Under the pieces are notes generated by a model. That model searched no databases. It was not told the origin of the DNA and was given only the letters and a program-made list of their open reading frames with translations. A stretch of 64,000 nucleotides of DNA from Salinicola acroporae (GTDB lineage: Bacteria; Pseudomonadota; Gammaproteobacteria; Pseudomonadales; Halomonadaceae). The stretch lies in contig NZ_PZJW01000004.1 in assembly GCF_003206615.1 (NCBI RefSeq), positions 357,083 through 421,082 on the forward strand. The letters run 5' to 3'. Every line of letters begins with the position of its first letter. The stretch's first letter is position 1. Below, one piece after another: positions 1-64,000 of the stretch. A program made the position numbers and the translations under genes.

Positions 1-39
1 AGGGCGGGCGGCGTTTTCCGCGGAGCGTGCCGACTCGGC

Positions 40-1644
40 TCAGCTGCCGCTGGTTTCCGGTTCCGAGCTTGGCACGGGCGTGGTGGTCAAATCCGGCTCG
101 CTCAGTTCCAGCAGCTCGCGTGACATGGCGCGAACGTCGTAGAGCAGTTGCGGGTTTTCGGTCAGTGCCATGCCATAGGAGGGAATCATCGACTTCAGTT
201 TGGCCTGCCAAGCTTCGCTGGCCACCTGGTCGGGGAAGACCTTCTCGAGCAGGGCGAGCATGATCGACGGTGCAGTCGATGCCCCTGGCGATGCGCCCAG
301 CAATGCGGCGATGGAGCCTTCCGCACCGGTTACCAGTTCGGTACCGAACTGCAGGGTGCCGCCCTTGCCCTCGATATCCTTGATCGTCTGCACCCGCTGG
401 CCGGCGGTCCACAGTTTCCAGTCATCGCGATTGGCTTCGGGATAGTAGTTCTGAAGCTCCTTGAACTGGCCGCTTTCCGACATGCGAAGCTGGCTGATCA
501 GGTATCGCACCAGATCCAGGTTGTTGATGCCGACCTTGGTCATCGGCCACAGGTTGTTGGGCGTGATCGAGCGCACCAGGTCGGTCCAGGAGCCATTCTT
601 GAGGAACTTGCTCGAGAACGTGGCGAAGGGGCCGAACATGATCGCCGGCGTACCGTCGAGGATGCGCTTGTCGATATGGGGCACCGACATCGGCGGAGAG
701 CCGGCGGGCGCCAGCCCGTAGACCTTGGCGTCGTGCTTGGCGACCACTTCCGGGTTGGTGGTGTAGAGGAACTGGCCGCCGACGGGGAAGCCCCCGTACA
801 TCCGGGCTTCGGGAATGCCGGACTTCTGCAGCAGCGGCAGGGCGGCGCCGCCCGCGCCGATGAAGACGAAACGGGCGTTGACGCTGCGCTCGTTCTCGCC
901 GTCGCTCGTGTTGGCCACGGTGACTTTCCAGCTGCCGTCCGCATTGCGCTTGAGGTCACGCACCTGCGTATTGACGGAAAGGTGGAAATTATCGCGGCGA
1001 GCCAGAGAGTTCATCATCTGGCGAGTGATCTCGCCGAAGTTGACCTCGGTGCCGATCGGCATTCGGGTCGCGGCCACGGGTTCGTCGGTATCACGACCTG
1101 TCATGACCAGCGGGATCCATTCCGAGATCTTCTGGGGGTCGTCGGAATATTCCATGCCAGCGTAGAGCGGGCTTTCACGCATCGCCTCGAAGCGCGTCTT
1201 CAGAAACGACACGCGCTCGCCACTCCAGACGAAGCTCAGGTGCGGCACCGTATTGATGAAGGAGCGCGGGTTGGCCAGCACGCCTTCACGAACCTGGCTG
1301 GCCCAGAACTGGCGTGACACCTCGAACTGCTCGGTGATGCCGATGGCGCGCTGAATGTCGACGCTGCCGTCAGGCTGTGGCGAGGTGTAGTTCATCTCGG
1401 CGAAGGCCGAATGGCCGGTGCCGGCATTGTTCCAGACGTTGGAACTCTCTTCGGCCGCCTTGTCCAGGCGCTCGTAGAGATGGATGGTCCAGTCGGGCTG
1501 TAGTGACTGGAGCAGCGTTCCCAGAGTGGCGCTCATCGTGCCGCCGCCAATGAGAACGACGTCGACGTTTTGGGTCTCGCCGGATTCGGCGCCAGTCTGG
1601 GTCTGCAGGCTGGAGACGAATGTCATGCCGTGACGCAATTTCAT
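40..1644 (-). CDS. mqo: malate:quinone oxidoreductase (copy 1)
   Basis: FAD-dependent membrane-associated malate dehydrogenase that oxidises malate to oxaloacetate and passes electrons to quinone. The 534-residue product has the FAD-binding glycine motif GGGTMSATLG near residues 33-42 and a second conserved stretch (VFIGAGGAALPLLQ) typical of the Mqo family. The N-terminus is polar, unlike the neighbouring paralogue, so it should stay on the cytoplasmic face. ATG at 1642-1644 has only a weak AGAGAA upstream; a second ATG six codons later is also possible. The C-terminal 15 residues are a Pro/Ser/Glu-rich tail. The two mqo genes lie in the same direction with about 250 bases between them, and a terminator follows the upstream copy, so each probably has its own promoter. 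Family assignment is secure. Confidence 0.95.
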   Translation of the reverse strand: MKLRHGMTFVSSLQTQTGAESGETQNVDVVLIGGGTMSATLGTLLQSLQPDWTIHLYERLDKAAEESSNVWNNAGTGHSAFAEMNYTSPQPDGSVDIQRAIGITEQFEVSRQFWASQVREGVLANPRSFINTVPHLSFVWSGERVSFLKTRFEAMRESPLYAGMEYSDDPQKISEWIPLVMTGRDTDEPVAATRMPIGTEVNFGEITRQMMNSLARRDNFHLSVNTQVRDLKRNADGSWKVTVANTSDGENERSVNARFVFIGAGGAALPLLQKSGIPEARMYGGFPVGGQFLYTTNPEVVAKHDAKVYGLAPAGSPPMSVPHIDKRILDGTPAIMFGPFATFSSKFLKNGSWTDLVRSITPNNLWPMTKVGINNLDLVRYLISQLRMSESGQFKELQNYYPEANRDDWKLWTAGQRVQTIKDIEGKGGTLQFGTELVTGAEGSIAALLGASPGASTAPSIMLALLEKVFPDQVASEAWQAKLKSMIPSYGMALTENPQLLYDVRAMSRELLELSEPDLTTTPVPSSEPETSGS

Positions 1645-1837
1645 GAAGGTTCTCTGTCTGATGGATACGGACAGGCGCGAACGCGACTAGGACGACAGTT
1701 TAATGAGGTCGCGGCGTTAGTGCCATGACTATGACAGAGATGGCGCGGTTATAAGGCCGCTTTTGGCTGGATTTGCTATTTAAAATCAGTAGCTTGAATG
1801 AAAAAGTTGAACTTCCTGCAGAATTTGAGAGAGGAAA

Positions 1838-1864
1838 CCCCGCACTGTCGGAGGCGGTGCGGGG
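1838..1864 (-). terminator. intrinsic terminator after the second mqo gene
   Basis: An 8-bp perfect stem (1838-1845 with 1857-1864, CCCCGCAC/GTGCGGGG) with an 11-base loop lies 28 bases past the stop of the upstream mqo copy. Reading the minus strand the stem is followed by TTTCCTCTC, a short T-rich tail. Confidence 0.65.
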
Positions 1865-1891
1865 TCATGGCCTACGTGATGGCGTCGCGGA

Positions 1892-3574
1892 TCAGGTGTC
1901 GGTACCTGTACGGGACTCGCCGGCGACCGGGCCGCTCGGTTCGATCGCTTCCTCGGAAGGGGCATCGCCTTCCTCGCGCTCTTCCTTCACCGCCTGCTCG
2001 AGAGTGGTCGGCTCCGGGCCACCGCCGGCCAGCGCCAGTGAATTGGCCGTGCGGCGGCGCAGGTCGCGCAGTAGCGCCGGGTTGTCCGCCAGTGGCTGGC
2101 CGTAAGAGGGAATGATCTCGTGCAGTTTTTCCTGCCATGCCGCGCTCTCGATCTGCTGTGGGAAGACCCGGCTCAGCAGACGCAGCATGATCGGCGGGGC
2201 GGTAGAGGCGCCCGGCGAAGCGCCCAGCAGTGCCGACATGGTGCCATCCTCTGATGCAACCACTTCGGTGCCGAACTGCAGCACGCCACCCTTTTCGGGG
2301 TCGTTCTTGATGATCTGCACGCGCTGGCCGGCGGTCCACAGCTTCCAGTCATCGGGGTTCGCCTGCGGGTAGAACTGCTTCAGCGCCTCCATCCGATCTT
2401 CGTCGGACTGCATCACCTGGCCGACGAGATACTGGACCAGATTGAAGTTGTCCATGCCGACTTCCATCATCGGCCAGGTGTTGCTGAAGGTCATCGAGCC
2501 AAACAGGTCGGTCCAGGAGCCGTTTTTCAGGAACTTGCTGGAGAAGGTCGCGAACGGTCCGAAGAAAATTGCCGGCTGGCCATCGAGCATGCGGGCGTCC
2601 ATGTGCGGTACGGACATCGGCGGAGAACCTTCCGCGGCAAGTCCATAGGCTTTCACCCGATGCTGAGCGACCACGTCCGGGTTGGTGGTGTAGAGGAACT
2701 GGCCGCCGACCGGAAATCCGGCGTACTGCTTGGCTTCGGGAATGCCGGAGGCCTGCAGTAGCGGTAGTGCGGCGCCGCCGGCACCGATGAACACGTAGCG
2801 GGCGTTGACGCTGTGTTCCTTTTCGCCATTGGCGAGATCGGCGACCGTGACTTTCCAGGTACCGTCATCATTGCGATCCAGGCCGCGAACTTCGCTGTTG
2901 AGCGAGAGCGTGAAATGATCGTTGTCACCGAGCGAATGGATCAACTGACGGGTAATCTCGCCGTAGTTGACTTCGGTGCCGATCGGCATACGAGTCGCGG
3001 CAATGGGCTGATCCTCATCGGCACCGTCCATGACCAGCGGCAGCCACTGGCGGATGGTGTCACGATCTTCGGTGTACTCCATCTGCTCATAGAACGGATG
3101 CTGGTGCATCGCGGCATAGCGTTCACGCAGGAAGTTCACGTGCTCATCGCCCCACACCAGGCTCATGTGCGGCATGCTGGTGATGAAGGATGCCGGGTCG
3201 TGCAGTACGCCCTGGTCGACCTGGTGTGCCCAGAACTGGCGCGAGACCTCGAAGTCCTCGGTGACCTTGATGGCGCGGTCGATGGTGACGCTGCCGTCCT
3301 CGAGTTGCGGCGTGTAATTCATCTCGCAGAAGGCCGAGTGGCCAGAGCCGGAGTTGTTCCACGCGTTGGAGCTCTCTTCCGCGACTTCACCGAGGCGCTC
3401 GAACAGGGCAACATTCCAGTTCGGTTCCAGCTCCTGGAGATAGGTGCCAAGCGTGGCGCTCATCGTGCCGCCACCAATCAGAACGACGTCGACGGGTGAC
3501 TCGTCGGCGGCCATCAGCGCCGACGAGATCGTCAACAGGCCCACTCCTGCTGCCATGCTGCGATAAAGTTTCAT
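1892..3574 (-). CDS. mqo: malate:quinone oxidoreductase (copy 2, with signal-peptide-like N-terminus)
   Basis: Second Mqo of 560 residues, closely similar to copy 1 through the FAD motif (about residues 34-43) and the whole catalytic domain. ATG at 3572-3574 is preferred over an in-frame ATG 18 codons upstream, because AGGGA lies nine bases ahead of it. The N-terminus reads like a Sec signal: Lys2/Arg5, a hydrophobic run, then ALMA-ADES, with predicted cleavage near residue 22-23. Mqo enzymes are normally cytoplasmic-face peripheral proteins, so this segment is either a membrane anchor or an export signal. The C-terminal tail of about 35 residues is acidic and Pro/Ser-rich. Catalytic assignment is secure; location is open. 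Confidence 0.93.
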   Translation of the reverse strand: MKLYRSMAAGVGLLTISSALMAADESPVDVVLIGGGTMSATLGTYLQELEPNWNVALFERLGEVAEESSNAWNNSGSGHSAFCEMNYTPQLEDGSVTIDRAIKVTEDFEVSRQFWAHQVDQGVLHDPASFITSMPHMSLVWGDEHVNFLRERYAAMHQHPFYEQMEYTEDRDTIRQWLPLVMDGADEDQPIAATRMPIGTEVNYGEITRQLIHSLGDNDHFTLSLNSEVRGLDRNDDGTWKVTVADLANGEKEHSVNARYVFIGAGGAALPLLQASGIPEAKQYAGFPVGGQFLYTTNPDVVAQHRVKAYGLAAEGSPPMSVPHMDARMLDGQPAIFFGPFATFSSKFLKNGSWTDLFGSMTFSNTWPMMEVGMDNFNLVQYLVGQVMQSDEDRMEALKQFYPQANPDDWKLWTAGQRVQIIKNDPEKGGVLQFGTEVVASEDGTMSALLGASPGASTAPPIMLRLLSRVFPQQIESAAWQEKLHEIIPSYGQPLADNPALLRDLRRRTANSLALAGGGPEPTTLEQAVKEEREEGDAPSEEAIEPSGPVAGESRTGTDT

Positions 3575-3978
3575 TGAATGATCCCTGATTCCTGAATGAA
3601 GTCGACCACGATCAAAAGGACCCCTCAATCATCGATGAGAAAATGACCGGATCATGATCGAAGGGCAGTCACGAAAGTGTCGTGTTGATGATGCCGACAT
3701 CACGTTCTGAAGCATTCTGCGATGCAAGCAGTGTGATCTGCCGCGGGCGAGAGTCGGGCGGCATTCTAGGGGGCGGAGGGAGCGCTGTAAATTGTCGCAG
3801 GGTGCGTGAATCAGCGCGTAGTTACACGATGATTTTATAAGTTTAATATCCGGGCCGAGAGGGTGCGTGGCATCATGGGGTCGCTGCCTTTTCTAACATT
3901 ACTGAAAGCTTTTCAGTGTTATTTTTAAACTAGATGAACTAAAGAAATTTCAGTTTCGACAACAAGAGGCGCTCTTGA
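3575..3978. other. intergenic region between mqo copy 2 and a lipoprotein gene
   Basis: Divergent promoter region with no convincing gene. Its right third (about 3830-3930) is clearly AT-richer than the surroundings. A perfect inverted repeat ACTGAAA-GCT-TTTCAGT sits at 3901-3917 and is followed on the plus strand by GTTATTTTT; it could be an operator or a weak hairpin. Confidence 0.5.
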
Positions 3979-4479
3979 ATGCGATGGAAAATCCACTATC
4001 TCGCCGCGGTACTTGGCGTGCTGACGGTCGGCGGATGCGCTCAACAGGACGTGGCAGCGAGCCTTGAGTCGGCCATCACCGCCATTCGATATCAGGTCGG
4101 CCCCTGCCATGGAACTTGTCCGGTCTATCGCGTCGATCTGCAACAGGATGGCGCGACTCGCTTCATCGGTGAGCGCTTTACCGCTGTCGAGGGCGAGCGG
4201 ATGAAAACCAGCGATCCCGAGCGCTTTGCGCTGGTGAAACAGCGTCTCTCGGCTTGGCAGCCCGCCATGGGAACTGCGCTGGAGACGGCCGAGACGCCGC
4301 GTTGCGGCCCTCGGGCGACGGATCTCTCCCACTACACGGTGACCTGGATACGCCGCGACGGTGAAACTGCGGTGCTGGAGCATGACAGCGGCTGCCGTTC
4401 GGATGACGCGCGCCAGCTCACCGCCGTCCTGCAGTCGCTTCCCGAGACGTTGCAGATCGAGGACTGGGTGCAGCCTTGA
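3979..4479 (+). CDS. DUF6438-type lipoprotein
   Basis: 166-residue predicted lipoprotein of unknown function. A hydrophobic N-terminus ends in VGGC with Cys20 as the lipidation site, so it should be membrane-anchored in the envelope. From about residue 36 the protein has the pattern of the DUF6438 family: an IRYQVGPCHGTCPVYRV start with two closely spaced cysteines, followed by beta-strand-rich sequence. Two further cysteines (in ETPRCGP and DSGCRS) could form disulfides. It stands alone, divergent from the mqo genes. The ATG at 3979 has GAGGCG upstream and is the only start that gives a full signal sequence. The family is recognised from motif memory; no biochemical role is known to me. Confidence 0.75.
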   Translation: MRWKIHYLAAVLGVLTVGGCAQQDVAASLESAITAIRYQVGPCHGTCPVYRVDLQQDGATRFIGERFTAVEGERMKTSDPERFALVKQRLSAWQPAMGTALETAETPRCGPRATDLSHYTVTWIRRDGETAVLEHDSGCRSDDARQLTAVLQSLPETLQIEDWVQP

Positions 4480-4543
4480 ACCCCAAACGTCGGCGGGTCG
4501 TCGTGGGAGACGTGCCGACACGGTCCCTTCGACCATTCCGTGC

Positions 4544-4574
4544 TTGACGGCCATCGTTTCGTTTAGCATGCTAA
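4544..4574 (+). promoter_or_regulatory. possible promoter with palindromic operator
   Basis: TTGACG at 4544-4549 resembles a -35 box. The perfect 12-bp palindrome TTAGCATGCTAA at 4563-4574 covers where the -10 region would lie, about 50 bases ahead of the small exported peptide at 4627. A repressor bound here would block the promoter. Reading only; no regulator is adjacent. Confidence 0.35.
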
Positions 4575-4626
4575 TAAGGCGTCGCGACAAAACGTCGCAG
4601 GGCGTCCCATTACCGAAGGAGTGGTC

Positions 4627-4800
4627 ATGAAAGCGTTCAACAAGCTGTTTTCGATGTTGGCCGCCATCGTCGTCTCCGCCGTGTTGCCGTTTTCCATGGC
4701 AGCGGAGAGCGAAGCCAGCCAGCACCAGAATTCCTATAGCGGTAGCAGTGTCACCACTTCCGTTACCAGCGAGAGCAAGCAGGACGACGAATCCGCCTAG
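4627..4800 (+). CDS. small exported Ser-rich peptide
   Basis: 57-residue open frame with a strong ribosome site (AAGGAG, 5-8 bases ahead of ATG). The first 25 residues form a classic Sec signal: Lys2 and Lys6, a hydrophobic core, and cleavage after SMA near residue 25. The mature part is only about 32 residues, rich in Ser, Thr, Gln and acidic residues, with no cysteine. It lies between a palindromic promoter candidate and a strong hairpin terminator, which supports a real monocistronic gene. I do not recognise the family. A periplasmic or secreted location is inferred from the signal alone. Confidence 0.65.
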   Translation: MKAFNKLFSMLAAIVVSAVLPFSMAAESEASQHQNSYSGSSVTTSVTSESKQDDESA

Positions 4801-4854
4801 AGGTGACGGGCGAGCGTCGTGGCGAGGTAACGGGCGAGCAGCAAGCGGGATCAA

Positions 4855-4887
4855 GAGGCCCCGGTGTCGATACGATGCCGGGGCCTC
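4855..4887 (+). terminator. hairpin terminator after the small exported peptide
   Basis: A perfect 10-bp GC-rich stem (4855-4864 with 4878-4887) and a 13-base loop lie 54 bases past the stop codon. The T tract is weak (CTTGCG follows), so termination may depend on the stem or be partial. Confidence 0.6.
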
Positions 4888-5029
4888 CTTGCGTAGGGGG
4901 CCTGCGCTTGCCGAGGCGCGCGAAACCGTCACCGGGTGCCCGGGGACGCGGGCGCTGTGGGGCTAAAGTCGGCTGGTAGAGGGCTCCCGCGCGGGCGAGG
5001 ATAAGCCTCTTTCTGTCGGAGCCGAGCCC

Positions 5030-5566
5030 ATGCCTGTCTACGTCTATTTCGACGCGGTGCCGAATCTGCCGGACCGGAACCGCTACTGGGTCGCGCCAAG
5101 CGCTCACGTCATTGGCCAAGTCGAACTCGGGGAGGATGTGGGAATCTGGTTCAACGTCGTGATCCGTGGCGACAATGACCGCATCGTGATCGGCGCGGGC
5201 AGCAATATCCAGGAGGGATCCATGCTGCATACCGACCCCGGTTTCGTCTTGCGTATCGGTCGTGGCTGTACCATCGGTCATCACGCGATCCTGCACGGCT
5301 GCACGCTGGGCGACAACACGCTGATCGGCATGGGGGCCACCGTGCTCAATGGTGCGGAGATCGGCAACAACTGCCTGGTCGGCGCCAATGCGTTGGTGAC
5401 CGAGGGCAAATCCTTTCCCGACAACTCGCTGATCGTGGGCGCGCCGGCAAAAGCCGTGCGCACGTTGGACGACAAGGCGATCGAGGGATTGAAAGCGTCG
5501 GCTGCGCACTATGTCGAGCGTTGGCAGGCGTTCTCCCGCGGGTTGAAACCGCTCGACCTCGATTGA
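5030..5566 (+). CDS. gamma-class carbonic-anhydrase-like hexapeptide protein (YrdA type)
   Basis: 178-residue left-handed beta-helix protein. Repeated hexapeptide turns (for example IGQVELG, IGAGSN, IGRGCT, LGDNTLIG, IGNNCLVG) run from about residue 20 to 145 and end in a short C-terminal helix. Metal-ligand histidines of the gamma carbonic anhydrase/YrdA family are visible in MLHTD and GHHAILHG. Members are trimers with a metal at the subunit interface; many lack measurable anhydrase activity, so the reaction is not certain. CGGAG precedes the ATG at 5030. The following thioredoxin gene starts about 170 bases downstream, probably as a separate unit. Confidence 0.88.
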   Translation: MPVYVYFDAVPNLPDRNRYWVAPSAHVIGQVELGEDVGIWFNVVIRGDNDRIVIGAGSNIQEGSMLHTDPGFVLRIGRGCTIGHHAILHGCTLGDNTLIGMGATVLNGAEIGNNCLVGANALVTEGKSFPDNSLIVGAPAKAVRTLDDKAIEGLKASAAHYVERWQAFSRGLKPLDLD

Positions 5567-5738
5567 AGCGCCTCGGGACCGAGCGAGAGGCGAGCCCGTT
5601 CTCTCCCGTTGGCTGGGAGAATTCCGGGAAGGGGCCGGACTCCTCGCGCCGGCGATATTGCCGGCGTTTGCGGTAACTTTCCCCGTTCATGACTACAGTG
5701 TGCTGGCAGACTGCAGAAGACCGGGCCGGGAGGGTGCC

Positions 5739-6065
5739 ATGATGAGCGACTACACGACGGACGAACCGGATCGCGAAGCCCTGCGTGCCACCCCGGGGCC
5801 TGTCGTGGTCGAATTCGGCGCGCCCTGGTGCCCCTGGTGTCAGGCTGCCCGGCCACGGATCGACGAGGCGTTCGAGGGCAGCGAGGGCCTGACGCACTTC
5901 AAGATCGAGGACGGCAAGGGGCGCCCGCTGGGCCGAGCCTTCCGGGTCAAGCTCTGGCCGACGCTGATCTTCCTGCTGGATGGAGAAGAGATCGCACGCT
6001 GCGTACGTCCCGAATCAGCGGAATCCGTGAAGCAGGCGCTGGCGAAAATCGTCACGTCGGGGTGA
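5739..6065 (+). CDS. thioredoxin-family protein with CPWC active site
   Basis: 108-residue cytoplasmic thioredoxin-fold protein. The redox motif is WCPWC (Cys31 and Cys34) in place of the usual CGPC, and the cis-proline loop is KLWPTLIF near residue 70. ATGATG at 5739 has GGGAGG just ahead, which decides the start over an in-frame ATG 27 codons upstream that lacks a ribosome site. It is of the short thioredoxin class with no extra domain. It probably works as a thiol reductase of unknown partner. The DUF808 gene follows 61 bases later on the same strand and could be co-transcribed. Confidence 0.85.
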   Translation: MMSDYTTDEPDREALRATPGPVVVEFGAPWCPWCQAARPRIDEAFEGSEGLTHFKIEDGKGRPLGRAFRVKLWPTLIFLLDGEEIARCVRPESAESVKQALAKIVTSG

Positions 6066-6126
6066 GGGTTTCCGCTACGCTTGGCATCATACAGCCGTAC
6101 TTTGATCAATCGACAGGGGAAGACTC

Positions 6127-7059
6127 GTGGCCGCAGGCAGTTTACTGACATTACTCGACGACATCGCCACGCTGCTCGACGACGTATCTCTGATGACCAA
6201 GGTCGCTGCCAAGAAGACGGCGGGAGTGCTGGGTGACGATCTGGCGCTCAATGCCCAGCAGGTCACCGGCGTTCGCGCCAATCGGGAACTGCCGATCGTC
6301 TGGGCGGTAGCGAAGGGGTCTCTGCGCAACAAGCTGATTCTGGTCCCTGCGGCATTGCTGATCAGCGTGGTCGCTCCCTGGTTGATCACGCCGCTGCTGA
6401 TGTTGGGGGGCGCGTTTCTCTGTTACGAAGGGGCGGAAAAACTGGCCCACAAGTTTCTGCACGACGGGGGAGAAACCAGCAAGGAGGCGGTGCGGGCCGC
6501 GGCGCAGCTCAAGTCGAGAGAGGAACGGCTGGCTTTCGAAAAGGACAAGATCCAGGGCGCGGTTCGTACCGACTTCATCCTCTCGGCGGAAATCATCGCC
6601 ATCACGCTCGGCTCGGTGGCCAGCGCCAGCTTCCTGCAGCAGGTCGTGGTGCTGGCGATCATCGCCGTCGCCATTACCGCCGTGGTCTACGGGCTGGTGG
6701 CAGGTATCGTCAAGCTCGACGATCTCGGCCTCTATCTCACCGAGCGTGGCACGCGTGTCGCCCAATCGATCGGCCGTGCCATCCTGTGGGCGGCACCCTA
6801 TCTGATGAAGCTGCTGTCGATCGTCGGCACCATCGCGATGTTCCTCGTCGGCGGCGGTATCCTGACCCACGGCATCCCCTTCATTCATCACGGCATCGAG
6901 GATCTCGCCGAGGCGCCCGGCGAGATCCCGGGTATCGGCACGATCATTCAGCCGTTGACGCCCATGCTGCTGAATTTCGGTTTCGGTCTCCTGGCCGGTG
7001 CGCTGGTGCTTGGCGTCGTGGAGTTGATCAAGAAGTTCCGGTCCGGTGGCGGCCACTGA
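6127..7059 (+). CDS. DUF808 (YedI-type) inner-membrane protein
   Basis: 310-residue membrane protein matching the DUF808/YedI family by its N-terminal [17 protein letters not shown] block and the [20 protein letters not shown] segment that follows. Hydrophobic segments lie near residues 75-105, 155-195, 215-250 and 275-305. The function of the family is unknown. The start is GTG at 6127 with AGGGGAAG ahead of it, and no alternative ATG gives the conserved N-terminus. It ends 22 bases from the convergent ChaC gene. Confidence 0.88.
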
Positions 7060-7081
7060 CGCGGGCGGTCGCTGGTTCACA

Positions 7082-7663
7082 TCAGCGATAGTTGCCGAGT
7101 AGCGCGCGCTCCAGGGCGAACACGTGGTCGTCCTCGAACCCCAGCTCACGCAAGGCGGCGGCCAGATTGAGCAGGTAATCGCGATTGGGACCGCTGGGGC
7201 CGTGGGATTCGGCAATCTGCCGCGCGATGGCCGCTTCCTCGGCGGGGCCTAAATAGGCCGCGTTATCCTCTCCCGCCAGATAGACGACGCCTTCGGTCCG
7301 TTCGATCTTGTCCGAGGGCGCGTCTTCGAACGTCATCTCGGTCACCACGCGCAGGTAGCCATTCTTCTCTCGAACATCCAGCGGCTCGAACACCCGGGGC
7401 GAGATGCGGTAGGCCATGCCGTGGCAGACGGCGTCGTCTTCCGGAACCAGTGTTACCACTCTTCCCGGTGCTTCCGGCGTACCGCGATGATCGTGGGAGC
7501 CTTGCCAGAAGCGACGCGTCCAGCCGCGAATCGATGCCGGCCGGCGCTCCAGATAGTCGAAATCCGCTTTCCAGATCAGTGAGCCGTAGCCAAAGAGCCA
7601 TACCGACTCGTGCTTGTCGAAATAGGTCATCCGGCGGTTATGGGCGGTGGTATCGAAAGACAT
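7082..7663 (-). CDS. chaC: ChaC-type gamma-glutamylcyclotransferase
   Basis: 193-residue enzyme of the ChaC family, which cleaves glutathione to 5-oxoproline and Cys-Gly in the cytoplasm. The substrate-binding loop FGYGSLIW is at about residues 24-31. The REKNGYL segment around residues 98-104 carries the conserved catalytic glutamate region, and the length matches the bacterial family. GGAG stands four bases ahead of the ATG at 7661-7663. The symbol rests on family resemblance rather than synteny, since no chaA or chaB is nearby. Confidence 0.88.
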   Translation of the reverse strand: MSFDTTAHNRRMTYFDKHESVWLFGYGSLIWKADFDYLERRPASIRGWTRRFWQGSHDHRGTPEAPGRVVTLVPEDDAVCHGMAYRISPRVFEPLDVREKNGYLRVVTEMTFEDAPSDKIERTEGVVYLAGEDNAAYLGPAEEAAIARQIAESHGPSGPNRDYLLNLAAALRELGFEDDHVFALERALLGNYR

Positions 7664-7826
7664 GGGACTCCATTGCAGAACGCTGGCAAATGCGCAATAT
7701 GCGGCGGCAGGGGAGACATCTCAAGGCCGCTTCTCGCCCTCGGCGCACGCGAATCAGCCAGCGGTCGATTTGACAGGGTGCGCGCTGCTGCCATGTTGAA
7801 AGTTCGTACGGCTTCGAGGAGACAAC

Positions 7827-8477
7827 ATGGCTCGCCAGAGACGAATCGTCGAAGTTCTGATGCAGCGTCACGGCCGAACCTTCGCCAGTGAACTCGGCGT
7901 CGACCTGCGCAAGAACACGCCGTCGCCGCTGTTCCGCCTGCTCTGTTATTCGCTGCTGACCAGCGCGCCGATCAGTGCCGCCCTGGCGATGCGAGGCGCC
8001 CGGGCGATGGCCGAGGCTGGCTGGACAACGCCACGGAAGCTGCAGGCAAGCGACTGGGCGAGTCGGGCGCGGGTGCTCAACGAAGCCGGCTACGCCCGCG
8101 TCGACGAGAAGACGGCCACCCAGCTGGCCGACATGAACGCCGCGTTGCTGGACACCTACGCTGGCGATCTGCGCAAGCTTCGGGAAGCGGCGGCGGGCAG
8201 CCCGAAAGCTCTGCGCAAGCGGCTCAAGACGTTCAAGGGGATCGGCGGCACCGGTGCCGATATCTTCCTGCGCGAGGTCCAGGCGGTATGGGATGAATGC
8301 TATCCCTACGCCGACAAGGCAGCGCTCTTGGCGGCCGACAAGCTGGGACTCAAGGCCGATGCGGGGAAGCTCGCCAACAAGGTGCCACGCGAGGATTACC
8401 CCAAGCTGATGGCCGCACTGGTTCGTTGCAAGCTGACCAAGGATATCCAGGGCGTGCTGGAGGCGGCGGACGCCTGA
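7827..8477 (+). CDS. HhH-GPD DNA-glycosylase-like protein without Fe-S cluster
   Basis: 216-residue all-helical protein resembling the endonuclease III superfamily. A helix-hairpin-helix (LKTFKGIGGTGADIFL) lies near residues 131-146, followed by PYADKAAL, whose aspartate is placed like the catalytic Asp of the superfamily. The lysine used by bifunctional endonuclease III (GVGRKTA) is replaced by Thr, and the C-terminal four-cysteine iron-sulfur motif is absent. It could therefore be a monofunctional glycosylase or a non-catalytic DNA-binding relative. AGGAG precedes the ATG at 7827. It converges on the small gene at 8482 with only four bases between. Confidence 0.78.
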   Translation: MARQRRIVEVLMQRHGRTFASELGVDLRKNTPSPLFRLLCYSLLTSAPISAALAMRGARAMAEAGWTTPRKLQASDWASRARVLNEAGYARVDEKTATQLADMNAALLDTYAGDLRKLREAAAGSPKALRKRLKTFKGIGGTGADIFLREVQAVWDECYPYADKAALLAADKLGLKADAGKLANKVPREDYPKLMAALVRCKLTKDIQGVLEAADA

Positions 8478-8481
8478 CTGC

Positions 8482-8754
8482 CTACCACTGCCTGTCAGGG
8501 GCGCTCAGCCATTGGCTCACCGGGCCGATACCGTCGGTGCACCAGGGTTCGCTCAGCCGGGTAATGAAAAAGCGAGTCTGCTTGCCGAATGCCCGACTCA
8601 AGCGGGAGCGCAGGAATTCGATCGGATCGGTCGACTCGATCAGCCAGGTGGTGCGGAACAGCACAATGGAGTCGAACCGCCGGAGCATCGACTCCAGGCG
8701 ATGACGATCCATTCTCCCCAGCGGCCTGTCGAAGGTCAGGCAGTAGATACCCAT
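8482..8754 (-). CDS. small conserved protein, possibly Cas2-like ferredoxin fold
   Basis: 90-residue protein with a good AAGGAG ribosome site. Its pattern (an initial beta-strand MGIYCLTFD, a helix with charged residues, RTTWLIEST, then FITRLSEPW) resembles stand-alone SinR/Cas2-fold proteins in which WLI/VxS is followed by RxxL and a final xxRL strand. That resemblance is by eye. No CRISPR array or other cas gene is in the window. Function unknown; the orphan position next to a DNA-glycosylase-like gene says little. Confidence 0.6.
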   Translation of the reverse strand: MGIYCLTFDRPLGRMDRHRLESMLRRFDSIVLFRTTWLIESTDPIEFLRSRLSRAFGKQTRFFITRLSEPWCTDGIGPVSQWLSAPDRQW

Positions 8755-9002
8755 GGCGTGCTCCTTGCTGCCGAATTACGCTTTGTCTGAAAAATGCCTG
8801 CGCTCAACCATACGGCGTTGAAAATCGGCTGGGGCGCCAGCCCGGTCCTTCTTTCGCCGATTTTTGCCTTGTCTGGCTATCGCTCGTCGATTCTCAGACA
8901 GAGCTTAGCCAGATCCAGTTCAGGGTAGCTCGTTCGCGGATCGATTGTCCTTATCGCGGATGAAGTCGGGAAGCCCCGCTGACGCCTGCCTGCCCACCCG
9001 GC

Positions 9003-10385
9003 TCAGGGCTCGGCAGGGCCCGTCGTGGCGGGGTCATCGTCCGCCCGGGGCAGGACCAGGTTGAGCATGATCGAAGCCAGCGCGCCCGGGATCAGACCTG
9101 ACTCCAGCAGCACGCCGATCTGCTGCGGTGCACCCTGGTAGAGCCCGCTCTGGGCCGGCAGGCCGATCGCCAGCGCCAGCGATACGCCGACGATCAGCAT
9201 GTTGCGCTTGTTGAACCTGGCGTGGGAGAGCATTTTCACCCCGGCGCTGGCAATCATGCCGAACATGATGATCACCGCGCCGCCCAGCGCCGCCGCCGGA
9301 ATGGCCGATACCAGTGCTCCCAGCTTCGGCACCAGCCCCGCCAGGACCAGAAAGCCGCCGCCGAGCGCGACGACAAAGCGGCTGGCGACCCCAGTGAGCG
9401 CCACCAGGCCGACGTTCTGGCTGAAGCTGATCTGCGGGAAGGCGCCGAACAGCGCGGCAAAGCTGCTCGAGAGCCCGTCGGCCATGACGCCGCCGGAAAG
9501 CTCCCGCGCTGTCGGTTCGCGCTCGGCGCCGCCGATCGCCGTGCCGGAGATGTCGCCGATCGACTCGGCACAGGTGACCACGGCCATCAGCGTGATCGCC
9601 AGGATCGCCGCCGGATCGAAGGCAAGGCCGATCTCGAAGGGGATCGGAAGCTGGAACCAGCCGGCTTCGGCGACGCGGGAAAAATCGAGCAGACCCATCG
9701 GTGCCGCCGCCACGCAGCCGACCAGAATGCCGATCAGTACGGCGGCCTCGGAGAGAAAGCCCCGGCAGAACTGGTGGAACGCCACGGTCACCACGAACAC
9801 CAGCGCTGCCAGCAGCAGATGGTGCGGTGAGCCGAAATCCTCGGCACCGACGCCGCCGCCCACGTAGGCAAACCCCACCGGCAGCAGCAGGATGCCAATC
9901 AACAATACGAAGGTGCCCGACACCACTGGTGGGAAGAAGACGCTCAAGCGCCTGTAGCAGAGTCCCACCACCGCCATCGCCAGCCCGCCGATCAGGGCGC
10001 CGCCGAACACCGCCGGCAACCCCTGGTTGGCGGCGATCGGAATCATCACCGGCACGAAGCCGAAACTGGTACCCATGACGATGGGCAGACGGGCGCCGAG
10101 AGGGCCGATACCGAGCGTCTGGACCAGGGTCGCAATGCCCGCGACGAACATCGCCATCTGGACCAGAAACACCGTATCCGCGCCGGATAGGCCCGCCGTG
10201 CCGGCGATGATCAGCGGCACGGCGGCATTGCTGACGAACATGGCCAGTACGTGCTGTATACCAAGAGGGATGGCTTTTCGCAGTGGCGGGAAATAGTCGA
10301 CGTCGCGTAACGGATTTTTATTAGTTATTTGATTTTCTTCGAATTGATGCGATGAATCCGACCGCTCTGGGCTATCCAGGCTCAT
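9003..10385 (-). CDS. NCS2 nucleobase permease, probably xanthine/urate
   Basis: 460-residue inner-membrane symporter of the NCS2/NAT family with about 12-14 hydrophobic segments. The GIQHVLAMF motif lies in the first membrane segment near residue 42, and the NAT signature is QNVGLVALTG around residue 325. The Gly at the last signature position and the FPQISFSQNVG context point to xanthine or urate rather than uracil. The ATG at 10383-10385 has GGGAG six bases ahead, better than the ATG five codons upstream. The AT-rich region upstream holds a palindrome and a direct repeat suited to repression. It neighbours other nitrogen-compound genes, including an M20 amidohydrolase and a NepI-like pump. 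Confidence 0.88.
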   Translation of the reverse strand: MSLDSPERSDSSHQFEENQITNKNPLRDVDYFPPLRKAIPLGIQHVLAMFVSNAAVPLIIAGTAGLSGADTVFLVQMAMFVAGIATLVQTLGIGPLGARLPIVMGTSFGFVPVMIPIAANQGLPAVFGGALIGGLAMAVVGLCYRRLSVFFPPVVSGTFVLLIGILLLPVGFAYVGGGVGAEDFGSPHHLLLAALVFVVTVAFHQFCRGFLSEAAVLIGILVGCVAAAPMGLLDFSRVAEAGWFQLPIPFEIGLAFDPAAILAITLMAVVTCAESIGDISGTAIGGAEREPTARELSGGVMADGLSSSFAALFGAFPQISFSQNVGLVALTGVASRFVVALGGGFLVLAGLVPKLGALVSAIPAAALGGAVIIMFGMIASAGVKMLSHARFNKRNMLIVGVSLALAIGLPAQSGLYQGAPQQIGVLLESGLIPGALASIMLNLVLPRADDDPATTGPAEP

Positions 10386-10401
10386 GATTGACTCCCACAT
10401 T

Positions 10402-10456
10402 GATTGTTTTTATCTGCTCCTGAAAAACTACTGTAGATTGTTTTTGTGTACAAAAA
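10402..10456. promoter_or_regulatory. operator candidate upstream of the NCS2 permease
   Basis: The 10-base direct repeat GATTGTTTTT occurs at 10402-10411 and 10436-10445. The second copy merges into the inverted repeat TTTTTGT-GT-ACAAAAA at 10441-10456. TTGT-N2-ACAA cores are common for GntR-family repressors. No GntR gene is in the window. Confidence 0.4.
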
Positions 10457-10489
10457 AACTGCTGCTGGGGTATCGCTGCGACGGCCGCT

Positions 10490-10963
10490 TCAGCGCTGTT
10501 CCTCGGGCCACCAGCGCGCCAAGGCGGACTCCGCCTGGCATTTGATCTCCTCGTCGATATAGATCGATACCGCCACCAGAGCGGCAGCCAGCACGCTGGC
10601 ATCATCGGTGTAGCCGACACCGGCAATGAAGTCGGGAATGGCATCCAGCGGCGAGATGAAATAGCCGAGCGCGCCGATGATGGTCGACTTGGCCCACAAC
10701 GGTACATCGGGGCGCTTCAGCACGAAATAGAGCTGCAGCGCCTTCAGCGCCACCTCGCGGCCGGCGCGTCTGCCGAAGCGGGTCATCTTCCGCCAGAAGC
10801 GCTCGTCGCTGTAACTCTCGGCACGGCTTTCGAGCACGCCAGCGCGAGCCTCGTTCTCGTCGGGAAGCGTATCAGCTGCCCGGGGCCGATCCAGCAGAGG
10901 CCCCGTGTCGTCGTGAGGCAGCGTGGGAGTGCTGGTGGGGAATACGCGGGGAGGGCGGGGCAT
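10490..10963 (-). CDS. YkvA/DUF1232 family membrane protein
   Basis: 157-residue protein with a disordered, Pro-rich first 50 residues and a C-terminal DUF1232 domain. The domain motif GYFISPLDAIPDF near residues 103-115, followed by GYTDD, is typical. One or two hydrophobic helices are present, so it is probably an inner-membrane protein. The function of the family is not established. GGAG precedes the ATG at 10961-10963. It is divergent from the M20 amidohydrolase operon. Confidence 0.85.
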   Translation of the reverse strand: MPRPPRVFPTSTPTLPHDDTGPLLDRPRAADTLPDENEARAGVLESRAESYSDERFWRKMTRFGRRAGREVALKALQLYFVLKRPDVPLWAKSTIIGALGYFISPLDAIPDFIAGVGYTDDASVLAAALVAVSIYIDEEIKCQAESALARWWPEEQR

Positions 10964-11066
10964 GGTCGGGCTCCATCATCACGAGCAGTCGCCGTAGTCT
11001 AACGCACGTCGGCGCGTCTCGGCTTGCGGCGAGCTTGATCCGACGCTGGCGGCAACGTCATGATCG

Positions 11067-11082
11067 ATTGATACGTATCAAT
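11067..11082. promoter_or_regulatory. perfect 16-bp palindrome upstream of the M20-amidase operon
   Basis: ATTGATACGTATCAAT is its own reverse complement and lies about 93 bases ahead of the M20 start, in a gap of 211 bases between divergent genes. Its symmetry and position fit a dimeric repressor or activator site. Confidence 0.5.
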
Positions 11083-11174
11083 AGTAAAAACTGACAATCG
11101 CCGACTGACGTTCAAGCACAATACCCCTGGCGCTGAGACTCGCCGTGCTTCATCTCGATGATAAGGACAATGAC

Positions 11175-12449
11175 ATGAACGAGACACTTTCGACTGAGGT
11201 CAGCGTGCCCGCCATCAATGGCGAACGCCTGTGGCAGGCATTGATGGAGCTGGCCCTGATCGGAGCGACCCCCGAGGGGGGCTGCAATCGACAGGCGCTG
11301 ACCGAGCTCGACCGCGAAGGCCGCGAACTGCTGATCCGCTGGTGCGAGGCCGAAGGCCTGATCGTGCGCTTCGACGCCATCGGCAACCTCTTCGCTCGCC
11401 GCGATGGCAGCAACGCCGACGCCGACCCGGTCGTCATCGGCAGCCATATCGACACCCAGCCCACCGGCGGCAAGTACGACGGTTGCTTCGGTGTGCTGGC
11501 GGCACTTGAGGTCATCCGAACGCTCAACGCCAACGGCATCGAGACCGAACGGCCGATCGAGCTGGTTTCCTGGACCAACGAAGAGGGCTGCCGTTTCGCG
11601 CCCTGCATGATGGGCTCCGGCGTGTTTGCCGGTCAGCTCACTCTGGAAGATGCCCTGTCGCGAACGGATGTCGACGGCATCACCGCGGGCGAAGCGCTCG
11701 CGGCGATTGGCTACGTCGGGGACGATGCCAATCGCCCCGGCCAGTTCGCGGCCTATCTCGAAGCGCATATCGAACAGGGGCCGATCCTCGAGGACGAGGG
11801 CAAGACCATTGGTGTGGTCACCGGGGCGCTGGGACTGAAGTGGTTCGATGTCACGGTGACCGGCATGGCGGCCCACTCCGGCTCGACGCCGATGCATCTA
11901 CGCCAGGATGCGCTGCTGGGCGCGACCCGGGTGGTCGAAGCGGTCAACCGGATCGCGCTGGCGCATCAGCCCGACGGCCGCGGGACGGTGGGGGCGTTTC
12001 AGCTGCTGCCCAACTCGCGCAACGTGATCCCCGGCCAGGTGACGCTGAGCGTCGACTTCCGGCACAGCGAGGGCGAGGTGCTGGAAGCGATCGTCAACGA
12101 GTTCCGCCAGACGCTGAACGCCATCGCCCGCGAGACTGGCCTTTCCATCGAGATCGCGCCCACCGCCGATTATCCGCCGCAGCATTTCGCCGCCGATTGT
12201 ATCGCGGCCGTGCGCCAGGGCGCCCTGGCCAACGGCTACGCACATCGGGATATCGTCAGCGGCGCCGGGCACGATGCCGTCTTCATCGGCGATATCGCGC
12301 CGGCGGCGATGATCTTCATTCCCTGCGAGAAGGGGATCAGTCATAACGAGAGCGAGTACGCCACGCCAGAAGATGTCACCGCCGGTGCCAATGTGTTGCT
12401 GCACGCGACGCTGAATCTGGCTGGGCCTGTGGCCGGGGCGGTGGCATGA
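11175..12449 (+). CDS. M20-family N-carbamoyl amino acid / allantoate-type amidohydrolase
   Basis: 424-residue zinc-dependent amidohydrolase. Metal ligands are visible: His in IGSHIDTQ, Asp in GGKYDGCFG, Glu in SWTNEEGCRF, His in LEAHIEQGP and His in KGISHNESE. These are arranged as in N-carbamoyl-L-amino acid hydrolase, beta-ureidopropionase and allantoate amidohydrolase. The dimerisation insert lies between about residues 215 and 330. Sequence alone does not separate those substrates. ATG at 11175 has AAGGA seven bases ahead; an upstream in-frame ATG lacks a site. The stop overlaps the next ATG by four bases, so it is translated together with an amidase, which suggests stepwise breakdown of an amide or ureide. 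Confidence 0.85.
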   Translation: MNETLSTEVSVPAINGERLWQALMELALIGATPEGGCNRQALTELDREGRELLIRWCEAEGLIVRFDAIGNLFARRDGSNADADPVVIGSHIDTQPTGGKYDGCFGVLAALEVIRTLNANGIETERPIELVSWTNEEGCRFAPCMMGSGVFAGQLTLEDALSRTDVDGITAGEALAAIGYVGDDANRPGQFAAYLEAHIEQGPILEDEGKTIGVVTGALGLKWFDVTVTGMAAHSGSTPMHLRQDALLGATRVVEAVNRIALAHQPDGRGTVGAFQLLPNSRNVIPGQVTLSVDFRHSEGEVLEAIVNEFRQTLNAIARETGLSIEIAPTADYPPQHFAADCIAAVRQGALANGYAHRDIVSGAGHDAVFIGDIAPAAMIFIPCEKGISHNESEYATPEDVTAGANVLLHATLNLAGPVAGAVA

Positions 12450-13885
12450 GCGGCGACGAGAACAACAGCATGCGCGATCCAGCGACGACCGAGCTGGCCG
12501 ATCTGACCGCCCTCGAGGCCCTGGCGCTGTTCGAGCGGAGCGAGCTCTCGCCGGTGGAGTTGACCCGGGACTGCCTGGCGCGAATCGAGCGCCACAACCC
12601 GATCGTCAACGCTTTCTGCCATGTCGATGGTGAGGGCGCGCTGGCGGCGGCACGGGCATCGGAAGCCCGCTGGCAGCGCAAGAATCCGATGGGGCCGCTG
12701 GATGGCGTGCCCAGCACGATCAAGGATCTGACGTTGACCGCCGGCATGCCGACCCGCAAGGGCTCGACGACCACACCACCCGACGGACCCTGGGACGTTG
12801 ACGCGCCCTTTACGGCGCGGATGCGGGAGGCGGGTGCCGTGCTCCTGGGCAAGACCACCACGCCGGAGTTTGGCTGGAAGGGGGTTACCGACAACCCGCT
12901 TTACGGCATCACCCGCAATCCGTGGAATCTCGAGCTGACCGCCGGCGGGTCTTCCGGTGGCGCCGCTGCCGCCGCGGCGCTCAACCTGGGCATGCTGCAT
13001 CAGGGCAGCGACGCCGGCGGCTCGATCCGGATTCCATGCGCGTTCACCGGCACGTTCGGCATCAAGCCGACCTTCGGCTGGATACCCCAATGGCCGGCCA
13101 GCGCCATGACGACCCTGTCGCACCTGGGGCCGATGACGCGCACGGCAGCCGACAGCGCGCTGATGCTCTCGGTGGTCGCGCAGCCCGATGCGCGGGATGG
13201 CTACGCCGGTCCCGCCTGTCCACTCGACTGGCTGGCCGCCGCGCCGCGCCGTCTGGACGGCATGCGCATCGCCTACAGCCGTGATCTGGGTTACGTCTCG
13301 GTGGCGCCGGATATCCTGCGTGCCGTGGAGGCGGCGGTCGAATGGTTGCGGGCCTTGGGCGCGGAAGTGATCGACGTCGATCCGGGGTTCAGCTCGCCCA
13401 AGATGAGCTTCGATACACTTTGGCACGCGGGCGCCTCGCGGCTGCTGGACGGCTTGAGCGACCCCCAGATCGAAGCGTTGGACCCCGGCCTGCGTGCCAT
13501 CGCCGAGCATGGCAAGACGCTGTCGCTGACCGATTACCTGCTCGCTCGCGAGCAGCGCTCGGCCCTGGTGGCGCAGATGGCCGAGTTCCACCAGCGCTAC
13601 GACCTGCTGGTGACCCCGACGCTGCCGTTGTCGGCCTTCGCCGCCGGTCATGAAGTGCCACCCGGCAGCGATTATGTCGACTGGGTGGACTGGACCCCGT
13701 TCAGCTATCCCTTCAACCTCACCCAGCAACCCGCTGCCTCGTTGCCCTGCGGTCTGGACGACGACGGCTTGCCGGTCGGGTTACATCTGGTGGGGCCGCG
13801 CTATCGTGATGACCGCGTGATGGCCGTGGCCCGGTTGCTGGAAACGCAACTGCCCAGGTTGGTGCCGCCGCTGGCGATGGCGTGA
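12446..13885 (+). CDS. amidase signature family hydrolase
   Basis: 479-residue serine amidase. The Ser-cisSer-Lys triad is visible as the lysine in STIKDLT near residue 93 and the serines in GGSSGGAAAA and SDAGGSIRIP near residues 169-192. Length and layout match stand-alone amidases rather than GatA; no gatB or gatC is present. It overlaps the M20 gene by ATGA, so the two are one operon. A likely role is release of ammonia from an amide made or imported with the M20 substrate. Precise substrate unknown. Confidence 0.88.
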   Translation: MSGDENNSMRDPATTELADLTALEALALFERSELSPVELTRDCLARIERHNPIVNAFCHVDGEGALAAARASEARWQRKNPMGPLDGVPSTIKDLTLTAGMPTRKGSTTTPPDGPWDVDAPFTARMREAGAVLLGKTTTPEFGWKGVTDNPLYGITRNPWNLELTAGGSSGGAAAAAALNLGMLHQGSDAGGSIRIPCAFTGTFGIKPTFGWIPQWPASAMTTLSHLGPMTRTAADSALMLSVVAQPDARDGYAGPACPLDWLAAAPRRLDGMRIAYSRDLGYVSVAPDILRAVEAAVEWLRALGAEVIDVDPGFSSPKMSFDTLWHAGASRLLDGLSDPQIEALDPGLRAIAEHGKTLSLTDYLLAREQRSALVAQMAEFHQRYDLLVTPTLPLSAFAAGHEVPPGSDYVDWVDWTPFSYPFNLTQQPAASLPCGLDDDGLPVGLHLVGPRYRDDRVMAVARLLETQLPRLVPPLAMA

Positions 13886-13908
13886 CACGTCGGGCGCCAG
13901 CGTGGTCG

Positions 13909-14967
13909 TCAGCCGCCCCGTGCCTCGCCCGGGGTCTGCCCGGTCGCGCGTTTGAACGCGCGGCTGAAGGCGGCCTGGGAGCCGTAGCCCAACTGCCAGG
14001 CGACTTGATCGATGGAGAGGCGCTTCTCGCGGATCCACTGCGTGGCGAGTCGCATCCGTAGCTGCGTCACGTAGCCCAGCGGTGACACGCCCAGGGCCGT
14101 GCGGAAGCGCTCGGCGAAGGCCGAGCGCGAGCTGCCCATTTCCGCCGCCATGTCGGCCACGCTCCAGTGGCGTCCTGGTTGGCGATGGACCGCAGCGATC
14201 ACCTTGCCCAGGCGCGGGTCGCGCAGCGCCTCGACCCAGCCGCCGATCTCCGCACAGCCGCATTCGACCCAGCCGCGTACGATACTGGCGGCCACCACGT
14301 CCGCGAGTCGCGACAGGATGCCGGCGGCGCCGGCCCGGCTCAGGCTCGCCTCGCGCTCCATCGCCTCGAGCATCGGTAACACTTCCGGGTAGCGCGACAG
14401 CAGCGTTCCCACGTGCATCACGGCAGGCATCATCGAGATCAGGGGTTGCATGCCGCCAAGATCGAACTGCATGCAGCCGCTGAACAGTCGCACGCCCTGG
14501 CCGTGCTCGAGGCGCGCCGAGCCGTCGTCGATACAGCTGAACGAGTCGCAGAGCGGGATGGCGTCGATCTGCTCGATATCACGACTCTCCACTTCGGGGG
14601 AGGAGAGCAAGCAGTGATGTCCGCCGCGCGGCAGCAGCACCGCATCGCCGCTCTCCAAGCGCTGCACGTCGTCGCCGATTCGCAGGATCGCCGAACCTTG
14701 CGCGATGAAGTGAAATTGCGCGCAGGTGGCATCGGTGTCGAAGGCAATGGCGAACGGCGCTCTCATCTGCACGCGCCGATAGCTCAGCCCGGAAAGACGC
14801 ATCCCGAGCAAGAGCGCGTTGATCCACTCGCTGGACTTCCGCGGCGGCGGCTGTCCCACCGTCGGGGTGTCGGGCACTCGACTCTCGGCCGATGGCGCGT
14901 CGGCCGATCGGCGGTCGGGGGACCCGGAGCGCGGGGAGGACGACTGAGAGATGGAGGGTTTCATCAT
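13909..14967 (-). CDS. AraC-family regulator with cupin sensor domain
   Basis: 352-residue transcription factor. The N-terminal part (about residues 50-220) is a cupin of the Cupin_6 type, with FHFIAQGSAIL and SGDAVLLPRGGHH motifs. The C-terminal 100 residues carry two helix-turn-helix units (SVADMAAEMGSSRSAFAERF and DQVAWQLGYGSQAAFSRAFK). The gene is divergent from the NepI-like efflux gene with only 93 bases between, so it very probably regulates that gene and itself. ATGATG at 14967/14964 leaves two equivalent starts, with no clear ribosome site. Confidence 0.9.
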   Translation of the reverse strand: MMKPSISQSSSPRSGSPDRRSADAPSAESRVPDTPTVGQPPPRKSSEWINALLLGMRLSGLSYRRVQMRAPFAIAFDTDATCAQFHFIAQGSAILRIGDDVQRLESGDAVLLPRGGHHCLLSSPEVESRDIEQIDAIPLCDSFSCIDDGSARLEHGQGVRLFSGCMQFDLGGMQPLISMMPAVMHVGTLLSRYPEVLPMLEAMEREASLSRAGAAGILSRLADVVAASIVRGWVECGCAEIGGWVEALRDPRLGKVIAAVHRQPGRHWSVADMAAEMGSSRSAFAERFRTALGVSPLGYVTQLRMRLATQWIREKRLSIDQVAWQLGYGSQAAFSRAFKRATGQTPGEARGG

Positions 14968-14978
14968 GATTTCGGACT

Positions 14979-15007
14979 TTTGATCAAAGATCCCGGAGCT
15001 TTGATGA
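14979..15007. promoter_or_regulatory. AraC-type direct-repeat operator candidate
   Basis: TTTGATCA (14979-14986) and TTTGATGA (15000-15007) are direct repeats spaced 21 bases start to start, two helical turns, which suits two AraC-domain half-sites. They fill the short gap between the divergent AraC and NepI-like genes. Confidence 0.45.
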
Positions 15008-15060
15008 TAGCGGATCTTGCGATGCTACTTTAGTCTACGCAGCATCTCAATGTTCAATGG

Positions 15061-16302
15061 ATGTCTCGCATGACCACTAAAGACTCGCACGATACGCGCC
15101 CGATGGGGGCGTCCCGAGCGGCCTGGAGCGCCGTTTTCTCGTTGACACTGGGTGTCTTCAGCCTGGTGATGGCCGAATTTCTGCCGGCCAGTCTGCTGAC
15201 CCCGATGGCGGACTCGCTCGCGATCAGCGAGGGCCAGGCGGGGCAGGCCGTCACGGTGACGGCGGTGGTGGCACTGCTGTCGGGGTTGCTGGTGACCTCC
15301 GCCACCCAGCGACTCGACCGTCGCCACGTGCTGCTGGGATTTTCCGGGCTGATGATCGCCGCCAATCTGCTGGTCGCCTACTCTCCGGACCTGATCTGGC
15401 TGCTGGCCGGGCGGGTGCTGCTGGGCGTGGCGCTGGGCGGATTCTGGGCGCTCTCCGCCGCTACCGTCATGCGACTGGTGCCGGAGCACGACGTGCCGCG
15501 CGCGCTATCGCTGCTGTTCACCGGTGTCCCCATCGCCACCATCAGTGCCGCGGCGCTGGGCAGCTATCTCGGCGACCTGGTCGGCTGGCGCAACGTGTTT
15601 CTGCTCGCGACGGTGATATCGGTACTGACGCTGGTCTTCCAGTACATTACCTTGCCGTCCATGACGCCGGAGCGTCCCACCCCGCTCGGCACGCTGGTGA
15701 GCGTAATGAAACGACCGGGCATGATGGTCGGCATCGTGGCTATCCTGCTGGTGTTCTGTGGCCATTTCGCTTTCTTCACCTACGTCCGTCCGTTTCTCGA
15801 GGGCGTGTCGCACATGGGAATCAATGCGCTGTCATCGACCCTGCTGGCGTTCGGGGTGGCGAATTTCGTCGGGACCTTGGCCGCGGGGTATCTGCTTGAG
15901 CGCAGCCTGCGTCTGACATTGGTGCTGATGCCGTTGATCATGGGCTCGCTGGGCTGGTTGCTGGCGACGCTGGGCGGCTTCTCGTTGGGGACCGATGCCC
16001 TCATGGTCGCGCTGTGGGGCTTCGCCTTCGGTGCCGTGCCGGTGGCCTGGTCGACCTGGATCACTCGTGTCGTGCCGGACGAAGCCGAGAGCGGCGGTGG
16101 CTTGATCGTCGCATCGATCCAGTTGGCCATTGCGCTGGGGGCGGCCGTAGGCGGCGTTGTCTTCGGCATCGGCGGCGTGCTGGCCGTCTGCGCCACTGCC
16201 GGCACGCTGCTGCTGGCCGCGGCCGCACTGGTTCTCGCTGGCGTGAGAACGAGGCCGATACCCGCTGGCGAAGGCGACACGGTGGTGGCGAGCTGCCAGT
16301 AG
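15061..16302 (+). CDS. nepI: MFS efflux transporter, NepI-like
   Basis: 413-residue major facilitator of the DHA1 efflux class with 12 hydrophobic segments. It matches E. coli NepI (purine ribonucleoside efflux) in order and wording: AWSAVFS near the start, EFLPASLLTPMA, GRVLLGVALGGFWALSA, ATVMRLVP, GWRNVF, and PVAWSTWITR in the second half. A role in export of inosine- or guanosine-like compounds is inferred from this match; other small substrates are possible. It is divergent from an AraC regulator that shares its promoter region. The first ATG at 15061 is used; an alternative sits three codons later. Confidence 0.82.
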   Translation: MSRMTTKDSHDTRPMGASRAAWSAVFSLTLGVFSLVMAEFLPASLLTPMADSLAISEGQAGQAVTVTAVVALLSGLLVTSATQRLDRRHVLLGFSGLMIAANLLVAYSPDLIWLLAGRVLLGVALGGFWALSAATVMRLVPEHDVPRALSLLFTGVPIATISAAALGSYLGDLVGWRNVFLLATVISVLTLVFQYITLPSMTPERPTPLGTLVSVMKRPGMMVGIVAILLVFCGHFAFFTYVRPFLEGVSHMGINALSSTLLAFGVANFVGTLAAGYLLERSLRLTLVLMPLIMGSLGWLLATLGGFSLGTDALMVALWGFAFGAVPVAWSTWITRVVPDEAESGGGLIVASIQLAIALGAAVGGVVFGIGGVLAVCATAGTLLLAAAALVLAGVRTRPIPAGEGDTVVASCQ

Positions 16303-16445
16303 GCGACAGGCTGGTGTTGTCGGTGCGACCGACCGGGCGAGGTGAGACGCGGCAAGCATGGCCGGGCTCATCTTGCCTGTCGGGCAGTGAAGATGGTCTG
16401 CTATAAGAAAGGCATTCCTCCCCAGACCATCGAAAGGAACTAACG

Positions 16446-18110
<1,665 letters not shown>

Positions 18111-18120
18111 CGCCGGTTTC

Positions 18121-18150
18121 GGGACCGGGAGACCTCGCTCTCCCGGTTCC
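18121..18150 (+). terminator. hairpin after pgm
   Basis: An 11-bp stem with one G-T pair (18121-18131 with 18140-18150) and an 8-base loop lies 10 bases past the pgm stop. No T tract follows, so it may act with Rho or as an RNA-stabilising end. Confidence 0.55.
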
Positions 18151-18339
18151 GCCCGCCGGTCGCTCGACCGTCATCCGGACCGGCCAGACGTCCCTCGGCA
18201 AGTCGCGATGCAACGTCGTGTTGCCGAGCGCGAGCCGTTTTCGCCGAAAACCTAAAGTTGCCTTCGACATGGGCGATATCTCCTCTGTCAATTTCGATGC
18301 CGTGCCCCGGGCGGCGCCTTCCTCTGGCAGGGATATCCC

Positions 18340-20478
18340 ATGCATTTCAAATCTATACGCACACTGGTCACGCTCCTGGTGGGCGCTTGTGTCGTGCTGG
18401 TCGCCGCTGCCCTGGTGGGCTACTCCTTTTACGCCGACGCGCGCTCGCAGGCCCTGGTGGACGCTCGCACCCATGCGCTGCTCGAGTCGAGCATCGACCG
18501 GCGCCTCTCCGCCGTGGCCGGTCGCCAGGCCGAAAGCATCCAGGCCCGGCTCGAACACGCGCTGACCCTGGCGCGAAACCTGGCCAGTACCAATGCGCTG
18601 ATGGGCGAGGTCGACGATCAGGGCCGGCGTCGGCTTCTCCTCGGTCGCGACGAGCTTTCCAACCTGGTGCGACAGACGGTCGTCGACAATCCCGATCTGC
18701 TCGACGCCTTTATCGGCTGGGAGCCCAATGCCTTCGGCAGTGATCGCTACTACACCGGGCGAGAGGATGCCGGCTACGGCGAGGATGGCCGCTTCATGCC
18801 GTGGTGGTATCGGACCGAGGATGGCAAGGTCGCGGTGCTGCCGCTGGGCGAGACGATGGATAGCAGCAAGACAATGGACAGCGGTGCGCGAGAAGGGGAG
18901 TACTACCTCTGCCCCAAGGAGACCGGCAAGCCCTGCATCATCGATCCGGCACCCTACGACTACAACGGCCGTAGCCTGATGGTGACCTCCTTCAACGTGC
19001 CGATCATGGTCGATGGCCAGTTCCGCGGCAGTGCTGGCGTCGACCTCTCCGTCGACTTCATCCAGGGACTGCTGGCCGATGCCAGCCGCTCGCTCTACGA
19101 CGGCGCCGGCGACTGGACCCTGGTCGCCCCGCAAGGTGGAATTACCGCCCGCACCGGCGAACCCTCCGGCGTGGGCAAAAACGCGGAGACGTTGTTCGAT
19201 GCCGCCATCAATGCCCGGCTTGCCGAGGCGCGTCAGGGGCAGCCGGTGCTCGACAGCCACGATGGCCAGATCGAGATGCTCTGGCCGTTCACCGTCGGTC
19301 CGGCCGGCAGCAAGCCATGGATACTGATGATCCGGCTGCCCCAGAGCGTGGTCATGGCCGGGCTGACCGACCTACGCCAGCAGCTCGCCAGCCAGCGTCA
19401 CCACGACACGCTCGCGATGCTCGCGGTGGGTGTCGGCGTGGCGCTGCTGGGCCTGTTCTCCGGTTGGCTGCTCGGCGGTAGCCTGTCGCGGCCGCTCAGA
19501 CGACTGGCATTGCGCATGCGCGAAATCGCCTCCGGCGACGGTGACCTCACCCAGCGCCTGCCGGTGCGCGGCCGCAACGAAAGCGCCGAACTGGCGATCC
19601 AGTTCAACGCCTTCGCCGACAAGATGCACGAGGTCATGCTCGAGGTCCGCGAGAGCAGCGAGTCGGTACGCGCCGCATCCCGGGAGATTGCCAGCGGCAG
19701 CGAGGATCTGTCGCGCCGCACCGATGCCATGGCGGCCAGCCTGCAGCAGACATCGGCCTCGATGGAGGAACTCACCAGTACGGTCGACCACACCGCGCAG
19801 TCGGCGCGCCAGGTCGATCAAATGGCGGTATCCGCCACCGACGCCGCGCGCCGCGGTGGCGAGGTCGTCGGTGACGTCGTCAATACCATGGGTGAGATCG
19901 AAGCCTCATCGCGCCAGATCGCCGAGATCGTCACCACCATGGATGGCATCGCATTCCAGACCAACCTGCTGGCGCTCAACGCCTCGGTGGAGGCCGCTCG
20001 CGCCGGTGAGCAGGGCAAGGGATTCGCGGTCGTCGCTCAGGAAGTGCGCAATCTTGCCAGCCGCAGCGCCGACGCCGCGCGCCAGATCAAGTCGCTGGTG
20101 GATGTCGCCAGTGGCAAGACGCAACTGGGCGCGGAGCGCGTCCGCCATGCTGGCGAGGCGATGGAGGAGATCGTTGCCAGCATCGCCCGGGTGACCGACG
20201 TGCTGGGCGAGATCAGCGCGGCGACCAGTGAGCAGAGTCAGGGTATCGGCCAGGTCAATCAGGCCGTGGCGGAGATCGACCAGGTCACCCAGCAGAATGC
20301 GGCGATGGTTCAGCAGACCGCGACGGCGGCGGCCGAGCTGCGTCACCAGTCGCAGCGTCTGGCCGTGACGGTGGGGGCGTTCCGGCTCGCCGACGTACCG
20401 GCACCCGCCTTGAGCGGGGAGACGGCATCGACGCCGCCGCGATTGCAGCCGTCTCGGCGTGCGGTGCCGGCTGTTTGA
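18340..20478 (+). CDS. methyl-accepting chemotaxis protein with Cache-like sensor
   Basis: 712-residue chemoreceptor. A first membrane helix (about residues 8-30) and a second (about 355-380) frame a roughly 320-residue periplasmic domain of double-Cache size. A HAMP domain follows near 380-432, then a long cytoplasmic coiled coil. The signalling tip GIAFQTNLLALNASVEAARAG near 536-556 is diagnostic. There is no C-terminal NWETF-type pentapeptide. The ligand is not predictable by eye; the periplasmic domain has only two cysteines, in LCPKETGKPC, which may pair. It is monocistronic, and its stop abuts the stop of the opposing gene (TGATCA). Confidence 0.93.
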   Translation: MHFKSIRTLVTLLVGACVVLVAAALVGYSFYADARSQALVDARTHALLESSIDRRLSAVAGRQAESIQARLEHALTLARNLASTNALMGEVDDQGRRRLLLGRDELSNLVRQTVVDNPDLLDAFIGWEPNAFGSDRYYTGREDAGYGEDGRFMPWWYRTEDGKVAVLPLGETMDSSKTMDSGAREGEYYLCPKETGKPCIIDPAPYDYNGRSLMVTSFNVPIMVDGQFRGSAGVDLSVDFIQGLLADASRSLYDGAGDWTLVAPQGGITARTGEPSGVGKNAETLFDAAINARLAEARQGQPVLDSHDGQIEMLWPFTVGPAGSKPWILMIRLPQSVVMAGLTDLRQQLASQRHHDTLAMLAVGVGVALLGLFSGWLLGGSLSRPLRRLALRMREIASGDGDLTQRLPVRGRNESAELAIQFNAFADKMHEVMLEVRESSESVRAASREIASGSEDLSRRTDAMAASLQQTSASMEELTSTVDHTAQSARQVDQMAVSATDAARRGGEVVGDVVNTMGEIEASSRQIAEIVTTMDGIAFQTNLLALNASVEAARAGEQGKGFAVVAQEVRNLASRSADAARQIKSLVDVASGKTQLGAERVRHAGEAMEEIVASIARVTDVLGEISAATSEQSQGIGQVNQAVAEIDQVTQQNAAMVQQTATAAAELRHQSQRLAVTVGAFRLADVPAPALSGETASTPPRLQPSRRAVPAV

Positions 20479-21750
20479 TCAGCGCCTCGCGGCCAGCTCG
20501 CAGAAGAAGTCGATATACTGGGTGTGGCCCTCGGGAAAGATCACATCCAGTGTCAACGGGTCCTCGGCATCGCTGATTCCTTCCAGTGCCGGCCAGACTT
20601 CGATGTCGGGATTCCCGGCGTGGCGTGCCAGCCGCCCGGCGTCGACGCCGGCGCGACGAACCTCGCCACCGCTGCTGTCGACATAGAGTACCCGGTTGCC
20701 GCTGTCGAAAGCGTCTCCCAACTGCTGGATTAGCGTCAGGAAACCACGGTCGCTGCCGCCGCGCTGGCGCTCGCTGCGCGCATCGCCAGACGGAACGAAC
20801 GATGTCACGGTATCTCCCACCCCGACGATGCGTGGCATCAGCGCGGGATCGAAATGATCGCGGGCCAGCTTCAGCAACGCCGCCTGATCGCGGGGTGCCT
20901 CGCGGGCGTTGAAGCCCTCGCCCAACGGGTAATGCCCGGCGTGGCGATGGTAGTAGCGGTTGAGGATGACCAGCACCCCCACCTCCTTGACGCCGCCGCG
21001 CAGCATCAACTGGAAATCGGTGGTGCCGGCACCTTCTCCACTCTCGGCACCCTGGCGCAGGCGCTCGTTGCCATCGCCATCCTGGCCGGCATTGGGCGCG
21101 TAATGGATGAAGAAGGCGTCGCCCAGCCCCGACTGGCGGGCAGCCTCCAGCCGCTCCTGCATGAACTCGGCAACGTCGGCCTGCAGTGTCCGATAGTGCT
21201 CCGGCGTCGCCTGCCAGTGGCGCTGGAAGACATTGAGGTTGAGCGTCGGCGAGGCGAGGTTGTCGAGTACCGCCGCGGCGATCAGGTCGCGTCTCGCCTC
21301 GGACGGCAAGTCGTAGGGTGGCCGCGACAGCAGCGACTCGAGGAACGCCTCGGCCCGACCGGGAAACGTCTTCAAAAATGCCAGCTCGGCGTCGCTCACG
21401 CCGGGGTGCGACACCGACCCGAAACGGTCCTGCCACTGCACGCCACCGGCGGCCAGTCCGGGCAGGTAGCGCCCTTGCTCGCCAGCGCGATCCGGCGTCT
21501 CGAACAGCGCCTCGACGATGCCATTCACGCCGCGGGAGCCGATGTGTTCACCGTTGGTCAGCACGAAGAAATGGCCATCGAGCCGGCGGGTGGCGTCGAG
21601 GTAGCGCCGCTCCAACTGGCGCGTCAGCGGATTGCCGACCAGTCCCATGCAGACACCGTCGAGGTCCTGGATGACGAGCAGGTTGTCGGTGGCCGCCAGT
21701 TCGTCCAGCAGGGCGGCATGATCGAGCGAGAAAGGGCGAGTCAGGGGCAT
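20479..21750 (-). CDS. stpA: glucosylglycerol-3-phosphatase
   Basis: 423-residue phosphatase strongly resembling cyanobacterial StpA/GgpP, which removes phosphate from glucosylglycerol 3-phosphate to give the compatible solute glucosylglycerol. Recognisable blocks are LVIQDLDGVCMGLV near residues 24-37, VLTNGEHIGSRGVNGIVE near 63-80 and LPGLAAGGVQWQD near 95-107. The nucleophile Asp is in the QDLDGVC motif. The synthase partner (GgpS) is not in the window, so the substrate may come from a distant gene. The gene fits a halophile making osmolytes. It converges with the chemoreceptor gene. The ATG at 21748-21750 gives the conserved N-terminus. Confidence 0.85.
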   Translation of the reverse strand: MPLTRPFSLDHAALLDELAATDNLLVIQDLDGVCMGLVGNPLTRQLERRYLDATRRLDGHFFVLTNGEHIGSRGVNGIVEALFETPDRAGEQGRYLPGLAAGGVQWQDRFGSVSHPGVSDAELAFLKTFPGRAEAFLESLLSRPPYDLPSEARRDLIAAAVLDNLASPTLNLNVFQRHWQATPEHYRTLQADVAEFMQERLEAARQSGLGDAFFIHYAPNAGQDGDGNERLRQGAESGEGAGTTDFQLMLRGGVKEVGVLVILNRYYHRHAGHYPLGEGFNAREAPRDQAALLKLARDHFDPALMPRIVGVGDTVTSFVPSGDARSERQRGGSDRGFLTLIQQLGDAFDSGNRVLYVDSSGGEVRRAGVDAGRLARHAGNPDIEVWPALEGISDAEDPLTLDVIFPEGHTQYIDFFCELAARR

Positions 21751-21877
21751 GATGGGCGCCTTGGTCGGGGCGAGTGATGGATGGCGGTATCGGGCGAATG
21801 TTCACCAGTATAGCGTCAGCTCGTGGTCCGAATAGCGACGGTTTGCCCGACCGGGGCGCCCCGACTAGGCTTCTTGG

Positions 21878-21906
21878 TGGGCGTCGCCCAGTCTGCGCGA
21901 CGCCCA
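21878..21906. repeat. 10-bp inverted repeat between divergent genes
   Basis: TGGGCGTCGC (21878-21887) pairs perfectly with 21897-21906 across a 9-base loop. It lies in the 260-base gap between the divergent stpA and PPOX-fold genes. No T tract follows on either strand, so an operator or leader structure is as likely as a terminator. Confidence 0.45.
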
Positions 21907-22010
21907 AATGATCCCAGAACGTCAGTGCAAGACGCTCACGCCCGGATGGCGTGTTGATCGCCCGAAGCGGGGACATCCCCCCGGAAGGGCAACATTAGCA
22001 GGAGGCAATA

Positions 22011-22499
22011 ATGTCCAGTCCCGAGCACAAGCAGAAGATCTGGAAGCTGATCGAGAAGATCAAGGTTGGCATGTTGGTCACGCTCGACGATGGCGTGCCA
22101 CGAGCGCGCCCCATGCACCTGGTGCAGGATGCCTACGACGGCAAGCTCTGGTTCTACACGCGCCGCAGTGCCGAAAAGTCGTTCGAGGCGAAGCAGGATC
22201 AGGATGTCTGCATCACGTTCTCGGACCAGGATGACGGCATCTACGTGTCGATGTCTGGCCGGGCACGCCTCAACGACGATCCCGCGCTGGTCGAGAAGTA
22301 CTGGAATCCGTTCGTGGCCGCGTGGTTCACGGGTGGCAAGGAGGATCCGGACATCACCATGATGGAGATCGACATCGACTTCGGCGAGCACTGGCAGTCG
22401 CGGGAGAGCAAGACGTTCCAGCTCTACGAGATCGCCAAGGCCAATGTGAAGAAGGAGCATCAGCCGGATCTCGGCGAGAACGAGAAGTTCGGCCACTGA
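22011..22499 (+). CDS. PPOX-fold general stress protein (GSP26 type)
   Basis: 162-residue protein of the pyridoxamine 5'-phosphate oxidase-like split-barrel family, close to the general stress protein 26 group. It starts with a helix and then VGMLVTLDDGVPRARPM. LWFYTRRSAEKSFEA in the middle forms the flavin-contacting strand and helix. Members bind FMN or FAD and may reduce unknown substrates; several are induced by salt or oxidative stress. AGGAGG precedes the ATG at 22011, and a terminator follows, so it is monocistronic. Confidence 0.85.
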   Translation: MSSPEHKQKIWKLIEKIKVGMLVTLDDGVPRARPMHLVQDAYDGKLWFYTRRSAEKSFEAKQDQDVCITFSDQDDGIYVSMSGRARLNDDPALVEKYWNPFVAAWFTGGKEDPDITMMEIDIDFGEHWQSRESKTFQLYEIAKANVKKEHQPDLGENEKFGH

Positions 22500-22527
22500 G
22501 CCGCCAGACCCGATCTGGCTCTTGATG

Positions 22528-22554
22528 CCGCCGACCCCGATGGGATGTCGGCGG
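22528..22554 (+). terminator. terminator after the PPOX-fold gene
   Basis: A perfect 8-bp stem CCGCCGAC/GTCGGCGG (22528-22535 with 22547-22554) with an 11-base loop is followed by TGTTTC, 29 bases after the stop. Confidence 0.7.
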
Positions 22555-22583
22555 TGTTTCTCCGGGAGGCCATTGACAGCCAC

Positions 22584-22618
22584 GTGACAAGTCAGGATAA
22601 AGAGTCCTCACAAGTCAC
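22584..22618 (+). repeat. imperfect inverted repeat in the leader of the CNNM gene
   Basis: Arms 22584-22597 and 22605-22618 match at 11 of 14 positions and fold around a 7-base loop. They end 13 bases before the start codon at 22632, so the structure could cover the ribosome site. Confidence 0.35.
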
Positions 22619-22631
22619 ATAGCGACCCCCC

Positions 22632-23675
22632 ATGTTTCTGCTGACGGCATTCGTCGTTCTCTCCATCGGTTTTTCCTTCGTCTGTTCGGTGCTGGAAGCC
22701 GCGCTGCTCTCGCTCACACCGAGTTATATCGCGCAGCTCAAGGACGACCGTCCCAGGCTTCACGACAAGCTCAACAAGCTCAAGTCGAATATTGATCGAC
22801 CGCTGGCGGCGATCCTGACCCTCAACACGATCGCGCACACCGTCGGTGCCACGGGTGTCGGCGCGCAGGTGGCCGTCGTGTTCGGCGATGCCCACGTGGC
22901 CATTGCCTCGGCCTTGATGACCTTCGGCATCCTGGTGTTTTCGGAGATCATCCCCAAGACCATCGGTGCGACCTACTGGCGCAGCTTGGCGCCTCTGCTG
23001 CCGCCGACGCTGCGCTTCATGGTGCTAGTGTTGCTGCCATTCATCTGGCTCTCGGAGATGATCACCAATCGTATCGCCAAGAACGAGGGCGACGTCGACA
23101 TGCGCGGCGAGATCAAGGCGCTGGCGCGCATCGGACTGGAAGAGAAGGCGCTGGATGCCGACGAGACCCGCACCATCACCAATATCCTCAATCTCCACGA
23201 GATTCCGGTGAAGAGCGTGATGACGCCACGGACCGTGTGTGAAACGGTGACGCCCGACATGAGCGTGGCCGAGTTCGACCAGCGCTATGGCAAGACGCAG
23301 TTCACGCGTTTCCCGGTGATGGATGGCGGAGAGGATGCCCTGGGCTACGTGCACAAGGCGGATACCTATCACGCCGAGGATGACGAGAGGCTGAAATCGT
23401 TGATGCACTCGGTCGCGATCATCGATGAGAACGACAGCGTCGAGCATGTCTTCACCGCCATGCTCAAGGATCACAACCACCTGCGCGTGGTCTACGACGA
23501 CCATGGCAACTGGGTCGGGCTGATCACCATGGAAGACGTGATCGAGACGATCCTGGGCCAGGACATCATCGACGAGACCGATAACGTGCATAACCTGCGC
23601 AAGTACGCCAAGCAGCGCTGGCTGAAGCGCGTGCGTCCGGGACTATCACCACGTTCCGGCGACGGGCCGGAGTAA
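22632..23675 (+). CDS. CNNM (DUF21) and CBS-pair membrane protein, hemolysin-family
   Basis: 347-residue inner-membrane protein of the CNNM/CorC-related family linked to magnesium or cobalt transport. The DUF21/CNNM domain (about residues 1-180) has three to four hydrophobic segments and the FSEIIPKTIGA motif near 101-111. Two CBS motifs follow; the first begins VMTPRTVCETV near 196 and the second ends LITMEDVIETILGQDIIDE near 297-315. The usual C-terminal CorC/HlyC transporter-associated domain is missing, so it is the short form. Its last 30 bases overlap the end of the convergent 2-hydroxyacid dehydrogenase gene. Confidence 0.9.
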   Translation: MFLLTAFVVLSIGFSFVCSVLEAALLSLTPSYIAQLKDDRPRLHDKLNKLKSNIDRPLAAILTLNTIAHTVGATGVGAQVAVVFGDAHVAIASALMTFGILVFSEIIPKTIGATYWRSLAPLLPPTLRFMVLVLLPFIWLSEMITNRIAKNEGDVDMRGEIKALARIGLEEKALDADETRTITNILNLHEIPVKSVMTPRTVCETVTPDMSVAEFDQRYGKTQFTRFPVMDGGEDALGYVHKADTYHAEDDERLKSLMHSVAIIDENDSVEHVFTAMLKDHNHLRVVYDDHGNWVGLITMEDVIETILGQDIIDETDNVHNLRKYAKQRWLKRVRPGLSPRSGDGPE

Positions 23676-24812
23676 CGGTCGCAGGATATCCCGGTCCACC
23701 GCCTGAACGTCCGTGCGCCCGCAGAAAGCCATCGACAGGTCGAGCTCGTCTCTGATGATATCCAGCGCGCGGGTCACGCCAGCCTCGCCGAGGGCGCCGA
23801 GCCCGTAGAGCATGGCGCGGCCGATGTAGACGCCTCGCGCGCCGAGCGCCAACGCCCTGAGCGCGTCCTGGCCAGAGCGTATCCCGCTGTCAAAATGAAT
23901 CTCCGTTGTCGCGCCCACCGCCTCGACGATCTCCGGCAGCGTGGTGATGGACGATGCCGCGCCGTCCAGCTGTCGGCCGCCATGGTTGGAGACGACTACG
24001 GCGTCGGCGCCGCTTTCCACCGCCAAATGGGCATCGTCGGGGTGCTGGATGCCCTTGACGATCAGGGGACCGCCCCAGCGCTGCTTGATCCACTCCACGT
24101 CCGCCCAAGACAGGGTGGGGTCGAACTGCTCCTGCGTCCAAGCCACCAATGATCGAATGTCGTCGACGCCGCGGGCGTGGCCGACGATATTGCCGAATTG
24201 ACGGTGTCGCGTGCCGAGCATGCCCAAGCACCAGCGCGGTTTGCAAGCGAGGTCGAGAAGGTGTTTCGGCGTGAGTCTTGGCGGCACCGAAAGCCCGTTC
24301 TTGCGGTCCTTGTGTCGTTGACCGAAGACCTGAAGATCCATGGTGACCATTAACGCCGAACAGCGAGCAGCGCGGGCGCGCTCGATCAGGTCCTCGCTGA
24401 ATCGACGGTCGCGCGTGACGTAGAGCTGAAACCAGAACGGATGGTGTCCGGTAGCGTTGGCCACCGCCTCGATCGAGCAGATACTCATCGTTGACAGCGT
24501 GAACGGGATGCCAGCGCGTTTTGCCGCCTGCGCCGCCAGGATCTCACCATCGGCATACTGCATTCCCGTCAGTCCGGTGGGGGCGATGGCCACCGGCATG
24601 GAGACGGATTGCCCCGCCATCGTGGAGTCCAAACTGCGGTGGGTGATGTCGCAGGCCACGCGCTGACGGAACTCGAGTCGCTGCAGATCGCACTCGTTGG
24701 CGCGATAGGTTGACTCGGTCCACGAGCCGCCATCGACGTAGTCGTAGAACATCCGCGGCACGCGTTTGCGTGCCAGACGGCGCAGATCTTCGATGCAGGT
24801 GACGTGGCTCAT
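23646..24812 (-). CDS. FMN-dependent 2-hydroxyacid dehydrogenase/oxidase
   Basis: 388-residue flavoenzyme of the L-lactate dehydrogenase/glycolate oxidase family. Active-site residues are all visible: Tyr in FYDYVDGG near residue 24, Tyr in FQLYVTRD near 123, Lys in LIVKGI, and His-Gly-Gly-Arg in SNHGGRQLDG. A continuous open frame runs far upstream, but it is a shadow of the next gene; ATG at 24810-24812 matches the family N-terminus. It is the last gene of the six-gene operon headed by the solute-binding protein, 26 bases after the flavin monooxygenase-like gene. The substrate is probably a 2-hydroxy acid released from the imported compound. Lactate itself is possible but no lactate permease is near. 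Confidence 0.88.
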   Translation of the reverse strand: MSHVTCIEDLRRLARKRVPRMFYDYVDGGSWTESTYRANECDLQRLEFRQRVACDITHRSLDSTMAGQSVSMPVAIAPTGLTGMQYADGEILAAQAAKRAGIPFTLSTMSICSIEAVANATGHHPFWFQLYVTRDRRFSEDLIERARAARCSALMVTMDLQVFGQRHKDRKNGLSVPPRLTPKHLLDLACKPRWCLGMLGTRHRQFGNIVGHARGVDDIRSLVAWTQEQFDPTLSWADVEWIKQRWGGPLIVKGIQHPDDAHLAVESGADAVVVSNHGGRQLDGAASSITTLPEIVEAVGATTEIHFDSGIRSGQDALRALALGARGVYIGRAMLYGLGALGEAGVTRALDIIRDELDLSMAFCGRTDVQAVDRDILRPLLRPVAGTW

Positions 24813-24838
24813 GACGACGTGGCGCTCACGTGGATCGC

Positions 24839-26089
24839 TCAAGCGCGTTCGTAAGCCATGTAGGCATTCTGCAGCGCGATGTGGTCGGCCACGTACTTGG
24901 CGTCGTGCCAGACCCCGTAGATGAACGACGAGGCCCGATTGACCAGATTGGGCAGGCCCAGAAAATAGATACCGCTCTCGGCGGAGATGCCACGCTTGTG
25001 GAACGGCAATCCCGCGTCGTCGAAGGCGTTGACTTGCAGCCAGCTGAAGTCGAATTGAAAGCCGGTCGCCCACAGCACGGTGGTAATGCCTTCGGCTTTC
25101 AGGTCGATTTCGAGGATCGGGGAGGTGAGGCAGTCGGGGTCGGGCAGGAGCTCCCAGGCTTCCGGCTCCGGCGGGAAATCCAGACCATTCTGCGCGATAT
25201 ACGCATCGGCTTCGCGCAGCACGTCGAAGTAGGCCTGGTCGCCCTGGGCGATGTTCTCCGCCAGTCCCTCGTCGAAGCGCAAGCGTCCCGCCTCCCAGGC
25301 ACGGGTCAGGCCTACCAGCGTGATGCCGGCGTGGGCGAGCCGGCGGAAGTCCACGGTCCGGCCGCCTTCGTAGCCGCTGACCGCGAAGGCGACATGCGCT
25401 TTTTTCGGGCGGATACGTACTTCGTCCCACAGACCCAGGGCACCCAGCCACCAACAGTAGTCGCGCCCGCGATACGCGCGCGGTGGCCGATAATGCTCGC
25501 CCACCGACAGATAGACCCGCCGACCCGCCTGGCGCAACTCCTCGGCGATCTGTGAACCGGACGCGCCCGCGCCGACGACCAGCACGCCGCCATCGGGTAG
25601 CTGCTCGGGGTTCTTGTACGCCGAGGAGTGCAACTGCTGCACGTCGGCCGTTGCTGGAATGATGCGAGGGAAGGTCGGCTTCTGGAAGGGGCCGGTCGCC
25701 GCGACCACGTTGTCCGCCTCGTACTCGCCCTCGGAGGTCTCGACCCGGAACCCGCGTCGCCCTGTCAGGCGCTCCACCCGTTGCACCTCGATCCCGGTGC
25801 GAACCGGGGCCTTCAGCATCTCCGCGTAGGTTTCGAAATAGTCGGCCATGCGCTCCTTCGGCGGGAAGGCGTCGGGTGAAACGCCCTCGAACGCGAGCGT
25901 CGGAAAACGGTCGTGCCAGGCGGGCCCGTTGGCCACCAGGGAGTCCCAGCGCTCGGAACGCCAGCGCTCGGCGATGCGGGCGCGCTCTAGCACGATATGG
26001 GGAATGTTCATGAGCGATAGGTGCTCGCTCATGGCGATGCCTGCCTGGCCGGCACCGACCACCAGCGTGTTGATTCTCTCGACTGTCAT
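24839..26089 (-). CDS. flavin monooxygenase-like FAD/NAD(P) oxidoreductase (CzcO type)
   Basis: 416-residue two-dinucleotide-domain flavoprotein. The FAD motif VVGAGQAGIAMSEHL is at residues 9-23 and the NAD(P)H motif VVGAGASGSQIAEEL near 164-178, with an ATG-type LWATGFQFDF near 345-354. The canonical FxGxxxH fingerprint of FMOs is not exact (LHSSAY stands in that place), as in CzcO-like proteins. The ATG at 26087-26089 has AGGAA six bases ahead. Predicted to hydroxylate or N-oxygenate a small organic substrate. It sits between the DUF1028 and FMN dehydrogenase genes in the transporter operon, which suggests a catabolic step. Substrate unknown. Confidence 0.82.
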   Translation of the reverse strand: MTVERINTLVVGAGQAGIAMSEHLSLMNIPHIVLERARIAERWRSERWDSLVANGPAWHDRFPTLAFEGVSPDAFPPKERMADYFETYAEMLKAPVRTGIEVQRVERLTGRRGFRVETSEGEYEADNVVAATGPFQKPTFPRIIPATADVQQLHSSAYKNPEQLPDGGVLVVGAGASGSQIAEELRQAGRRVYLSVGEHYRPPRAYRGRDYCWWLGALGLWDEVRIRPKKAHVAFAVSGYEGGRTVDFRRLAHAGITLVGLTRAWEAGRLRFDEGLAENIAQGDQAYFDVLREADAYIAQNGLDFPPEPEAWELLPDPDCLTSPILEIDLKAEGITTVLWATGFQFDFSWLQVNAFDDAGLPFHKRGISAESGIYFLGLPNLVNRASSFIYGVWHDAKYVADHIALQNAYMAYERA

Positions 26090-26246
26090 GCAAGTTTCCT
26101 GAAGGGCTTGAAGCCCCCGTTGTGACGCGTGGAACGTATGCGGCATGTGGATGGGGTGCAGCACGTGACCCCGGCGTGCCGTGTGGATCGGGTATGGCGA
26201 CGGCCAACGCTCGCATGGGCCATGTCGATCGGCGCCAACCGCTGTC

Positions 26247-26921
26247 TCATTCGTTGCCCGGGACGCCGTAGCTGGGCGCCTGGGTCGGGTCGAATGCGCG
26301 GGTGAGGTAGTCCTGCATCTGAGGCCGATAGGCGGCCCAGAGCGTGGCCAACTGCTCGATTGGCGCCTCGTCCGCCCAGTCCACGCGCAAATCGACGATC
26401 GGCCAACTCGGCTCCCCGACCACCAGCAGCGCCGCCGAATGTACCGGCCCGGCTTCACCCCCGGCAGTCATTGCCGCCTGCATCGCCGCGATCAAGCGGT
26501 CGGCCAGCGGGCCCCGGTGGGTCTCGAACGCTCGCACCAGTACCTCGACCACGTCACGGCTGGCCAACAGATTGCCGGCACCGACGCACTGCTCGCCTGC
26601 GACGGCGTGGTGGCAGCCCAGCGTCTCGTCGCCGCTGAAGTGGGCGGTGCGACCTTGTGCGTCGAGCACCGCCAATTGCCGATATTGGCAATGGGCATCG
26701 GTAGCCAGCGCCGCGTCCCGTGCCTGCGCCGGGGATGCGCCCTTGGCCAGACGCGCCAGCACTCGCTCGCCGAGTGCGGGTAGTGTCACGTTCTGGGTGG
26801 ATACCGCCCCGATACCGGGACGCAGCCAGGGACACCGGGCCCCCACGGCGATACTCGAGGAACTGATGGCGATCCCCATCTGTCCGGTCTCGGCGCAACG
26901 CCCCGTGATGGAAAAGGTCAT
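26247..26921 (-). CDS. DUF1028 family protein
   Basis: 224-residue protein of the DUF1028 family, which has an Ntn-hydrolase-like fold and no settled function. Diagnostic are the N-terminal TFSITGRC-TGQMGIAISSSS block, GARCPWLRPGIGAVSTQN, and the GAGNLLAS motif near residue 117. DUF1028 genes often lie near Rid genes and peptide or amine transporters; here a Rid gene is about 9 kb away in the partner operon. AGGAGAG stands ahead of the ATG at 26919-26921. It lies 38 bases after the second permease gene. Confidence 0.88.
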   Translation of the reverse strand: MTFSITGRCAETGQMGIAISSSSIAVGARCPWLRPGIGAVSTQNVTLPALGERVLARLAKGASPAQARDAALATDAHCQYRQLAVLDAQGRTAHFSGDETLGCHHAVAGEQCVGAGNLLASRDVVEVLVRAFETHRGPLADRLIAAMQAAMTAGGEAGPVHSAALLVVGEPSWPIVDLRVDWADEAPIEQLATLWAAYRPQMQDYLTRAFDPTQAPSYGVPGNE

Positions 26922-26959
26922 GCGTCGTCTCTCCTGGGTGAGGTCACGCGAGCGCGCAT

Positions 26960-27778
26960 TCAGCGCGGTGCGTCGACGTTGAGAATCCGGCCCAGCCCGA
27001 GAAAACGGTTGGCCAGGGTGAGCAGGGTGGCCGTGATCACGATGTAGATCACCGACAGCGCGGCCAGCGTCGGGTCAGCGAACTCGCGAACATAGTTGTA
27101 CATCGCCACCGGCAGCGTCTGGGTGCGTTGGGTCGTGATGAACAGTGATGCGGTGAATTCGTTGAACGAGAGAATCGCGGCGAACAGCCATCCGCCGAAC
27201 AGGCCTGGCAGCATCAGCGGAACCGTGATGGTCCACACCACCCGCAGTGGCGAGGCACCGAGGCTGGCCGCCGCCATCTCGACCCGCTGGCCCAGGTTCT
27301 GAAGCGAAACGTACAGACTGCGCAGCACGAACGGCAGCACGAGCACGACATGGCAGAAGATCACCAGCGCGTAGCCGCGTCCCAGATTCAGCTGTGCCAC
27401 CAGCATCAGCAGGCCGAGACCGATAGTGAAATGCGGGATGAATAGCGGCGACAGCAGGATGCCCTCGAGCACGGCCTTGAAGCGGAATGTGTAGCGGTGG
27501 ATGACGATTGCCAGGGTCGTGCCGATGACCACGGCGAGCGTGGAGGCCCAGGCGGTGACGATCAGCCCCGAGTAGAAACCGCTTCTGAAGTCGTCGTAGC
27601 TCACGGCGCGTTCGAACCAGCGCAGCGACCAGCCCTTGGGCGGGAAGAAGAGCACCGAGGTGCTGCTGAACGAGGAGATGACTACCACCACCGTTGGCAG
27701 CAGCACGAAGAGCAGGATCAGGGCCACCAGGAGGCGTCCGGCGTAGCCCAGCCATCGATCACGGGTCGAGCGAGTCAT
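26960..27778 (-). CDS. polyamine-type ABC transporter permease (PotC-like)
   Basis: 272-residue inner-membrane permease with six hydrophobic segments. The EAA loop reads AAASLGASPLRVVWTITVPLMLPG near residues 168-191 (conserved Gly in SLGAS), where the ATPase docks. The SSTSVLFFPPKGWSLRWFE segment after the first membrane helix is typical of the PotC/YdcV class. It begins one base after the stop of the other permease gene, so the two are translationally coupled. It needs an ATPase, and the only candidate nearby is the one at 34380. Confidence 0.9.
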   Translation of the reverse strand: MTRSTRDRWLGYAGRLLVALILLFVLLPTVVVVISSFSSTSVLFFPPKGWSLRWFERAVSYDDFRSGFYSGLIVTAWASTLAVVIGTTLAIVIHRYTFRFKAVLEGILLSPLFIPHFTIGLGLLMLVAQLNLGRGYALVIFCHVVLVLPFVLRSLYVSLQNLGQRVEMAAASLGASPLRVVWTITVPLMLPGLFGGWLFAAILSFNEFTASLFITTQRTQTLPVAMYNYVREFADPTLAALSVIYIVITATLLTLANRFLGLGRILNVDAPR

Positions 27779-27779
27779 T

Positions 27780-28634
27780 TCAGTGGATCCCTACGTTCTG
27801 CAGCGGTCGGGTCATACGCTTGAGCGCGGCCAGCAGCACTACCGTCATCGCTAGGCCGGCTATGCTCAGGGCGGCAGCGAAGGGGAAGTTCAGCGACGAA
27901 AAGCCCAACTGGTAGACCAGCGTGGCGACGGTGCTCACGCGTCCGCCACCGATCAGCTGCGGTGTGGCGAAGGCGCTGAACGTCCAGGCGAAGGCGGTCG
28001 TCACGCTGGCGACGATACCCGGCAGCGACAGCGGCAGCGTGATGGTCAGGAAGGCCCTGAAGGGGCTCGCGCCCAGACTGGTGGCGGCCTTTTCGTAGGC
28101 GATGTCGATGTGCGACAGGCCGGTCGCCAGCATGAGTACCATGATCGGCATGGTGACGTGGACCAGCGCCAGCACCACGCCGGTGTCGGTGAACATCAGT
28201 TGCAGCGGTTTGTCGATCAGCCCGATGGCCAGCAGCAGGCTGTTGAGGAAGCCGCTGTTGCCAAGCACGATGATCCACGAGTACGTCCGCACCACCTCGC
28301 CGAGGAACAGCGGCGTGATGGCGATGATCAGGATGCACGACTTCAACCATGCGGTGCGTGTGCGTACCAGCGTATAGGCCAGTGGATAGCTCAGCAGCAG
28401 CCCGAACAGCGCGGTCTTGAAGCTCAACCACACGGTATTGAGAAAGGCGCGTGCGTAGAGGCCCTTCAACAGGTCCTGAAAGTTGTCGAGCGTGAAGCCG
28501 CCCACGTCCAGCGAGCCTGGAATGTACGCGCGCACGCTGTACTGAAGCACGGTCAGCATGGCGATCGTCAGGCCGAGTGCGGTGAGTATCGCCGGCAGCA
28601 GGAACCAACCGACGAAGGCAGGTTTACGAGTCAT
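27780..28634 (-). CDS. polyamine-type ABC transporter permease (PotB-like)
   Basis: 284-residue inner-membrane permease with six hydrophobic segments and the EAA loop KAATSLGASPFRAFLTITLP near residue 185. The ATG at 28632-28634 has GGAA six bases ahead and is preferred over an ATG four codons upstream. Partner of the PotC-like permease that follows after one base, and of the binding protein upstream. The substrate is not given by the permease; PotB-type systems carry polyamines, amino-acid derivatives and other small cations. Confidence 0.9.
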   Translation of the reverse strand: MTRKPAFVGWFLLPAILTALGLTIAMLTVLQYSVRAYIPGSLDVGGFTLDNFQDLLKGLYARAFLNTVWLSFKTALFGLLLSYPLAYTLVRTRTAWLKSCILIIAITPLFLGEVVRTYSWIIVLGNSGFLNSLLLAIGLIDKPLQLMFTDTGVVLALVHVTMPIMVLMLATGLSHIDIAYEKAATSLGASPFRAFLTITLPLSLPGIVASVTTAFAWTFSAFATPQLIGGGRVSTVATLVYQLGFSSLNFPFAAALSIAGLAMTVVLLAALKRMTRPLQNVGIH

Positions 28635-28666
28635 GGGGCTTTCCATCGAGCGCGGTCTGGAGAAAC

Positions 28667-28693
28667 GACCACCGGGGGAGAGCCTCGGCGGTC
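28667..28693 (-). other. imperfect hairpin between binding-protein and permease genes
   Basis: Arms 28667-28677 and 28683-28693 match at 9 of 11 positions around a 5-base loop, between the stop of the binding protein and the start of the first permease. A stem at this junction commonly lowers permease expression relative to the binding protein. Confidence 0.35.
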
Positions 28694-28721
28694 GGGTCTT
28701 GAGCCTTCGGAGTCGCCATGA

Positions 28722-29747
28722 TCAATGCGTCATGATGTTTTCCGAGAACCACTTGCGCCACTCGGCGGTCATCTCGGCCCGCAGCTTGGGATCGGTGTCC
28801 AGCGTGGCGTCCCACTGCTCGGCCGTCGTCAGCATGCCCGGCAGTTTGGCGATTTCCGGGTCGACCGTCGCATTGGTCACGACCGGACTGCCGTTGTTGA
28901 TCTCGGCGATTTTCGCCTGGACGTCCGGCGACAGTGCGATGTTCATGAACTGGTAGGCCAGATCGGCGTGTTCGCTGCCCTTGTTGATGCCCATGGCATC
29001 GATGCCAAGCACGGCGCCTTCCTTTGGCATCGCCAGTTCGATGTCCACGCCTTCGTCCATCATGTGGTAGGCGTTCATCGACAGCAGCAGCTGTACCGGC
29101 GTCTCCCCGGTGGCGATCAACTGCTGGCTGTTGGCGTCGTTGGTATAGAACGCCTTGATATTGGGAATGAGCGCCTTGAGCTTGTCCTGGCCGGCCTCCC
29201 AGTGTTCGGCGTCGGCACCTTCGAGCTTGGCGGCCACAGCGATGATATGGCTCGGGTCCCAGTCGGGTAGTGCGATGGTGCCCTCGAGCTCGGGATTCCA
29301 CAGGTCTTCCCAGCTGTCGAAGGTGATGTCGTCCGGCACCAGGTCCGGGCGATAGCCGATGGTGTAGACGTAGCCCCACACGCCGATGTGATTCGGGCTC
29401 AGCTTGGCCTGGTGCACGAGATTCTTGGCATTGGGGATCTTGCTCATGTCCAGGTCCTCGAGCAGGCCGTCGTTGGCGTAGAGCCAACCCACGTGGGACG
29501 TGGTAAAGGTGATATCGGTTTCGGCACTGCCAGCCAGCTTGGCCTTGTTGAGACGGTCGATGGTGCCGCCGGTCACGTATTCGACCTCGACGCCGGTCTG
29601 TCGGGTGAACTCCTGGCCGATGGCCTCGTCGATGAGATCGCGGAAACTGCCGCCCCAGGTGCTGACGATCAACTTGTCGGCAGCGTTCGCACTTGAGATG
29701 CCCATCAGGGTGGCACTCAGCAGGGTCAGAGCGATGGCTTTATGCAT
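28722..29747 (-). CDS. ABC transporter periplasmic solute-binding protein (PotD-type)
   Basis: 341-residue periplasmic protein with a clear signal peptide (MHKAIALTLL, cleavage after ANA near residue 23). The mature protein starts ADKLIVSTWGGSFRDL and contains TDITFTTSHVGWLY, GVWGYVYTIGYRPD and a C-terminal tryptophan-rich end. This is the extracellular solute-binding family 1/PotD-like pattern. An acidic residue follows SPNHIG as in amine binders, but the ligand cannot be read off. The ATG at 29745-29747 begins the signal; the open frame runs much further upstream but has no signal there. First gene of a six-gene operon facing the LysR gene. Confidence 0.9.
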   Translation of the reverse strand: MHKAIALTLLSATLMGISSANAADKLIVSTWGGSFRDLIDEAIGQEFTRQTGVEVEYVTGGTIDRLNKAKLAGSAETDITFTTSHVGWLYANDGLLEDLDMSKIPNAKNLVHQAKLSPNHIGVWGYVYTIGYRPDLVPDDITFDSWEDLWNPELEGTIALPDWDPSHIIAVAAKLEGADAEHWEAGQDKLKALIPNIKAFYTNDANSQQLIATGETPVQLLLSMNAYHMMDEGVDIELAMPKEGAVLGIDAMGINKGSEHADLAYQFMNIALSPDVQAKIAEINNGSPVVTNATVDPEIAKLPGMLTTAEQWDATLDTDPKLRAEMTAEWRKWFSENIMTH

Positions 29748-30150
29748 TGTTTTAGCTCTCGTTCGATGGTCGAAAGGCGTGGTTTCGGGCAGCTCGTGAT
29801 GCCGTCGTATCGCGTGAACGTCGACGGCATGCGACGCGGTCACTTGAGGCATGGCGATCAGCCGTTCACCGTTCGAGGCCATCATGGCCTCGCGCGGCGG
29901 GATCGGTAAAACAGCCTTTGCCGTTGCCTTGCGTAGGAATTTCCGATGCAGCATGGCGCGGGGCGGCGCCAGGCTTGTGGGCATCGCCGGCGCCTGTGCA
30001 GGCACTGACGCGTCGAGACACGCTGTCGTATGATCGAGGCCGAGAGGCGGGGCGCTCGTGGTTACACGCCGCGGCCACCGCTGCATGCGCCGTCTTGCGA
30101 ACTCGCCATCGTCGCTTCGAAAAGCGCTATCTTCGTATCGAGAACCCGCC
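29748..30150. promoter_or_regulatory. divergent promoter region with 19-bp palindrome
   Basis: 403 bases between the binding-protein gene and the LysR gene, with no convincing gene. The perfect inverted repeat CGAGGCCAT-C-ATGGCCTCG lies at 29874-29892. A smaller one, TTCGA-TGG-TCGAA at 29762-29774, lies just ahead of the binding-protein ribosome site. Both are candidate LysR sites. Confidence 0.5.
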
Positions 30151-31125
30151 ATGCTCAGTCGAATCACACAACGCCAACTCGAATACTTTGTCGCCTCCGG
30201 CGAGGCAGGCAGTCTGCATGGCGCGTCCGAGCGCCTGCATGTCTCCTCGCCCTCGATCTCGGCCGCGATCAGCCATATCGAGTCCGAGCTGGGTGTTCAG
30301 CTCTTCGTGCGGCATCACGCCCAGGGGGTCTCGCTCACGGCGATTGGCCGCGAGGTGATGAAAGAGGCGAAGCTGATCCTCGACCAAGTGAGCAACCTCT
30401 ACACCATCGCCTCGGAGTCGCTGAACACCATTCGGGGGCCCCTGCGTGTCGGCTGCTTCGGATCGCTGGCACCGATGATCACGCCCGAGCTGGTGTTCGG
30501 TTTCGGGCGGGCGTTTCCAGGGGTTCGCATCAGTCAGTTCGAGGGCGACTACGAGCAGCTATTGGCCAAGCTGCGAAGCGCCGAGATCGACATCGCCCTG
30601 ACCTACGATCTGGTATCGAACGACGATATCGATTTCCAGCCGCTGGCCCGGCTGCCGCCCTACGTGATGGTGGGAGAACATCACCCGTTCGCGAATCTGT
30701 CGGCGGTGACGATGGACGATCTGGAAACCCACCCCATGGTCCTGCTGGACATGCCGTGGAGCCGGGAATACTTCCTCAGTCTGTTCCTGCCTGCCGGGGT
30801 CACGCCGAACGTCGTGATGCGGTCGAGCAATCTCGAGGTGGTTCGGGCGATGGTCGCCAACGGCGTCGGCTACAGCATCGCCAACGTGCGCCCCAAGGCC
30901 AACCTGTCACTGGACGGCAAGCGTCTGATTCGCGTGAGGCTGGCAGGCGAGCACCGGCCCATGCAGTTGGGCTATGCCGTCGCCAGGAACGGGCAGCTGT
31001 CGCGCGTGGTCAGCGCCTTCGCCGAGCGCTGCCGGATGTTCGTGTCCGATCAGTACATTCCCGGTATGGCGGCGCCGAGCTTCTTCGACCCGCATTCGGT
31101 CCGTGCGATCGAGGATGTGGGCTGA
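30151..31125 (+). CDS. LysR-family regulator of the two transporter/catabolic operons
   Basis: 324-residue LysR regulator. The winged helix at residues 1-65 contains RQLEYFVASGEAGSLHGASERLHVSSPSISAAI, and an effector-binding domain follows from about 90. The product begins at ATG 30151, chosen for match to the family N-terminus; the ribosome site is weak. The gene is divergent from the binding-protein operon and convergent with the Rid-ATPase operon, so it sits between the two halves of one transporter system and is the obvious regulator of both. The co-inducer is unknown, presumably the transported compound or a breakdown product. Confidence 0.9.
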   Translation: MLSRITQRQLEYFVASGEAGSLHGASERLHVSSPSISAAISHIESELGVQLFVRHHAQGVSLTAIGREVMKEAKLILDQVSNLYTIASESLNTIRGPLRVGCFGSLAPMITPELVFGFGRAFPGVRISQFEGDYEQLLAKLRSAEIDIALTYDLVSNDDIDFQPLARLPPYVMVGEHHPFANLSAVTMDDLETHPMVLLDMPWSREYFLSLFLPAGVTPNVVMRSSNLEVVRAMVANGVGYSIANVRPKANLSLDGKRLIRVRLAGEHRPMQLGYAVARNGQLSRVVSAFAERCRMFVSDQYIPGMAAPSFFDPHSVRAIEDVG

Positions 31126-31238
31126 GGGCGCCGGCGACAGCGAACACTGGGACTGACATCGGGGATCGAGAGTGGCGCGGGCTCGGGACGGTTTCCCTGG
31201 ATCGTGGGACAGTCGTCGTAAATCCAGTAACCGTGGAT

Positions 31239-32171
31239 CTAGTAGCCGCGAGCCGGACTCACCTGATGCCGCACCGTTTCGCCGCGCTCGAGACGGCCGA
31301 TATTGTCGGCGATTTGGCGCGCCGCGGACTCGGGAATGGCCACCGAGGCGAGGTGCGGCGTGATCAGTACGTTGTCCAATTGCCACAAGGGATCTTCCGG
31401 CGGCAGCGGCTCACGGTCGAACACGTCCAGCGTGGCCTCGGCAATACGCCGGCTGGCCAGGGCCTCGGTCAGCGCCCGCTGGTCGACGATCGCGCCTCGG
31501 GAGACGTTGATGAAGCAGGCCCCCGGTGGCAGTAGCGCCAGGCGCTCGGCATTCAGAAGCCCACGAGTCTCGGGCGTCAGCGGCAGCATCGTGACCAGGA
31601 TATCGCTCGCGGCGATAAAGTCGTCGAGCCGTGGCATGCCGTCGACGCAGGTCACACCTTCCAGCCGTTTGGGCGAGCGCGACCAGCCGCGGACATCGAA
31701 GCCCTGACGGACCAGCTCCCGCGCGGCGCAGGCGCCCAGCTCGCCGAGTCCCAGCACGCCGACGCGGATACTCCCCGGTAGCCGGGGGTGGAGATAGTGC
31801 CAGCGTTGCTCGCGCTGGGCGCGTTCGAAGGCGGGGATGTCGCGGGCGTAGCGGAGGACGGCGAAGAGCACGTAGCTTGCCATCATCCGCCCCATGTCGG
31901 GGTCGGAGACGCGGGTGATCGGAATGGCCGGCAGGTCGTCGCGACCGACCAGCGAGTCGACGCCGGCGCCCAGGTTCACCAGCAGCTTCAGATTACGGTA
32001 GCGGGCGAAGAAACCCTCAGGCGGTTTCCAGGCCAGCGCATAGAGCACGCTGTCCGCATCGTCGACATCCGCCGCCTGACGGATTCGTACCTGTGGCAGC
32101 AGCGGCGAGAGCAGATCGCGCCACGCCTCGAAGCTGTCGAACTGACTGTAGAACACCAGCGTCGGCGTCAT
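31239..32171 (-). CDS. D-2-hydroxyacid dehydrogenase (GhrA-like)
   Basis: 310-residue NAD(P)-dependent reductase of the glyoxylate/hydroxypyruvate reductase A group. The dinucleotide loop is VGVLGLGELGACAARELV near residues 139-156. The catalytic triad is the Arg in NVSRGAIVD, the Glu in DREPLPPEDPLW and the His in ITPHLAS. The length is right for GhrA. Its start overlaps the AroQ-like stop by ATGA, so the two are coupled. It is the last gene of the operon that starts with the Rid gene. It probably reduces a 2-keto acid to a 2-hydroxy acid, the reverse of what the FMN enzyme in the partner operon would do with the other stereoisomer. Confidence 0.88.
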   Translation of the reverse strand: MTPTLVFYSQFDSFEAWRDLLSPLLPQVRIRQAADVDDADSVLYALAWKPPEGFFARYRNLKLLVNLGAGVDSLVGRDDLPAIPITRVSDPDMGRMMASYVLFAVLRYARDIPAFERAQREQRWHYLHPRLPGSIRVGVLGLGELGACAARELVRQGFDVRGWSRSPKRLEGVTCVDGMPRLDDFIAASDILVTMLPLTPETRGLLNAERLALLPPGACFINVSRGAIVDQRALTEALASRRIAEATLDVFDREPLPPEDPLWQLDNVLITPHLASVAIPESAARQIADNIGRLERGETVRHQVSPARGY

Positions 32172-32614
32172 GCCCGGTCCTCCAGCAGCTCCGCCACGGC
32201 CGACAGCGCCAGGCGATAGCCGGTGGCGCCCAGGCCCGCGACGACACCGGTCGCTGCCTTCGACACGTAGGAGTGGTGGCGGAAGCTTTCGCGCTGCCAG
32301 ATATTGCTCATGTGGACTTCGATGATCGGGCCGTCGAAGGCGAGCAGCGCGTCGAGAATCGGTACCGAACTGTAGGTGAGTCCCGCGGCGTTGATGATAA
32401 GGGCATCGGCGCTCTGACGCGCTTCCTGAATCCAGTCCACCAGCACGCCCTCGTGGTTGCTCTGGCGGAACTCGAGCGTCAGTTCGAGCGCGCCGGCGTG
32501 GCGCTGGCAACCCTGCTCTATGCTGGCGAAGCTCTCGCTGCCGTAGGTGCCATGCTTGTCGAGGCCATAGAGATTGGCATTGGGACCGTTGAGAAAGTAG
32601 ACGCGATGGGACAT
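32168..32614 (-). CDS. AroQ-like protein (type II dehydroquinase fold) with altered active site
   Basis: 148-residue relative of type II 3-dehydroquinate dehydratase. Conserved blocks are LNGPNANLYG (residues 8-17), QSNHEGVLVDWIQEA (51-65), IIEVHMSNIWQRE (97-109) and FRHHSYVS. Numbering happens to match the M. tuberculosis enzyme. Tyr24, Asn75, Glu99, His101 and Arg112 are kept, but the catalytic-loop Arg19 is Asp and His81 is Tyr. The normally invariant NPGA-HTS loop reads NAAGLTYSS. Shikimate-pathway activity is therefore doubtful, and the setting inside a catabolic operon also argues against a biosynthetic role. CGGAG precedes the ATG at 32612-32614. Confidence 0.85.
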   Translation of the reverse strand: MSHRVYFLNGPNANLYGLDKHGTYGSESFASIEQGCQRHAGALELTLEFRQSNHEGVLVDWIQEARQSADALIINAAGLTYSSVPILDALLAFDGPIIEVHMSNIWQRESFRHHSYVSKAATGVVAGLGATGYRLALSAVAELLEDRA

Positions 32615-32629
32615 GAGGGCTCCGGAATC

Positions 32630-33259
32630 TCAGGGCGAGGGCTGCGTGGCGCGCAGGGCCGGGTGCTGGCTCAAGCGCTCGAACCAGGCCGCGGCGCGGG
32701 GATGGTCGCGTCGCCAGTCGAGATCGGCGAAGCGGAAGTCGAGATAGCCCAGGGCGCACCCGATGGCGATCACGCCGATGTCATCTGGCTGGTCGCTGAG
32801 GGTGGGTGACTGCGCATCGATCTCGGCCAGTGCGGCACGAACCTTGGTCAACTGTGCCTCGGCCCAGGGCGGCCACTGAGCCGTTGCCGGGCGGGCCGTG
32901 AATTCGTAGCGCGCCAGCAACGCGGCATCGATCAGGCCATCTCCCAACGCCTGGCGCGTCAGGCTGATCCAGCGTGCATCGCCCTCAGTGGGGAACAGCG
33001 AGCCGCCGGCGACGGTGTTCAGGTATTCGCAGATGACGCGGCTGTCGTAGAGCGATATGCCCCCGGGTGTGCGCAGCGCCGGCACCTTGGCCAGCGGATT
33101 GAACGTGGCGATGCGCTCGTCGCGCTTCACCGGATGGGCGGCGGAATCGAGTCGCTCGATGCGATCGGCCAGACCCAGAACCTGGGCACTGATCATGACC
33201 TTGCGCACGAAGGCGGAAGTCGAGGCGTAGTACAACAGGAAACGAGTCGAATCGCCCAT
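32630..33259 (-). CDS. glutathione S-transferase family protein
   Basis: 209-residue cytoplasmic protein with an N-terminal thioredoxin-like domain (about residues 7-85) and an all-helical C-terminal domain. The glutathione-binding signature is PLAKVPALRT near 55-64 followed by LYDSRVICEYL near 70-80, with the Ser of DSR contacting the gamma-glutamyl group. The first strand has YASTSAFVRKV, so Ser is the likely activating residue. AAGGAG precedes the ATG. It is 27 bases after the quinone oxidoreductase gene and 15 bases before the AroQ-like gene, in one operon. A role in removing or isomerising a reactive intermediate is inference. Confidence 0.88.
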   Translation of the reverse strand: MGDSTRFLLYYASTSAFVRKVMISAQVLGLADRIERLDSAAHPVKRDERIATFNPLAKVPALRTPGGISLYDSRVICEYLNTVAGGSLFPTEGDARWISLTRQALGDGLIDAALLARYEFTARPATAQWPPWAEAQLTKVRAALAEIDAQSPTLSDQPDDIGVIAIGCALGYLDFRFADLDWRRDHPRAAAWFERLSQHPALRATQPSP

Positions 33260-33286
33260 GGGGGCTCCTTGTTCTTGTCGGGCGCC

Positions 33287-34330
33287 TCAATCAGCACCGG
33301 GGACCAGCAGCACCTTGCCGATATTCTCGTTGGCTTCGAGGCAGCGATGAGCCTCGGCGGCTCGCGAGAGCGGTAGCGCGGCGTGAATCCATGGACGCAC
33401 GTCGCCCGAGGCTAGCCACGGCAGCAGATGCTGGCGGATGGCCGCGGCCAGGCGTGCCTTCTCCTCGTGGCTCTTGGGGCGCAACGTCGAGGAGGTCAGG
33501 TTCAGGCCCTTGCGCATCAGCACCGACAGATCCAGCTCAATGTGCTGGCCCTGCATGAACGACAGGCTGACGTGGCGCCCGCCTGGGGCCATGGCCGCCA
33601 GATTCCTGGCCACGTAGGGTCCGCCGACGTTGTCCAGCACCACGTCGACGCCGCGGCCTTCGGTCATGTCAGCGATGACATCGACGAAATCTTCCTCGTG
33701 GCGATCCACGGCGCGCCAGACGCCGAGCTTTTGCAACGCGGCGATCTTGACTGCGCCACCTGCGGTCGCGATCACGCGGGCGCCGGCGGCATGAGCGCAC
33801 TGCACGGCGAAGGTTCCCACGCCGCTGGCGGCGCCGTGAATCAGAACGGTCTCGCCCGCCGTCAGCCGCCCGCGCTCGAACAGGTTGTGCCACACGGTGA
33901 AGGCCGCTTCGGGAACGCCCGCGGCGTCCTCCAGCGAGAGGCCGGCGGGCACGGGCAGGCAGTGAGCGGCGACGGCCATGCAGTATTCGGCGTATCCGCC
34001 GCCGCCGAGCAGTGCCATTACGCGTTCGCCGACACTGATGTCGGTCACGCCGTCACCCACGGCAACGACGGTGCCGGCGGCTTCCAGACCCAGCACGTCG
34101 GTGGTGCCTGGCGGTAGCGGCGCACCGCTGCGCTGCATCAGGTCCGGGCGGTTCACGCCGGCCGCCGCGACACGAACGAGGACTTCGCCTCGGCCCACGG
34201 CGGGTAGCGCGCGCTTTACACAGGTGAGAACGTCGGGGGCGCCGGGTTGACGGGCGATCACGGCCAGCATGGTATCGGGCAAGGGCAAGGGCAAGGGCAA
34301 GGGCAAGGGCAAGGGCAAGGGCAAGGGCAT
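33287..34330 (-). CDS. NAD(P)H quinone oxidoreductase (PIG3-like) with a repeat-encoded N-terminus
   Basis: 347-residue zinc-independent medium-chain reductase of the PIG3/QOR group. The core starts at MLAVIARQPGAPDVL. It has AAAGVNRPDLMQR near residue 63 and the cofactor loop IHGAASGVGTFAVQ near 168-181, and lacks the zinc-ligand cysteines. The ATG at 34328-34330 has AGGAG nine bases ahead and is itself the end of a hexanucleotide array, so the protein begins Met-Pro followed by eight Leu-Pro pairs. The next ATG (34268-34270) would give a normal family N-terminus but has no ribosome site, being preceded by the repeat. It is third in the Rid-ATPase operon. Confidence 0.85.
   Translation of the reverse strand: MPLPLPLPLPLPLPLPLPDTMLAVIARQPGAPDVLTCVKRALPAVGRGEVLVRVAAAGVNRPDLMQRSGAPLPPGTTDVLGLEAAGTVVAVGDGVTDISVGERVMALLGGGGYAEYCMAVAAHCLPVPAGLSLEDAAGVPEAAFTVWHNLFERGRLTAGETVLIHGAASGVGTFAVQCAHAAGARVIATAGGAVKIAALQKLGVWRAVDRHEEDFVDVIADMTEGRGVDVVLDNVGGPYVARNLAAMAPGGRHVSLSFMQGQHIELDLSVLMRKGLNLTSSTLRPKSHEEKARLAAAIRQHLLPWLASGDVRPWIHAALPLSRAAEAHRCLEANENIGKVLLVPGAD
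34277..34324 (+). repeat. hexanucleotide tandem repeat (GGGCAA)8
   Basis: Eight exact GGGCAA units, with a ninth variant unit (GGGCAT, 34325-34330) that forms the start codon of the minus-strand quinone oxidoreductase gene. On the coding strand this is ATGCCC followed by eight TTGCCC. Unit number can change by slippage without changing frame. Confidence 0.95.
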
Positions 34331-34379
34331 GGCGGGGCGCTCCTGTTCAGCGCTTATCGTATTGAGAATGGCGTGTCGA

Positions 34380-35540
34380 TCAAGCAGACGTTGCGTCGGC
34401 GGCGAAGGCACAGATGCCGTCGTCTTCGAAGGCCAGACCGGCGACCGCGCCCACGGGCCAGCGAGTCAGGGATTCGACCCCCGAGCGGCGCACGAACAGC
34501 CGCGCCTGATCCAGCGACGGCACGTCCAGATGAACGTCGACGTGATCGCCCTGGAACACGTGATTGACCACCGTGCCGGTCAGTAGCGTGTCGCCGTCCA
34601 GTGGCACCAGATGAATGTTTTCGGGACGCGCGTAGACCGCCAGACGGGCGCCCACCGAGGCATGAATGCGATCGACGGGCAGGCGCAGCGTGGCGTCGCC
34701 CAGCTCGATGTTGGCGGCGTCGTCACGGCTCAGATAGCGCCCCGGGAGCACGTTGGCATCACCGACGAAACCAGCCACGAACGGGTCTTCCGGGGAGCGA
34801 TAGATGGCATCCGGCGTGCCGATCTGGCGCACGTGCCCGGCGGACATCACCACCACGCGGTCGCTCATGCTCAACGCTTCGCCCTGGTCGTGGGTGACGA
34901 AGACCGTGGTTACGCCCAGCTTGCGCTGAATCTCCTTCAACTCGAGTTGCATCGACAGGCGCAGGTTCTTATCCAGCGCCGAGAAGGGTTCGTCGAGCAG
35001 CAGCACCTTGGGCCGAATCACCAGGGCACGGGCGAGGGCGACTCGCTGCTGTTGACCGCCGGAGAGCTCGCGCGGCATACGCTCGCCGAAGCCCTCAAGC
35101 TTTACCAGCGCCAGCGCCTGGGCGACCCGTTCATCGATCTCTGCCTTCGGCGTGCCGCGCATGCGCAGCCCATAGCCGACATTCTTGACCACACTCATGT
35201 GAGGGAAGAGCGCGTAGTTCTGGAACACGATGCCGATTTCCCGCTGGTAGGGCGGGGTCTCGGTAACCAATTGGCCATCAATGAAGATCTCGCCGTTGTC
35301 GGCTTCGAGAAAGCCGGCCATGAGGTTCAAGAGCGTCGTCTTGCCGCAGCCCGATGGGCCGAGAAGCGTGACGAATTCACCCTCGCGGATCTTCAGCGAG
35401 ATCTTCTGCAGCGCGATCGCATCACCGAAGCGTTTGAGAATGCCGTCGAGTTGCACCGCGACACGCTCGGGCATGGTGGCTGGCGAGCCGACGGCGGACG
35501 CCGGGGCGGCGGAAGGTGGACTCAGGGATACGGTCGCCAC
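34380..35540 (-). CDS. polyamine-type ABC transporter ATPase (PotA-like)
   Basis: 386-residue ATPase. Walker A is GPSGCGKTT, the signature LSGGQQQRVALARAL, Walker B VLLLDEPFSALD and the H-loop FVTHDQGEA. A C-terminal regulatory OB domain (TOBE) follows from about residue 265. A GTG start at 35540 is chosen because GGAG stands six bases ahead; an upstream ATG would overlap the Rid gene. It lacks permeases of its own and is the only free ATPase in the window, so it most likely drives the permeases at 26960-28634, about 6 kb away in the partner operon. It begins 31 bases after the Rid stop. Confidence 0.9.
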   Translation of the reverse strand: MATVSLSPPSAAPASAVGSPATMPERVAVQLDGILKRFGDAIALQKISLKIREGEFVTLLGPSGCGKTTLLNLMAGFLEADNGEIFIDGQLVTETPPYQREIGIVFQNYALFPHMSVVKNVGYGLRMRGTPKAEIDERVAQALALVKLEGFGERMPRELSGGQQQRVALARALVIRPKVLLLDEPFSALDKNLRLSMQLELKEIQRKLGVTTVFVTHDQGEALSMSDRVVVMSAGHVRQIGTPDAIYRSPEDPFVAGFVGDANVLPGRYLSRDDAANIELGDATLRLPVDRIHASVGARLAVYARPENIHLVPLDGDTLLTGTVVNHVFQGDHVDVHLDVPSLDQARLFVRRSGVESLTRWPVGAVAGLAFEDDGICAFAADATSA

Positions 35541-35571
35541 GGGCAGCTCCGATTGTTGGAAAGTTGGAGGG

Positions 35572-36012
35572 TCAGGGTGCTGGAGTGTCAGAGGAAACGG
35601 TGTCATCGGGGATGACGGCGATGACGTCGATCTCCATCAGCCACTGCGGCTGTCCCAGTGCCGAGACCACGAGCCCGGTGGAGATCGGATAGACACCCTT
35701 CAGCCATTTGCCGACCTCCTGGTAGACCGGTTCGCGGTAGCGTGGATCGATAAGGTAGGTGGTCGTCTTGACGATGTGCGAAAGGTCCGAGCCGGCCTCC
35801 TCCAGTAACTGCTTGACGTTCTTCATCGCCTGCTCTGCCTGGGCCCTAGGGTCGCCCAGGCCGACGAGGATGCCGTCGAAGTCGGTGCCGACCTGACCGC
35901 GAACGTAGATCGTATTGCCCGCCCGTACGGCCTGGCACAGGTCGTTGTCCAGCGACTGATTGGGATAAGTCTCTTTGGTGTTGAACATGCGAATGCGGGT
36001 ATGGGTGGGCAT
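35572..36012 (-). CDS. RidA-family protein lacking the catalytic arginine
   Basis: 146-residue trimeric Rid/YjgF-fold protein. RidA itself deaminates reactive enamines and imines using an Arg at position 105 of the E. coli protein. The matching place here, in YPISTGLVV, is Ser111, so it belongs with the Rid groups that lack that arginine. The rest of the fold is present (IYVRGQVGTD, AMKNVKQLLEEAG, MEIDVIAV). The ATG at 36010-36012 is chosen; an ATG 18 codons upstream lacks a ribosome site. It is the first gene of a six-gene operon, and DUF1028, a frequent Rid neighbour, is in the sister operon. Confidence 0.85.
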   Translation of the reverse strand: MPTHTRIRMFNTKETYPNQSLDNDLCQAVRAGNTIYVRGQVGTDFDGILVGLGDPRAQAEQAMKNVKQLLEEAGSDLSHIVKTTTYLIDPRYREPVYQEVGKWLKGVYPISTGLVVSALGQPQWLMEIDVIAVIPDDTVSSDTPAP

Positions 36013-36120
36013 GCCGGGCGACTCTCGAGGATCGGGATGGATCAAGCTTTGCATCCCGGCCGCCACGGCGAAACCAGCATTTACATAGGGTCATGCTTAG
36101 GAAAAGCCGAAGCGACCTTC

Positions 36121-36140
36121 CCCGGCGCGTGAACGCCGGG
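36121..36140 (-). terminator. hairpin after the phosphonate-type transporter operon
   Basis: A perfect 7-bp stem (36121-36127 with 36134-36140) and 6-base loop lie 16 bases past the last permease stop and ahead of the Rid operon. The T-rich side lies 5' on the minus strand, so it is not a textbook terminator, but it separates two same-strand operons. Confidence 0.4.
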
Positions 36141-36156
36141 AAAAGCAGGTCCCGGA

Positions 36157-36969
36157 TCAGATGACCTTCTTGCGCAGCCAGGCGGCCAACGCTTCGCCCA
36201 GGATGACCAGGGCGATGATCGCCAACAGGATGGTGGCGACGGTCTGCCACGCCAGCGTGTCGATGGCGCCCTGCAGGATCACGCCGATGCCGCCGGCGCC
36301 GACCAGGCCGAGTACGGTCGATTCGCGCAGGTTGATGTCCCAGCGCAGGATGCCGACCGCGAAGAATGTCGGCATGACCTGCGGCACGATCGCGTAGAGC
36401 ACCACCCTGGCCCGCGAGGCGCCGGTCGCTTCCAGCGCCTCCACCTGACGGCGGTCGATCTCCTCGATTGCCTCGCCCAGCAGCTTGCCGAGAAAGCCGA
36501 TCGACCGGAACATGATCGCGATGATCCCCGCCAGCACGCCGGGGCCGAAGATCGCCACGAACAGCAGGGCCCAGATCAGCGTATTGACCGACCGGCTCGA
36601 GACCAGGATGAAACGCCCCAGCCATAGCGTGAAGCGGTTGGGGGTCGTGTTCTGGGCCGCGATGTAGGCGATCGGCAGCGACAGGAAGACGGCCACGAAC
36701 GTGGCGATGGTGGCGATGTTGAGCGTCTCGACCAGTGCCCACAGGATCGCCTGCAGGTTGCTGACGTCCGGCGGCACCATGCGCCCGAACAGGTCGCCGA
36801 CCTGGGCCGGGGCGTCCCACACCCAGGGCCAGATGATGTCGATGCTCTCCACTGCCCACACCACCGCCGCCGCCACGACCAGCAGCGTCAGGAAGCGCTT
36901 CCAGCGCTCACGCGGGGTATAGCGCGCCCAACTGCGCTCGGCAACGCTTGGTGTCGTTGGCAGCGTCAT
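36157..36969 (-). CDS. phnE: phosphonate-type ABC transporter permease (second PhnE)
   Basis: 270-residue inner-membrane permease with about six hydrophobic segments. PhnE-family motifs include LPIAYIAAQNTTPN, RSVNTLIWALLFVAIFGPG, and the EAA-like EALEATGASRARVVLYAIVPQ near residues 174-194. GLVGAGGIGVILQGAID near the C-terminus is also typical. Its ATG overlaps the stop of the first PhnE by four bases. Together the two PhnE proteins probably form a heterodimer. Last gene of a phnD-phnC-phnE-phnE operon. Confidence 0.9.
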   Translation of the reverse strand: MTLPTTPSVAERSWARYTPRERWKRFLTLLVVAAAVVWAVESIDIIWPWVWDAPAQVGDLFGRMVPPDVSNLQAILWALVETLNIATIATFVAVFLSLPIAYIAAQNTTPNRFTLWLGRFILVSSRSVNTLIWALLFVAIFGPGVLAGIIAIMFRSIGFLGKLLGEAIEEIDRRQVEALEATGASRARVVLYAIVPQVMPTFFAVGILRWDINLRESTVLGLVGAGGIGVILQGAIDTLAWQTVATILLAIIALVILGEALAAWLRKKVI

Positions 36970-37784
36970 CCGATGTTCCTCCTGATCCGACCGCTGATCG
37001 CTTCGCTGACCAGAATCACGCCGATGATCACCAGCGTGATCGCCAGGGCGAAGTCGTAGTCGTAGCGGCCGAAAGCGTTCATCAGCGTCGAGCCGATGCC
37101 GCCGGCGCCGACGATGCCGACCACCGCCGATGCCCGCAGATTGCTGTCCAACTGATAGATGCCGAGGCCGATCTGGCGCGGCATGATCTGCGGCAGCACC
37201 GCGAACTGCAGCACGCTGATATAGCGGGTGCCGCTGGCGCGTAGCGCCTCCACCTGACCCCAGTCGATCTCCTCGATACGCTCGGCCAGCATCTTGGCGA
37301 CGAAACCGATCGAGTAGAGCGTCAGCGTCAGGATGCCGGCCACCGGACCGAATCCCACCGCCTTGACGAACAGGATCGCCACGATCACCGGATGGAAGCT
37401 GCGCGCCAGGATGATGATGGCCCGGCCGATCACGTAGATCGGCCGGGCGGCGATGTTGCGGGCCGCCATGAACGCGATGGGAATGCTCAGCGCGAGACCC
37501 AGCAGTGTCGCCAGAATGGCGATCTGCAGGCTTTCGAGGAAGCCGTCGATGAGCAGCTCATAGCGGTCGAAGTTAGGCGGGAAGGCGCCGGAGAAAATCC
37601 GCGCGGCGCGGGTCATGCCCTGGCTGATGCGGTCGAGATCGAACGGCAGGATCGAGATCGCCCAGATGGCGTAGATCACGACGCCCACGACCAGCCCCCA
37701 GCGCAGCATCGGGTTGGCGATGAACGGTGGCTTGCGCCAGTGTCGCCGTGACGACGGGACCGTCTGATCGGTACTCGAGCTCAT
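36966..37784 (-). CDS. phnE: phosphonate-type ABC transporter permease (first PhnE)
   Basis: 272-residue permease, homologous to its neighbour. Shared motifs are LSIPIAFMAARNIAARP, the EAA-like VEALRASGTRYISVLQFAVLPQ and GIVGAGGIGSTLMNA. It overlaps PhnC by four bases at its start and the second PhnE by four bases at its end, so the three are tightly coupled. Inner membrane. Phosphonate, phosphite or a phosphate ester are the usual cargoes; the window has no C-P lyase or other phosphonate catabolism gene to narrow this. Confidence 0.9.
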   Translation of the reverse strand: MSSSTDQTVPSSRRHWRKPPFIANPMLRWGLVVGVVIYAIWAISILPFDLDRISQGMTRAARIFSGAFPPNFDRYELLIDGFLESLQIAILATLLGLALSIPIAFMAARNIAARPIYVIGRAIIILARSFHPVIVAILFVKAVGFGPVAGILTLTLYSIGFVAKMLAERIEEIDWGQVEALRASGTRYISVLQFAVLPQIMPRQIGLGIYQLDSNLRASAVVGIVGAGGIGSTLMNAFGRYDYDFALAITLVIIGVILVSEAISGRIRRNIG

Positions 37785-38578
37785 GATGCCACCGCCGGGG
37801 ACTGGGCCGATGCGCGCTCGGCCTGCTGGCGTGACTCGCCGGGCGTGCCGCTGTAGACGGCATCCATCGCCTCCTGATCCAGGTCGGCGGGAACGCCGTC
37901 GAAGATCAGCTTGCCGAATCGCATGCCGACGATGCGCTGGGTGTATTCACGCGCTTCGGCCACGTTGTGGATGTTGATCAGTACCGGCAGCGACAGCTCC
38001 TGGGAGAGCGTCTGCAGCAGCTCCATGATCTGGCGCGAACTCACCGGATCCAGCGAGGCCGTGGGCTCGTCGGCGAGCAGAATTTCCGGTTGCTGCATCA
38101 ACGCCCGAACCACGCCGACACGCTGACGTTCGCCACCGGAGAGTGCATCGGCGCGTTTGTTGGCGTAATGCGCGATGCCGACGCGCTCCATCAGGTGGTA
38201 GGCGCGCTCGATGTCTTCCGCCGGGTACTTGCGCAGTGCCGCCCGCCAGTAGGGGATATAACCCAGCCTTCCGCACTGGACGTTCTCCATCACCGTCAGG
38301 CGATCCACCAGGTTGAAGCCCTGGAAGATCATCCCGATGCGCCGGCGCGCCTTGCGCAGCTCTTCACGCTTGAGATGCGTCAACTCCAGGCCGTTGAGCT
38401 CGATGCTGCCTTGCGTGGGCTCCACCAGCCGGTTGATGCAGCGCAGCAGGGTGCTCTTGCCGGCCCCCGAAGCGCCGATGATCGACACCACCGATTCACC
38501 GGGAACGTCGAGATCGAGCCCGCGCAGCACCGGCTCGCCATGGCCGTACCGTTTGATCAGATTCTGAATGCGCAGCAT
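37781..38578 (-). CDS. phnC: phosphonate-type ABC transporter ATPase
   Basis: 265-residue ATPase of the PhnC family. Walker A is GASGAGKST near residues 35-43. Then come RRIGMIFQGFNLVDRLTVMENV, the signature ALSGGERQRVGVVRAL and Walker B ILLADEPTASLD. The spacing and the RLTVMENV/LG stretch are typical of PhnC rather than phosphate PstB. It follows phnD after a 66-base gap containing a strong stem-loop and overlaps the first phnE by ATGA. Confidence 0.92.
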   Translation of the reverse strand: MLRIQNLIKRYGHGEPVLRGLDLDVPGESVVSIIGASGAGKSTLLRCINRLVEPTQGSIELNGLELTHLKREELRKARRRIGMIFQGFNLVDRLTVMENVQCGRLGYIPYWRAALRKYPAEDIERAYHLMERVGIAHYANKRADALSGGERQRVGVVRALMQQPEILLADEPTASLDPVSSRQIMELLQTLSQELSLPVLINIHNVAEAREYTQRIVGMRFGKLIFDGVPADLDQEAMDAVYSGTPGESRQQAERASAQSPAVAS

Positions 38579-38595
38579 GGGAGATCCTCTGCTGA

Positions 38596-38628
38596 CGGCG
38601 CCATCGGCCTTTGTGGCCGATGGCGCCG
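38596..38628 (-). other. 14-bp intercistronic stem-loop between phnD and phnC
   Basis: A perfect 14-bp stem (38596-38609 with 38615-38628) closes a 5-base loop, 17 bases past the phnD stop and 18 bases before phnC. No T tract follows on the minus strand. It fits an RNA-processing or partial-termination structure that keeps binding-protein output above that of the ATPase and permeases. Confidence 0.7.
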
Positions 38629-38644
38629 CCTGTGGTTCGGCGGA

Positions 38645-39655
38645 TTACTCGACGTTTTCCTGGGAGTAGACGACGCCGTTGGCATCCTGGATGTCGCGGA
38701 TGACTTCCCAGTCCTTCTGATAAGTGACCGGGACGAACCTGGTCACGCCGTCGAACTCCTCGCCCAGCTCGGTGCCTTTCATGTCGAAGCTGAAGAAGGC
38801 CTCCTTGATCTTGTCGATCAGCTCGGGCTTGAGGTTGTAGGCATAGGTATAGGAGGTAGTGGGGAAGCGCCTGGACTCGAACACGATCTTGACCTCTTCC
38901 GGGTCGTAGAGGCCCCGCTCGGCCATCCGATCGACCACCTCGGAGGCGACCGGCGCAGCGTCGTAGTCCCCCGCCACCACGCCCAGCATCGACTGGTCGT
39001 GGGAGCCCGAGTAGACCACTTCGTAGTCTTCGCCGGGGGTGATGCCCTGCTTCGGGAACAGGGCGCGCGGCGCCAGGTTGCCGGAGTTGGAGGTGGGAGA
39101 GGTGTGCGCGACGCGCTTGCCCTTGAGATCGCTCAGCTCGTCGATGCCGCTGTCCTTGCGGGTGTAGACCTGCAGGGTATAGCCGAACTCGCCATCGTCG
39201 CTGCCCATGATCGCGAACGGCACCGCGCCGGCGAGATTGACCGCGAACGGTGTCGGCCCGGTGGAGAAGCCCGCGACCTGAATGCGCCCGCTACGCATCG
39301 CTTCGATCTCGGCAGCGTTCGATTGCACCGCATAGAAACGAACGTCCTTGCCGGTGACATCCCGGAGGTGCTTGATGAACGGTTCCCAGATATCGGCGTA
39401 GATCGCCGGGTCCTCGACCGGGGTGTAGGCGAAGACCAGAGGATTGGGATCGAGATACTGGGATTCGTCGGTCGGTGCATCGGCGACCAGATCGCCGTCG
39501 GCGTCGCAGTACATGGGCGCCAGGTCCCCGCGTTGCGGGCACTCGTCGGCGGCCTGCGCCGAGAGAGCGAGGCCGCAGCCGAGTAGCAGCGTGGTCAGCA
39601 GGGAAAGCGGCAGGCGCAGCGAGGGGGATCTGGAGGATTCGAGGCGTCGTAGCAT
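38645..39655 (-). CDS. phnD: phosphate/phosphite/phosphonate-type periplasmic binding protein
   Basis: 336-residue periplasmic protein with a signal peptide (cleavage after AQA near residue 33). The mature N-terminus carries an extra block of about 35 residues before the first lobe, with two cysteines and a DADGDLVAD run resembling a calcium loop. The PhnD-like core starts LVFAYTPVEDPAIY. Motifs AVQSNAAEIEAMRSG, GFSTGPTPFAV and VAHTSPTSNSGNLAP mark the PhnD/PtxB/AioX-type family. The ATG at 39653-39655 has AGGAG seven bases ahead; an ATG 28 codons upstream is not needed. Ligand unproven. Confidence 0.88.
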   Translation of the reverse strand: MLRRLESSRSPSLRLPLSLLTTLLLGCGLALSAQAADECPQRGDLAPMYCDADGDLVADAPTDESQYLDPNPLVFAYTPVEDPAIYADIWEPFIKHLRDVTGKDVRFYAVQSNAAEIEAMRSGRIQVAGFSTGPTPFAVNLAGAVPFAIMGSDDGEFGYTLQVYTRKDSGIDELSDLKGKRVAHTSPTSNSGNLAPRALFPKQGITPGEDYEVVYSGSHDQSMLGVVAGDYDAAPVASEVVDRMAERGLYDPEEVKIVFESRRFPTTSYTYAYNLKPELIDKIKEAFFSFDMKGTELGEEFDGVTRFVPVTYQKDWEVIRDIQDANGVVYSQENVE

Positions 39656-39732
39656 GGCGGATCTCCTGGGACGGAGGTTGTTATAGGCGACACCGGCCTC
39701 GCGATTTATGGATCTCTTTGGAGACGCTTTCG

Positions 39733-39750
39733 GTGTCATGGTTTTGTCAC
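39733..39750 (+). promoter_or_regulatory. possible Pho box
   Basis: GTGTCAT-GGTT-TTGTCAC reads as two TGTCA repeats 11 bases apart, the spacing of a PhoB site. It lies 78 bases upstream of phnD, but the repeats run on the plus strand, opposite to phnD and toward the dksA paralogue. Confidence 0.4.
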
Positions 39751-39849
39751 AGTGTGCGCAAAATCCGGCGCAAAGCGCATACGACTTTCGCTAATGACTG
39801 CGTTTCATGTTCGTCTCCGAGCAGGAGAGAAGGGTATTGGTGTTTTAAG

Positions 39850-39864
39850 TGTTATGTTATAACA
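39850..39864. promoter_or_regulatory. Zur box ahead of the zinc-starvation genes
   Basis: TGTTAT-GTT-ATAACA is a 15-base inverted repeat with 6-base arms, nearly identical to the core of gammaproteobacterial Zur sites. It lies 32 bases before the start codon and overlaps a TAACAT sequence 17 bases after TTGGTG (39837), where RNA polymerase would bind. Confidence 0.75.
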
Positions 39865-39895
39865 TTAATTGCAAGATGCCCCGAAGGAGACCGCC

Positions 39896-40327
39896 ATGCC
39901 GTCAACGCTTATCGAGGAAGAGGGCCAACTGCTGGCAATGCCTGAGAACGCCTACATGAACGAGGCTCAGCTCGACTTCTTCAGACGGCGCCTGCTGGCG
40001 GAGCAGGCGAGGCTCGAAGTCGCGCTTGAAGAGACCCGCCGCACCATCGTCGACAGCCGCGGCATCGGCGACGAGGCCGACCTGGCCGCCAACGAGGAGA
40101 CGTTGCGTTTGCTGCTGCGCCAGGCCGACCGCGAAACCCGGCTGCTGCGCAAGGTTGCCGGTACCCTGAAGCGATTGGACGAGGACGACTATGGGTTCTG
40201 CGAAGAGACCGGTGCGCCGATCGGCCTGCGACGATTGTTGCTGAGACCCACCGCCACGCTCTGTCTCGAGGCCAAGCAGCGTCAGGAGCAGCGCGAGCAC
40301 CATTACGCCAAGCGGCACAGCGCCTGA
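39896..40327 (+). CDS. zinc-independent DksA paralogue (DksA2-type)
   Basis: 143-residue RNA-polymerase secondary-channel regulator of the DksA/TraR family. A coiled coil from about residue 22 to 95 has an acidic tip ([11 protein letters not shown]), and the C-terminal globular part reads [24 protein letters not shown]. Only Cys102 and Cys123 remain of the four zinc-finger cysteines; Thr and Ala replace the others, as in P. aeruginosa DksA2, which works without zinc. AGGAG precedes the ATG at 39896. With the Zur box upstream and a COG0523 GTPase downstream, it should replace zinc-finger DksA in zinc starvation. Confidence 0.88.
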
Positions 40328-40409
40328 CACGTCGTCTGTCGGCGACCCACAACATCGACGGCCCGACCGATACCGAGGCCGACCCGGACCGACCTTGCTG
40401 GAGGAATCC

Positions 40410-41609
<1,200 letters not shown>

Positions 41610-41656
41610 GCGATGCGCCCAGCCCCTCTCTGTGGTCTGGTCTCCACCAGAGTCTT

Positions 41657-41682
41657 CCCCGGCCCGACGGCCGGGGTTTTTT
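41657..41682 (+). terminator. intrinsic terminator of the zinc-starvation operon
   Basis: A perfect 8-bp stem CCCCGGCC/GGCCGGGG (41657-41664 with 41669-41676) with a 4-base loop is followed directly by six T, 47 bases past the stop. Confidence 0.92.
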
Positions 41683-41802
41683 GTGTTGATGACATCTATC
41701 CAAGTCGCCGAAAGGGCCGACGGAGAGTCAGCGACATTGCACTGCAATTATTAGCCAGCTACATTTTGTGCCATTCCCTTTCGCGACAGGAGCCGCGACC
41801 CG

Positions 41803-42903
41803 ATGGCATCTCCGCAACTCTTCTCCCCGCTGGCACTCGGCGGGCTGACCCTGCCCAACCGTATCGTGATCTCGCCGATGTGCCAGTACTCGGCCGACGG
41901 CGAGGGGAGCATGACCGATTGGCATACCATTCACCTGGGCCAGCTGGCGCTCTCCGGCGCCGGCCTGCTGATCATCGAAGCCTCGGCGGTGTCCGCGGCA
42001 GGGCGTATCACCCCGGGGGACGTGGGGCTCTACTCCGACGCCAACGAGCAGGCGATGGCGCGTACGCTCGCCTCGGTACGTGCTCACTCGCCGATGCCCA
42101 TCGGCATTCAGCTCGGCCACGCCGGGCGCAAGGCCTCCTGCCAGGCCCCCTGGGAGGGCGGTAAGCAGCTGGGGCTCGAAGATGGTGGCTGGGAGACCCT
42201 GGCGCCTTCTGCCATGCCCTATCAGGATGATCAGCGCCCGCCGCAGGCCATGACGCTCGACGATATCGACGCGCTCAAGGCGGATTTCGTCGCCGCGGCG
42301 AAGCGCGCGGCACGCCTGGGTTTCGATCTGATCGAGCTCCACGCGGCCCATGGCTATCTGCTGCACCAGTTCCTGTCGCCGCTCTCCAACCAGCGCGAGG
42401 ATGCCTACGGCGGCAGCCTGGAAAACCGCATGCGGCTGGTACTCGAGATCTTCGAGGCGGTGCGCGAGGTGTTCCCGGCAGACAAGCCCGTGGGCATTCG
42501 GATTTCCGGCAGCGATTGGGTCGAAGGCGGCTGGGACCTGGCGCAGAGCGTGGCCCTGGCCCAGGCGCTGGACGCCCGCGGCTGCAGCTTCATCGACTGC
42601 TCCGGCGGCGGGCTAGACCCGCGCCAGACGCTCGATGTCGGCCCCGGCTACCAGGTGCCGTTCGCCCGGCGCATGAAGCAGGAAGTCGCCATGCCGGTGA
42701 TCGCGGTCGGTCTGATCACCGAACCGGAGCAGGCCGAAGGGATCGTCTTCAGCGGTGACGCCGACGCCGTGGCGCTGGCCCGCGGGATGCTCTTCGATCC
42801 GCGCTGGCCGTGGCACGCCGCGGCCAAGCTGGGGGCCAGCGTGCACGCGCCCAAGCAGTATCTGCGCAGCCAGCCGCACACGTTGAAAGGGCTGTTCGGC
42901 TAA
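41803..42903 (+). CDS. old-yellow-enzyme family NADH:flavin oxidoreductase (XenA/YqjM class)
   Basis: 366-residue FMN ene-reductase. The class III (YqjM/XenA) residues are seen: Cys in ISPMCQYSA near residue 26, with Tyr two residues on, and the substrate-binding histidines in HAAHGYLLHQFLSP near 179-192. IAVGLITEPEQAE and LARGMLFDPRW form the phosphate-binding end. It reduces activated C=C bonds or nitro compounds with NAD(P)H. The gene is monocistronic, beginning about 120 bases after a terminator. GACAGGAG stands ahead of the ATG at 41803. Physiological substrate unknown. Confidence 0.92.
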   Translation: MASPQLFSPLALGGLTLPNRIVISPMCQYSADGEGSMTDWHTIHLGQLALSGAGLLIIEASAVSAAGRITPGDVGLYSDANEQAMARTLASVRAHSPMPIGIQLGHAGRKASCQAPWEGGKQLGLEDGGWETLAPSAMPYQDDQRPPQAMTLDDIDALKADFVAAAKRAARLGFDLIELHAAHGYLLHQFLSPLSNQREDAYGGSLENRMRLVLEIFEAVREVFPADKPVGIRISGSDWVEGGWDLAQSVALAQALDARGCSFIDCSGGGLDPRQTLDVGPGYQVPFARRMKQEVAMPVIAVGLITEPEQAEGIVFSGDADAVALARGMLFDPRWPWHAAAKLGASVHAPKQYLRSQPHTLKGLFG

Positions 42904-43003
42904 TGTTGCTCGACTAGGACCGTTCGAGAGCGGGGAGGCTCAAGCAGGACTGTGCAACTCGCGCGGTGACCGCCCCAAGCCCGAGAGGCCTGGTGACGCC
43001 TCC

Positions 43004-44917
43004 TCAGCGGTTGTCGTCCGCCCCCTGGGGCGCGCCTTCGCGCAGGTTGGTGATCGCCTCGCGGGCATCCTCCAGGCTGGTCGGGTCGTCGATGGTGGCG
43101 GGCACGTCGAAGGTCTCCCCGTCGGCGATCTGGCGCAGCGCGCGGCGCAGGATCTTGCCGGAGCGGGTCTTGGGCAGGCGATCCACGACCCGGACCTGCT
43201 TGAAGCTCGCCACCGGGCCGATCCGTTCCCGGACCAGGGCGACGAGCTCCCGTTCCAGCTTGGCGTCGTCGCCGTCGAAGCCATCCTTGGGGATCACCAG
43301 GCCCAGCGGCAGTTGCCCCTTCAGCGCATCCTGCGCCCCGATCACCGCGCATTCGGCCACCGCTGGATGCGAGCCGAGCACCTCTTCCATCTCGCCGGTG
43401 GAGAGCCGGTGGCCGGCGACATTGATCACGTCGTCGGTGCGCCCCATCACGAACAGGTAGCCGTCCTCGTCGAAATAGCCGCCATCGCCGGTGAGGTAGT
43501 AACCCGGATAGGTCGCCAGATAAGCCGAGTGCAGGCGCTCGGGGTCGCCCCAGATACCGGCGAGGCAGCCCGGCGGCAGCGGCTGCTTGATCACCACGCT
43601 ACCCTCGGTCAGTGCGCCCACCTCCTCGCCGTGGCGATCGAGGATTCGCACATCGTAGCCCGGCACCGGAAAGGTGGCGGAGCCGGCGCGGGTGGGCACC
43701 GGGTTGAGTCCTAGCGGATCGGCGGCGATCGCCCAGCCGGTCTCGGTTTGCCACCAGTGGTCGACGATGGGCACGTCGAGATGCGCCTTGAGCCAGTGGT
43801 AGGTGGGCGGGTCGAGGCGCTCCCCGGCCAGAAACAGCGAGCGCAGGCTGGAGAGATCGTAGCCCTCCTTCAACCGCGCCTCGGGGTCCTCCTTCTTGAT
43901 CGCGCGGAAGGCCGTCGGGGCGGTGAAGAAGCTCTTCACCCGATACTCATCGATCACTCGCCAGAAGGTGCCGGCATCCGGGGTGCGAACCGGCTTGCCC
44001 TCGTAGACCACGCTGCTGGCCCCGCGCAGCAGCGGGCCGTAGACGATATAGGAGTGGCCCACCACCCAGCCCACGTCGGAGGCGGAGAAGAACACCTCAC
44101 CCGGGGCGATGTCGTAGATCGTCTCCATCGAGTAGTGCAGCGCCACGGCGTAGCCGCCGGTATCGCGTACCACGCCTTTGGGTCGGCCGGTGGTGCCGGA
44201 GGTGTAGAGGATGTAGAGCGGGTCGGTGGCCTTGACCGGGACACAGTCGACGGGCTCGGCCGTGGCCATCAGTGTCTTCCACTCGGCCTCGCCCGGACCG
44301 AGCTCGGCACGGCAGGCGTCGCGCTGCAGATAGACGCAGTGAGCGACCGGATGCGCGCTACGCGACAGCGCCTCGCGCACGATCGGCTGGTAGGGCACCA
44401 CGCGGCCGGGTTCGAGCCCGCAGGAGGCTGCCACCACCACCCTGGGCTTGGCGTCCTCGACCCGCGCTGCCAGCTCGCGGGCGGCGAAACCGCCGAACAC
44501 CACCGAGTGGATGGCGCCGAGACGCGCGCAGGCGAGCATCGCGATCAACGCCTCCGGCACCATCGGCATGTAGATCACCACGCGCTCGCCATGGCTCACG
44601 CCCAGCTCGCGCAGGGCGCCGGCGCAGCGGGCAGTAGCGTCACGCAGCTCACGATAGGTGTAGCGCCGCTGCTGGCCGCTGAGCGGTGAATCCCAGTAGA
44701 GTGCGATGCGTTCGCCGTGCCCCTGCTCGACATGGTAGTCGAGGGCGGCATGACACAGGTTGAGCTCGCCATCGCCGAACCACCGGGCGTGTCCGTTTGC
44801 GTCGTAGGCGAGCGCCCGGGTCGGCGGGGTGAACCAGGGCAGGCGCCGGGCCTGGCGCATCCAGAAGGCTTCCGGGTCGTCGAGCGAGGCTCGGTACTCG
44901 TCCTGATAACGGCTCAT
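43004..44917 (-). CDS. prpE: propionate-CoA ligase (acetyl-CoA synthetase family)
   Basis: 637-residue AMP-forming acyl-CoA synthetase. The nucleotide loop is YILYTSGTTGRPKGV near residues 241-255, the adenylate motif WWQTETGW near 390-397 and the hinge region GRTDDVINVAGHRLSTGE near 503-520. The acetylatable lysine is in PKTRSGKILRR near 595. FFSASDVGWVVGHSYIVYGPL and the length fit PrpE better than Acs. The ATG at 44915-44917 gives the family N-terminus MSRYQDEYRASL; a further ATG 18 codons upstream is not needed. No prpB, C or D gene lies next to it, although an MmgE/PrpD protein lies about 7 kb away. Confidence 0.9.
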   Translation of the reverse strand: MSRYQDEYRASLDDPEAFWMRQARRLPWFTPPTRALAYDANGHARWFGDGELNLCHAALDYHVEQGHGERIALYWDSPLSGQQRRYTYRELRDATARCAGALRELGVSHGERVVIYMPMVPEALIAMLACARLGAIHSVVFGGFAARELAARVEDAKPRVVVAASCGLEPGRVVPYQPIVREALSRSAHPVAHCVYLQRDACRAELGPGEAEWKTLMATAEPVDCVPVKATDPLYILYTSGTTGRPKGVVRDTGGYAVALHYSMETIYDIAPGEVFFSASDVGWVVGHSYIVYGPLLRGASSVVYEGKPVRTPDAGTFWRVIDEYRVKSFFTAPTAFRAIKKEDPEARLKEGYDLSSLRSLFLAGERLDPPTYHWLKAHLDVPIVDHWWQTETGWAIAADPLGLNPVPTRAGSATFPVPGYDVRILDRHGEEVGALTEGSVVIKQPLPPGCLAGIWGDPERLHSAYLATYPGYYLTGDGGYFDEDGYLFVMGRTDDVINVAGHRLSTGEMEEVLGSHPAVAECAVIGAQDALKGQLPLGLVIPKDGFDGDDAKLERELVALVRERIGPVASFKQVRVVDRLPKTRSGKILRRALRQIADGETFDVPATIDDPTSLEDAREAITNLREGAPQGADDNR

Positions 44918-45242
44918 GGCATACCCCGCTGAAGTGCCTGCCCGGCCCATCTCGCCGGGGCTTGGTGACACTGTATGAGGGGTAACGTTCGACGACCGTC
45001 AGACCATCGGCTAGCTTCGACGAATGGACCCCGAGCCGGGCACGATGGGGGGGCGCGTTCGGTGCGCTGGCGTCACCCCTGCCATCTCCTCGGAGGGCGA
45101 AGTCGCGCTCGGCCCGGGCCATCGTGTCGTGGGCGTGCAGGCTCTCAGACACTCGGCGTGGATGATGTCGAGGCGGTAGCTGGCGACACCGGACTGCGCA
45201 TCGCACTGCGCTGGTTGTGGGGCGCGACGGTGAATCGGTGTA
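44918..45242. other. intergenic region, nothing recognised
   Basis: 325 bases between the prpE start and the stop of the aldo/keto reductase gene, both on the minus strand. It contains a seven-G run near 45047-45053. No ORF with a ribosome site or known family, and no strong hairpin, was seen. It should hold the prpE promoter. Confidence 0.5.
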
Positions 45243-46109
45243 TCAGCTACCGATCCGGTCCAGCAATGCCATCTGCGCCGCGGGAATCTCCAGCGCTGCC
45301 GCCTGGATATTCTGCTTGAGATGCTCGGGAGAGGAGGTGCCGGGGATCAGCAGGATGTTGGGTGAGCGCTTGAGCAGCCACGCCAGCGCTATCTGCATCG
45401 GGGTGGCATCGAGTGTCTGCGCCACGGCGGAGAGCGTTTCCGACTGCAGCGGCGTGAAGCCGCCCAGCGGAAAGAAGGGCACATAGGGAATCCCGTCCGC
45501 GGCAAGCCGGTCGATCAGCGCATCGTCGGCACGATTGGCCAGGTTGAACTGGTTCTGCACGCAGACGATGGGCACGATCTTCTGGCCGTCTGCCACCTGG
45601 GTCGGCGTCACGTTACTCAGCCCGATATGCTTGATCAGGCCGCGTTCGCGAAGTTCTGCCAGTGTCGTCAGCGGCGCTTCCAGCGAGCCCTCCGCCGGCC
45701 CGTGCACGTCCAGCATGCTGCGCAGGTTGACGACTTCCAGTTGCTCCAGCCCCAGGTTGCGCAGGTTGTCTTCCACCGCCTGGGTCAGCTCGGCGGGCGA
45801 GAGCGCGGGCAGCCAGGCGCCGGTTTCATCGCGTCGAGCACTGACCTTGGTGACGAGGCAGAGATCGCTCGGATAGGGGTGCAACGCCTGCTTGATGAGC
45901 TGATTGGTGATGTGCGGGCCGTAGAAATCCGACGTGTCGATATGGTCGATACCGGCGGCGATGGCCTCCTTGAGTACCTGCAACGCCCGCGCCGGATCCT
46001 TGGGCGGACCGAACACCCCCGGACCGGCGAGCTGCATCGCCCCGTAGCCCAGTCGTTTGACCTGGCGGTTGCCGAGGGTGTAGGTGCCAGCCTTGTCGAT
46101 GAGGGACAT
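45243..46109 (-). CDS. ydbC: aldo/keto reductase, YdbC-like
   Basis: 288-residue TIM-barrel NADPH reductase. It follows E. coli YdbC almost block by block: RLGYGAMQLAGPGVFGPP near residue 19, HIDTSDFYGPHITNQLI near 56, TKVSARRDE near 85, and NILLIPGTSSPEHLKQNI near the end. The tetrad Asp and Tyr are in DTSDFYG and Lys in VTKVS. Related enzymes reduce pyridoxal or other aldehydes; YdbC is reported as a pyridoxal reductase. AGGAG precedes the ATG at 46107-46109. It is divergent from a LysR gene with a 119-base shared promoter region. Confidence 0.9.
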   Translation of the reverse strand: MSLIDKAGTYTLGNRQVKRLGYGAMQLAGPGVFGPPKDPARALQVLKEAIAAGIDHIDTSDFYGPHITNQLIKQALHPYPSDLCLVTKVSARRDETGAWLPALSPAELTQAVEDNLRNLGLEQLEVVNLRSMLDVHGPAEGSLEAPLTTLAELRERGLIKHIGLSNVTPTQVADGQKIVPIVCVQNQFNLANRADDALIDRLAADGIPYVPFFPLGGFTPLQSETLSAVAQTLDATPMQIALAWLLKRSPNILLIPGTSSPEHLKQNIQAAALEIPAAQMALLDRIGS

Positions 46110-46228
46110 GCGTTCACTCCTGTGTCGATGACGGGGCGTCAAACGCCCTGATGTGTCCTCATGGTAGGCGTGTCAGTGCTGTGCGACTATTGCACTTACT
46201 CCATACAGTGTGTGCGGAGAAATGCACA

Positions 46229-47128
46229 ATGAGCGCCGATCTCGGTGATCTTCAACTCGTGCTGGCCGTGGCCAGAGCCAAGGGGTTTCGGGAAGCGGCG
46301 CGGCTCAGCGGTACCAGTGCGTCGCGCTTGAGCGATGCGGTGCGGCGTGCCGAAACGGCGCTTGGCATTCGGCTGTTTCATCGCACCACGCGGGCGGTGA
46401 CGCTGACCGAGGCCGGCGCCGCCCTGGTCGCACGGCTGGCGCCGGCGGTCGAGGAGGTCGAAAACGCCCTGGATGCGATCAACGGCTTCCGGGATCGCCC
46501 CGCCGGCACGCTACGCCTCAATGTGCCGGTCAGTGCGGCGCGGCTGATCCTGCCATCGATCCTGCCCGATTTTCTCAAGGCCTACCCGGAGATCCGCGTG
46601 GAAGTCACTGCCGACAGCGCCGCGACGGATACGCTGGCGGCGGGCTTCGATGCCGGCATCCGCTACGATGAACTGCTCGAGCAGGACATGATCGCCGTCC
46701 CCATCGGCCCGCGCGAGCAGCGGTTTGCGCTGGTCGCTTCGCCCGATTACCTGGCGCGTCACGGCACCCCTGCGCATCCCCACGACCTGCTGCGGCATGC
46801 CTGTATCCGTGGCCGCTTCACCAACGGCAACCAGGCGGCGTGGGAGTTCGAGCGCGGGGAGGAGTCGATTCGCATCGACCCCACCGGCCCTTTGACGGTC
46901 AGCATCGGCGGCGGGGTGGATCTTGGCGTCGAGGCAGCTTTGCAAGGCGTCGGCCTGATCATGATCTTCGAACAGTGGGTCCAGCCGTACCTCGACAGCG
47001 GTGAGCTGGTAGCGGTTCTCGAGCCCTGGTGGCTACGCTTCACCGGCCCCTATCTCTACTATTCGGATCGCCGACTCGTGCCCGCGCCGCTGCGCGCTTT
47101 CATCGATTTCATTCGCGATCGCGGCTAG
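46229..47128 (+). CDS. LysR-family regulator divergent from the aldo/keto reductase
   Basis: 299-residue LysR protein. The N-terminal winged helix (residues 1-60) reads LGDLQLVLAVARAKGFREAARLSGTSASRLSDAV, and LRLNVPVSAARLILPSILPDFL starts the effector domain near residue 90. The ATG at 46229 has GGAGA ahead and is chosen over an in-frame ATG 26 codons upstream. The position back to back with the YdbC-like gene makes that gene the likely target. A second LysR gene follows 59 bases later on the same strand. Confidence 0.9.
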   Translation: MSADLGDLQLVLAVARAKGFREAARLSGTSASRLSDAVRRAETALGIRLFHRTTRAVTLTEAGAALVARLAPAVEEVENALDAINGFRDRPAGTLRLNVPVSAARLILPSILPDFLKAYPEIRVEVTADSAATDTLAAGFDAGIRYDELLEQDMIAVPIGPREQRFALVASPDYLARHGTPAHPHDLLRHACIRGRFTNGNQAAWEFERGEESIRIDPTGPLTVSIGGGVDLGVEAALQGVGLIMIFEQWVQPYLDSGELVAVLEPWWLRFTGPYLYYSDRRLVPAPLRAFIDFIRDRG

Positions 47129-47187
47129 CGTTCCCGTCGGCGCGATCACGTATCCTGATCCTACTCACCGCTTTTCTGGAGCTATTC

Positions 47188-48120
47188 ATGCGCATGTCAC
47201 CGCTACCGCCGCTCAACGCGCTGATCGCCTTCGAAGCGGCCGTGCGGCACATGAGCTTTACCCGAGCCGCCGTCGAGTTGAGCCTGTCCCAGAGTGCGGT
47301 GAGTCGGCAAATCGTCCATCTCGAACAGTTTCTGGGACGCAAGCTGTTCCTCCGCGAGCAGCGCCAGCTGGCGCTGACCCGGGCCGGGGAGACCTATGCG
47401 CTGCAGGTGCGCTCGATTTTGGACGACTGCGTGCACGCCACTGCCGAGGTGATGAAATCCACCGGCGACAACGAGCTGACGGTGGCCTGCACCGCCGGCG
47501 TGGCGCAATTCTGGATGGCGCCGCGGCTGGGTCAGTTCCGGCATCAGTATCCCCACATCAAGCTACGTTTGATCGTGCGCGATGGCGTGACGTCGCTCTC
47601 CTCGTTCGAGTTCGATATCGGGCTTTACTACCTGAAGCAGGCGTCATTACCCGGATTCGAGACCACCTACCTGATCCCCGAGCAAGTCTTCCCGGTCTGC
47701 GCGCCCGGTTACCTCGCGGCGTGTCGCGATCGCTTCGGCCTCGGCGAGCACCAGAAACTCGAACCCGAGCATATTCTGCAGGAGACGCTGCTGACGCTGG
47801 AGGATGCCCAGAGCCTGTGGATCTCGTGGAACGACTGGTTTCGGTATCACCAGGTGCCAATGTCGTCGGCGACCCATGCCGTGGTCTTCAATCACTATCC
47901 GACGCTGGTCGAGATGGCGGTATTCGAGCAGGGCATCGTGCTGGGTTGGCGCCATGTGATCGACAGCCAGATCGAACGCGGTCGGCTGGTGGCCGCCTCC
48001 GATCACTGGGCGAGTCACGGTGGCGGCTATTACATGATCACTCCCGAGGAGCGCCGGGAGAATGTCGCCACGCGCTGCTTCAAGCGCTGGCTGATGGAGA
48101 TGGCACCGCCCAGGGGCTGA
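47188..48120 (+). CDS. LysR-family regulator (GcvA-like)
   Basis: 310-residue LysR protein of the GcvA/AmpR-like subgroup, marked by LPPLNALIAFEAAVRHMSFTRAA at the start and LSQSAVSRQIVHLE in the recognition helix. The C-terminal part includes ENVATRCFKRWL. The ATG at 47188 has GGAG six bases ahead; the open frame extends further upstream but without a ribosome site. An intrinsic terminator follows, and the next gene is an amidohydrolase-symporter operon, which it may control. This target is inference from position. Confidence 0.88.
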   Translation: MRMSPLPPLNALIAFEAAVRHMSFTRAAVELSLSQSAVSRQIVHLEQFLGRKLFLREQRQLALTRAGETYALQVRSILDDCVHATAEVMKSTGDNELTVACTAGVAQFWMAPRLGQFRHQYPHIKLRLIVRDGVTSLSSFEFDIGLYYLKQASLPGFETTYLIPEQVFPVCAPGYLAACRDRFGLGEHQKLEPEHILQETLLTLEDAQSLWISWNDWFRYHQVPMSSATHAVVFNHYPTLVEMAVFEQGIVLGWRHVIDSQIERGRLVAASDHWASHGGGYYMITPEERRENVATRCFKRWLMEMAPPRG

Positions 48121-48141
48121 TGACGGGATCGATGCGCTAGC

Positions 48142-48162
48142 CGCATGCTGGCATGCGTTTTT
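48142..48162 (+). terminator. intrinsic terminator after the GcvA-like gene
   Basis: The stem CGCATG/CATGCG (48142-48147 with 48152-48157) with a CTGG loop is followed by TTTTTA, 22 bases past the stop. Confidence 0.8.
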
Positions 48163-48249
48163 AGCGCTTTTCAGAGGTTCGAGACGCTGGGTAGGCTCAA
48201 GTCGTATTCGAGTTGACTATCACAACAACGCCTCCCGAGATCCCGATCC

Positions 48250-49518
48250 ATGACCGAAGTTTCCTCTTCACGCTCCTCGCAGGCCGTGCTGTTCCGTAAC
48301 GCCAATCTAGTCGATGGCTCATCCGTGCAGCCCCGAGTGGGCGTGCACGTCCTCGTCGAAGGCGGCCGCATCGCCCAGGTTTCCGACTCGCCGATCGAGG
48401 CGCCCCGCGACGCCCGCGTGATCGATCTCGAAGGGCGCACGCTGATGCCGGGCCTGATCGACTGCCACGTCCACGTGATCGCGACCACAGCCGATCTCGG
48501 CGCCAACGCGCTGCTGCCGGACGCCCTGGTTGCCGCGCGCGCGACGCCGATCATGGAAGGCATGCTGATGCGAGGCTTCACCACGGTACGCGACGTCGGC
48601 GGTGCCGACCGGGGGATCCAGCAGGCGGTGGCGGAAGGGCTCTTCGTCGGGCCTCGGCTGGTGATCTGCGGCAAGGCGCTGTCCCAGACTGGCGGTCACA
48701 ATGATTACCGCGGCTTCTATGACGAGCGTGACGACCAGTATCAGACCCGGCGGCTGGGGTCGATGGGCCGTATCTGCGACGGCGTCGAATCGGTACGCCG
48801 TGCGGTGCGTCAGGAGATCAAGGCCGGCGCCCAGTTCATCAAGGTGATGGCCAACGGCGGCGTCTCCTCGCCCAGCGATCCGATCGAATTCCTGAGCTTT
48901 TCGGTGGACGAGCTCAGAACCATCGTCGAGGAAGCCAGCAACGCCCAGACCTACGTCAGCGCCCATCTCTACACCGACGAAGCGATTCGCCGCGCTGTCG
49001 AAGCCGGCGTCCGCTCGCTTGAGCACTGCAACCTGATCGAGGCGGACACGGCCAAGCTGGCAGCCGAACGCGGTGCCATGGCGTGCCCCACGCTGGTCAC
49101 CTACGAACGCCTCAAGATCGAAGGCGCCGATTACGGGCTCAAGCCGGAGTCGGTCGCCAAGATCGACGACGTGCGGCTGGCGGGGCTCGAGAGCCTGGTC
49201 ACCATGCACGAAGCCGGTCTGCCCATGGCCTACGGCACCGATCTGCTCGGCGAGATGCATCCACATCAGTCTGAAGAGTTCGTGATCCGCTCGCAGGTGT
49301 TGCCCCCGCACGAGGTGATTCGCAGTGCCACGTCGACGGCGGCCAAGCTGCTGCGGATGGAAGGCGAGATCGGCTGCATTGCGCCGGGGGCGTGGGCGGA
49401 TCTGATCGTGGTCGATGGCAATCCGCTGGAGGACATGAGCCTGCTGACCGGTCAGGGCAAGCATCTGTCGCTGATCATGCAGGGTGGCCGCGCGGTCAAG
49501 GATCGCTTGAGTCGCTGA
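48250..49518 (+). CDS. metal-dependent amidohydrolase (imidazolonepropionase/dipeptidase-like)
   Basis: 422-residue cytoplasmic hydrolase of the amidohydrolase superfamily. Metal-binding residues are visible: HVHV in IDCHVHVI near residue 75, Lys in FIKVMANGG near 198, His in VSAHLYTD, His in SLEHCNLI and Asp in AYGTDLLGE near 328. It resembles the imidazolonepropionase-like and Xaa-Pro/Xaa-Arg dipeptidase branch, which cleaves C-terminal or cyclic amide bonds. The ATG at 48250 is preceded by CGATCC, a weak site. The sodium symporter gene starts 111 bases later, giving a probable uptake-and-hydrolysis pair. Substrate unknown. Confidence 0.87.
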   Translation: MTEVSSSRSSQAVLFRNANLVDGSSVQPRVGVHVLVEGGRIAQVSDSPIEAPRDARVIDLEGRTLMPGLIDCHVHVIATTADLGANALLPDALVAARATPIMEGMLMRGFTTVRDVGGADRGIQQAVAEGLFVGPRLVICGKALSQTGGHNDYRGFYDERDDQYQTRRLGSMGRICDGVESVRRAVRQEIKAGAQFIKVMANGGVSSPSDPIEFLSFSVDELRTIVEEASNAQTYVSAHLYTDEAIRRAVEAGVRSLEHCNLIEADTAKLAAERGAMACPTLVTYERLKIEGADYGLKPESVAKIDDVRLAGLESLVTMHEAGLPMAYGTDLLGEMHPHQSEEFVIRSQVLPPHEVIRSATSTAAKLLRMEGEIGCIAPGAWADLIVVDGNPLEDMSLLTGQGKHLSLIMQGGRAVKDRLSR

Positions 49519-49579
49519 CGCCCTGCTGCCCGGTGCGAGCGGTCGCGCCGGGACGGCAAAACGACACGCAAGACAATCG

Positions 49580-49611
49580 CGACGTATAACAATCACGACG
49601 TATAACAATCA
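49580..49611 (+). repeat. two tandem copies of a 16-bp sequence
   Basis: CGACGTATAACAATCA occurs twice without a gap (49580-49595 and 49596-49611), directly ahead of the GGGAG ribosome site of the sodium symporter gene. A recent duplication or a paired regulator site. Confidence 0.9.
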
Positions 49612-49629
49612 AAAAGGGAGACTGCGATC

Positions 49630-51018
49630 ATGCAGGCATTCTTCGTCATCGCGTATATCGTACTGATGGTCGTCATTGGGCTTTATTTCTCGCGACGCAA
49701 GGTCCACGACGACACCGACTTCATCGTGGCCGGGCGCTCGCTCTCCACCCTGGTACTGACGGCGACGCTGCTGGCCACCTTCGTCGGCTCGGGCTCGATC
49801 GTCGGCGGCGCCAGCTTCGTGTTCCAGCACGGACCGGGCGCGGCAATCTTCTTCTTCGCCGGGACGCCGATCGCGGCGCTGGTGGTCTACTTCCTGCTGG
49901 CACGGAAGATGCGCCGCTCGCGGGCGACCACCATTCCCGGGCTGATCGAGGAGCGGTTCGGGCCCACGGCGCGCTCGATCGCCTCACTGATCATCCTGCT
50001 GGCCTACGTCGGCATCGTCTCCTACCAGTTCACCGGGGCGGGCCAGGCGCTCAACCTGGCGTTCGGCCTGCCGGTGTGGCAAGGGGTGGTGATCGCCGCG
50101 CTGGTGATGATCGGGCTGGCGACCATGGGTGGGCTGGTCTCGGTGGCCTACACCGACTACCTGAGCGCCATCATCATCTTTGGCAGCATGCTGATTGCCT
50201 TGCCGTTGGTGCTGACTCGACTGGGGGGGCTCGGTGACATGATGGATGCGCTGCCGGCCACGCACCAGACACTGCTCGGGGGTCTCACGCCATGGCAGGC
50301 ACTGGGCTATTTCCTGCCGCTGTTCCTGCTGATTCTGGGCGACCAGAACCTGTTCCAGCGCTTTGCCGCCGCGCGGGATCCGGCCACGGCCAAGAAGGCC
50401 GCGATGGGGCTGGTCATCGCCTCGATCGTGTGTACCTCGCTGATTACCCTGCTGGTCTGCGCCACGCGGGTGATGTACCCCGATATCACGCCATCGACCG
50501 CGATGATGACCCTGGCCCAGCAGGGGTTGCCCACGGTGGTCGGCGGGCTGCTGCTGGCGTCTCTGGTGGCGCTGCTGCTGACCACCGGCAACTCGTACCT
50601 GCTGTCGGCTTCGGCCAGCCTGACCCAGGACATTCTCGGTGGATTGCTGAAACTGAATATCCCGGCGGGCAAGGCGCTGCTCGTCAACCGGCTGACCGTG
50701 GTCGGGCTGGGCATTCTGGCCTGGGTCCTGGGCGCCTTCTTCCCCAGCGTGCTGGCGATGCAGATGTACTCCTACGGCATGTACGGCGCGGCGATCACGC
50801 CGGTATTCCTGGCCGCGCTGCTATGGCCCCGCGCCACACCGGCCGGGGCGCTGGCGGCGATGATCGTCGGCGGCGTGATGACGCTGGTGTGGGAAATCGC
50901 GCTCGGCAAGCCGATGGGTTGGAACAGCGTGCTGGTGGCGATGCCGCTGGCGGTGGTGACGCTGGTCGGCGCGAGTCTCGCCGGACGGAGGCAGCCCGTG
51001 GTGTCCGCCGGCGCCTGA
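49630..51018 (+). CDS. sodium:solute symporter (SSS family)
   Basis: 462-residue inner-membrane symporter with about 13 hydrophobic segments. The motif LATFVGSGSIVGGASF near residues 54-69 and GLVSVAYTDYLSAIIIF near 174-190 match the sodium-binding LeuT-fold core of the SSS family. LLILGDQNLFQRF near 236 is also typical. Cargo is not predictable, but the upstream amidohydrolase suggests a peptide-like, hydantoin-like or imidazolone-like compound. GGGAG precedes the ATG at 49630. A strong hairpin terminator follows. Confidence 0.9.
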   Translation: MQAFFVIAYIVLMVVIGLYFSRRKVHDDTDFIVAGRSLSTLVLTATLLATFVGSGSIVGGASFVFQHGPGAAIFFFAGTPIAALVVYFLLARKMRRSRATTIPGLIEERFGPTARSIASLIILLAYVGIVSYQFTGAGQALNLAFGLPVWQGVVIAALVMIGLATMGGLVSVAYTDYLSAIIIFGSMLIALPLVLTRLGGLGDMMDALPATHQTLLGGLTPWQALGYFLPLFLLILGDQNLFQRFAAARDPATAKKAAMGLVIASIVCTSLITLLVCATRVMYPDITPSTAMMTLAQQGLPTVVGGLLLASLVALLLTTGNSYLLSASASLTQDILGGLLKLNIPAGKALLVNRLTVVGLGILAWVLGAFFPSVLAMQMYSYGMYGAAITPVFLAALLWPRATPAGALAAMIVGGVMTLVWEIALGKPMGWNSVLVAMPLAVVTLVGASLAGRRQPVVSAGA

Positions 51019-51046
51019 CGCGTACGGCGGTAACGCGGAAATCAAG

Positions 51047-51075
51047 CGGCCGGGCCATCATCGATGGCCCGGCCG
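51047..51075. terminator. bidirectional hairpin terminator
   Basis: A perfect 13-bp stem (51047-51059 with 51063-51075) with a 3-base loop lies between the convergent symporter and PAP2 phosphatase genes. TTCCGTTG follows on the plus strand. Confidence 0.75.
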
Positions 51076-51107
51076 TTCCGTTGTGGTCACTGAGTCGCCG
51101 CGGGAGC

Positions 51108-51704
51108 TCAGTGGGCCAGCCAACCGCGATCGATCAGGGGGGCGAACAGGCGCCGATAAAGGCCGCGTGACAGGCCATGGAGCGTCGGCATGTAGCAGCG
51201 CTCGGTGATGGCCAACAGGGTGGCAACGAGGGCCGACACGGCGATGGCGCCGAGCATGTCCAGGGGAAAGTGGACGCCGAGGTAGACCCGGGACCAGGCG
51301 ATACCCAACCCCAGTCCGGCGGAAAGATAGCCGAGCGGACGCCACTCACGGGACAACAGTAGCGTGATCGCCAGTGTCGAAATCACGGTCATGTGATCGC
51401 TGGGAAACGAGCTGTTCGCGGCGTGATCCAGGTAGGTATGGCCGACGGGGATGGCGAAGGGACGAGGGTGATCCCATAGTAAGGTGATGACTTCGTTAAC
51501 CGACAGGGCGACGACGCACCCCAGCAGGGCCTTCAACGCCAGGCGCTGACGGGCAGGATCTCGGTGTAACCAGCCGAGGATCATCAGTAGCGGCACGAAA
51601 TAGATGGCGTAGATGGCCAGGGCATAGGCCAGTGACAGGGTCAGATGCGAAGCGTGCGACGGGGCATTGAGCCAGGCGAAGAGACGTAAGTTGAAAGATT
51701 CCAT
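51108..51704 (-). CDS. PAP2-family undecaprenyl-diphosphatase (BcrC/YbjG-like)
   Basis: 198-residue membrane phosphatase with five or six hydrophobic segments. The three phosphatase motifs are in WDHPRPF near residue 77, SSFPSDHMT near 98-106 and SRVYLGVHFPLD near 139-150, with catalytic His in the second and third. NEVITLLWDHPRPF resembles BcrC-type undecaprenyl pyrophosphate phosphatases, which recycle the lipid carrier for peptidoglycan and can give bacitracin resistance. It is monocistronic and convergent with the symporter gene. The ATG at 51702-51704 gives the usual short cytoplasmic N-terminus. Confidence 0.88.
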   Translation of the reverse strand: MESFNLRLFAWLNAPSHASHLTLSLAYALAIYAIYFVPLLMILGWLHRDPARQRLALKALLGCVVALSVNEVITLLWDHPRPFAIPVGHTYLDHAANSSFPSDHMTVISTLAITLLLSREWRPLGYLSAGLGLGIAWSRVYLGVHFPLDMLGAIAVSALVATLLAITERCYMPTLHGLSRGLYRRLFAPLIDRGWLAH

Positions 51705-52327
51705 GATCCGATACGATAGCGTCCTGAGTGAAGTCGCTCATGCTACAGCCGCCCGGGAAGGCGATTCGCAGGAATTGGTAACGATACTGTCATTTTTTAT
51801 TCGCCACCACGCGCCGGCGTCTGCCGACGGCAACGCTTCGTCAGTGTCGTTGTCGCCACCCATGGATCACGCCGTGATGTTCGCCAGTCGACATCCCGGT
51901 TGCGACTAAAGTCTGGTCCGGCTGCGTGCCGTGACCCCTTCCGGATCCCGCCGCAAAAATCTTTTCTATCCATAGGCTTAAGATCGTTTTGTCGATGGTC
52001 ATCCATTTTCTTTGGAGCCCATCGAGAAAAAGCGATTTGTGACGTCACAATCGGCCGTGACACCTTCCCAAGCCATGACACATGCGTTGCAGGGCGTGAC
52101 TCATGGCAGCGAAGAAGCTGGACGATCCCCCCTTCTTCTGTCCAGTGCCGCAACGTCGCCCTGACGAGGCCGGCAGCTGTCGTGACGTCCGCGTCGTCGA
52201 TATCGCGCGTCCCGCATTACGCCTGTAGCCGATAGCGCCGCCGACCCTCGTCGCGTCGTTCCGAGTGTTCGTACCGGACGATACGACGCTATTGGCCCCG
52301 ACTTACGACATTCGAGACAGCCTACCC
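51705..52327. other. intergenic region, no gene recognised
   Basis: 623 bases between the divergent PAP2 and MmgE/PrpD genes. Stretches near 51770-51800 and 51950-52030 are AT-richer than the surroundings. Open frames of up to about 118 codons exist on both strands, but none has a ribosome site or recognisable family. No repeat array or strong hairpin was seen. Confidence 0.5.
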
Positions 52328-53695
52328 ATGACTTTATCCCAGCAACTGGCGGCACGGATCGTGGCGTTGACCTATGAGGATCTTCCGGCGACCGCCATCG
52401 ACAATGCCAAGACGGCGATTCTCGACACGTTAGGCTGCGCGCTTGCCGGGGCCAGGGAACATGCGGTTGACACCTTGATGGCGACGCCGGGCATGGCGAC
52501 TTCTGGCGAGTGTTCGCTAATGGGCCGGAGCGAACGCCTCGACCTATTGAGTGCCGCGCTGATCAACGGGTGTGCCGCGCACGCGCTCGACTTCGACGAC
52601 GTCAATACTGCCATGGGCGGGCATCCGTCCGCGCCGCTGCTGGCGGGGTTGTTGCCGTTGGCGGAGGAACTCGATAGCAGCGGGAGAACACTACTGCTCT
52701 CCTTCATCGCGGGATTCGAGACCGAAACGCGACTGGCGCGGGCGGTCAATTTCCATCATTACGATCTTGGCTGGCATCCGACCGCCACGCTAGGCGTATT
52801 CGGCACCGCTGCCGCCTGCGCCAAGCTTCTGAACTTGAGCGCGAACCGTACTGCGACAGCGCTCAGCATCTGCGTGAGCCTCGCCAGTGGCGTCAAAGCC
52901 AACTTCGGCACCATGACCAAGCCTTTCCACGTCGGACATGCCGCGCGTCATGGCGTGATGGCGGCACTGATGGCACGCCAGGGTTTCTCTGCCAGCCTGG
53001 ACGCCTTCGAACATCGTCAGGGCTTCTTCAACGTCTTCAACGGCGAGGGCAATTACCATGCCGATCGCGCCCTCGAGAATTGGGCCGCGCCGCTCGATAT
53101 TGTCACGCCGGGAATCGGCATCAAGCTCTACCCATGCTGTGACAGCACCCACGCCAGCATCGATGCCGTACGCTTGCTCCAGGGCGAGCAGGCGTTCGAT
53201 GTCACGGATGTCGAACGCGTCGTGGTGACGATTCATCCGCTGCGCCTGACCCACGTCGACCGCCCCGTACTGCGCAGTGCGACCGATGCCAGGTTCAGCG
53301 TCCAGTACTGTATAGCGCGGACATTGCTGGATGGTCGAATTGATTTCGATAGTTTTACCGAGCATGCCTATGAGAACGAGGCGGCGAAGTCGCTGATGGC
53401 CAAGGTCGAAACGCGCCCTCATGCCCATAGCGCGCCGACCCCCGAAGGCAACTATCTCACCGAGCTCTGCATCGTGCTGCGAGATGGGTCGCAGCGGTTC
53501 AAGCGGCTGGACCGCCCGTTGGGGCGTCACGCCGAAGAGCCCGCGCCGCCAGCCATGATTCGCGCCAAGTTCGATCGCTGCACGGCGTATGTCCTATCCG
53601 CCGAAGCCGGCTCACGACTGCACGATACCGTCATGGGATTGGAAACGCTGACGCGCGTGAGCGAGTTGACGGCGCAGGCCCGTTCTCCCGAATGA
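52328..53695 (+). CDS. MmgE/PrpD family protein
   Basis: 455-residue protein of the 2-methylcitrate dehydratase-like family, which acts on tricarboxylates such as 2-methylcitrate, citrate or cis-aconitate. Family marks are NGCAAHALDFDD near residue 84, FHHYDLGWHPTATLGVFGTAAA near 142, and TKPFHVGHAARHGV near 198. The C-terminal half contains KLYPCCDSTHASIDAV. The ATG at 52328 matches the family N-terminus (MTLSQQLAARIV); an in-frame ATG 21 codons upstream adds unrelated sequence. The ribosome site is weak. It precedes a tripartite tricarboxylate transporter on the same strand, a pairing that suggests the protein acts on the imported acid. Confidence 0.9.
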   Translation: MTLSQQLAARIVALTYEDLPATAIDNAKTAILDTLGCALAGAREHAVDTLMATPGMATSGECSLMGRSERLDLLSAALINGCAAHALDFDDVNTAMGGHPSAPLLAGLLPLAEELDSSGRTLLLSFIAGFETETRLARAVNFHHYDLGWHPTATLGVFGTAAACAKLLNLSANRTATALSICVSLASGVKANFGTMTKPFHVGHAARHGVMAALMARQGFSASLDAFEHRQGFFNVFNGEGNYHADRALENWAAPLDIVTPGIGIKLYPCCDSTHASIDAVRLLQGEQAFDVTDVERVVVTIHPLRLTHVDRPVLRSATDARFSVQYCIARTLLDGRIDFDSFTEHAYENEAAKSLMAKVETRPHAHSAPTPEGNYLTELCIVLRDGSQRFKRLDRPLGRHAEEPAPPAMIRAKFDRCTAYVLSAEAGSRLHDTVMGLETLTRVSELTAQARSPE

Positions 53696-54341
53696 CGGGC
53701 GTGACCATCACCTGAGGGACCAACGTACTCACTCGGCTGGGTGTGTCATGCACGGCACCGACAGGCCCCGGTAGGTCGTGGCGACCATGGCGAGGGTGGC
53801 GCTTGTCGGCGTGGTTGCTCAGTGCGTACAACGGTCGTTCGAGCCCTCGCGCCCAGCCCGTGTCGGCTAACGCCCCATTGTTTCTCCCTCCCATGTTCTC
53901 GGCCGCGCACAGTCACTTGTGGACCCTTGCGCGGCTGATTCCCCCCCCCGGCGTTGTCATCCGTGCCGCTGTCGGCTCGGCGATGCGATGTCGTGACGAC
54001 GGAGCACGCTGCTGGCACCGATTCGGCGTGCAGTCCTCATCCCCAAGTCAGAGCCGATGGCCACGGCATGACTCCGGGATTTCGACCCACGACGAGGCTA
54101 TCGGCAGAGGTAATATGGCGGGTAGAACACTGTAACTTTAGTCTAAGACTGGCTCGACATCCTCTCTTATACTTAAGTTCATTTTTTTCATAATTATTTG
54201 ATTTTTAATATGAATAAAAAGATTCTACAGGCGGTGAAAGCGGGGTATAGCGCAATGCTATGAGTCTGGCAAAAAAACGCATTCGTGGCGCTCCGGCTTT
54301 TTCCCTAGCGTGGCTCCCCAGACCACAGAGGGGAGCGGTAC
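53696..54341. promoter_or_regulatory. long leader of the Tct operon with operator candidate
   Basis: 646 bases without a convincing gene. A nine-C run lies at 53941-53949. The segment 54150-54230 is strongly AT-rich and carries an inverted repeat, TTCATA (54187-54192) with TATGAA (54209-54214), and partly matching bases inside. It is a candidate site for the LysR encoded downstream. Confidence 0.4.
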
Positions 54342-54791
54342 ATGAAAGCCATATCCAAGGGATTGATGCCAACGGTCGTTGTCTGCATCGCGCTGATCGT
54401 GGCATCTATCGCCTTCATCGTCATGGGCGCAGGTCTTCCATTGGCATCGGCGATGTTTCCATTGGCCGTTCTCGGCGTCGTGGGTGTCTTGAGCGTCGTG
54501 CTGCTCGTGCAGTCCTGCCTGCAGGGCCGCCAGCGGGAGGGCGGCGAGGGTCATCCCGAAAGCCTGGGCAAGGTCGTGCTCGGCCTGCTCTGCGTGCTGG
54601 TCTATCTGGTGGCCGTTGCCAGGCTCGGCTTCTACGCCTCCACCTTCCTGATGATTCCGCTGATGAGCGCGGCATTCGGTTATCGCCGATGGGAGCGCAG
54701 CCTGTTCGGCTCGGCGCTGTTCACGGTGATGCTCTATCTGCTGTTCGACATGGCCATGGGCAGAAGCTTGCCCCATGGCTGGCTGATGTGA
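54342..54791 (+). CDS. tctB: tripartite tricarboxylate transporter small membrane subunit
   Basis: 149-residue membrane protein with four hydrophobic segments (about residues 8-30, 34-52, 78-98, 118-138). The order with a large TctA and a periplasmic TctC gene, and the VARLGFYASTFLMIPLM stretch, identify TctB. GGGGAG precedes the ATG at 54342. It lies nine bases before the large subunit gene. Confidence 0.88.
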   Translation: MKAISKGLMPTVVVCIALIVASIAFIVMGAGLPLASAMFPLAVLGVVGVLSVVLLVQSCLQGRQREGGEGHPESLGKVVLGLLCVLVYLVAVARLGFYASTFLMIPLMSAAFGYRRWERSLFGSALFTVMLYLLFDMAMGRSLPHGWLM

Positions 54792-54800
54792 GGCACGTCC

Positions 54801-56309
54801 ATGTTTGAAGCACTCTGGCACTCCCTGCCCGATATTCTGAGCCTCGGCAGCCTGCTGGCCGTCGCGGTCGGCGTCGTCGCCGGCATTTTCCTCGGTGCAT
54901 TGCCGGGGTTGAGTGCCACGCTCGGCATCTCGGTATTGCTCCCTTTCACCTTCGGCATGAGCCCGCAGGTTGCGCTCGGGATGATGGCGGGGATCTATAA
55001 CGGCTCGATGTACGGTGGCGCCATTCCCGCCATCCTGTTGCGTATCCCTGGCACGCCAGCGGCCGTGGCAACCACCTTCGATGGCTACCCGATGGCGCAG
55101 CAGGGCCGCGCCAACAAGGCGCTGCGCGTGGCGCTTGTCTCCTCTGCCATCGGCGGTCTGGCCAGTGGGCTGGCGCTGATGTTGCTGGCGCCGCCGCTGG
55201 GCAGTGTGACGCTGATGTTCGGGCCGACCGAGATTTTCTGGGTCTCCGTGTTCGGCATCCTGAGCATCGCGTTATTGATCAAGGGCAACGCCCTGAAAGG
55301 GTTGATCAGCGCAGGCATCGGTATCTTCGTCGCCACGGTGGGGATCGACCCGGTAAGTGCCAATGAGCGCTTTACCTTCGGTTCGCTTTATCTCGATGAC
55401 GGTATCAGCGTGATCGTGCTGCTGATTGGGCTGTACGCGATGCCACCGGTCATCGACACCCTGGTCAATCCACAGAGTGGTGAAGAGAGCCACGCCAAAG
55501 AGGTGGACGACGAAGGTTTCTTCAAGTCTTTGGCATCGATGCTCGGCTACTGGAAAACCTGGTTACGGGCATCTCTGATCGGTATCGCGGTAGGCATCCT
55601 GCCGGGGGCTGGCGGCTCCTTCGGGACATTCATCAGTTACAACGAAGCCAAGCGAAGTGCACGCAACTCGGAAGCGTGGGGCAAGGGGGAGCCAGAGGGT
55701 GTCGCCGCCGCCGAGACCTGCAACAACGCCGATACCGCGGCTTCGATGATCCCGGCGCTGACCCTGGGCATCCCCGGCACCTCGGTGGCTGCTGTCATGC
55801 TGGGGGGATTTCTCATCCATGGACTGCAGCCTGGCCCCAACCTGTTCCGAGAGCACCCGGACGAGGTGTTCGGCTTCATGTGGCAGTTCCTGATTGCGTC
55901 GGTGATGCTGCTATTTCTTGGCGGGTCCGTGGCGACCCGACTCTTCTCCAAGGTGCTCCATCTGCCGAGACCGCTGCTGGGCAGCATCATCCTTTCGCTG
56001 ATGGTGGTCGGCGCCTACTCGATTCACGAAACCCTGTTCGACGTCTTCTTGATGTTCGGTTTCGGGGTGTTCGGTTACGTACTCGAGAAGCTCAAATTCC
56101 CGATGGCGCCCATCGTGCTTGGCGTCATCCTGGGCGGGTTCATGGAATACAACTTCCGTATTTCGATGCTGATGAGCGGCAACGATCCCGCCGTGCTGTG
56201 GAGCTCGGCTCCATCGATCGTGCTCATTGCGATGATCGTGATGCTGATCGTCTTGACGTGCTTTAAGCAACGTCTGTCGTCGCTGATCGGTAAAAGACTC
56301 ACCAACTAG
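54801..56309 (+). CDS. tctA: tripartite tricarboxylate transporter large membrane subunit
   Basis: 502-residue inner-membrane protein with about 12 hydrophobic segments. TctA repeats are clear: GALPGLSATLGISVLLPFTF near residues 34-53 and GILPGAGGSFGTFISYNEAK near 270-289. MYGGAIPAILLRIPGTPAAVATTFDGYPM near 74-102 and GIPGTSVAAVMLGGFLIHGL near 331-350 are also diagnostic. Uses an ion gradient to move a carboxylate delivered by TctC. It lies between tctB and tctC with gaps of about ten bases. Confidence 0.95.
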   Translation: MFEALWHSLPDILSLGSLLAVAVGVVAGIFLGALPGLSATLGISVLLPFTFGMSPQVALGMMAGIYNGSMYGGAIPAILLRIPGTPAAVATTFDGYPMAQQGRANKALRVALVSSAIGGLASGLALMLLAPPLGSVTLMFGPTEIFWVSVFGILSIALLIKGNALKGLISAGIGIFVATVGIDPVSANERFTFGSLYLDDGISVIVLLIGLYAMPPVIDTLVNPQSGEESHAKEVDDEGFFKSLASMLGYWKTWLRASLIGIAVGILPGAGGSFGTFISYNEAKRSARNSEAWGKGEPEGVAAAETCNNADTAASMIPALTLGIPGTSVAAVMLGGFLIHGLQPGPNLFREHPDEVFGFMWQFLIASVMLLFLGGSVATRLFSKVLHLPRPLLGSIILSLMVVGAYSIHETLFDVFLMFGFGVFGYVLEKLKFPMAPIVLGVILGGFMEYNFRISMLMSGNDPAVLWSSAPSIVLIAMIVMLIVLTCFKQRLSSLIGKRLTN

Positions 56310-56319
56310 GAGAGGCACC

Positions 56320-57273
56320 ATGTTGAATCACCGGAACAAGATGACAATGATGACGGGCCTGGTGGCGTTGATGCCGCTGGTGGCTCAGGCCGACTTTCCG
56401 GACGAGGACATTACCATCGTGGTCGGCTACGGACCCGGTGGGGGGACCGATATTACCGCGCGTGTGGTCGGGCGCTATCTCGAGAAGTATTTGGATGGCG
56501 ATGCCAGCGTAGTGGTCAAGAACGTCAAAGGGGCCGGTGGCGTCATCGCCCTGACCCAGGTATCCCGGGCCGACCCCGATGGCTATACGGTGGGGACCTT
56601 CAACGTGCCCGCATCGATCGGACGGATGGTCGACCGCAAAGTGAGCTACGACCTCGATAGCTTCGCATTTCTCTCCAGTGTCACGTCGGATCCCAACACG
56701 CTGATCACTCAGCGCGATGACGATATTGCTTCGCTGGAAGACCTCAAGCAGACATGCGCCGATGGTGGCCAGTTGACGCTTGGCCTGGCGGGATACGGCG
56801 GTGAAGACCACTTCGCCGCCAAACAGGTCGAGAGTGCCCTGGGCTGTCACTTCACTTACGTGCCGCTGGGCGGCGACGGCTCGGCGCGGACGGCACTGAT
56901 GGGCGGACATGTCGACCTCGCGGTCGTCAACGTCAGTGCCGCCTACAATTATCAGGATTCCGTGAACTTCCTGGGTGTGATGGATGAATCCCGCTCGGAG
57001 TACCTGCAGGACGTGCCGACCTTCGAGGAGCAGGGTTACGATATCGACATGGCCTCGACTCGGGGCTACGTGCTGCCCAAGGGAACGCCGACAGCGATCG
57101 TCGACCAGTACAATGAAGCCTTCGCCAAAATGTTCGAGGATCCCGAGTTTCTCAAGGACATGAGCCGAGAGGCGGTACCCGCGGCCTATCTCGATGCCGA
57201 TGCCTGGAAAGGGCTGGTCGAGCAGCAGCACCAGGCCGTCGTCGAGCTCTGGAACCGCGATCCCTGGAAGTGA
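56320..57273 (+). CDS. tctC: tripartite tricarboxylate transporter binding protein (Bug family)
   Basis: 317-residue periplasmic protein with a signal ending near AQA (residue 24). The Bug motif VGYGPGGGTDITARVVG lies near residues 36-52, and KNVKGAGGVIAL near 70-81 is the second family mark. Two cysteines, in LKQTCADGG and SALGCHF, probably form a disulfide. Bug proteins bind carboxylates through water-mediated contacts. Gene order B-A-C with the MmgE/PrpD gene upstream suggests a di- or tricarboxylate ligand. AGGAGAGG precedes the ATG at 56320. Confidence 0.92.
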   Translation: MLNHRNKMTMMTGLVALMPLVAQADFPDEDITIVVGYGPGGGTDITARVVGRYLEKYLDGDASVVVKNVKGAGGVIALTQVSRADPDGYTVGTFNVPASIGRMVDRKVSYDLDSFAFLSSVTSDPNTLITQRDDDIASLEDLKQTCADGGQLTLGLAGYGGEDHFAAKQVESALGCHFTYVPLGGDGSARTALMGGHVDLAVVNVSAAYNYQDSVNFLGVMDESRSEYLQDVPTFEEQGYDIDMASTRGYVLPKGTPTAIVDQYNEAFAKMFEDPEFLKDMSREAVPAAYLDADAWKGLVEQQHQAVVELWNRDPWK

Positions 57274-57347
57274 GGGCGCGCTCAGGCCAGGGTTAGCCGG
57301 CCGGAGGGGCCGCGCTACCGAAAGTGTCTTCATCGTCAGGAGTCGGC

Positions 57348-58262
57348 ATGAAAGCCAGTATCCGCAGCCTCGAGGTGTTTCGTTCGGTGATGCACACGGG
57401 TTCGATCAGCAAGACCGCCATCGAACTGAACGTCTCGCAGCCCACCGCCAGCGGCATCGTCAAGAGGCTGGAGGAGAAGGTCGGCATGCCGCTGTTCTAT
57501 CGCACCAGCTTTGGGCTCTCGCCGACGCCGGAGGCGGTACAATTGCTGCCCGAGGTGGAGCGTATTTTCGGCCACTTCGACCATATGCAGACCAAGATCG
57601 ACAACATCGCGCGGGGCGGCGATGCCTTTCTGGCGGTGCAGTCGATCTCCTCGATGTCGAAGCACTTCGTGGCGCCGACGATTCCTCGGTTCATGGCTGC
57701 TTACCCCGGAGCGAAGGTCTCGTTTCATGCCGGACAATCCTCTCAGGTGATCGGCAATATCGAGGTCGGCTCGTTCGACGTCGGTTTCATCTATGGCACC
57801 AGGGTCAACGAGACGCTCGAGGTCATTCCGCTGGAACAGATCCAGTACCGGTGTATCGTTCGCCGGGACAGTCGGCTGGCCAGCAAGGCGGTGGTGGATG
57901 TCGCCGATCTCGCGGATGAGATTCTGATCCTCAATCGCAGCGGTACCTACCTGCGACATGCCGTCGAGCGCGCGCTGCAACGGCAGGGCTCGCATCTGGA
58001 GCCTCAGATCGAAGCCGGTACCATGCAGGCATACGATCTGATCAGTCAGGGCGTCGGTGTGGGCATTCTCGATGCCTCGCTGATCACCGAAGGGCACTAT
58101 GCCGACCTGATCTCCCTTCCCACGACGCTCGACATTCGCGTGCAGGCATCGCTCATCTATAACAGGAACGTTTCTCTGTCGTTCTTCGCCCGGCAGTACA
58201 TCGGTATGGTCGTCGAGCGATTTGCGCCCACCCGGGACGTTTCAGTTCCGCTCGATGGATAG
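57348..58262 (+). CDS. LysR-family regulator of the Tct locus
   Basis: 304-residue LysR protein. The winged helix reads IRSLEVFRSVMHTGSISKTAIELNVSQPTASGIV, with the effector domain after about residue 90. The ATG at 57348 has AGGAG five bases ahead and is chosen over an in-frame ATG eight codons upstream. It follows tctC after 74 bases on the same strand, so it probably controls the PrpD-Tct locus. Its last 21 bases overlap the end of the convergent metal-transporter permease gene. Confidence 0.88.
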   Translation: MKASIRSLEVFRSVMHTGSISKTAIELNVSQPTASGIVKRLEEKVGMPLFYRTSFGLSPTPEAVQLLPEVERIFGHFDHMQTKIDNIARGGDAFLAVQSISSMSKHFVAPTIPRFMAAYPGAKVSFHAGQSSQVIGNIEVGSFDVGFIYGTRVNETLEVIPLEQIQYRCIVRRDSRLASKAVVDVADLADEILILNRSGTYLRHAVERALQRQGSHLEPQIEAGTMQAYDLISQGVGVGILDASLITEGHYADLISLPTTLDIRVQASLIYNRNVSLSFFARQYIGMVVERFAPTRDVSVPLDG

Positions 58263-59105
58263 CGATTCGGCGCTGGCTTCGCGCTTGGCGGTCTGACGCA
58301 CGGAGTAGATGAAGGCGATCACGAACACCAGGGTGTAGAGCAGCACGATGGTCGGTGCCGGCGCACTGTCGATGAAGAACGAGAGGTATACGCCAAGAAA
58401 GGCGACGATCGCCGACGTGGCCACGGCCAGGAGCAGCATGACGCTGAAGCGCCGAGTGAGTAGAAACGCGACCGCGCCGGGGGCGATCAACAGCGCGATG
58501 GCGAGAATGATGCCGGCCGCCTTGAGCGCGCCGACGATGGTCAGCGAGATCAGGCAGAGCAGGCCATAGTGCAATAGCTGTACGGGGAGACCGACGGCAC
58601 GCGCCTGGGTCGGGTCGAAGGCGTGGAGCAGAAAGTCTTTCCACTTGATGCCGATCACCGCCGCCGTGACCAGCGCGATCGACGCCGATTCGACGATATC
58701 CTGCATACCCACGCCGAGAATATTGCCGAACAGGATGTGATCGAGGTGCACTGTCGATTGGATCTCGACATAGAGCACCAACCCCAACCCGAACATTCCC
58801 GAATAGACGATGCCCATCACCGTGTCCTGCTTGATGCGGCTGTTCTCCTTGAGAAAGCCCGTGGCGACGGCGCAGAACATCCCGGCAGCGAAGGCGCCGA
58901 TGGCGTAGGGAATACCGATGATGTAGGCGATCACCACGCCGGGAAACACCGCATGCGAGATCGCGTCGCCCATCAGCGCCCAGCCCTTGAGCACCAGAAA
59001 ACACGACAGCAGGGCCATGGGAATGGCCACCAGCACGGCGATGATCATGGCATTGACCATGAAATCGAACTGAAAGGGCGCGATCAGCCAGTCGGCAAGG
59101 CTCAT
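58242..59105 (-). CDS. sitD: manganese/iron ABC transporter permease (SitD-like)
   Basis: 287-residue inner-membrane permease of the metal ABC-3 family with eight or nine hydrophobic segments. MALLSCFLVLKGWALMGDAISHAVFPGV near residues 33-60 is the family hallmark, and AAGIILAIALLIAPGA near 208-223 is typical. The ATG at 59103-59105 overlaps the stop of the first permease by four bases; a long open frame upstream is a shadow. Ends in a tail overlapping the LysR gene on the other strand. Confidence 0.9.
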   Translation of the reverse strand: MSLADWLIAPFQFDFMVNAMIIAVLVAIPMALLSCFLVLKGWALMGDAISHAVFPGVVIAYIIGIPYAIGAFAAGMFCAVATGFLKENSRIKQDTVMGIVYSGMFGLGLVLYVEIQSTVHLDHILFGNILGVGMQDIVESASIALVTAAVIGIKWKDFLLHAFDPTQARAVGLPVQLLHYGLLCLISLTIVGALKAAGIILAIALLIAPGAVAFLLTRRFSVMLLLAVATSAIVAFLGVYLSFFIDSAPAPTIVLLYTLVFVIAFIYSVRQTAKREASAESLSIERN

Positions 59106-59977
59106 GGCGTGCCCGCCGACTCGAGTGCCCTGGCCGCCCGGCGCCGCGCTGCCAGCATGCCGTGCTTGGGCGCCAGGAAGAATGCGACCAGGAAGATCAG
59201 CGTCTGCAGAACCACGATGATGCCGCCAGTGGCGCCATCGAGAAAATAGCTGGCGTAAGCGCCGAGAAAACTGGTCAACGTACCGATCGTCACCGCGATG
59301 ATCAGCAGTCTCGGAAAACGGTCCGTCAGCAGGTAGGCCGTGGCGCCGGGCGTCACCACCATGCAGATCACCAGAAACGCGCCGACCGTCTGCAGCGCGG
59401 CGACGGTGGACGCGGAAAGCAGGGTGAAAAAGGTGATCTTGAGTGCCGTGGGGTTGAGGCCGATCGAACGGGCGTGGTTCTCGTCGAAGAAGGTCACCAG
59501 CAGATCCTTCCATTTGACCAGCAGCACGGCGAGCGAGACGAGGCCAATGATGGCGAGCTGGAGGGTATCGCTCGGCGTGATCGCCAGCACGTTGCCCAGC
59601 ACGATCGACTGGATGTTCACCGCGGCCGGCGATAGCGAGACCATGAAAAGCCCCAATCCGAAGAAAGCGGTGAAAATCAGGCCGATGATCACATCCTCTT
59701 TCAGCTTGCTACGCTGATTGAGAAACAGCATCGCCGCCGAGGCGAGTCCGCCGGCGAAGAAGGCGCCGATCGAAAAGGGAAGGCCGATCATGTAAGCGCC
59801 GGCGACGCCGGGCACGATCGAATGCGACAGGGCATCGCCGATCAGCGACCAGCCCTTCAGCATCAGATAGCAGGAGAGAAAGGCGCAGACGGCGCCGACC
59901 AGCGCCGAGACCCACATGGCGTTGCGCATGTAGCCATAGCCGAACGGCTCGCAAAGATAGTGGAGCAGCTCGCTCAT
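59102..59977 (-). CDS. sitC: manganese/iron ABC transporter permease (SitC-like)
   Basis: 291-residue permease homologous to the following one. The hallmark [36 protein letters not shown] occupies about residues 31-66. The motif [22 protein letters not shown] appears near 212-233. Coupled by four-base overlaps to the ATPase gene upstream and to the second permease downstream. A metal ABC system with two distinct permeases is the Sit/Mnt arrangement, whereas ZnuABC has one. Confidence 0.9.
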
Positions 59978-60927
59978 GTTTCGCTGTCCTCCGGTGTCTT
60001 GCGGCCCTCCGGCGACTGGCGCTGGCGTGCTGCGATGCCGTTGTGCAGCACCAGCGCGCGCTCGTCGTCGGTGAATACGCCGACCGGGTGGCGCGGCGCA
60101 TCGTCGTCGCCGTGCTCGAGCATGAAATGGCGCAGCACGCCGCCGAAGGCGCGCTCCAGATTGCGCTGGGTGAACGTCTCCTCCGTGGGCCCATAGGCAA
60201 GGACGGTGCCCTTGATCAGCACCGTGCGGTCGCAGAACTCCGGCACCGAGCCGAGGTTGTGGGTGGAGACCAGCATCACGCGTCCCTCGTCACGCAGTTC
60301 GCGCAAAAGCTGGATGATCTGGTCTTCGGTCTTGACGTCGACGCCGGTGAACGGTTCGTCGAGCAGGATCACGCGACTGTCCTGGGCCAGGGCGCGAGCC
60401 AGGAACACGCGCTTGCGCTGGCCGCCGGAGAGCTCGCCGATCTGGCGCTTGCGGAACTCGCCCATGTTGACCCGGGCGAGTGCGGCCTCGATGGCATCGC
60501 GATCGGCGCGCTTGGGAATCCGTAGCATGCCCATGTGGCCGTAGCGGCCCATCATCACCACGTCCTCGACCAGCACCGGGAACTGCCAGTCGACCTCCTC
60601 GGACTGGGGGACATAGGCGATCAGGTTACGCTTCAGGGCGGCGTCCACAGGCATGTCGAGCACGCGAATTTCGCCCCGAGCGAGCTTAACGAAGCCCATG
60701 ATCGCCTTGAACAGCGTCGATTTGCCGGAGCCGTTGACCCCGACCAGCGCGGTGATGGTGCCGGTCGGTGTCTGGAAGCTGGCGTCGCGCAGCGCGGTGT
60801 GGCCGTTGCGGTAGGTGACCGTTGCGCCTTTGACGGCAATACCACCGCCCGAGGGGGGGGGGACGGTGGCCTCCGCAGATCGGGCGGCGGTGACGCTCGA
60901 GGAAGTTCGAGTGTCGGCTTGGGTCAT
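59974..60927 (-). CDS. sitB: manganese/iron ABC transporter ATPase (SitB-like) with poly-C tract
   Basis: 317-residue ATPase. Walker A is GVNGSGKST near residue 63, the signature is [15 protein letters not shown] and Walker [13 protein letters not shown], with STHNLGSV as the H-loop. The first 30 residues are an extension outside the domain; codons 22-25 of it are encoded by a run of ten C. The C-terminal 30 residues are polar. Overlaps sitA by four bases upstream and sitC by four downstream. Powers uptake of Mn(II) or Fe(II). Confidence 0.9.
60853..60862 (+). repeat. homopolymer of ten G (C on the coding strand) in sitB
   Basis: Ten G in a row on the plus strand correspond to bases 66-75 of the sitB coding sequence. 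A gain or loss of one base would end translation early or misframe the ATPase. It could be a slippage site or an assembly-sensitive position. Confidence 0.85.
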
Positions 60928-61853
60928 TGGGTCTGTCCTTGGGTGAGTCCCGCTGTCAGGCCGTCGGCAATGGTCCGTGAGGTGACCTCGAGCAGATCGA
61001 TATAGGTCGGTACCGGCCCATCAGCGGCGCTCAACGAGTCGACATAGAGCACACCACCATAACGGGCGCCGGTCTCGCGGGCGACCTGTCGTGCCGGCTT
61101 GGCGGAAACGGTGCTCTCGCTGAAGACCGCCGGGATGTCATGTTCACGTACCGCGTCGATCACCTGGCGAACCTGCTGTGGCGTGCCCTGCTGGTCGGCG
61201 TTGATCGGCCACAGATAGAGCTCTTTCAGATCGAAATCATGCGCCAGATAGGAAAACGCGCCCTCGCTGGAAACCAGCCAGCGCTTGTCTGCGGGAATCT
61301 GGGCGAGCGCAGCGCGGATCGGTGCGATGGCCGCCTCGATCTTTTTCTTGTAGGCGGCCGCATTGGCGCGATAGGTATCCGCGTTGTCCGGATCGTACTG
61401 GACGAAAGCGTCGCGGATGTTATCGACGTAGATCAGAGCGCTGGAGGGCGACATCCAGGCGTGGGGATTGGGCTTGCCGTCGTAGGGTCCCGACGCGATG
61501 CTGATCGGGTCGATGCCGTCGGAAGCTACCACGCTCGGCACGTCGTCCAGATGCTGGAAGAACCGCTCGAACCAGCGCTCCAGATCGAGCCCGTTCCAGA
61601 GGATCAAGTCGGCGCCCTGCGCACGCATGATATCGCCCGGCGTCGGCGAGTAGTCGTGGATCTCGGCGCCCGGTTTGGTGATGGATTCCACCGTGGCGGC
61701 ATCCCCGGCCACGTTCTGGGCCATATCCGCGATCACCGTGAACGTCGTCACCGCCTTGAATTTATCCTGCGCCGTGGCGGGCAGAGAGAGCATGGCGCCA
61801 ATCGCGATGCTGGCCGTGCCCAGTAATATCGAACGTCCAAAACCTCGTTTCAT
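60924..61853 (-). CDS. sitA: manganese/iron ABC transporter binding protein (SitA-like)
   Basis: 309-residue periplasmic cluster A-I metal-binding protein with a signal cleaved after ATA near residue 28. Metal ligands are His in [12 protein letters not shown] near 66, His in [10 protein letters not shown] near 132, Glu in [12 protein letters not shown] near 198, and an acidic residue of FSESTVSA near 250-280. The His-rich loop of zinc-type ZnuA is missing, and [19 protein letters not shown] is the SitA/MntA pattern, so manganese or iron is the likely metal. First gene of sitABCD; the ATG at 61851-61853 starts the signal. Confidence 0.92.
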
Positions 61854-61950
61854 GCTTCGATTCCCCCTCTAGCCAATGTCTCGTATGAAACGGCTGACGC
61901 TTCCGCGCCGGTGCCCACGTCGACGACAAGTTAACGGTGCATGGCCAAAA

Positions 61951-61982
61951 TTAACCAAGGTTTAACTATATTTCCAAGGTTT
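61951..61982. promoter_or_regulatory. candidate metal-regulator site upstream of sitA
   Basis: CCAAGGTTT occurs at 61955-61963 and again at 61974-61982, 19 bases apart; the first copy is flanked to give the near-palindrome TTAACCAAGGTTTAA at 61951-61965. They lie about 100-130 bases ahead of sitA in an AT-rich stretch of the 319-base gap 61854-62172. It does not match the Zur box found at 39850. Confidence 0.45.
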
Positions 61983-62172
61983 TTATTTGTAGCATGGGTT
62001 AATCGAAGAGTGAAGACCTCCCGGGCGCTATCCAGAATCAGCTCCTGAGTCATGAATCGAGGGGCGAAGAGAAGCCTTATGGAGAAGTGAGGAGGTAGAG
62101 GCGGCTGACGGTGGAGTGGTGATGTGAGTCGTCTAGACTCTGGGCACACGAATGTCGATGGAGGCTTTGGCT

Positions 62173-62289
62173 ATGCCCTTGGCAAAGCAGGTGATTTGGG
62201 TGGTGATTGTCATTGCTGGGATTTTGGTGCTCGGCGGCTGCTCGCCAATTCCCGACGCGCCAGGGCCGATCGGAATACCGGGTATCTGA
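62173..62289 (+). CDS. 38-residue lipoprotein
   Basis: Short open frame with GGAGG eight bases ahead of ATG. The product has Lys5, a hydrophobic run, and the lipobox LGGC with Cys23. A 15-residue Pro/Gly/Ile-rich tail (SPIPDAPGPIGIPGI) follows. Entericidin-size lipoproteins look like this, but the tail is not one I can name. It ends 16 bases before the stop of the convergent HAD gene. Two earlier in-frame ATGs at 62152 and 62158 lack a ribosome site. Likely a membrane-anchored peptide of unknown role. Confidence 0.6.
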   Translation: MPLAKQVIWVVIVIAGILVLGGCSPIPDAPGPIGIPGI

Positions 62290-62304
62290 CACTACCCGAC
62301 AACC

Positions 62305-62916
62305 TCAGTCGCCCCCGGCAATCCGCCGCGCCAGCGCTTGGCAATCACTGAAGCGACAGTCGACATCGGTCATGTCCGGCAGTGGCGGCACGTTGACCAG
62401 CACCGTGCGTGTGCCCGCGGCGCGCCCGCACGCCATGTCCAGGTGGCTGTCGCCGACCATGACGACATGCATTGGTGCGACCTGCCATTTGCCGATGAAG
62501 TGATCGAGCCCGCCGGGGTGCGGCTTGGGTGGGGCTTCGTTGCGGCCGAGCACGTCATCATCTTTGAAGCAGGTGTCGAGCCCGATCGCGGCCAGCGTGA
62601 GGTGAGCGAGTTCCTTGGCGTTGCGAGTCAGGATGCCCAGCCGGCAGCCACGCCGATGCAATGCGAGCACCAGCTCGACGGCCCCGGTCGCCGCCGTCGA
62701 GCGTAGCGCCAGTTCGCGCTCGTGTTCCAGCAGCCAGGCGTGCTTGGCCTCGCGCTCGGCCTTCGGCAGCGTTGCCAGGTGGTGGAGAATATCCGCCGAT
62801 GGGGGAATCTCCAGTTCGCGACGTATCGCCGGGAAGTCATGCACGCCGACGGTGAGCGTGCCGTCCATGTCGAAGACCCAGTGGGTGAGGGTGGCTAGCG
62901 TATGGAGATTACTCAT
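62305..62916 (-). CDS. HAD-superfamily phosphatase
   Basis: 203-residue phosphatase of HAD subfamily IA. Motif I is FDMDGTLT near residues 15-22 with the nucleophile Asp. Motif II is ILTRN near 95-99, motif III the Lys in PPKPHPGG, and motif IV VMVGDSHLDM near 152-161. A helical cap is inserted between motifs I and II. Phosphoglycolate-phosphatase-like; substrate unknown. Its start overlaps the stop of the upstream gene by eight bases, so it is co-transcribed with the helicase-nuclease. Confidence 0.88.
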   Translation of the reverse strand: MSNLHTLATLTHWVFDMDGTLTVGVHDFPAIRRELEIPPSADILHHLATLPKAEREAKHAWLLEHERELALRSTAATGAVELVLALHRRGCRLGILTRNAKELAHLTLAAIGLDTCFKDDDVLGRNEAPPKPHPGGLDHFIGKWQVAPMHVVMVGDSHLDMACGRAAGTRTVLVNVPPLPDMTDVDCRFSDCQALARRIAGGD

Positions 62917-64000
62917 AGCGCATGGGGCTCACATCGAAGGTGGCTACTTCTTCCAATCTGCCATGGCTCTCGCGCAGGAACTGATAATCGCTGGCACCTC
63001 GTTGGCGGCCGACCATGACAACTCTTCCATAGTCGACGTGTACGGCTTTGGCCTTCTCTGGCTCCTTGCCGGCTCCCCAGAGATGTGCGCCTTTCACTTC
63101 CAGTAGCGCGACATGGTCTGGGGTTTCTCGGCCCTCGATGGCAACGACGAAATCGGGAAAGAAGCCCTCGCCTTCGTCCCAGCGATAAAGTCCCAAGGCG
63201 TCCGGCCTGTTGGGGCCTGACGGGTTGCGATGCCACCACCGAACTTTTTCATTTTGATCCAGCATTCGCGCAACACGTCGCTCATCCTCGTTCATGCCGG
63301 CCGGGAAGACACCGTAAGCGTTGCGTTCGGCGGGTTCGAGTGGCGCATCGCTGACAATTTCGCCGGGCAGGTTGAAAGCGGTATCGCGCACTTGCTCGAG
63401 CCGGGCGCGGCGATAAGCCTCGCGCAGCAAGCGCGGATGGCTGATCAAGACGCGATCGAGTGCCTGCTCCCGTTCTTCGTCATCCTCGGGCGGGATCGCG
63501 CCGGAATCTTCGATAGCTTGCTGGAAGCGCTCGAGGAGACGTTCGCGAATCTCTCGTTCATTGATGGCGTCGAGACGAAGCACGACCTGGCGCGCCTTTG
63601 CGGCGATGGCGGCCACCGAGAGTTCCGCCCAGACATCGCTACCATCCTCGGCAATATGATCGCCGTTCTTGAACATGCCGATTTCGTTACGTCGCACCGA
63701 GGCGCGCGCTCGCGAGCGGCTGGCGAGTACTTCGGGGCTGAAATCGACGTGATCGACCAGCCGTGCCTCGAGATCGCTAGGTGCCGGCGGCAGCGATTCG
63801 CCGTGAAGTGTCTGCGGCACAGCTTCTCGCCGGGAGTAGTGATGACCTGTCGCGCCGAGCGTCAATGCCAGGCTGGATACGCTGGTTTGCGAGGGATTGC
63901 CATCCTCTTGTGCTGCGAGGGGGGTTGAATCATGGGCGGTTTCAGCCGCGGTCAAGGCCGCATTGCCGAACGGGAGCGCTGCCTGATGCGAGGTCATCAC
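62909..64000 (-). CDS. C-terminal part of a type III restriction-like helicase-nuclease
   Basis: At least 363 residues; the frame stays open to the window edge, and the GTG at 63998-64000 is not a believable start, so the gene is incomplete. The last 150 residues hold a PD-(D/E)XK nuclease pattern: FFPDFVVAIEG, then HVALLEVKGAHLWG, with Asp, Glu and Lys in the expected order. The upstream segment is helical and charged, as in the C-terminal regions of Res-type DEAD helicases. The helicase motifs themselves would lie outside the window. Could be a phage-defence subunit or a housekeeping DEAD/DEAH protein. Confidence 0.6.
   Translation of the reverse strand: MMTSHQAALPFGNAALTAAETAHDSTPLAAQEDGNPSQTSVSSLALTLGATGHHYSRREAVPQTLHGESLPPAPSDLEARLVDHVDFSPEVLASRSRARASVRRNEIGMFKNGDHIAEDGSDVWAELSVAAIAAKARQVVLRLDAINEREIRERLLERFQQAIEDSGAIPPEDDEEREQALDRVLISHPRLLREAYRRARLEQVRDTAFNLPGEIVSDAPLEPAERNAYGVFPAGMNEDERRVARMLDQNEKVRWWHRNPSGPNRPDALGLYRWDEGEGFFPDFVVAIEGRETPDHVALLEVKGAHLWGAGKEPEKAKAVHVDYGRVVMVGRQRGASDYQFLRESHGRLEEVATFDVSPMRYE

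Follow-up and report, generated by a model that had tools for sequence, protein, structure and literature searches.

The 64-kb stretch of DNA analysed here (the window), from a salt-loving bacterium, carries a single catabolic gene cluster of 13 genes, organised in two operons flanking one LysR gene. The locus is probably a single regulon under LysR control that serves the catabolism of an imidazole-ring compound and extends a trunk of the hin type. Judged by protein families and gene order, the histamine pathway of Pseudomonas contains a counterpart, hinF-hinL-hinH-hinG, to the predicted monooxygenase, Rid and DUF1028 proteins and to an M20 hydrolase encoded away from the cluster. The trunk is already known; the new part is the extension, which the window has in addition to hinFLHG and which consists of the AroQ-like, GhrA-like, quinone oxidoreductase-like (QOR), glutathione S-transferase-like (GST) and LldD-like proteins and the PotABCD-type transporter. 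The literature search returned no description of the extended cluster, and no paper was found for DUF1028 by name.

Organisation of the locus

The following features were assigned:

23646-24812, minus strand: LldD-like FMN-dependent 2-hydroxyacid dehydrogenase/oxidase, 388 aa; operon 1; PF01070, E 2e-135
24839-26089, minus strand: flavin monooxygenase (FMO) of the AroQ-associated clade 'FMO-B', 416 aa; operon 1; PF13738, E 1.7e-28, and PF00743, E 1.1e-9
26247-26921, minus strand: DUF1028 protein, probable HinH equivalent, 224 aa; operon 1; PF06267, E 2.2e-68
26960-27778, minus strand: ABC permease 2; operon 1; PF00528
27780-28634, minus strand: ABC permease 1; operon 1; PF00528 (scored with a start 12 bases upstream)
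28722-29747, minus strand: periplasmic binding protein (SBP), PotD/SBP_bac_8 type, 341 aa; operon 1; PF13416 (longer ORF scored)
29930-29950, no strand assigned: candidate LysR box, palindrome TGCATCGGAAATTCCTACGCA, about 203 bp upstream of the SBP gene; weak
30151-31125, plus strand: LysR regulator, probably HinK-like, 324 aa; PF03466/PF00126
31239-32171, minus strand: GhrA-like D-2-hydroxyacid dehydrogenase, 310 aa; operon 2; PF02826 (longer ORF scored)
32168-32614, minus strand: AroQ-like protein (type II dehydroquinase family) with Asp19 and Tyr81, 148 aa; operon 2; PF01220
32630-33259, minus strand: GST; operon 2; PF13409/PF13417
33287-34330, minus strand: QOR, zinc-type MDR; operon 2; PF00107/PF08240
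34380-35606, minus strand: PotA-type ABC ATPase, pairing with the permeases of operon 1; operon 2; PF00005/PF08402
35572-36012, minus strand: Rid protein, probable HinL equivalent; operon 2; PF01042
36094-36114, minus strand: LysR-type box GCTT-N11-AAGC, about 100 bp upstream of the Rid gene

The two-operon layout that had been proposed for this locus was confirmed with all 13 genes present, operon 1 encoding the SBP and two permeases without an ATPase and operon 2 a PotA-type ATPase without a permease. The count of nine enzymes or accessory proteins given in the title of the original prediction was corrected to eight plus the LysR regulator. The LldD-like protein scored 411 bits against NF008398 (cut-off 376), the reference used being 5 residues shorter, and the GhrA-like protein scored 224 bits against NF012013, under the cut-off of 403. 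The GhrA-like and AroQ-like genes share 4 bases, and the first start of the ATPase gene falls within the 3' end of the Rid gene. The N-terminus of QOR carries a Leu-Pro repeat (hexamer repeat). The 856-aa ORF at 23646-26216 is the FMN_dh gene mechanically extended through the monooxygenase gene, which lies in a different frame. The adjacent Phn transporter (36157-39739) was considered as a part of the system and treated as a neighbour, because its four genes were seen in Salinicola corii alone among 80 loci; locus L144 gave a phnC-like match at 30%.

Conservation of the gene set

Salinicola corii (L029) has the same 13 genes in identical order with 93-100% identity. Klebsiella, Pantoea, Pseudomonas, Variovorax and other bacteria share most of the set. 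As a control, the surroundings of six other AroQ genes (L043-L048), 19-20 kb each, were examined and contained none of it, save one LysR match of 25% identity. The conserved order in S. corii, the recurrence in other bacteria and the AroQ controls indicate that the gene set is more than chance.

The set of 80 relatives was gathered through the AroQ-like gene. Among these loci the monooxygenase was found in 75, LysR in 74 (at a loose threshold), Rid in 72, DUF1028 in 68, M20 in 60, GhrA in 56, the full ABC set in 51 and the LldD-like gene in 12. Some of the 12 loci in which DUF1028 was missing within 10 kb were cut by contig ends; DUF1028 was sought in 37 distinct AroQ-like genomes and Rid in 20, and each was found every time. 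This neighbourhood comparison, in which the two operons were found together in relatives, supports the view that they belong to one system. AroQ-like genes were also present in L052 and L053 (66 and 67%), HutD and aspartase genes lay within the Aminobacter version of the cluster, and the Klebsiella form, which sits on many Klebsiella plasmids, had 80% or more of its length in each of 108 plasmid records.

Relation to the histamine trunk

In P. aeruginosa PAO1, hinF-L-H-G (PA5393-5390) lead from imidazole-4-acetate to aspartate according to PMC8231116. PMC6467879 describes HinF as an FAD-monooxygenase, HinL as an enamine deaminase, HinH and HinG as amidases and HinI as an aspartate ammonia-lyase; PA5391-PA5393 go unmentioned in PMC5619798. 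The AroQ-free loci of Burkholderia, Ideonella and L031-L033 have the gene order FMO-Rid-DUF1028-M20, with DUF1028 sitting between Rid and M20, and this order equals that of PAO1 hinF-L-H-G. Operon order and labels suggest that HinH is probably a DUF1028 protein. The matching to PA5390-PA5393 and to the P. putida Hin proteins was made through gene order, protein families and hin-ordered loci.

With the Rid proteins of L031-L033, loci that are hin-like by gene order, the window Rid shares 95-96% identity, and the DUF1028 proteins of these loci share 67-69% with the window copy. A single DUF1028 copy was found in the genome; distant DUF1028 genes (34-40%, L039-L042) occur without FMO or Rid. An M20 gene of the HinG type was not found in the window cluster. 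The genome encodes an M20 homologue elsewhere, on contig C23, that has 65% identity with the M20 of the Klebsiella cluster, as well as an aspartase homologue, and L070 is likewise without a linked M20. Features of hinFLHG (Pseudomonas putida U, P. aeruginosa PAO1) that recur here are Rid, an M20-type hydrolase, probable LysR control, a homologous FAD monooxygenase and, if HinH is a DUF1028 protein, the third hydrolase. The locus differs in the separate clade of its FMO, the unlinked M20 and the lack, among its 13 genes, of the hinA, hinC and hinD types (histamine permease, aminotransferase and aldehyde dehydrogenase). The earlier statement that no described pathway uses this set is not supported for its core.

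In the Rut pyrimidine pathway, too, a monooxygenase acts first and Rid and hydrolases come after it, but its monooxygenase and hydrolase families are unlike those encoded here, and the window Rid scored 28 bits against RutC (cut-off 169).

Monooxygenase clades

The window FMO is 59-62% identical to the FMOs of AroQ-free hin-ordered loci, yet it falls in the AroQ-associated clade FMO-B, which parts from them at 100/100 in the FMO tree. On this position it is a predicted paralogue of the HinF type, and because it lies outside the clade of the hin-ordered FMOs, its substrate may differ more than supposed. Two unrelated monooxygenase families, FMO and HpaB, each divide into AroQ-linked and AroQ-free forms, with the one exception of Aminobacter pUSP1, where an HpaB of the AroQ-free clade is found next to an AroQ-like gene (47%). 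P. simiae has FMO-B as its only FMO type.

The cluster could instead degrade imidazole-4-acetate itself, FMO-B and AroQ providing an alternative HinF step and GhrA, LldD, QOR and GST cleaning up by-products. This would agree with the DUF1028 tree, which does not follow the AroQ split (the AroQ-free label needs 8 changes, although the labels are still more clustered than shuffles, 0/200 being as low), with some Pseudomonas clusters that hold AroQ, FMO-B and the trunk but no GhrA or PotD-type transporter, and with box-like sites before FMO in two of the nine AroQ-free loci tested (p ~0.025). However, both FMO types are retained in S. corii, P. marginalis and Stutzerimonas azotifigens, and two HpaB types in three Bradyrhizobium loci and in Halotalea, pairs that would be redundant for one substrate. 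Together with the parallel split in two unrelated families, this makes imidazole-4-acetate a rather unlikely substrate of the cluster.

The AroQ-like protein

Among sequences of at least 65% identity, Arg19 of type II dehydroquinase is replaced by Asp in 84 of 86 AroQ-like proteins and His81 by Tyr in all 86, while Tyr24, Asn75, Asp88, His101, Ser103, Arg108 and Arg112 are retained. PMC6011038 describes the roles of Arg19 and His81 in the type II enzyme, with Arg19, Tyr24 and Asp88 essential and Arg19 being the lid residue. The window protein therefore shares PF01220 and seven residues with type II 3-dehydroquinate dehydratase but has Asp for an essential Arg and Tyr for His81; from these alignments, it looks as if the hydroxy-carboxylate pocket was kept and the active site rewritten for another job. 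An ordinary role in shikimate or quinate metabolism is less probable, since a second AroQ of this genome retains Arg19 and His81 and the active site of the cluster copy is changed.

A more specific proposal may be offered with low confidence. The AroQ-like protein could be a new enzyme derived from type II dehydroquinase, with the hydroxy-carboxylate pocket still in use, Tyr24 as base, His101 as acid and Asp19, where Arg19 stood, binding the imidazole. Its reaction would be a dehydration, or some other conversion, of an imidazole 2-hydroxy acid, for example imidazole-lactate or its oxidised ring product. It would then mark a widespread, partly plasmid-borne pathway which recruited two monooxygenase families in parallel and merges into the histamine trunk.

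Regulator and candidate operators

The best solved structures for the LysR regulator were 6m5f and 3fzv, both titled merely 'probable transcriptional regulator'. We take 6m5f to be HinK, and the regulator is probably HinK-like. Candidate LysR boxes were predicted, a strong one before Rid and a weak one before the transporter operon; the question of whether the two operons answer to different signals was approached through these boxes. The box upstream of Rid scored 30.9, the top site of the window (the site itself being in the matrix), and S. corii and most of the Pseudomonas loci listed in the scan have it at that position too. Rid-upstream sites were found in 38 of 48 loci at p<0.02, a circular count because the matrix was built from four distinct Rid-upstream sites. 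The palindrome upstream of SBP lies in the same place in S. corii and is similar in 12 of the 28 relatives scanned, but it is weak (p ~0.027, with two unrelated window sites scoring higher) and does not stand out (0/28 loci at p<0.02). The null pieces were drawn from the same loci with the true sites included, and shuffled windows yielded 6 to 25 sites scoring 9 or more. The exact-dyad scan was only partly useful.

The identity of the regulator also bears on a reading in which the substrate is a non-imidazole compound, either a different N-heterocycle or a cyclohexenone imine, for example a mycosporine, and Rid, DUF1028 and M20 were borrowed for general imine and amide hydrolysis. HpaB-type monooxygenases are often active on phenols, the normal substrate of AroQ is a hydroxylated cyclohexane ring, and GST, QOR, GhrA and LldD are not specific to imidazole, all of which would suit such a compound. 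Against it stand the window Rid, up to 96% identical to Rid of hin-ordered loci, the regulator, whose best solved matches are presumably HinK, and the presence of both monooxygenase types beside one DUF1028 in five loci (L094, L123, L125, L130 and L136). We consider a non-imidazole substrate improbable; for a mycosporine-type ring in particular, raised by AroQ and Rid, the resemblance to hin lowers the case.

The transporter

The SBP and both permeases were accompanied by a PotA-type ATPase in all 51 of the 80 AroQ loci that have them, and the ATPase adjoins a permease in 25 loci. This co-occurrence, counted for ATPases of the PotA type, supports one transporter shared across the two operons and speaks against another ATPase serving the permeases. 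The closest solved chains of the SBP were 4edp, then PotD and others. The ATPase passed the TIGR01187 polyamine subfamily (363.6 bits, cut-off 355.6); both proteins fell under the equivalog cut-offs, the SBP, scored with an over-long start, with 82 bits against 582 for PotD and the ATPase with 392 against 482 for PotA. In the SBP alignment, His stands at PotD Glu171 and Gly at Trp255, while Asp168 and Asp257 are retained; we take these four to be ligand positions of PotD. The transporter thus has the subunit types and overall architecture of the PotABCD spermidine/putrescine importer but differs in its separately encoded ATPase, some ligand-site residues and the linked enzymes. The polyamine-type subunit set of the original prediction stood, whereas a polyamine substrate is unlikely on these residues. 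The resemblance to PotD and PotA and the TIGR01187 score would favour a reading in which a polyamine or betaine is imported and an unrelated set of detoxifying enzymes then acts. This reading is highly improbable given the equivalog scores, the two exchanged ligand positions and neighbouring enzymes that look like the hin trunk.

Proposed pathway and implications

The analysis shows which genes are present and how they are conserved, the pairing of the transporter parts, the split into clades, the altered active site and the candidate operators; we infer each reaction, the step order, the common regulation and the substrate. In the proposed imidazole pathway, the substrate would be imported by the SBP and two permeases with the PotA-type ATPase of the other operon, and its ring oxidised by the flavin monooxygenase. 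DUF1028 and Rid would then open the ring and remove nitrogen from an imidazolone or formimino product, and the unlinked M20 (ArgE-like) hydrolase would free an amino acid, steps that correspond to the chemistry of hinFLHG. The AroQ-like, GhrA-like and LldD-like enzymes may fit the trunk to a substrate whose side chain is a 2-hydroxy or 2-keto acid, and QOR and GST may handle an unsaturated intermediate. The oxygenation step and the enzymes for a 2-hydroxy or 2-keto acid suggested earlier are supported, as is, at the level of probable, the assignment of Rid to a reactive imine or enamine. The substrate is perhaps an imidazole 2-hydroxy acid, imidazole-lactate being the leading guess. This argument leans on variable genes, as GhrA is absent from 24 and the LldD-like gene from 68 of the 80 loci. 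With a differing side chain, the trunk would not end in aspartate.

In this way, DUF1028, listed in Pfam as of unknown function, gains a probable place in imidazole ring opening, and a group of genes that carry the annotation 3-dehydroquinate dehydratase probably has another function. A cluster annotated as unrelated parts becomes one testable pathway, and its Klebsiella form, being carried on plasmids, may influence the range of host or microbial imidazoles open to these bacteria.

Gene Content of the Locus and the Shared Transporter

All 13 genes named in the original prediction were found, arranged in two minus-strand operons flanking a plus-strand LysR gene; the two-operon layout held, but the "nine enzymes or accessory proteins" were counted as eight, plus LysR. 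Operon 1 encodes a binding protein (SBP), two permeases, DUF1028, a flavin monooxygenase (FMO) and an LldD-like enzyme, and operon 2 encodes Rid, a PotA-type ATPase, a quinone oxidoreductase (QOR), GST, an AroQ-like and a GhrA-like protein.

Named genomes were scanned with an AroQ-like protein alignment, and neighbours up to 10 kb from AroQ were counted in the best 80 of 570 confirmed loci, the closest named relative being Salinicola corii L3 (L070, AroQ 98%). Because 28 of the 80 are Pseudomonas by their titles, they cannot be treated as independent; contig ends also truncate a few of them. A monooxygenase (FMO or the unrelated HpaB) was present in 75/80, LysR in 74/80 (loose threshold, 33% identity), Rid in 72/80, DUF1028 in 68/80, the hydrolase M20/ArgE in 60/80, GhrA in 56/80, PotA in 54/80, the full ABC set in 51/80, QOR in 46/80, GST in 37/80, the LldD-like gene in 12/80 and an HbpS-like gene in 4/80.

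Among these best 80 loci, SBP and two permeases never occurred without PotA (0/51), and in 25 loci PotA adjoined permease 2 on the same strand. Two plasmid-borne versions, one from Klebsiella and one on a Pantoea megaplasmid, share the order Rid-DUF1028-ArgE-ATPase-QOR-GST-AroQ-GhrA, LysR, SBP-permease-permease-FMO; in Klebsiella, FMO is followed by an LldD-like gene. The central inference of the original prediction, a single transporter split over two operons, is thus well supported. Three further features were observed in and around the cluster:

36157–39739, same strand as Rid: PhnD/PhnC/PhnE-type ABC transporter set, directly upstream of Rid (144 bp off), present in S. corii and, as a set, in no other of the best 80 relatives

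34277–34329: perfect 6-base tandem repeat (8.8 copies) encoding an N-terminal Leu-Pro run of QOR, missing from the S. corii QOR gene

20479–21750: glucosylglycerol-phosphate phosphatase (Salt_tol_Pase) gene near the cluster, suiting a halophile

Probable Correspondence with the Histamine Pathway

The locus is probably an imidazole trunk of the hin type that carries an extension: the AroQ-like, GhrA-like, QOR, GST and LldD-like proteins and the PotABCD-type importer. P. aeruginosa hinF-hinL-hinH-hinG (PA5393 to PA5390) is described as leading from imidazole-4-acetate to aspartate (PMC8231116), and its order equals the FMO-Rid-DUF1028-M20 order of the relatives' loci. HinF is given as an FAD-monooxygenase (EC 1.14.13.5), HinL as an enamine deaminase, HinG as an EC 3.5.1.8 amidase, HinH as an amidase and HinI as aspartate ammonia-lyase (PMC6467879); judging by gene position, HinH would be DUF1028. 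A literature search of open-licence papers, judged from the result listings, returned no description of the extension.

DUF1028 was matched at E ≤0.001 in 15 of 194 genomes of the order, two of the 15 weakly. Seven stretches from these 15 genomes (L030–L033, L036–L038) held FMO, Rid and DUF1028 inside one 20 kb without AroQ; M20 adjoined DUF1028 in five of them, and FMO lay on the opposite strand in L037 and L038. In L034, HpaB replaced FMO, and four more distant DUF1028 genes (L039–L042) had neither FMO nor Rid nearby. The order FMO-Rid-DUF1028-ArgE was found in annotated Burkholderia and Ideonella plasmids, FMO-Rid-DUF1028 in Paraburkholderia sprentiae, and close variants in Acetobacter and Pseudonocardia. 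Aspartase-type genes occurred in the Aminobacter and Pseudonocardia loci. In Aminobacter pUSP1, the cluster includes a HutD-family gene (L054 8319–8882).

In the window genome, DUF1028 and FMO (at E 1e-60) are single-copy, an M20 homologue 65% identical to that of the Klebsiella cluster lies on a different contig, and elsewhere there is a homologue of the Aminobacter aspartase (57% identical). In S. corii, about 45 kb from its copy of the locus, FMO, Rid and DUF1028 form another cluster that lacks AroQ (L030 9198–11601), beside which an SBP_bac_3 protein and a permease are encoded.

Candidate Regulatory Sites

The best solved-structure matches of the window LysR were 3fzv and 6m5f, the latter of which we take to be HinK. 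A HinK box of the form T-N11-A is given in PMC10912698. The top-scoring site of the window was a GCTT-N11-AAGC box at 36094–36114, about 100 bp upstream of Rid; most of the Pseudomonas loci in the set have one at the corresponding position. Upstream of FMO, a site at p<0.02 was detected in 13/45 loci versus 0.9 expected, ten of them lying 139–191 bp away and the other three 107 bp away. For SBP, none of the 28 upstream regions had a site at p<0.02 (0/28 loci); a palindrome-like site at p 0.027–0.032, against a null that contains true sites, was seen in 12/28 loci and at 29930–29950 of the window. No site at p<0.02 preceded PotA, GhrA, DUF1028 or LldD-like genes in the loci scanned, or the window's own FMO and DUF1028. 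With these candidate sites, common control of both operons is likely.

Spread on Plasmids

Of 72,556 plasmid records, 108 contained at least 80% of the 13.3 kb Klebsiella cluster; 180 records had any match, 103 being Klebsiella and 102 typed conjugative. On the one Klebsiella plasmid examined, the cluster lies between IS elements (L049 7183–20488). None of 5,426 E. coli genomes carried 80% of the cluster in one place; matches of any length occurred in 2,511 and, among the matches listed, were short except for one plasmid record with 56% of the cluster in one place and a second place.

Active Site of the AroQ-like Protein

The AroQ-like census comprised 86 sequences with identities of 65% or more, among them the window copy, with 11 more distant sequences set apart. 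Tyr24, Asn75, Asp88, Glu99, His101, Ser103, Arg108 and Arg112 were invariant (86/86), position 81 was always Tyr, and position 19 was Asp in 84/86 (Gly and Glu in the remaining two). The distant sequences carried Arg at position 19 (10/11) and His at position 81 (9/11), the Aminobacter copy alone combining Asp19 and Tyr81; the second AroQ of the window genome, 43% identical to the cluster copy, likewise has Arg and His. For type II dehydroquinase, PMC6011038 describes Arg19 as essential and the chief residue stabilising the enolate, and assigns carboxylate contacts to Ser103, Asn75 and the main chain, C1 hydroxyl contacts to His101 and Asn75, and C5 hydroxyl contacts to His81 and Arg112. Set against these contacts, the kept and changed residues predict a pocket in which the hydroxy-carboxylate end is retained and the ketone end altered. 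With GhrA-like and LldD-like enzymes encoded close by, the substrate may reasonably be guessed to be an imidazole 2-hydroxy acid, but GhrA is missing from 24/80 and the LldD-like gene from 68/80 of the best 80 of 570 loci. Imidazole-lactate is a reported microbial metabolite (PMC12583827).

AroQ-Linked and AroQ-Free Versions

The FMO tree (72 rows) was split at 100/100 into 58 rows, all from AroQ loci, and 14 rows, 13 from AroQ-free stretches and one from L094, a locus holding both types. The HpaB tree (30 rows) was likewise split at 100/100 into 23 rows, all from AroQ loci, and seven, two from AroQ-free stretches, four from loci with both HpaB types and one from Aminobacter, the exception, which has AroQ (47%) at its locus. 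The DUF1028 tree (89 rows) was not split by AroQ, the AroQ-free label needing eight changes, at least five forced by well-supported branches; even so, the labels clustered more than shuffled ones did (three groups, 11 changes versus a shuffled mean of 18.9), a pattern to be expected from relatedness of the organisms.

Of 20 genomes examined, three had two FMO types (S. corii, P. marginalis and S. azotifigens), and L094, L123, L125, L130 and L136 carried both monooxygenase types beside one DUF1028. DUF1028 was found in all 37 distinct genomes checked (20 + 20, three shared; best matches from 43% identity up, two of which contain a single in-frame stop), and 20/20 genomes had Rid. Taken together, these results are read as a different, AroQ-linked substrate joining a shared trunk.

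Further genes adjoin some clusters. A PhyH dioxygenase (19/80 of the best 80 of 570 loci), a class II aldolase (20/80) and an SBP_bac_3 protein (18/80) are frequent in Pseudomonas-type clusters, where the dioxygenase, the aldolase and an SBP_bac_3 importer form a recurring add-on (L099 3964–7322, L094 1419–4777). A TRAP binding protein family (8/80) and an arylmalonate decarboxylase-family gene (5/80) are both present in the Halomonadaceae locus L035; TRAP transporter genes with this decarboxylase gene adjoin the cluster in L146 5012–8556, L035 1929–5535 and L124 243–3846, the add-on occurring in some alphaproteobacteria and two Halomonadaceae loci. These extra modules may be other feeders into the same trunk.
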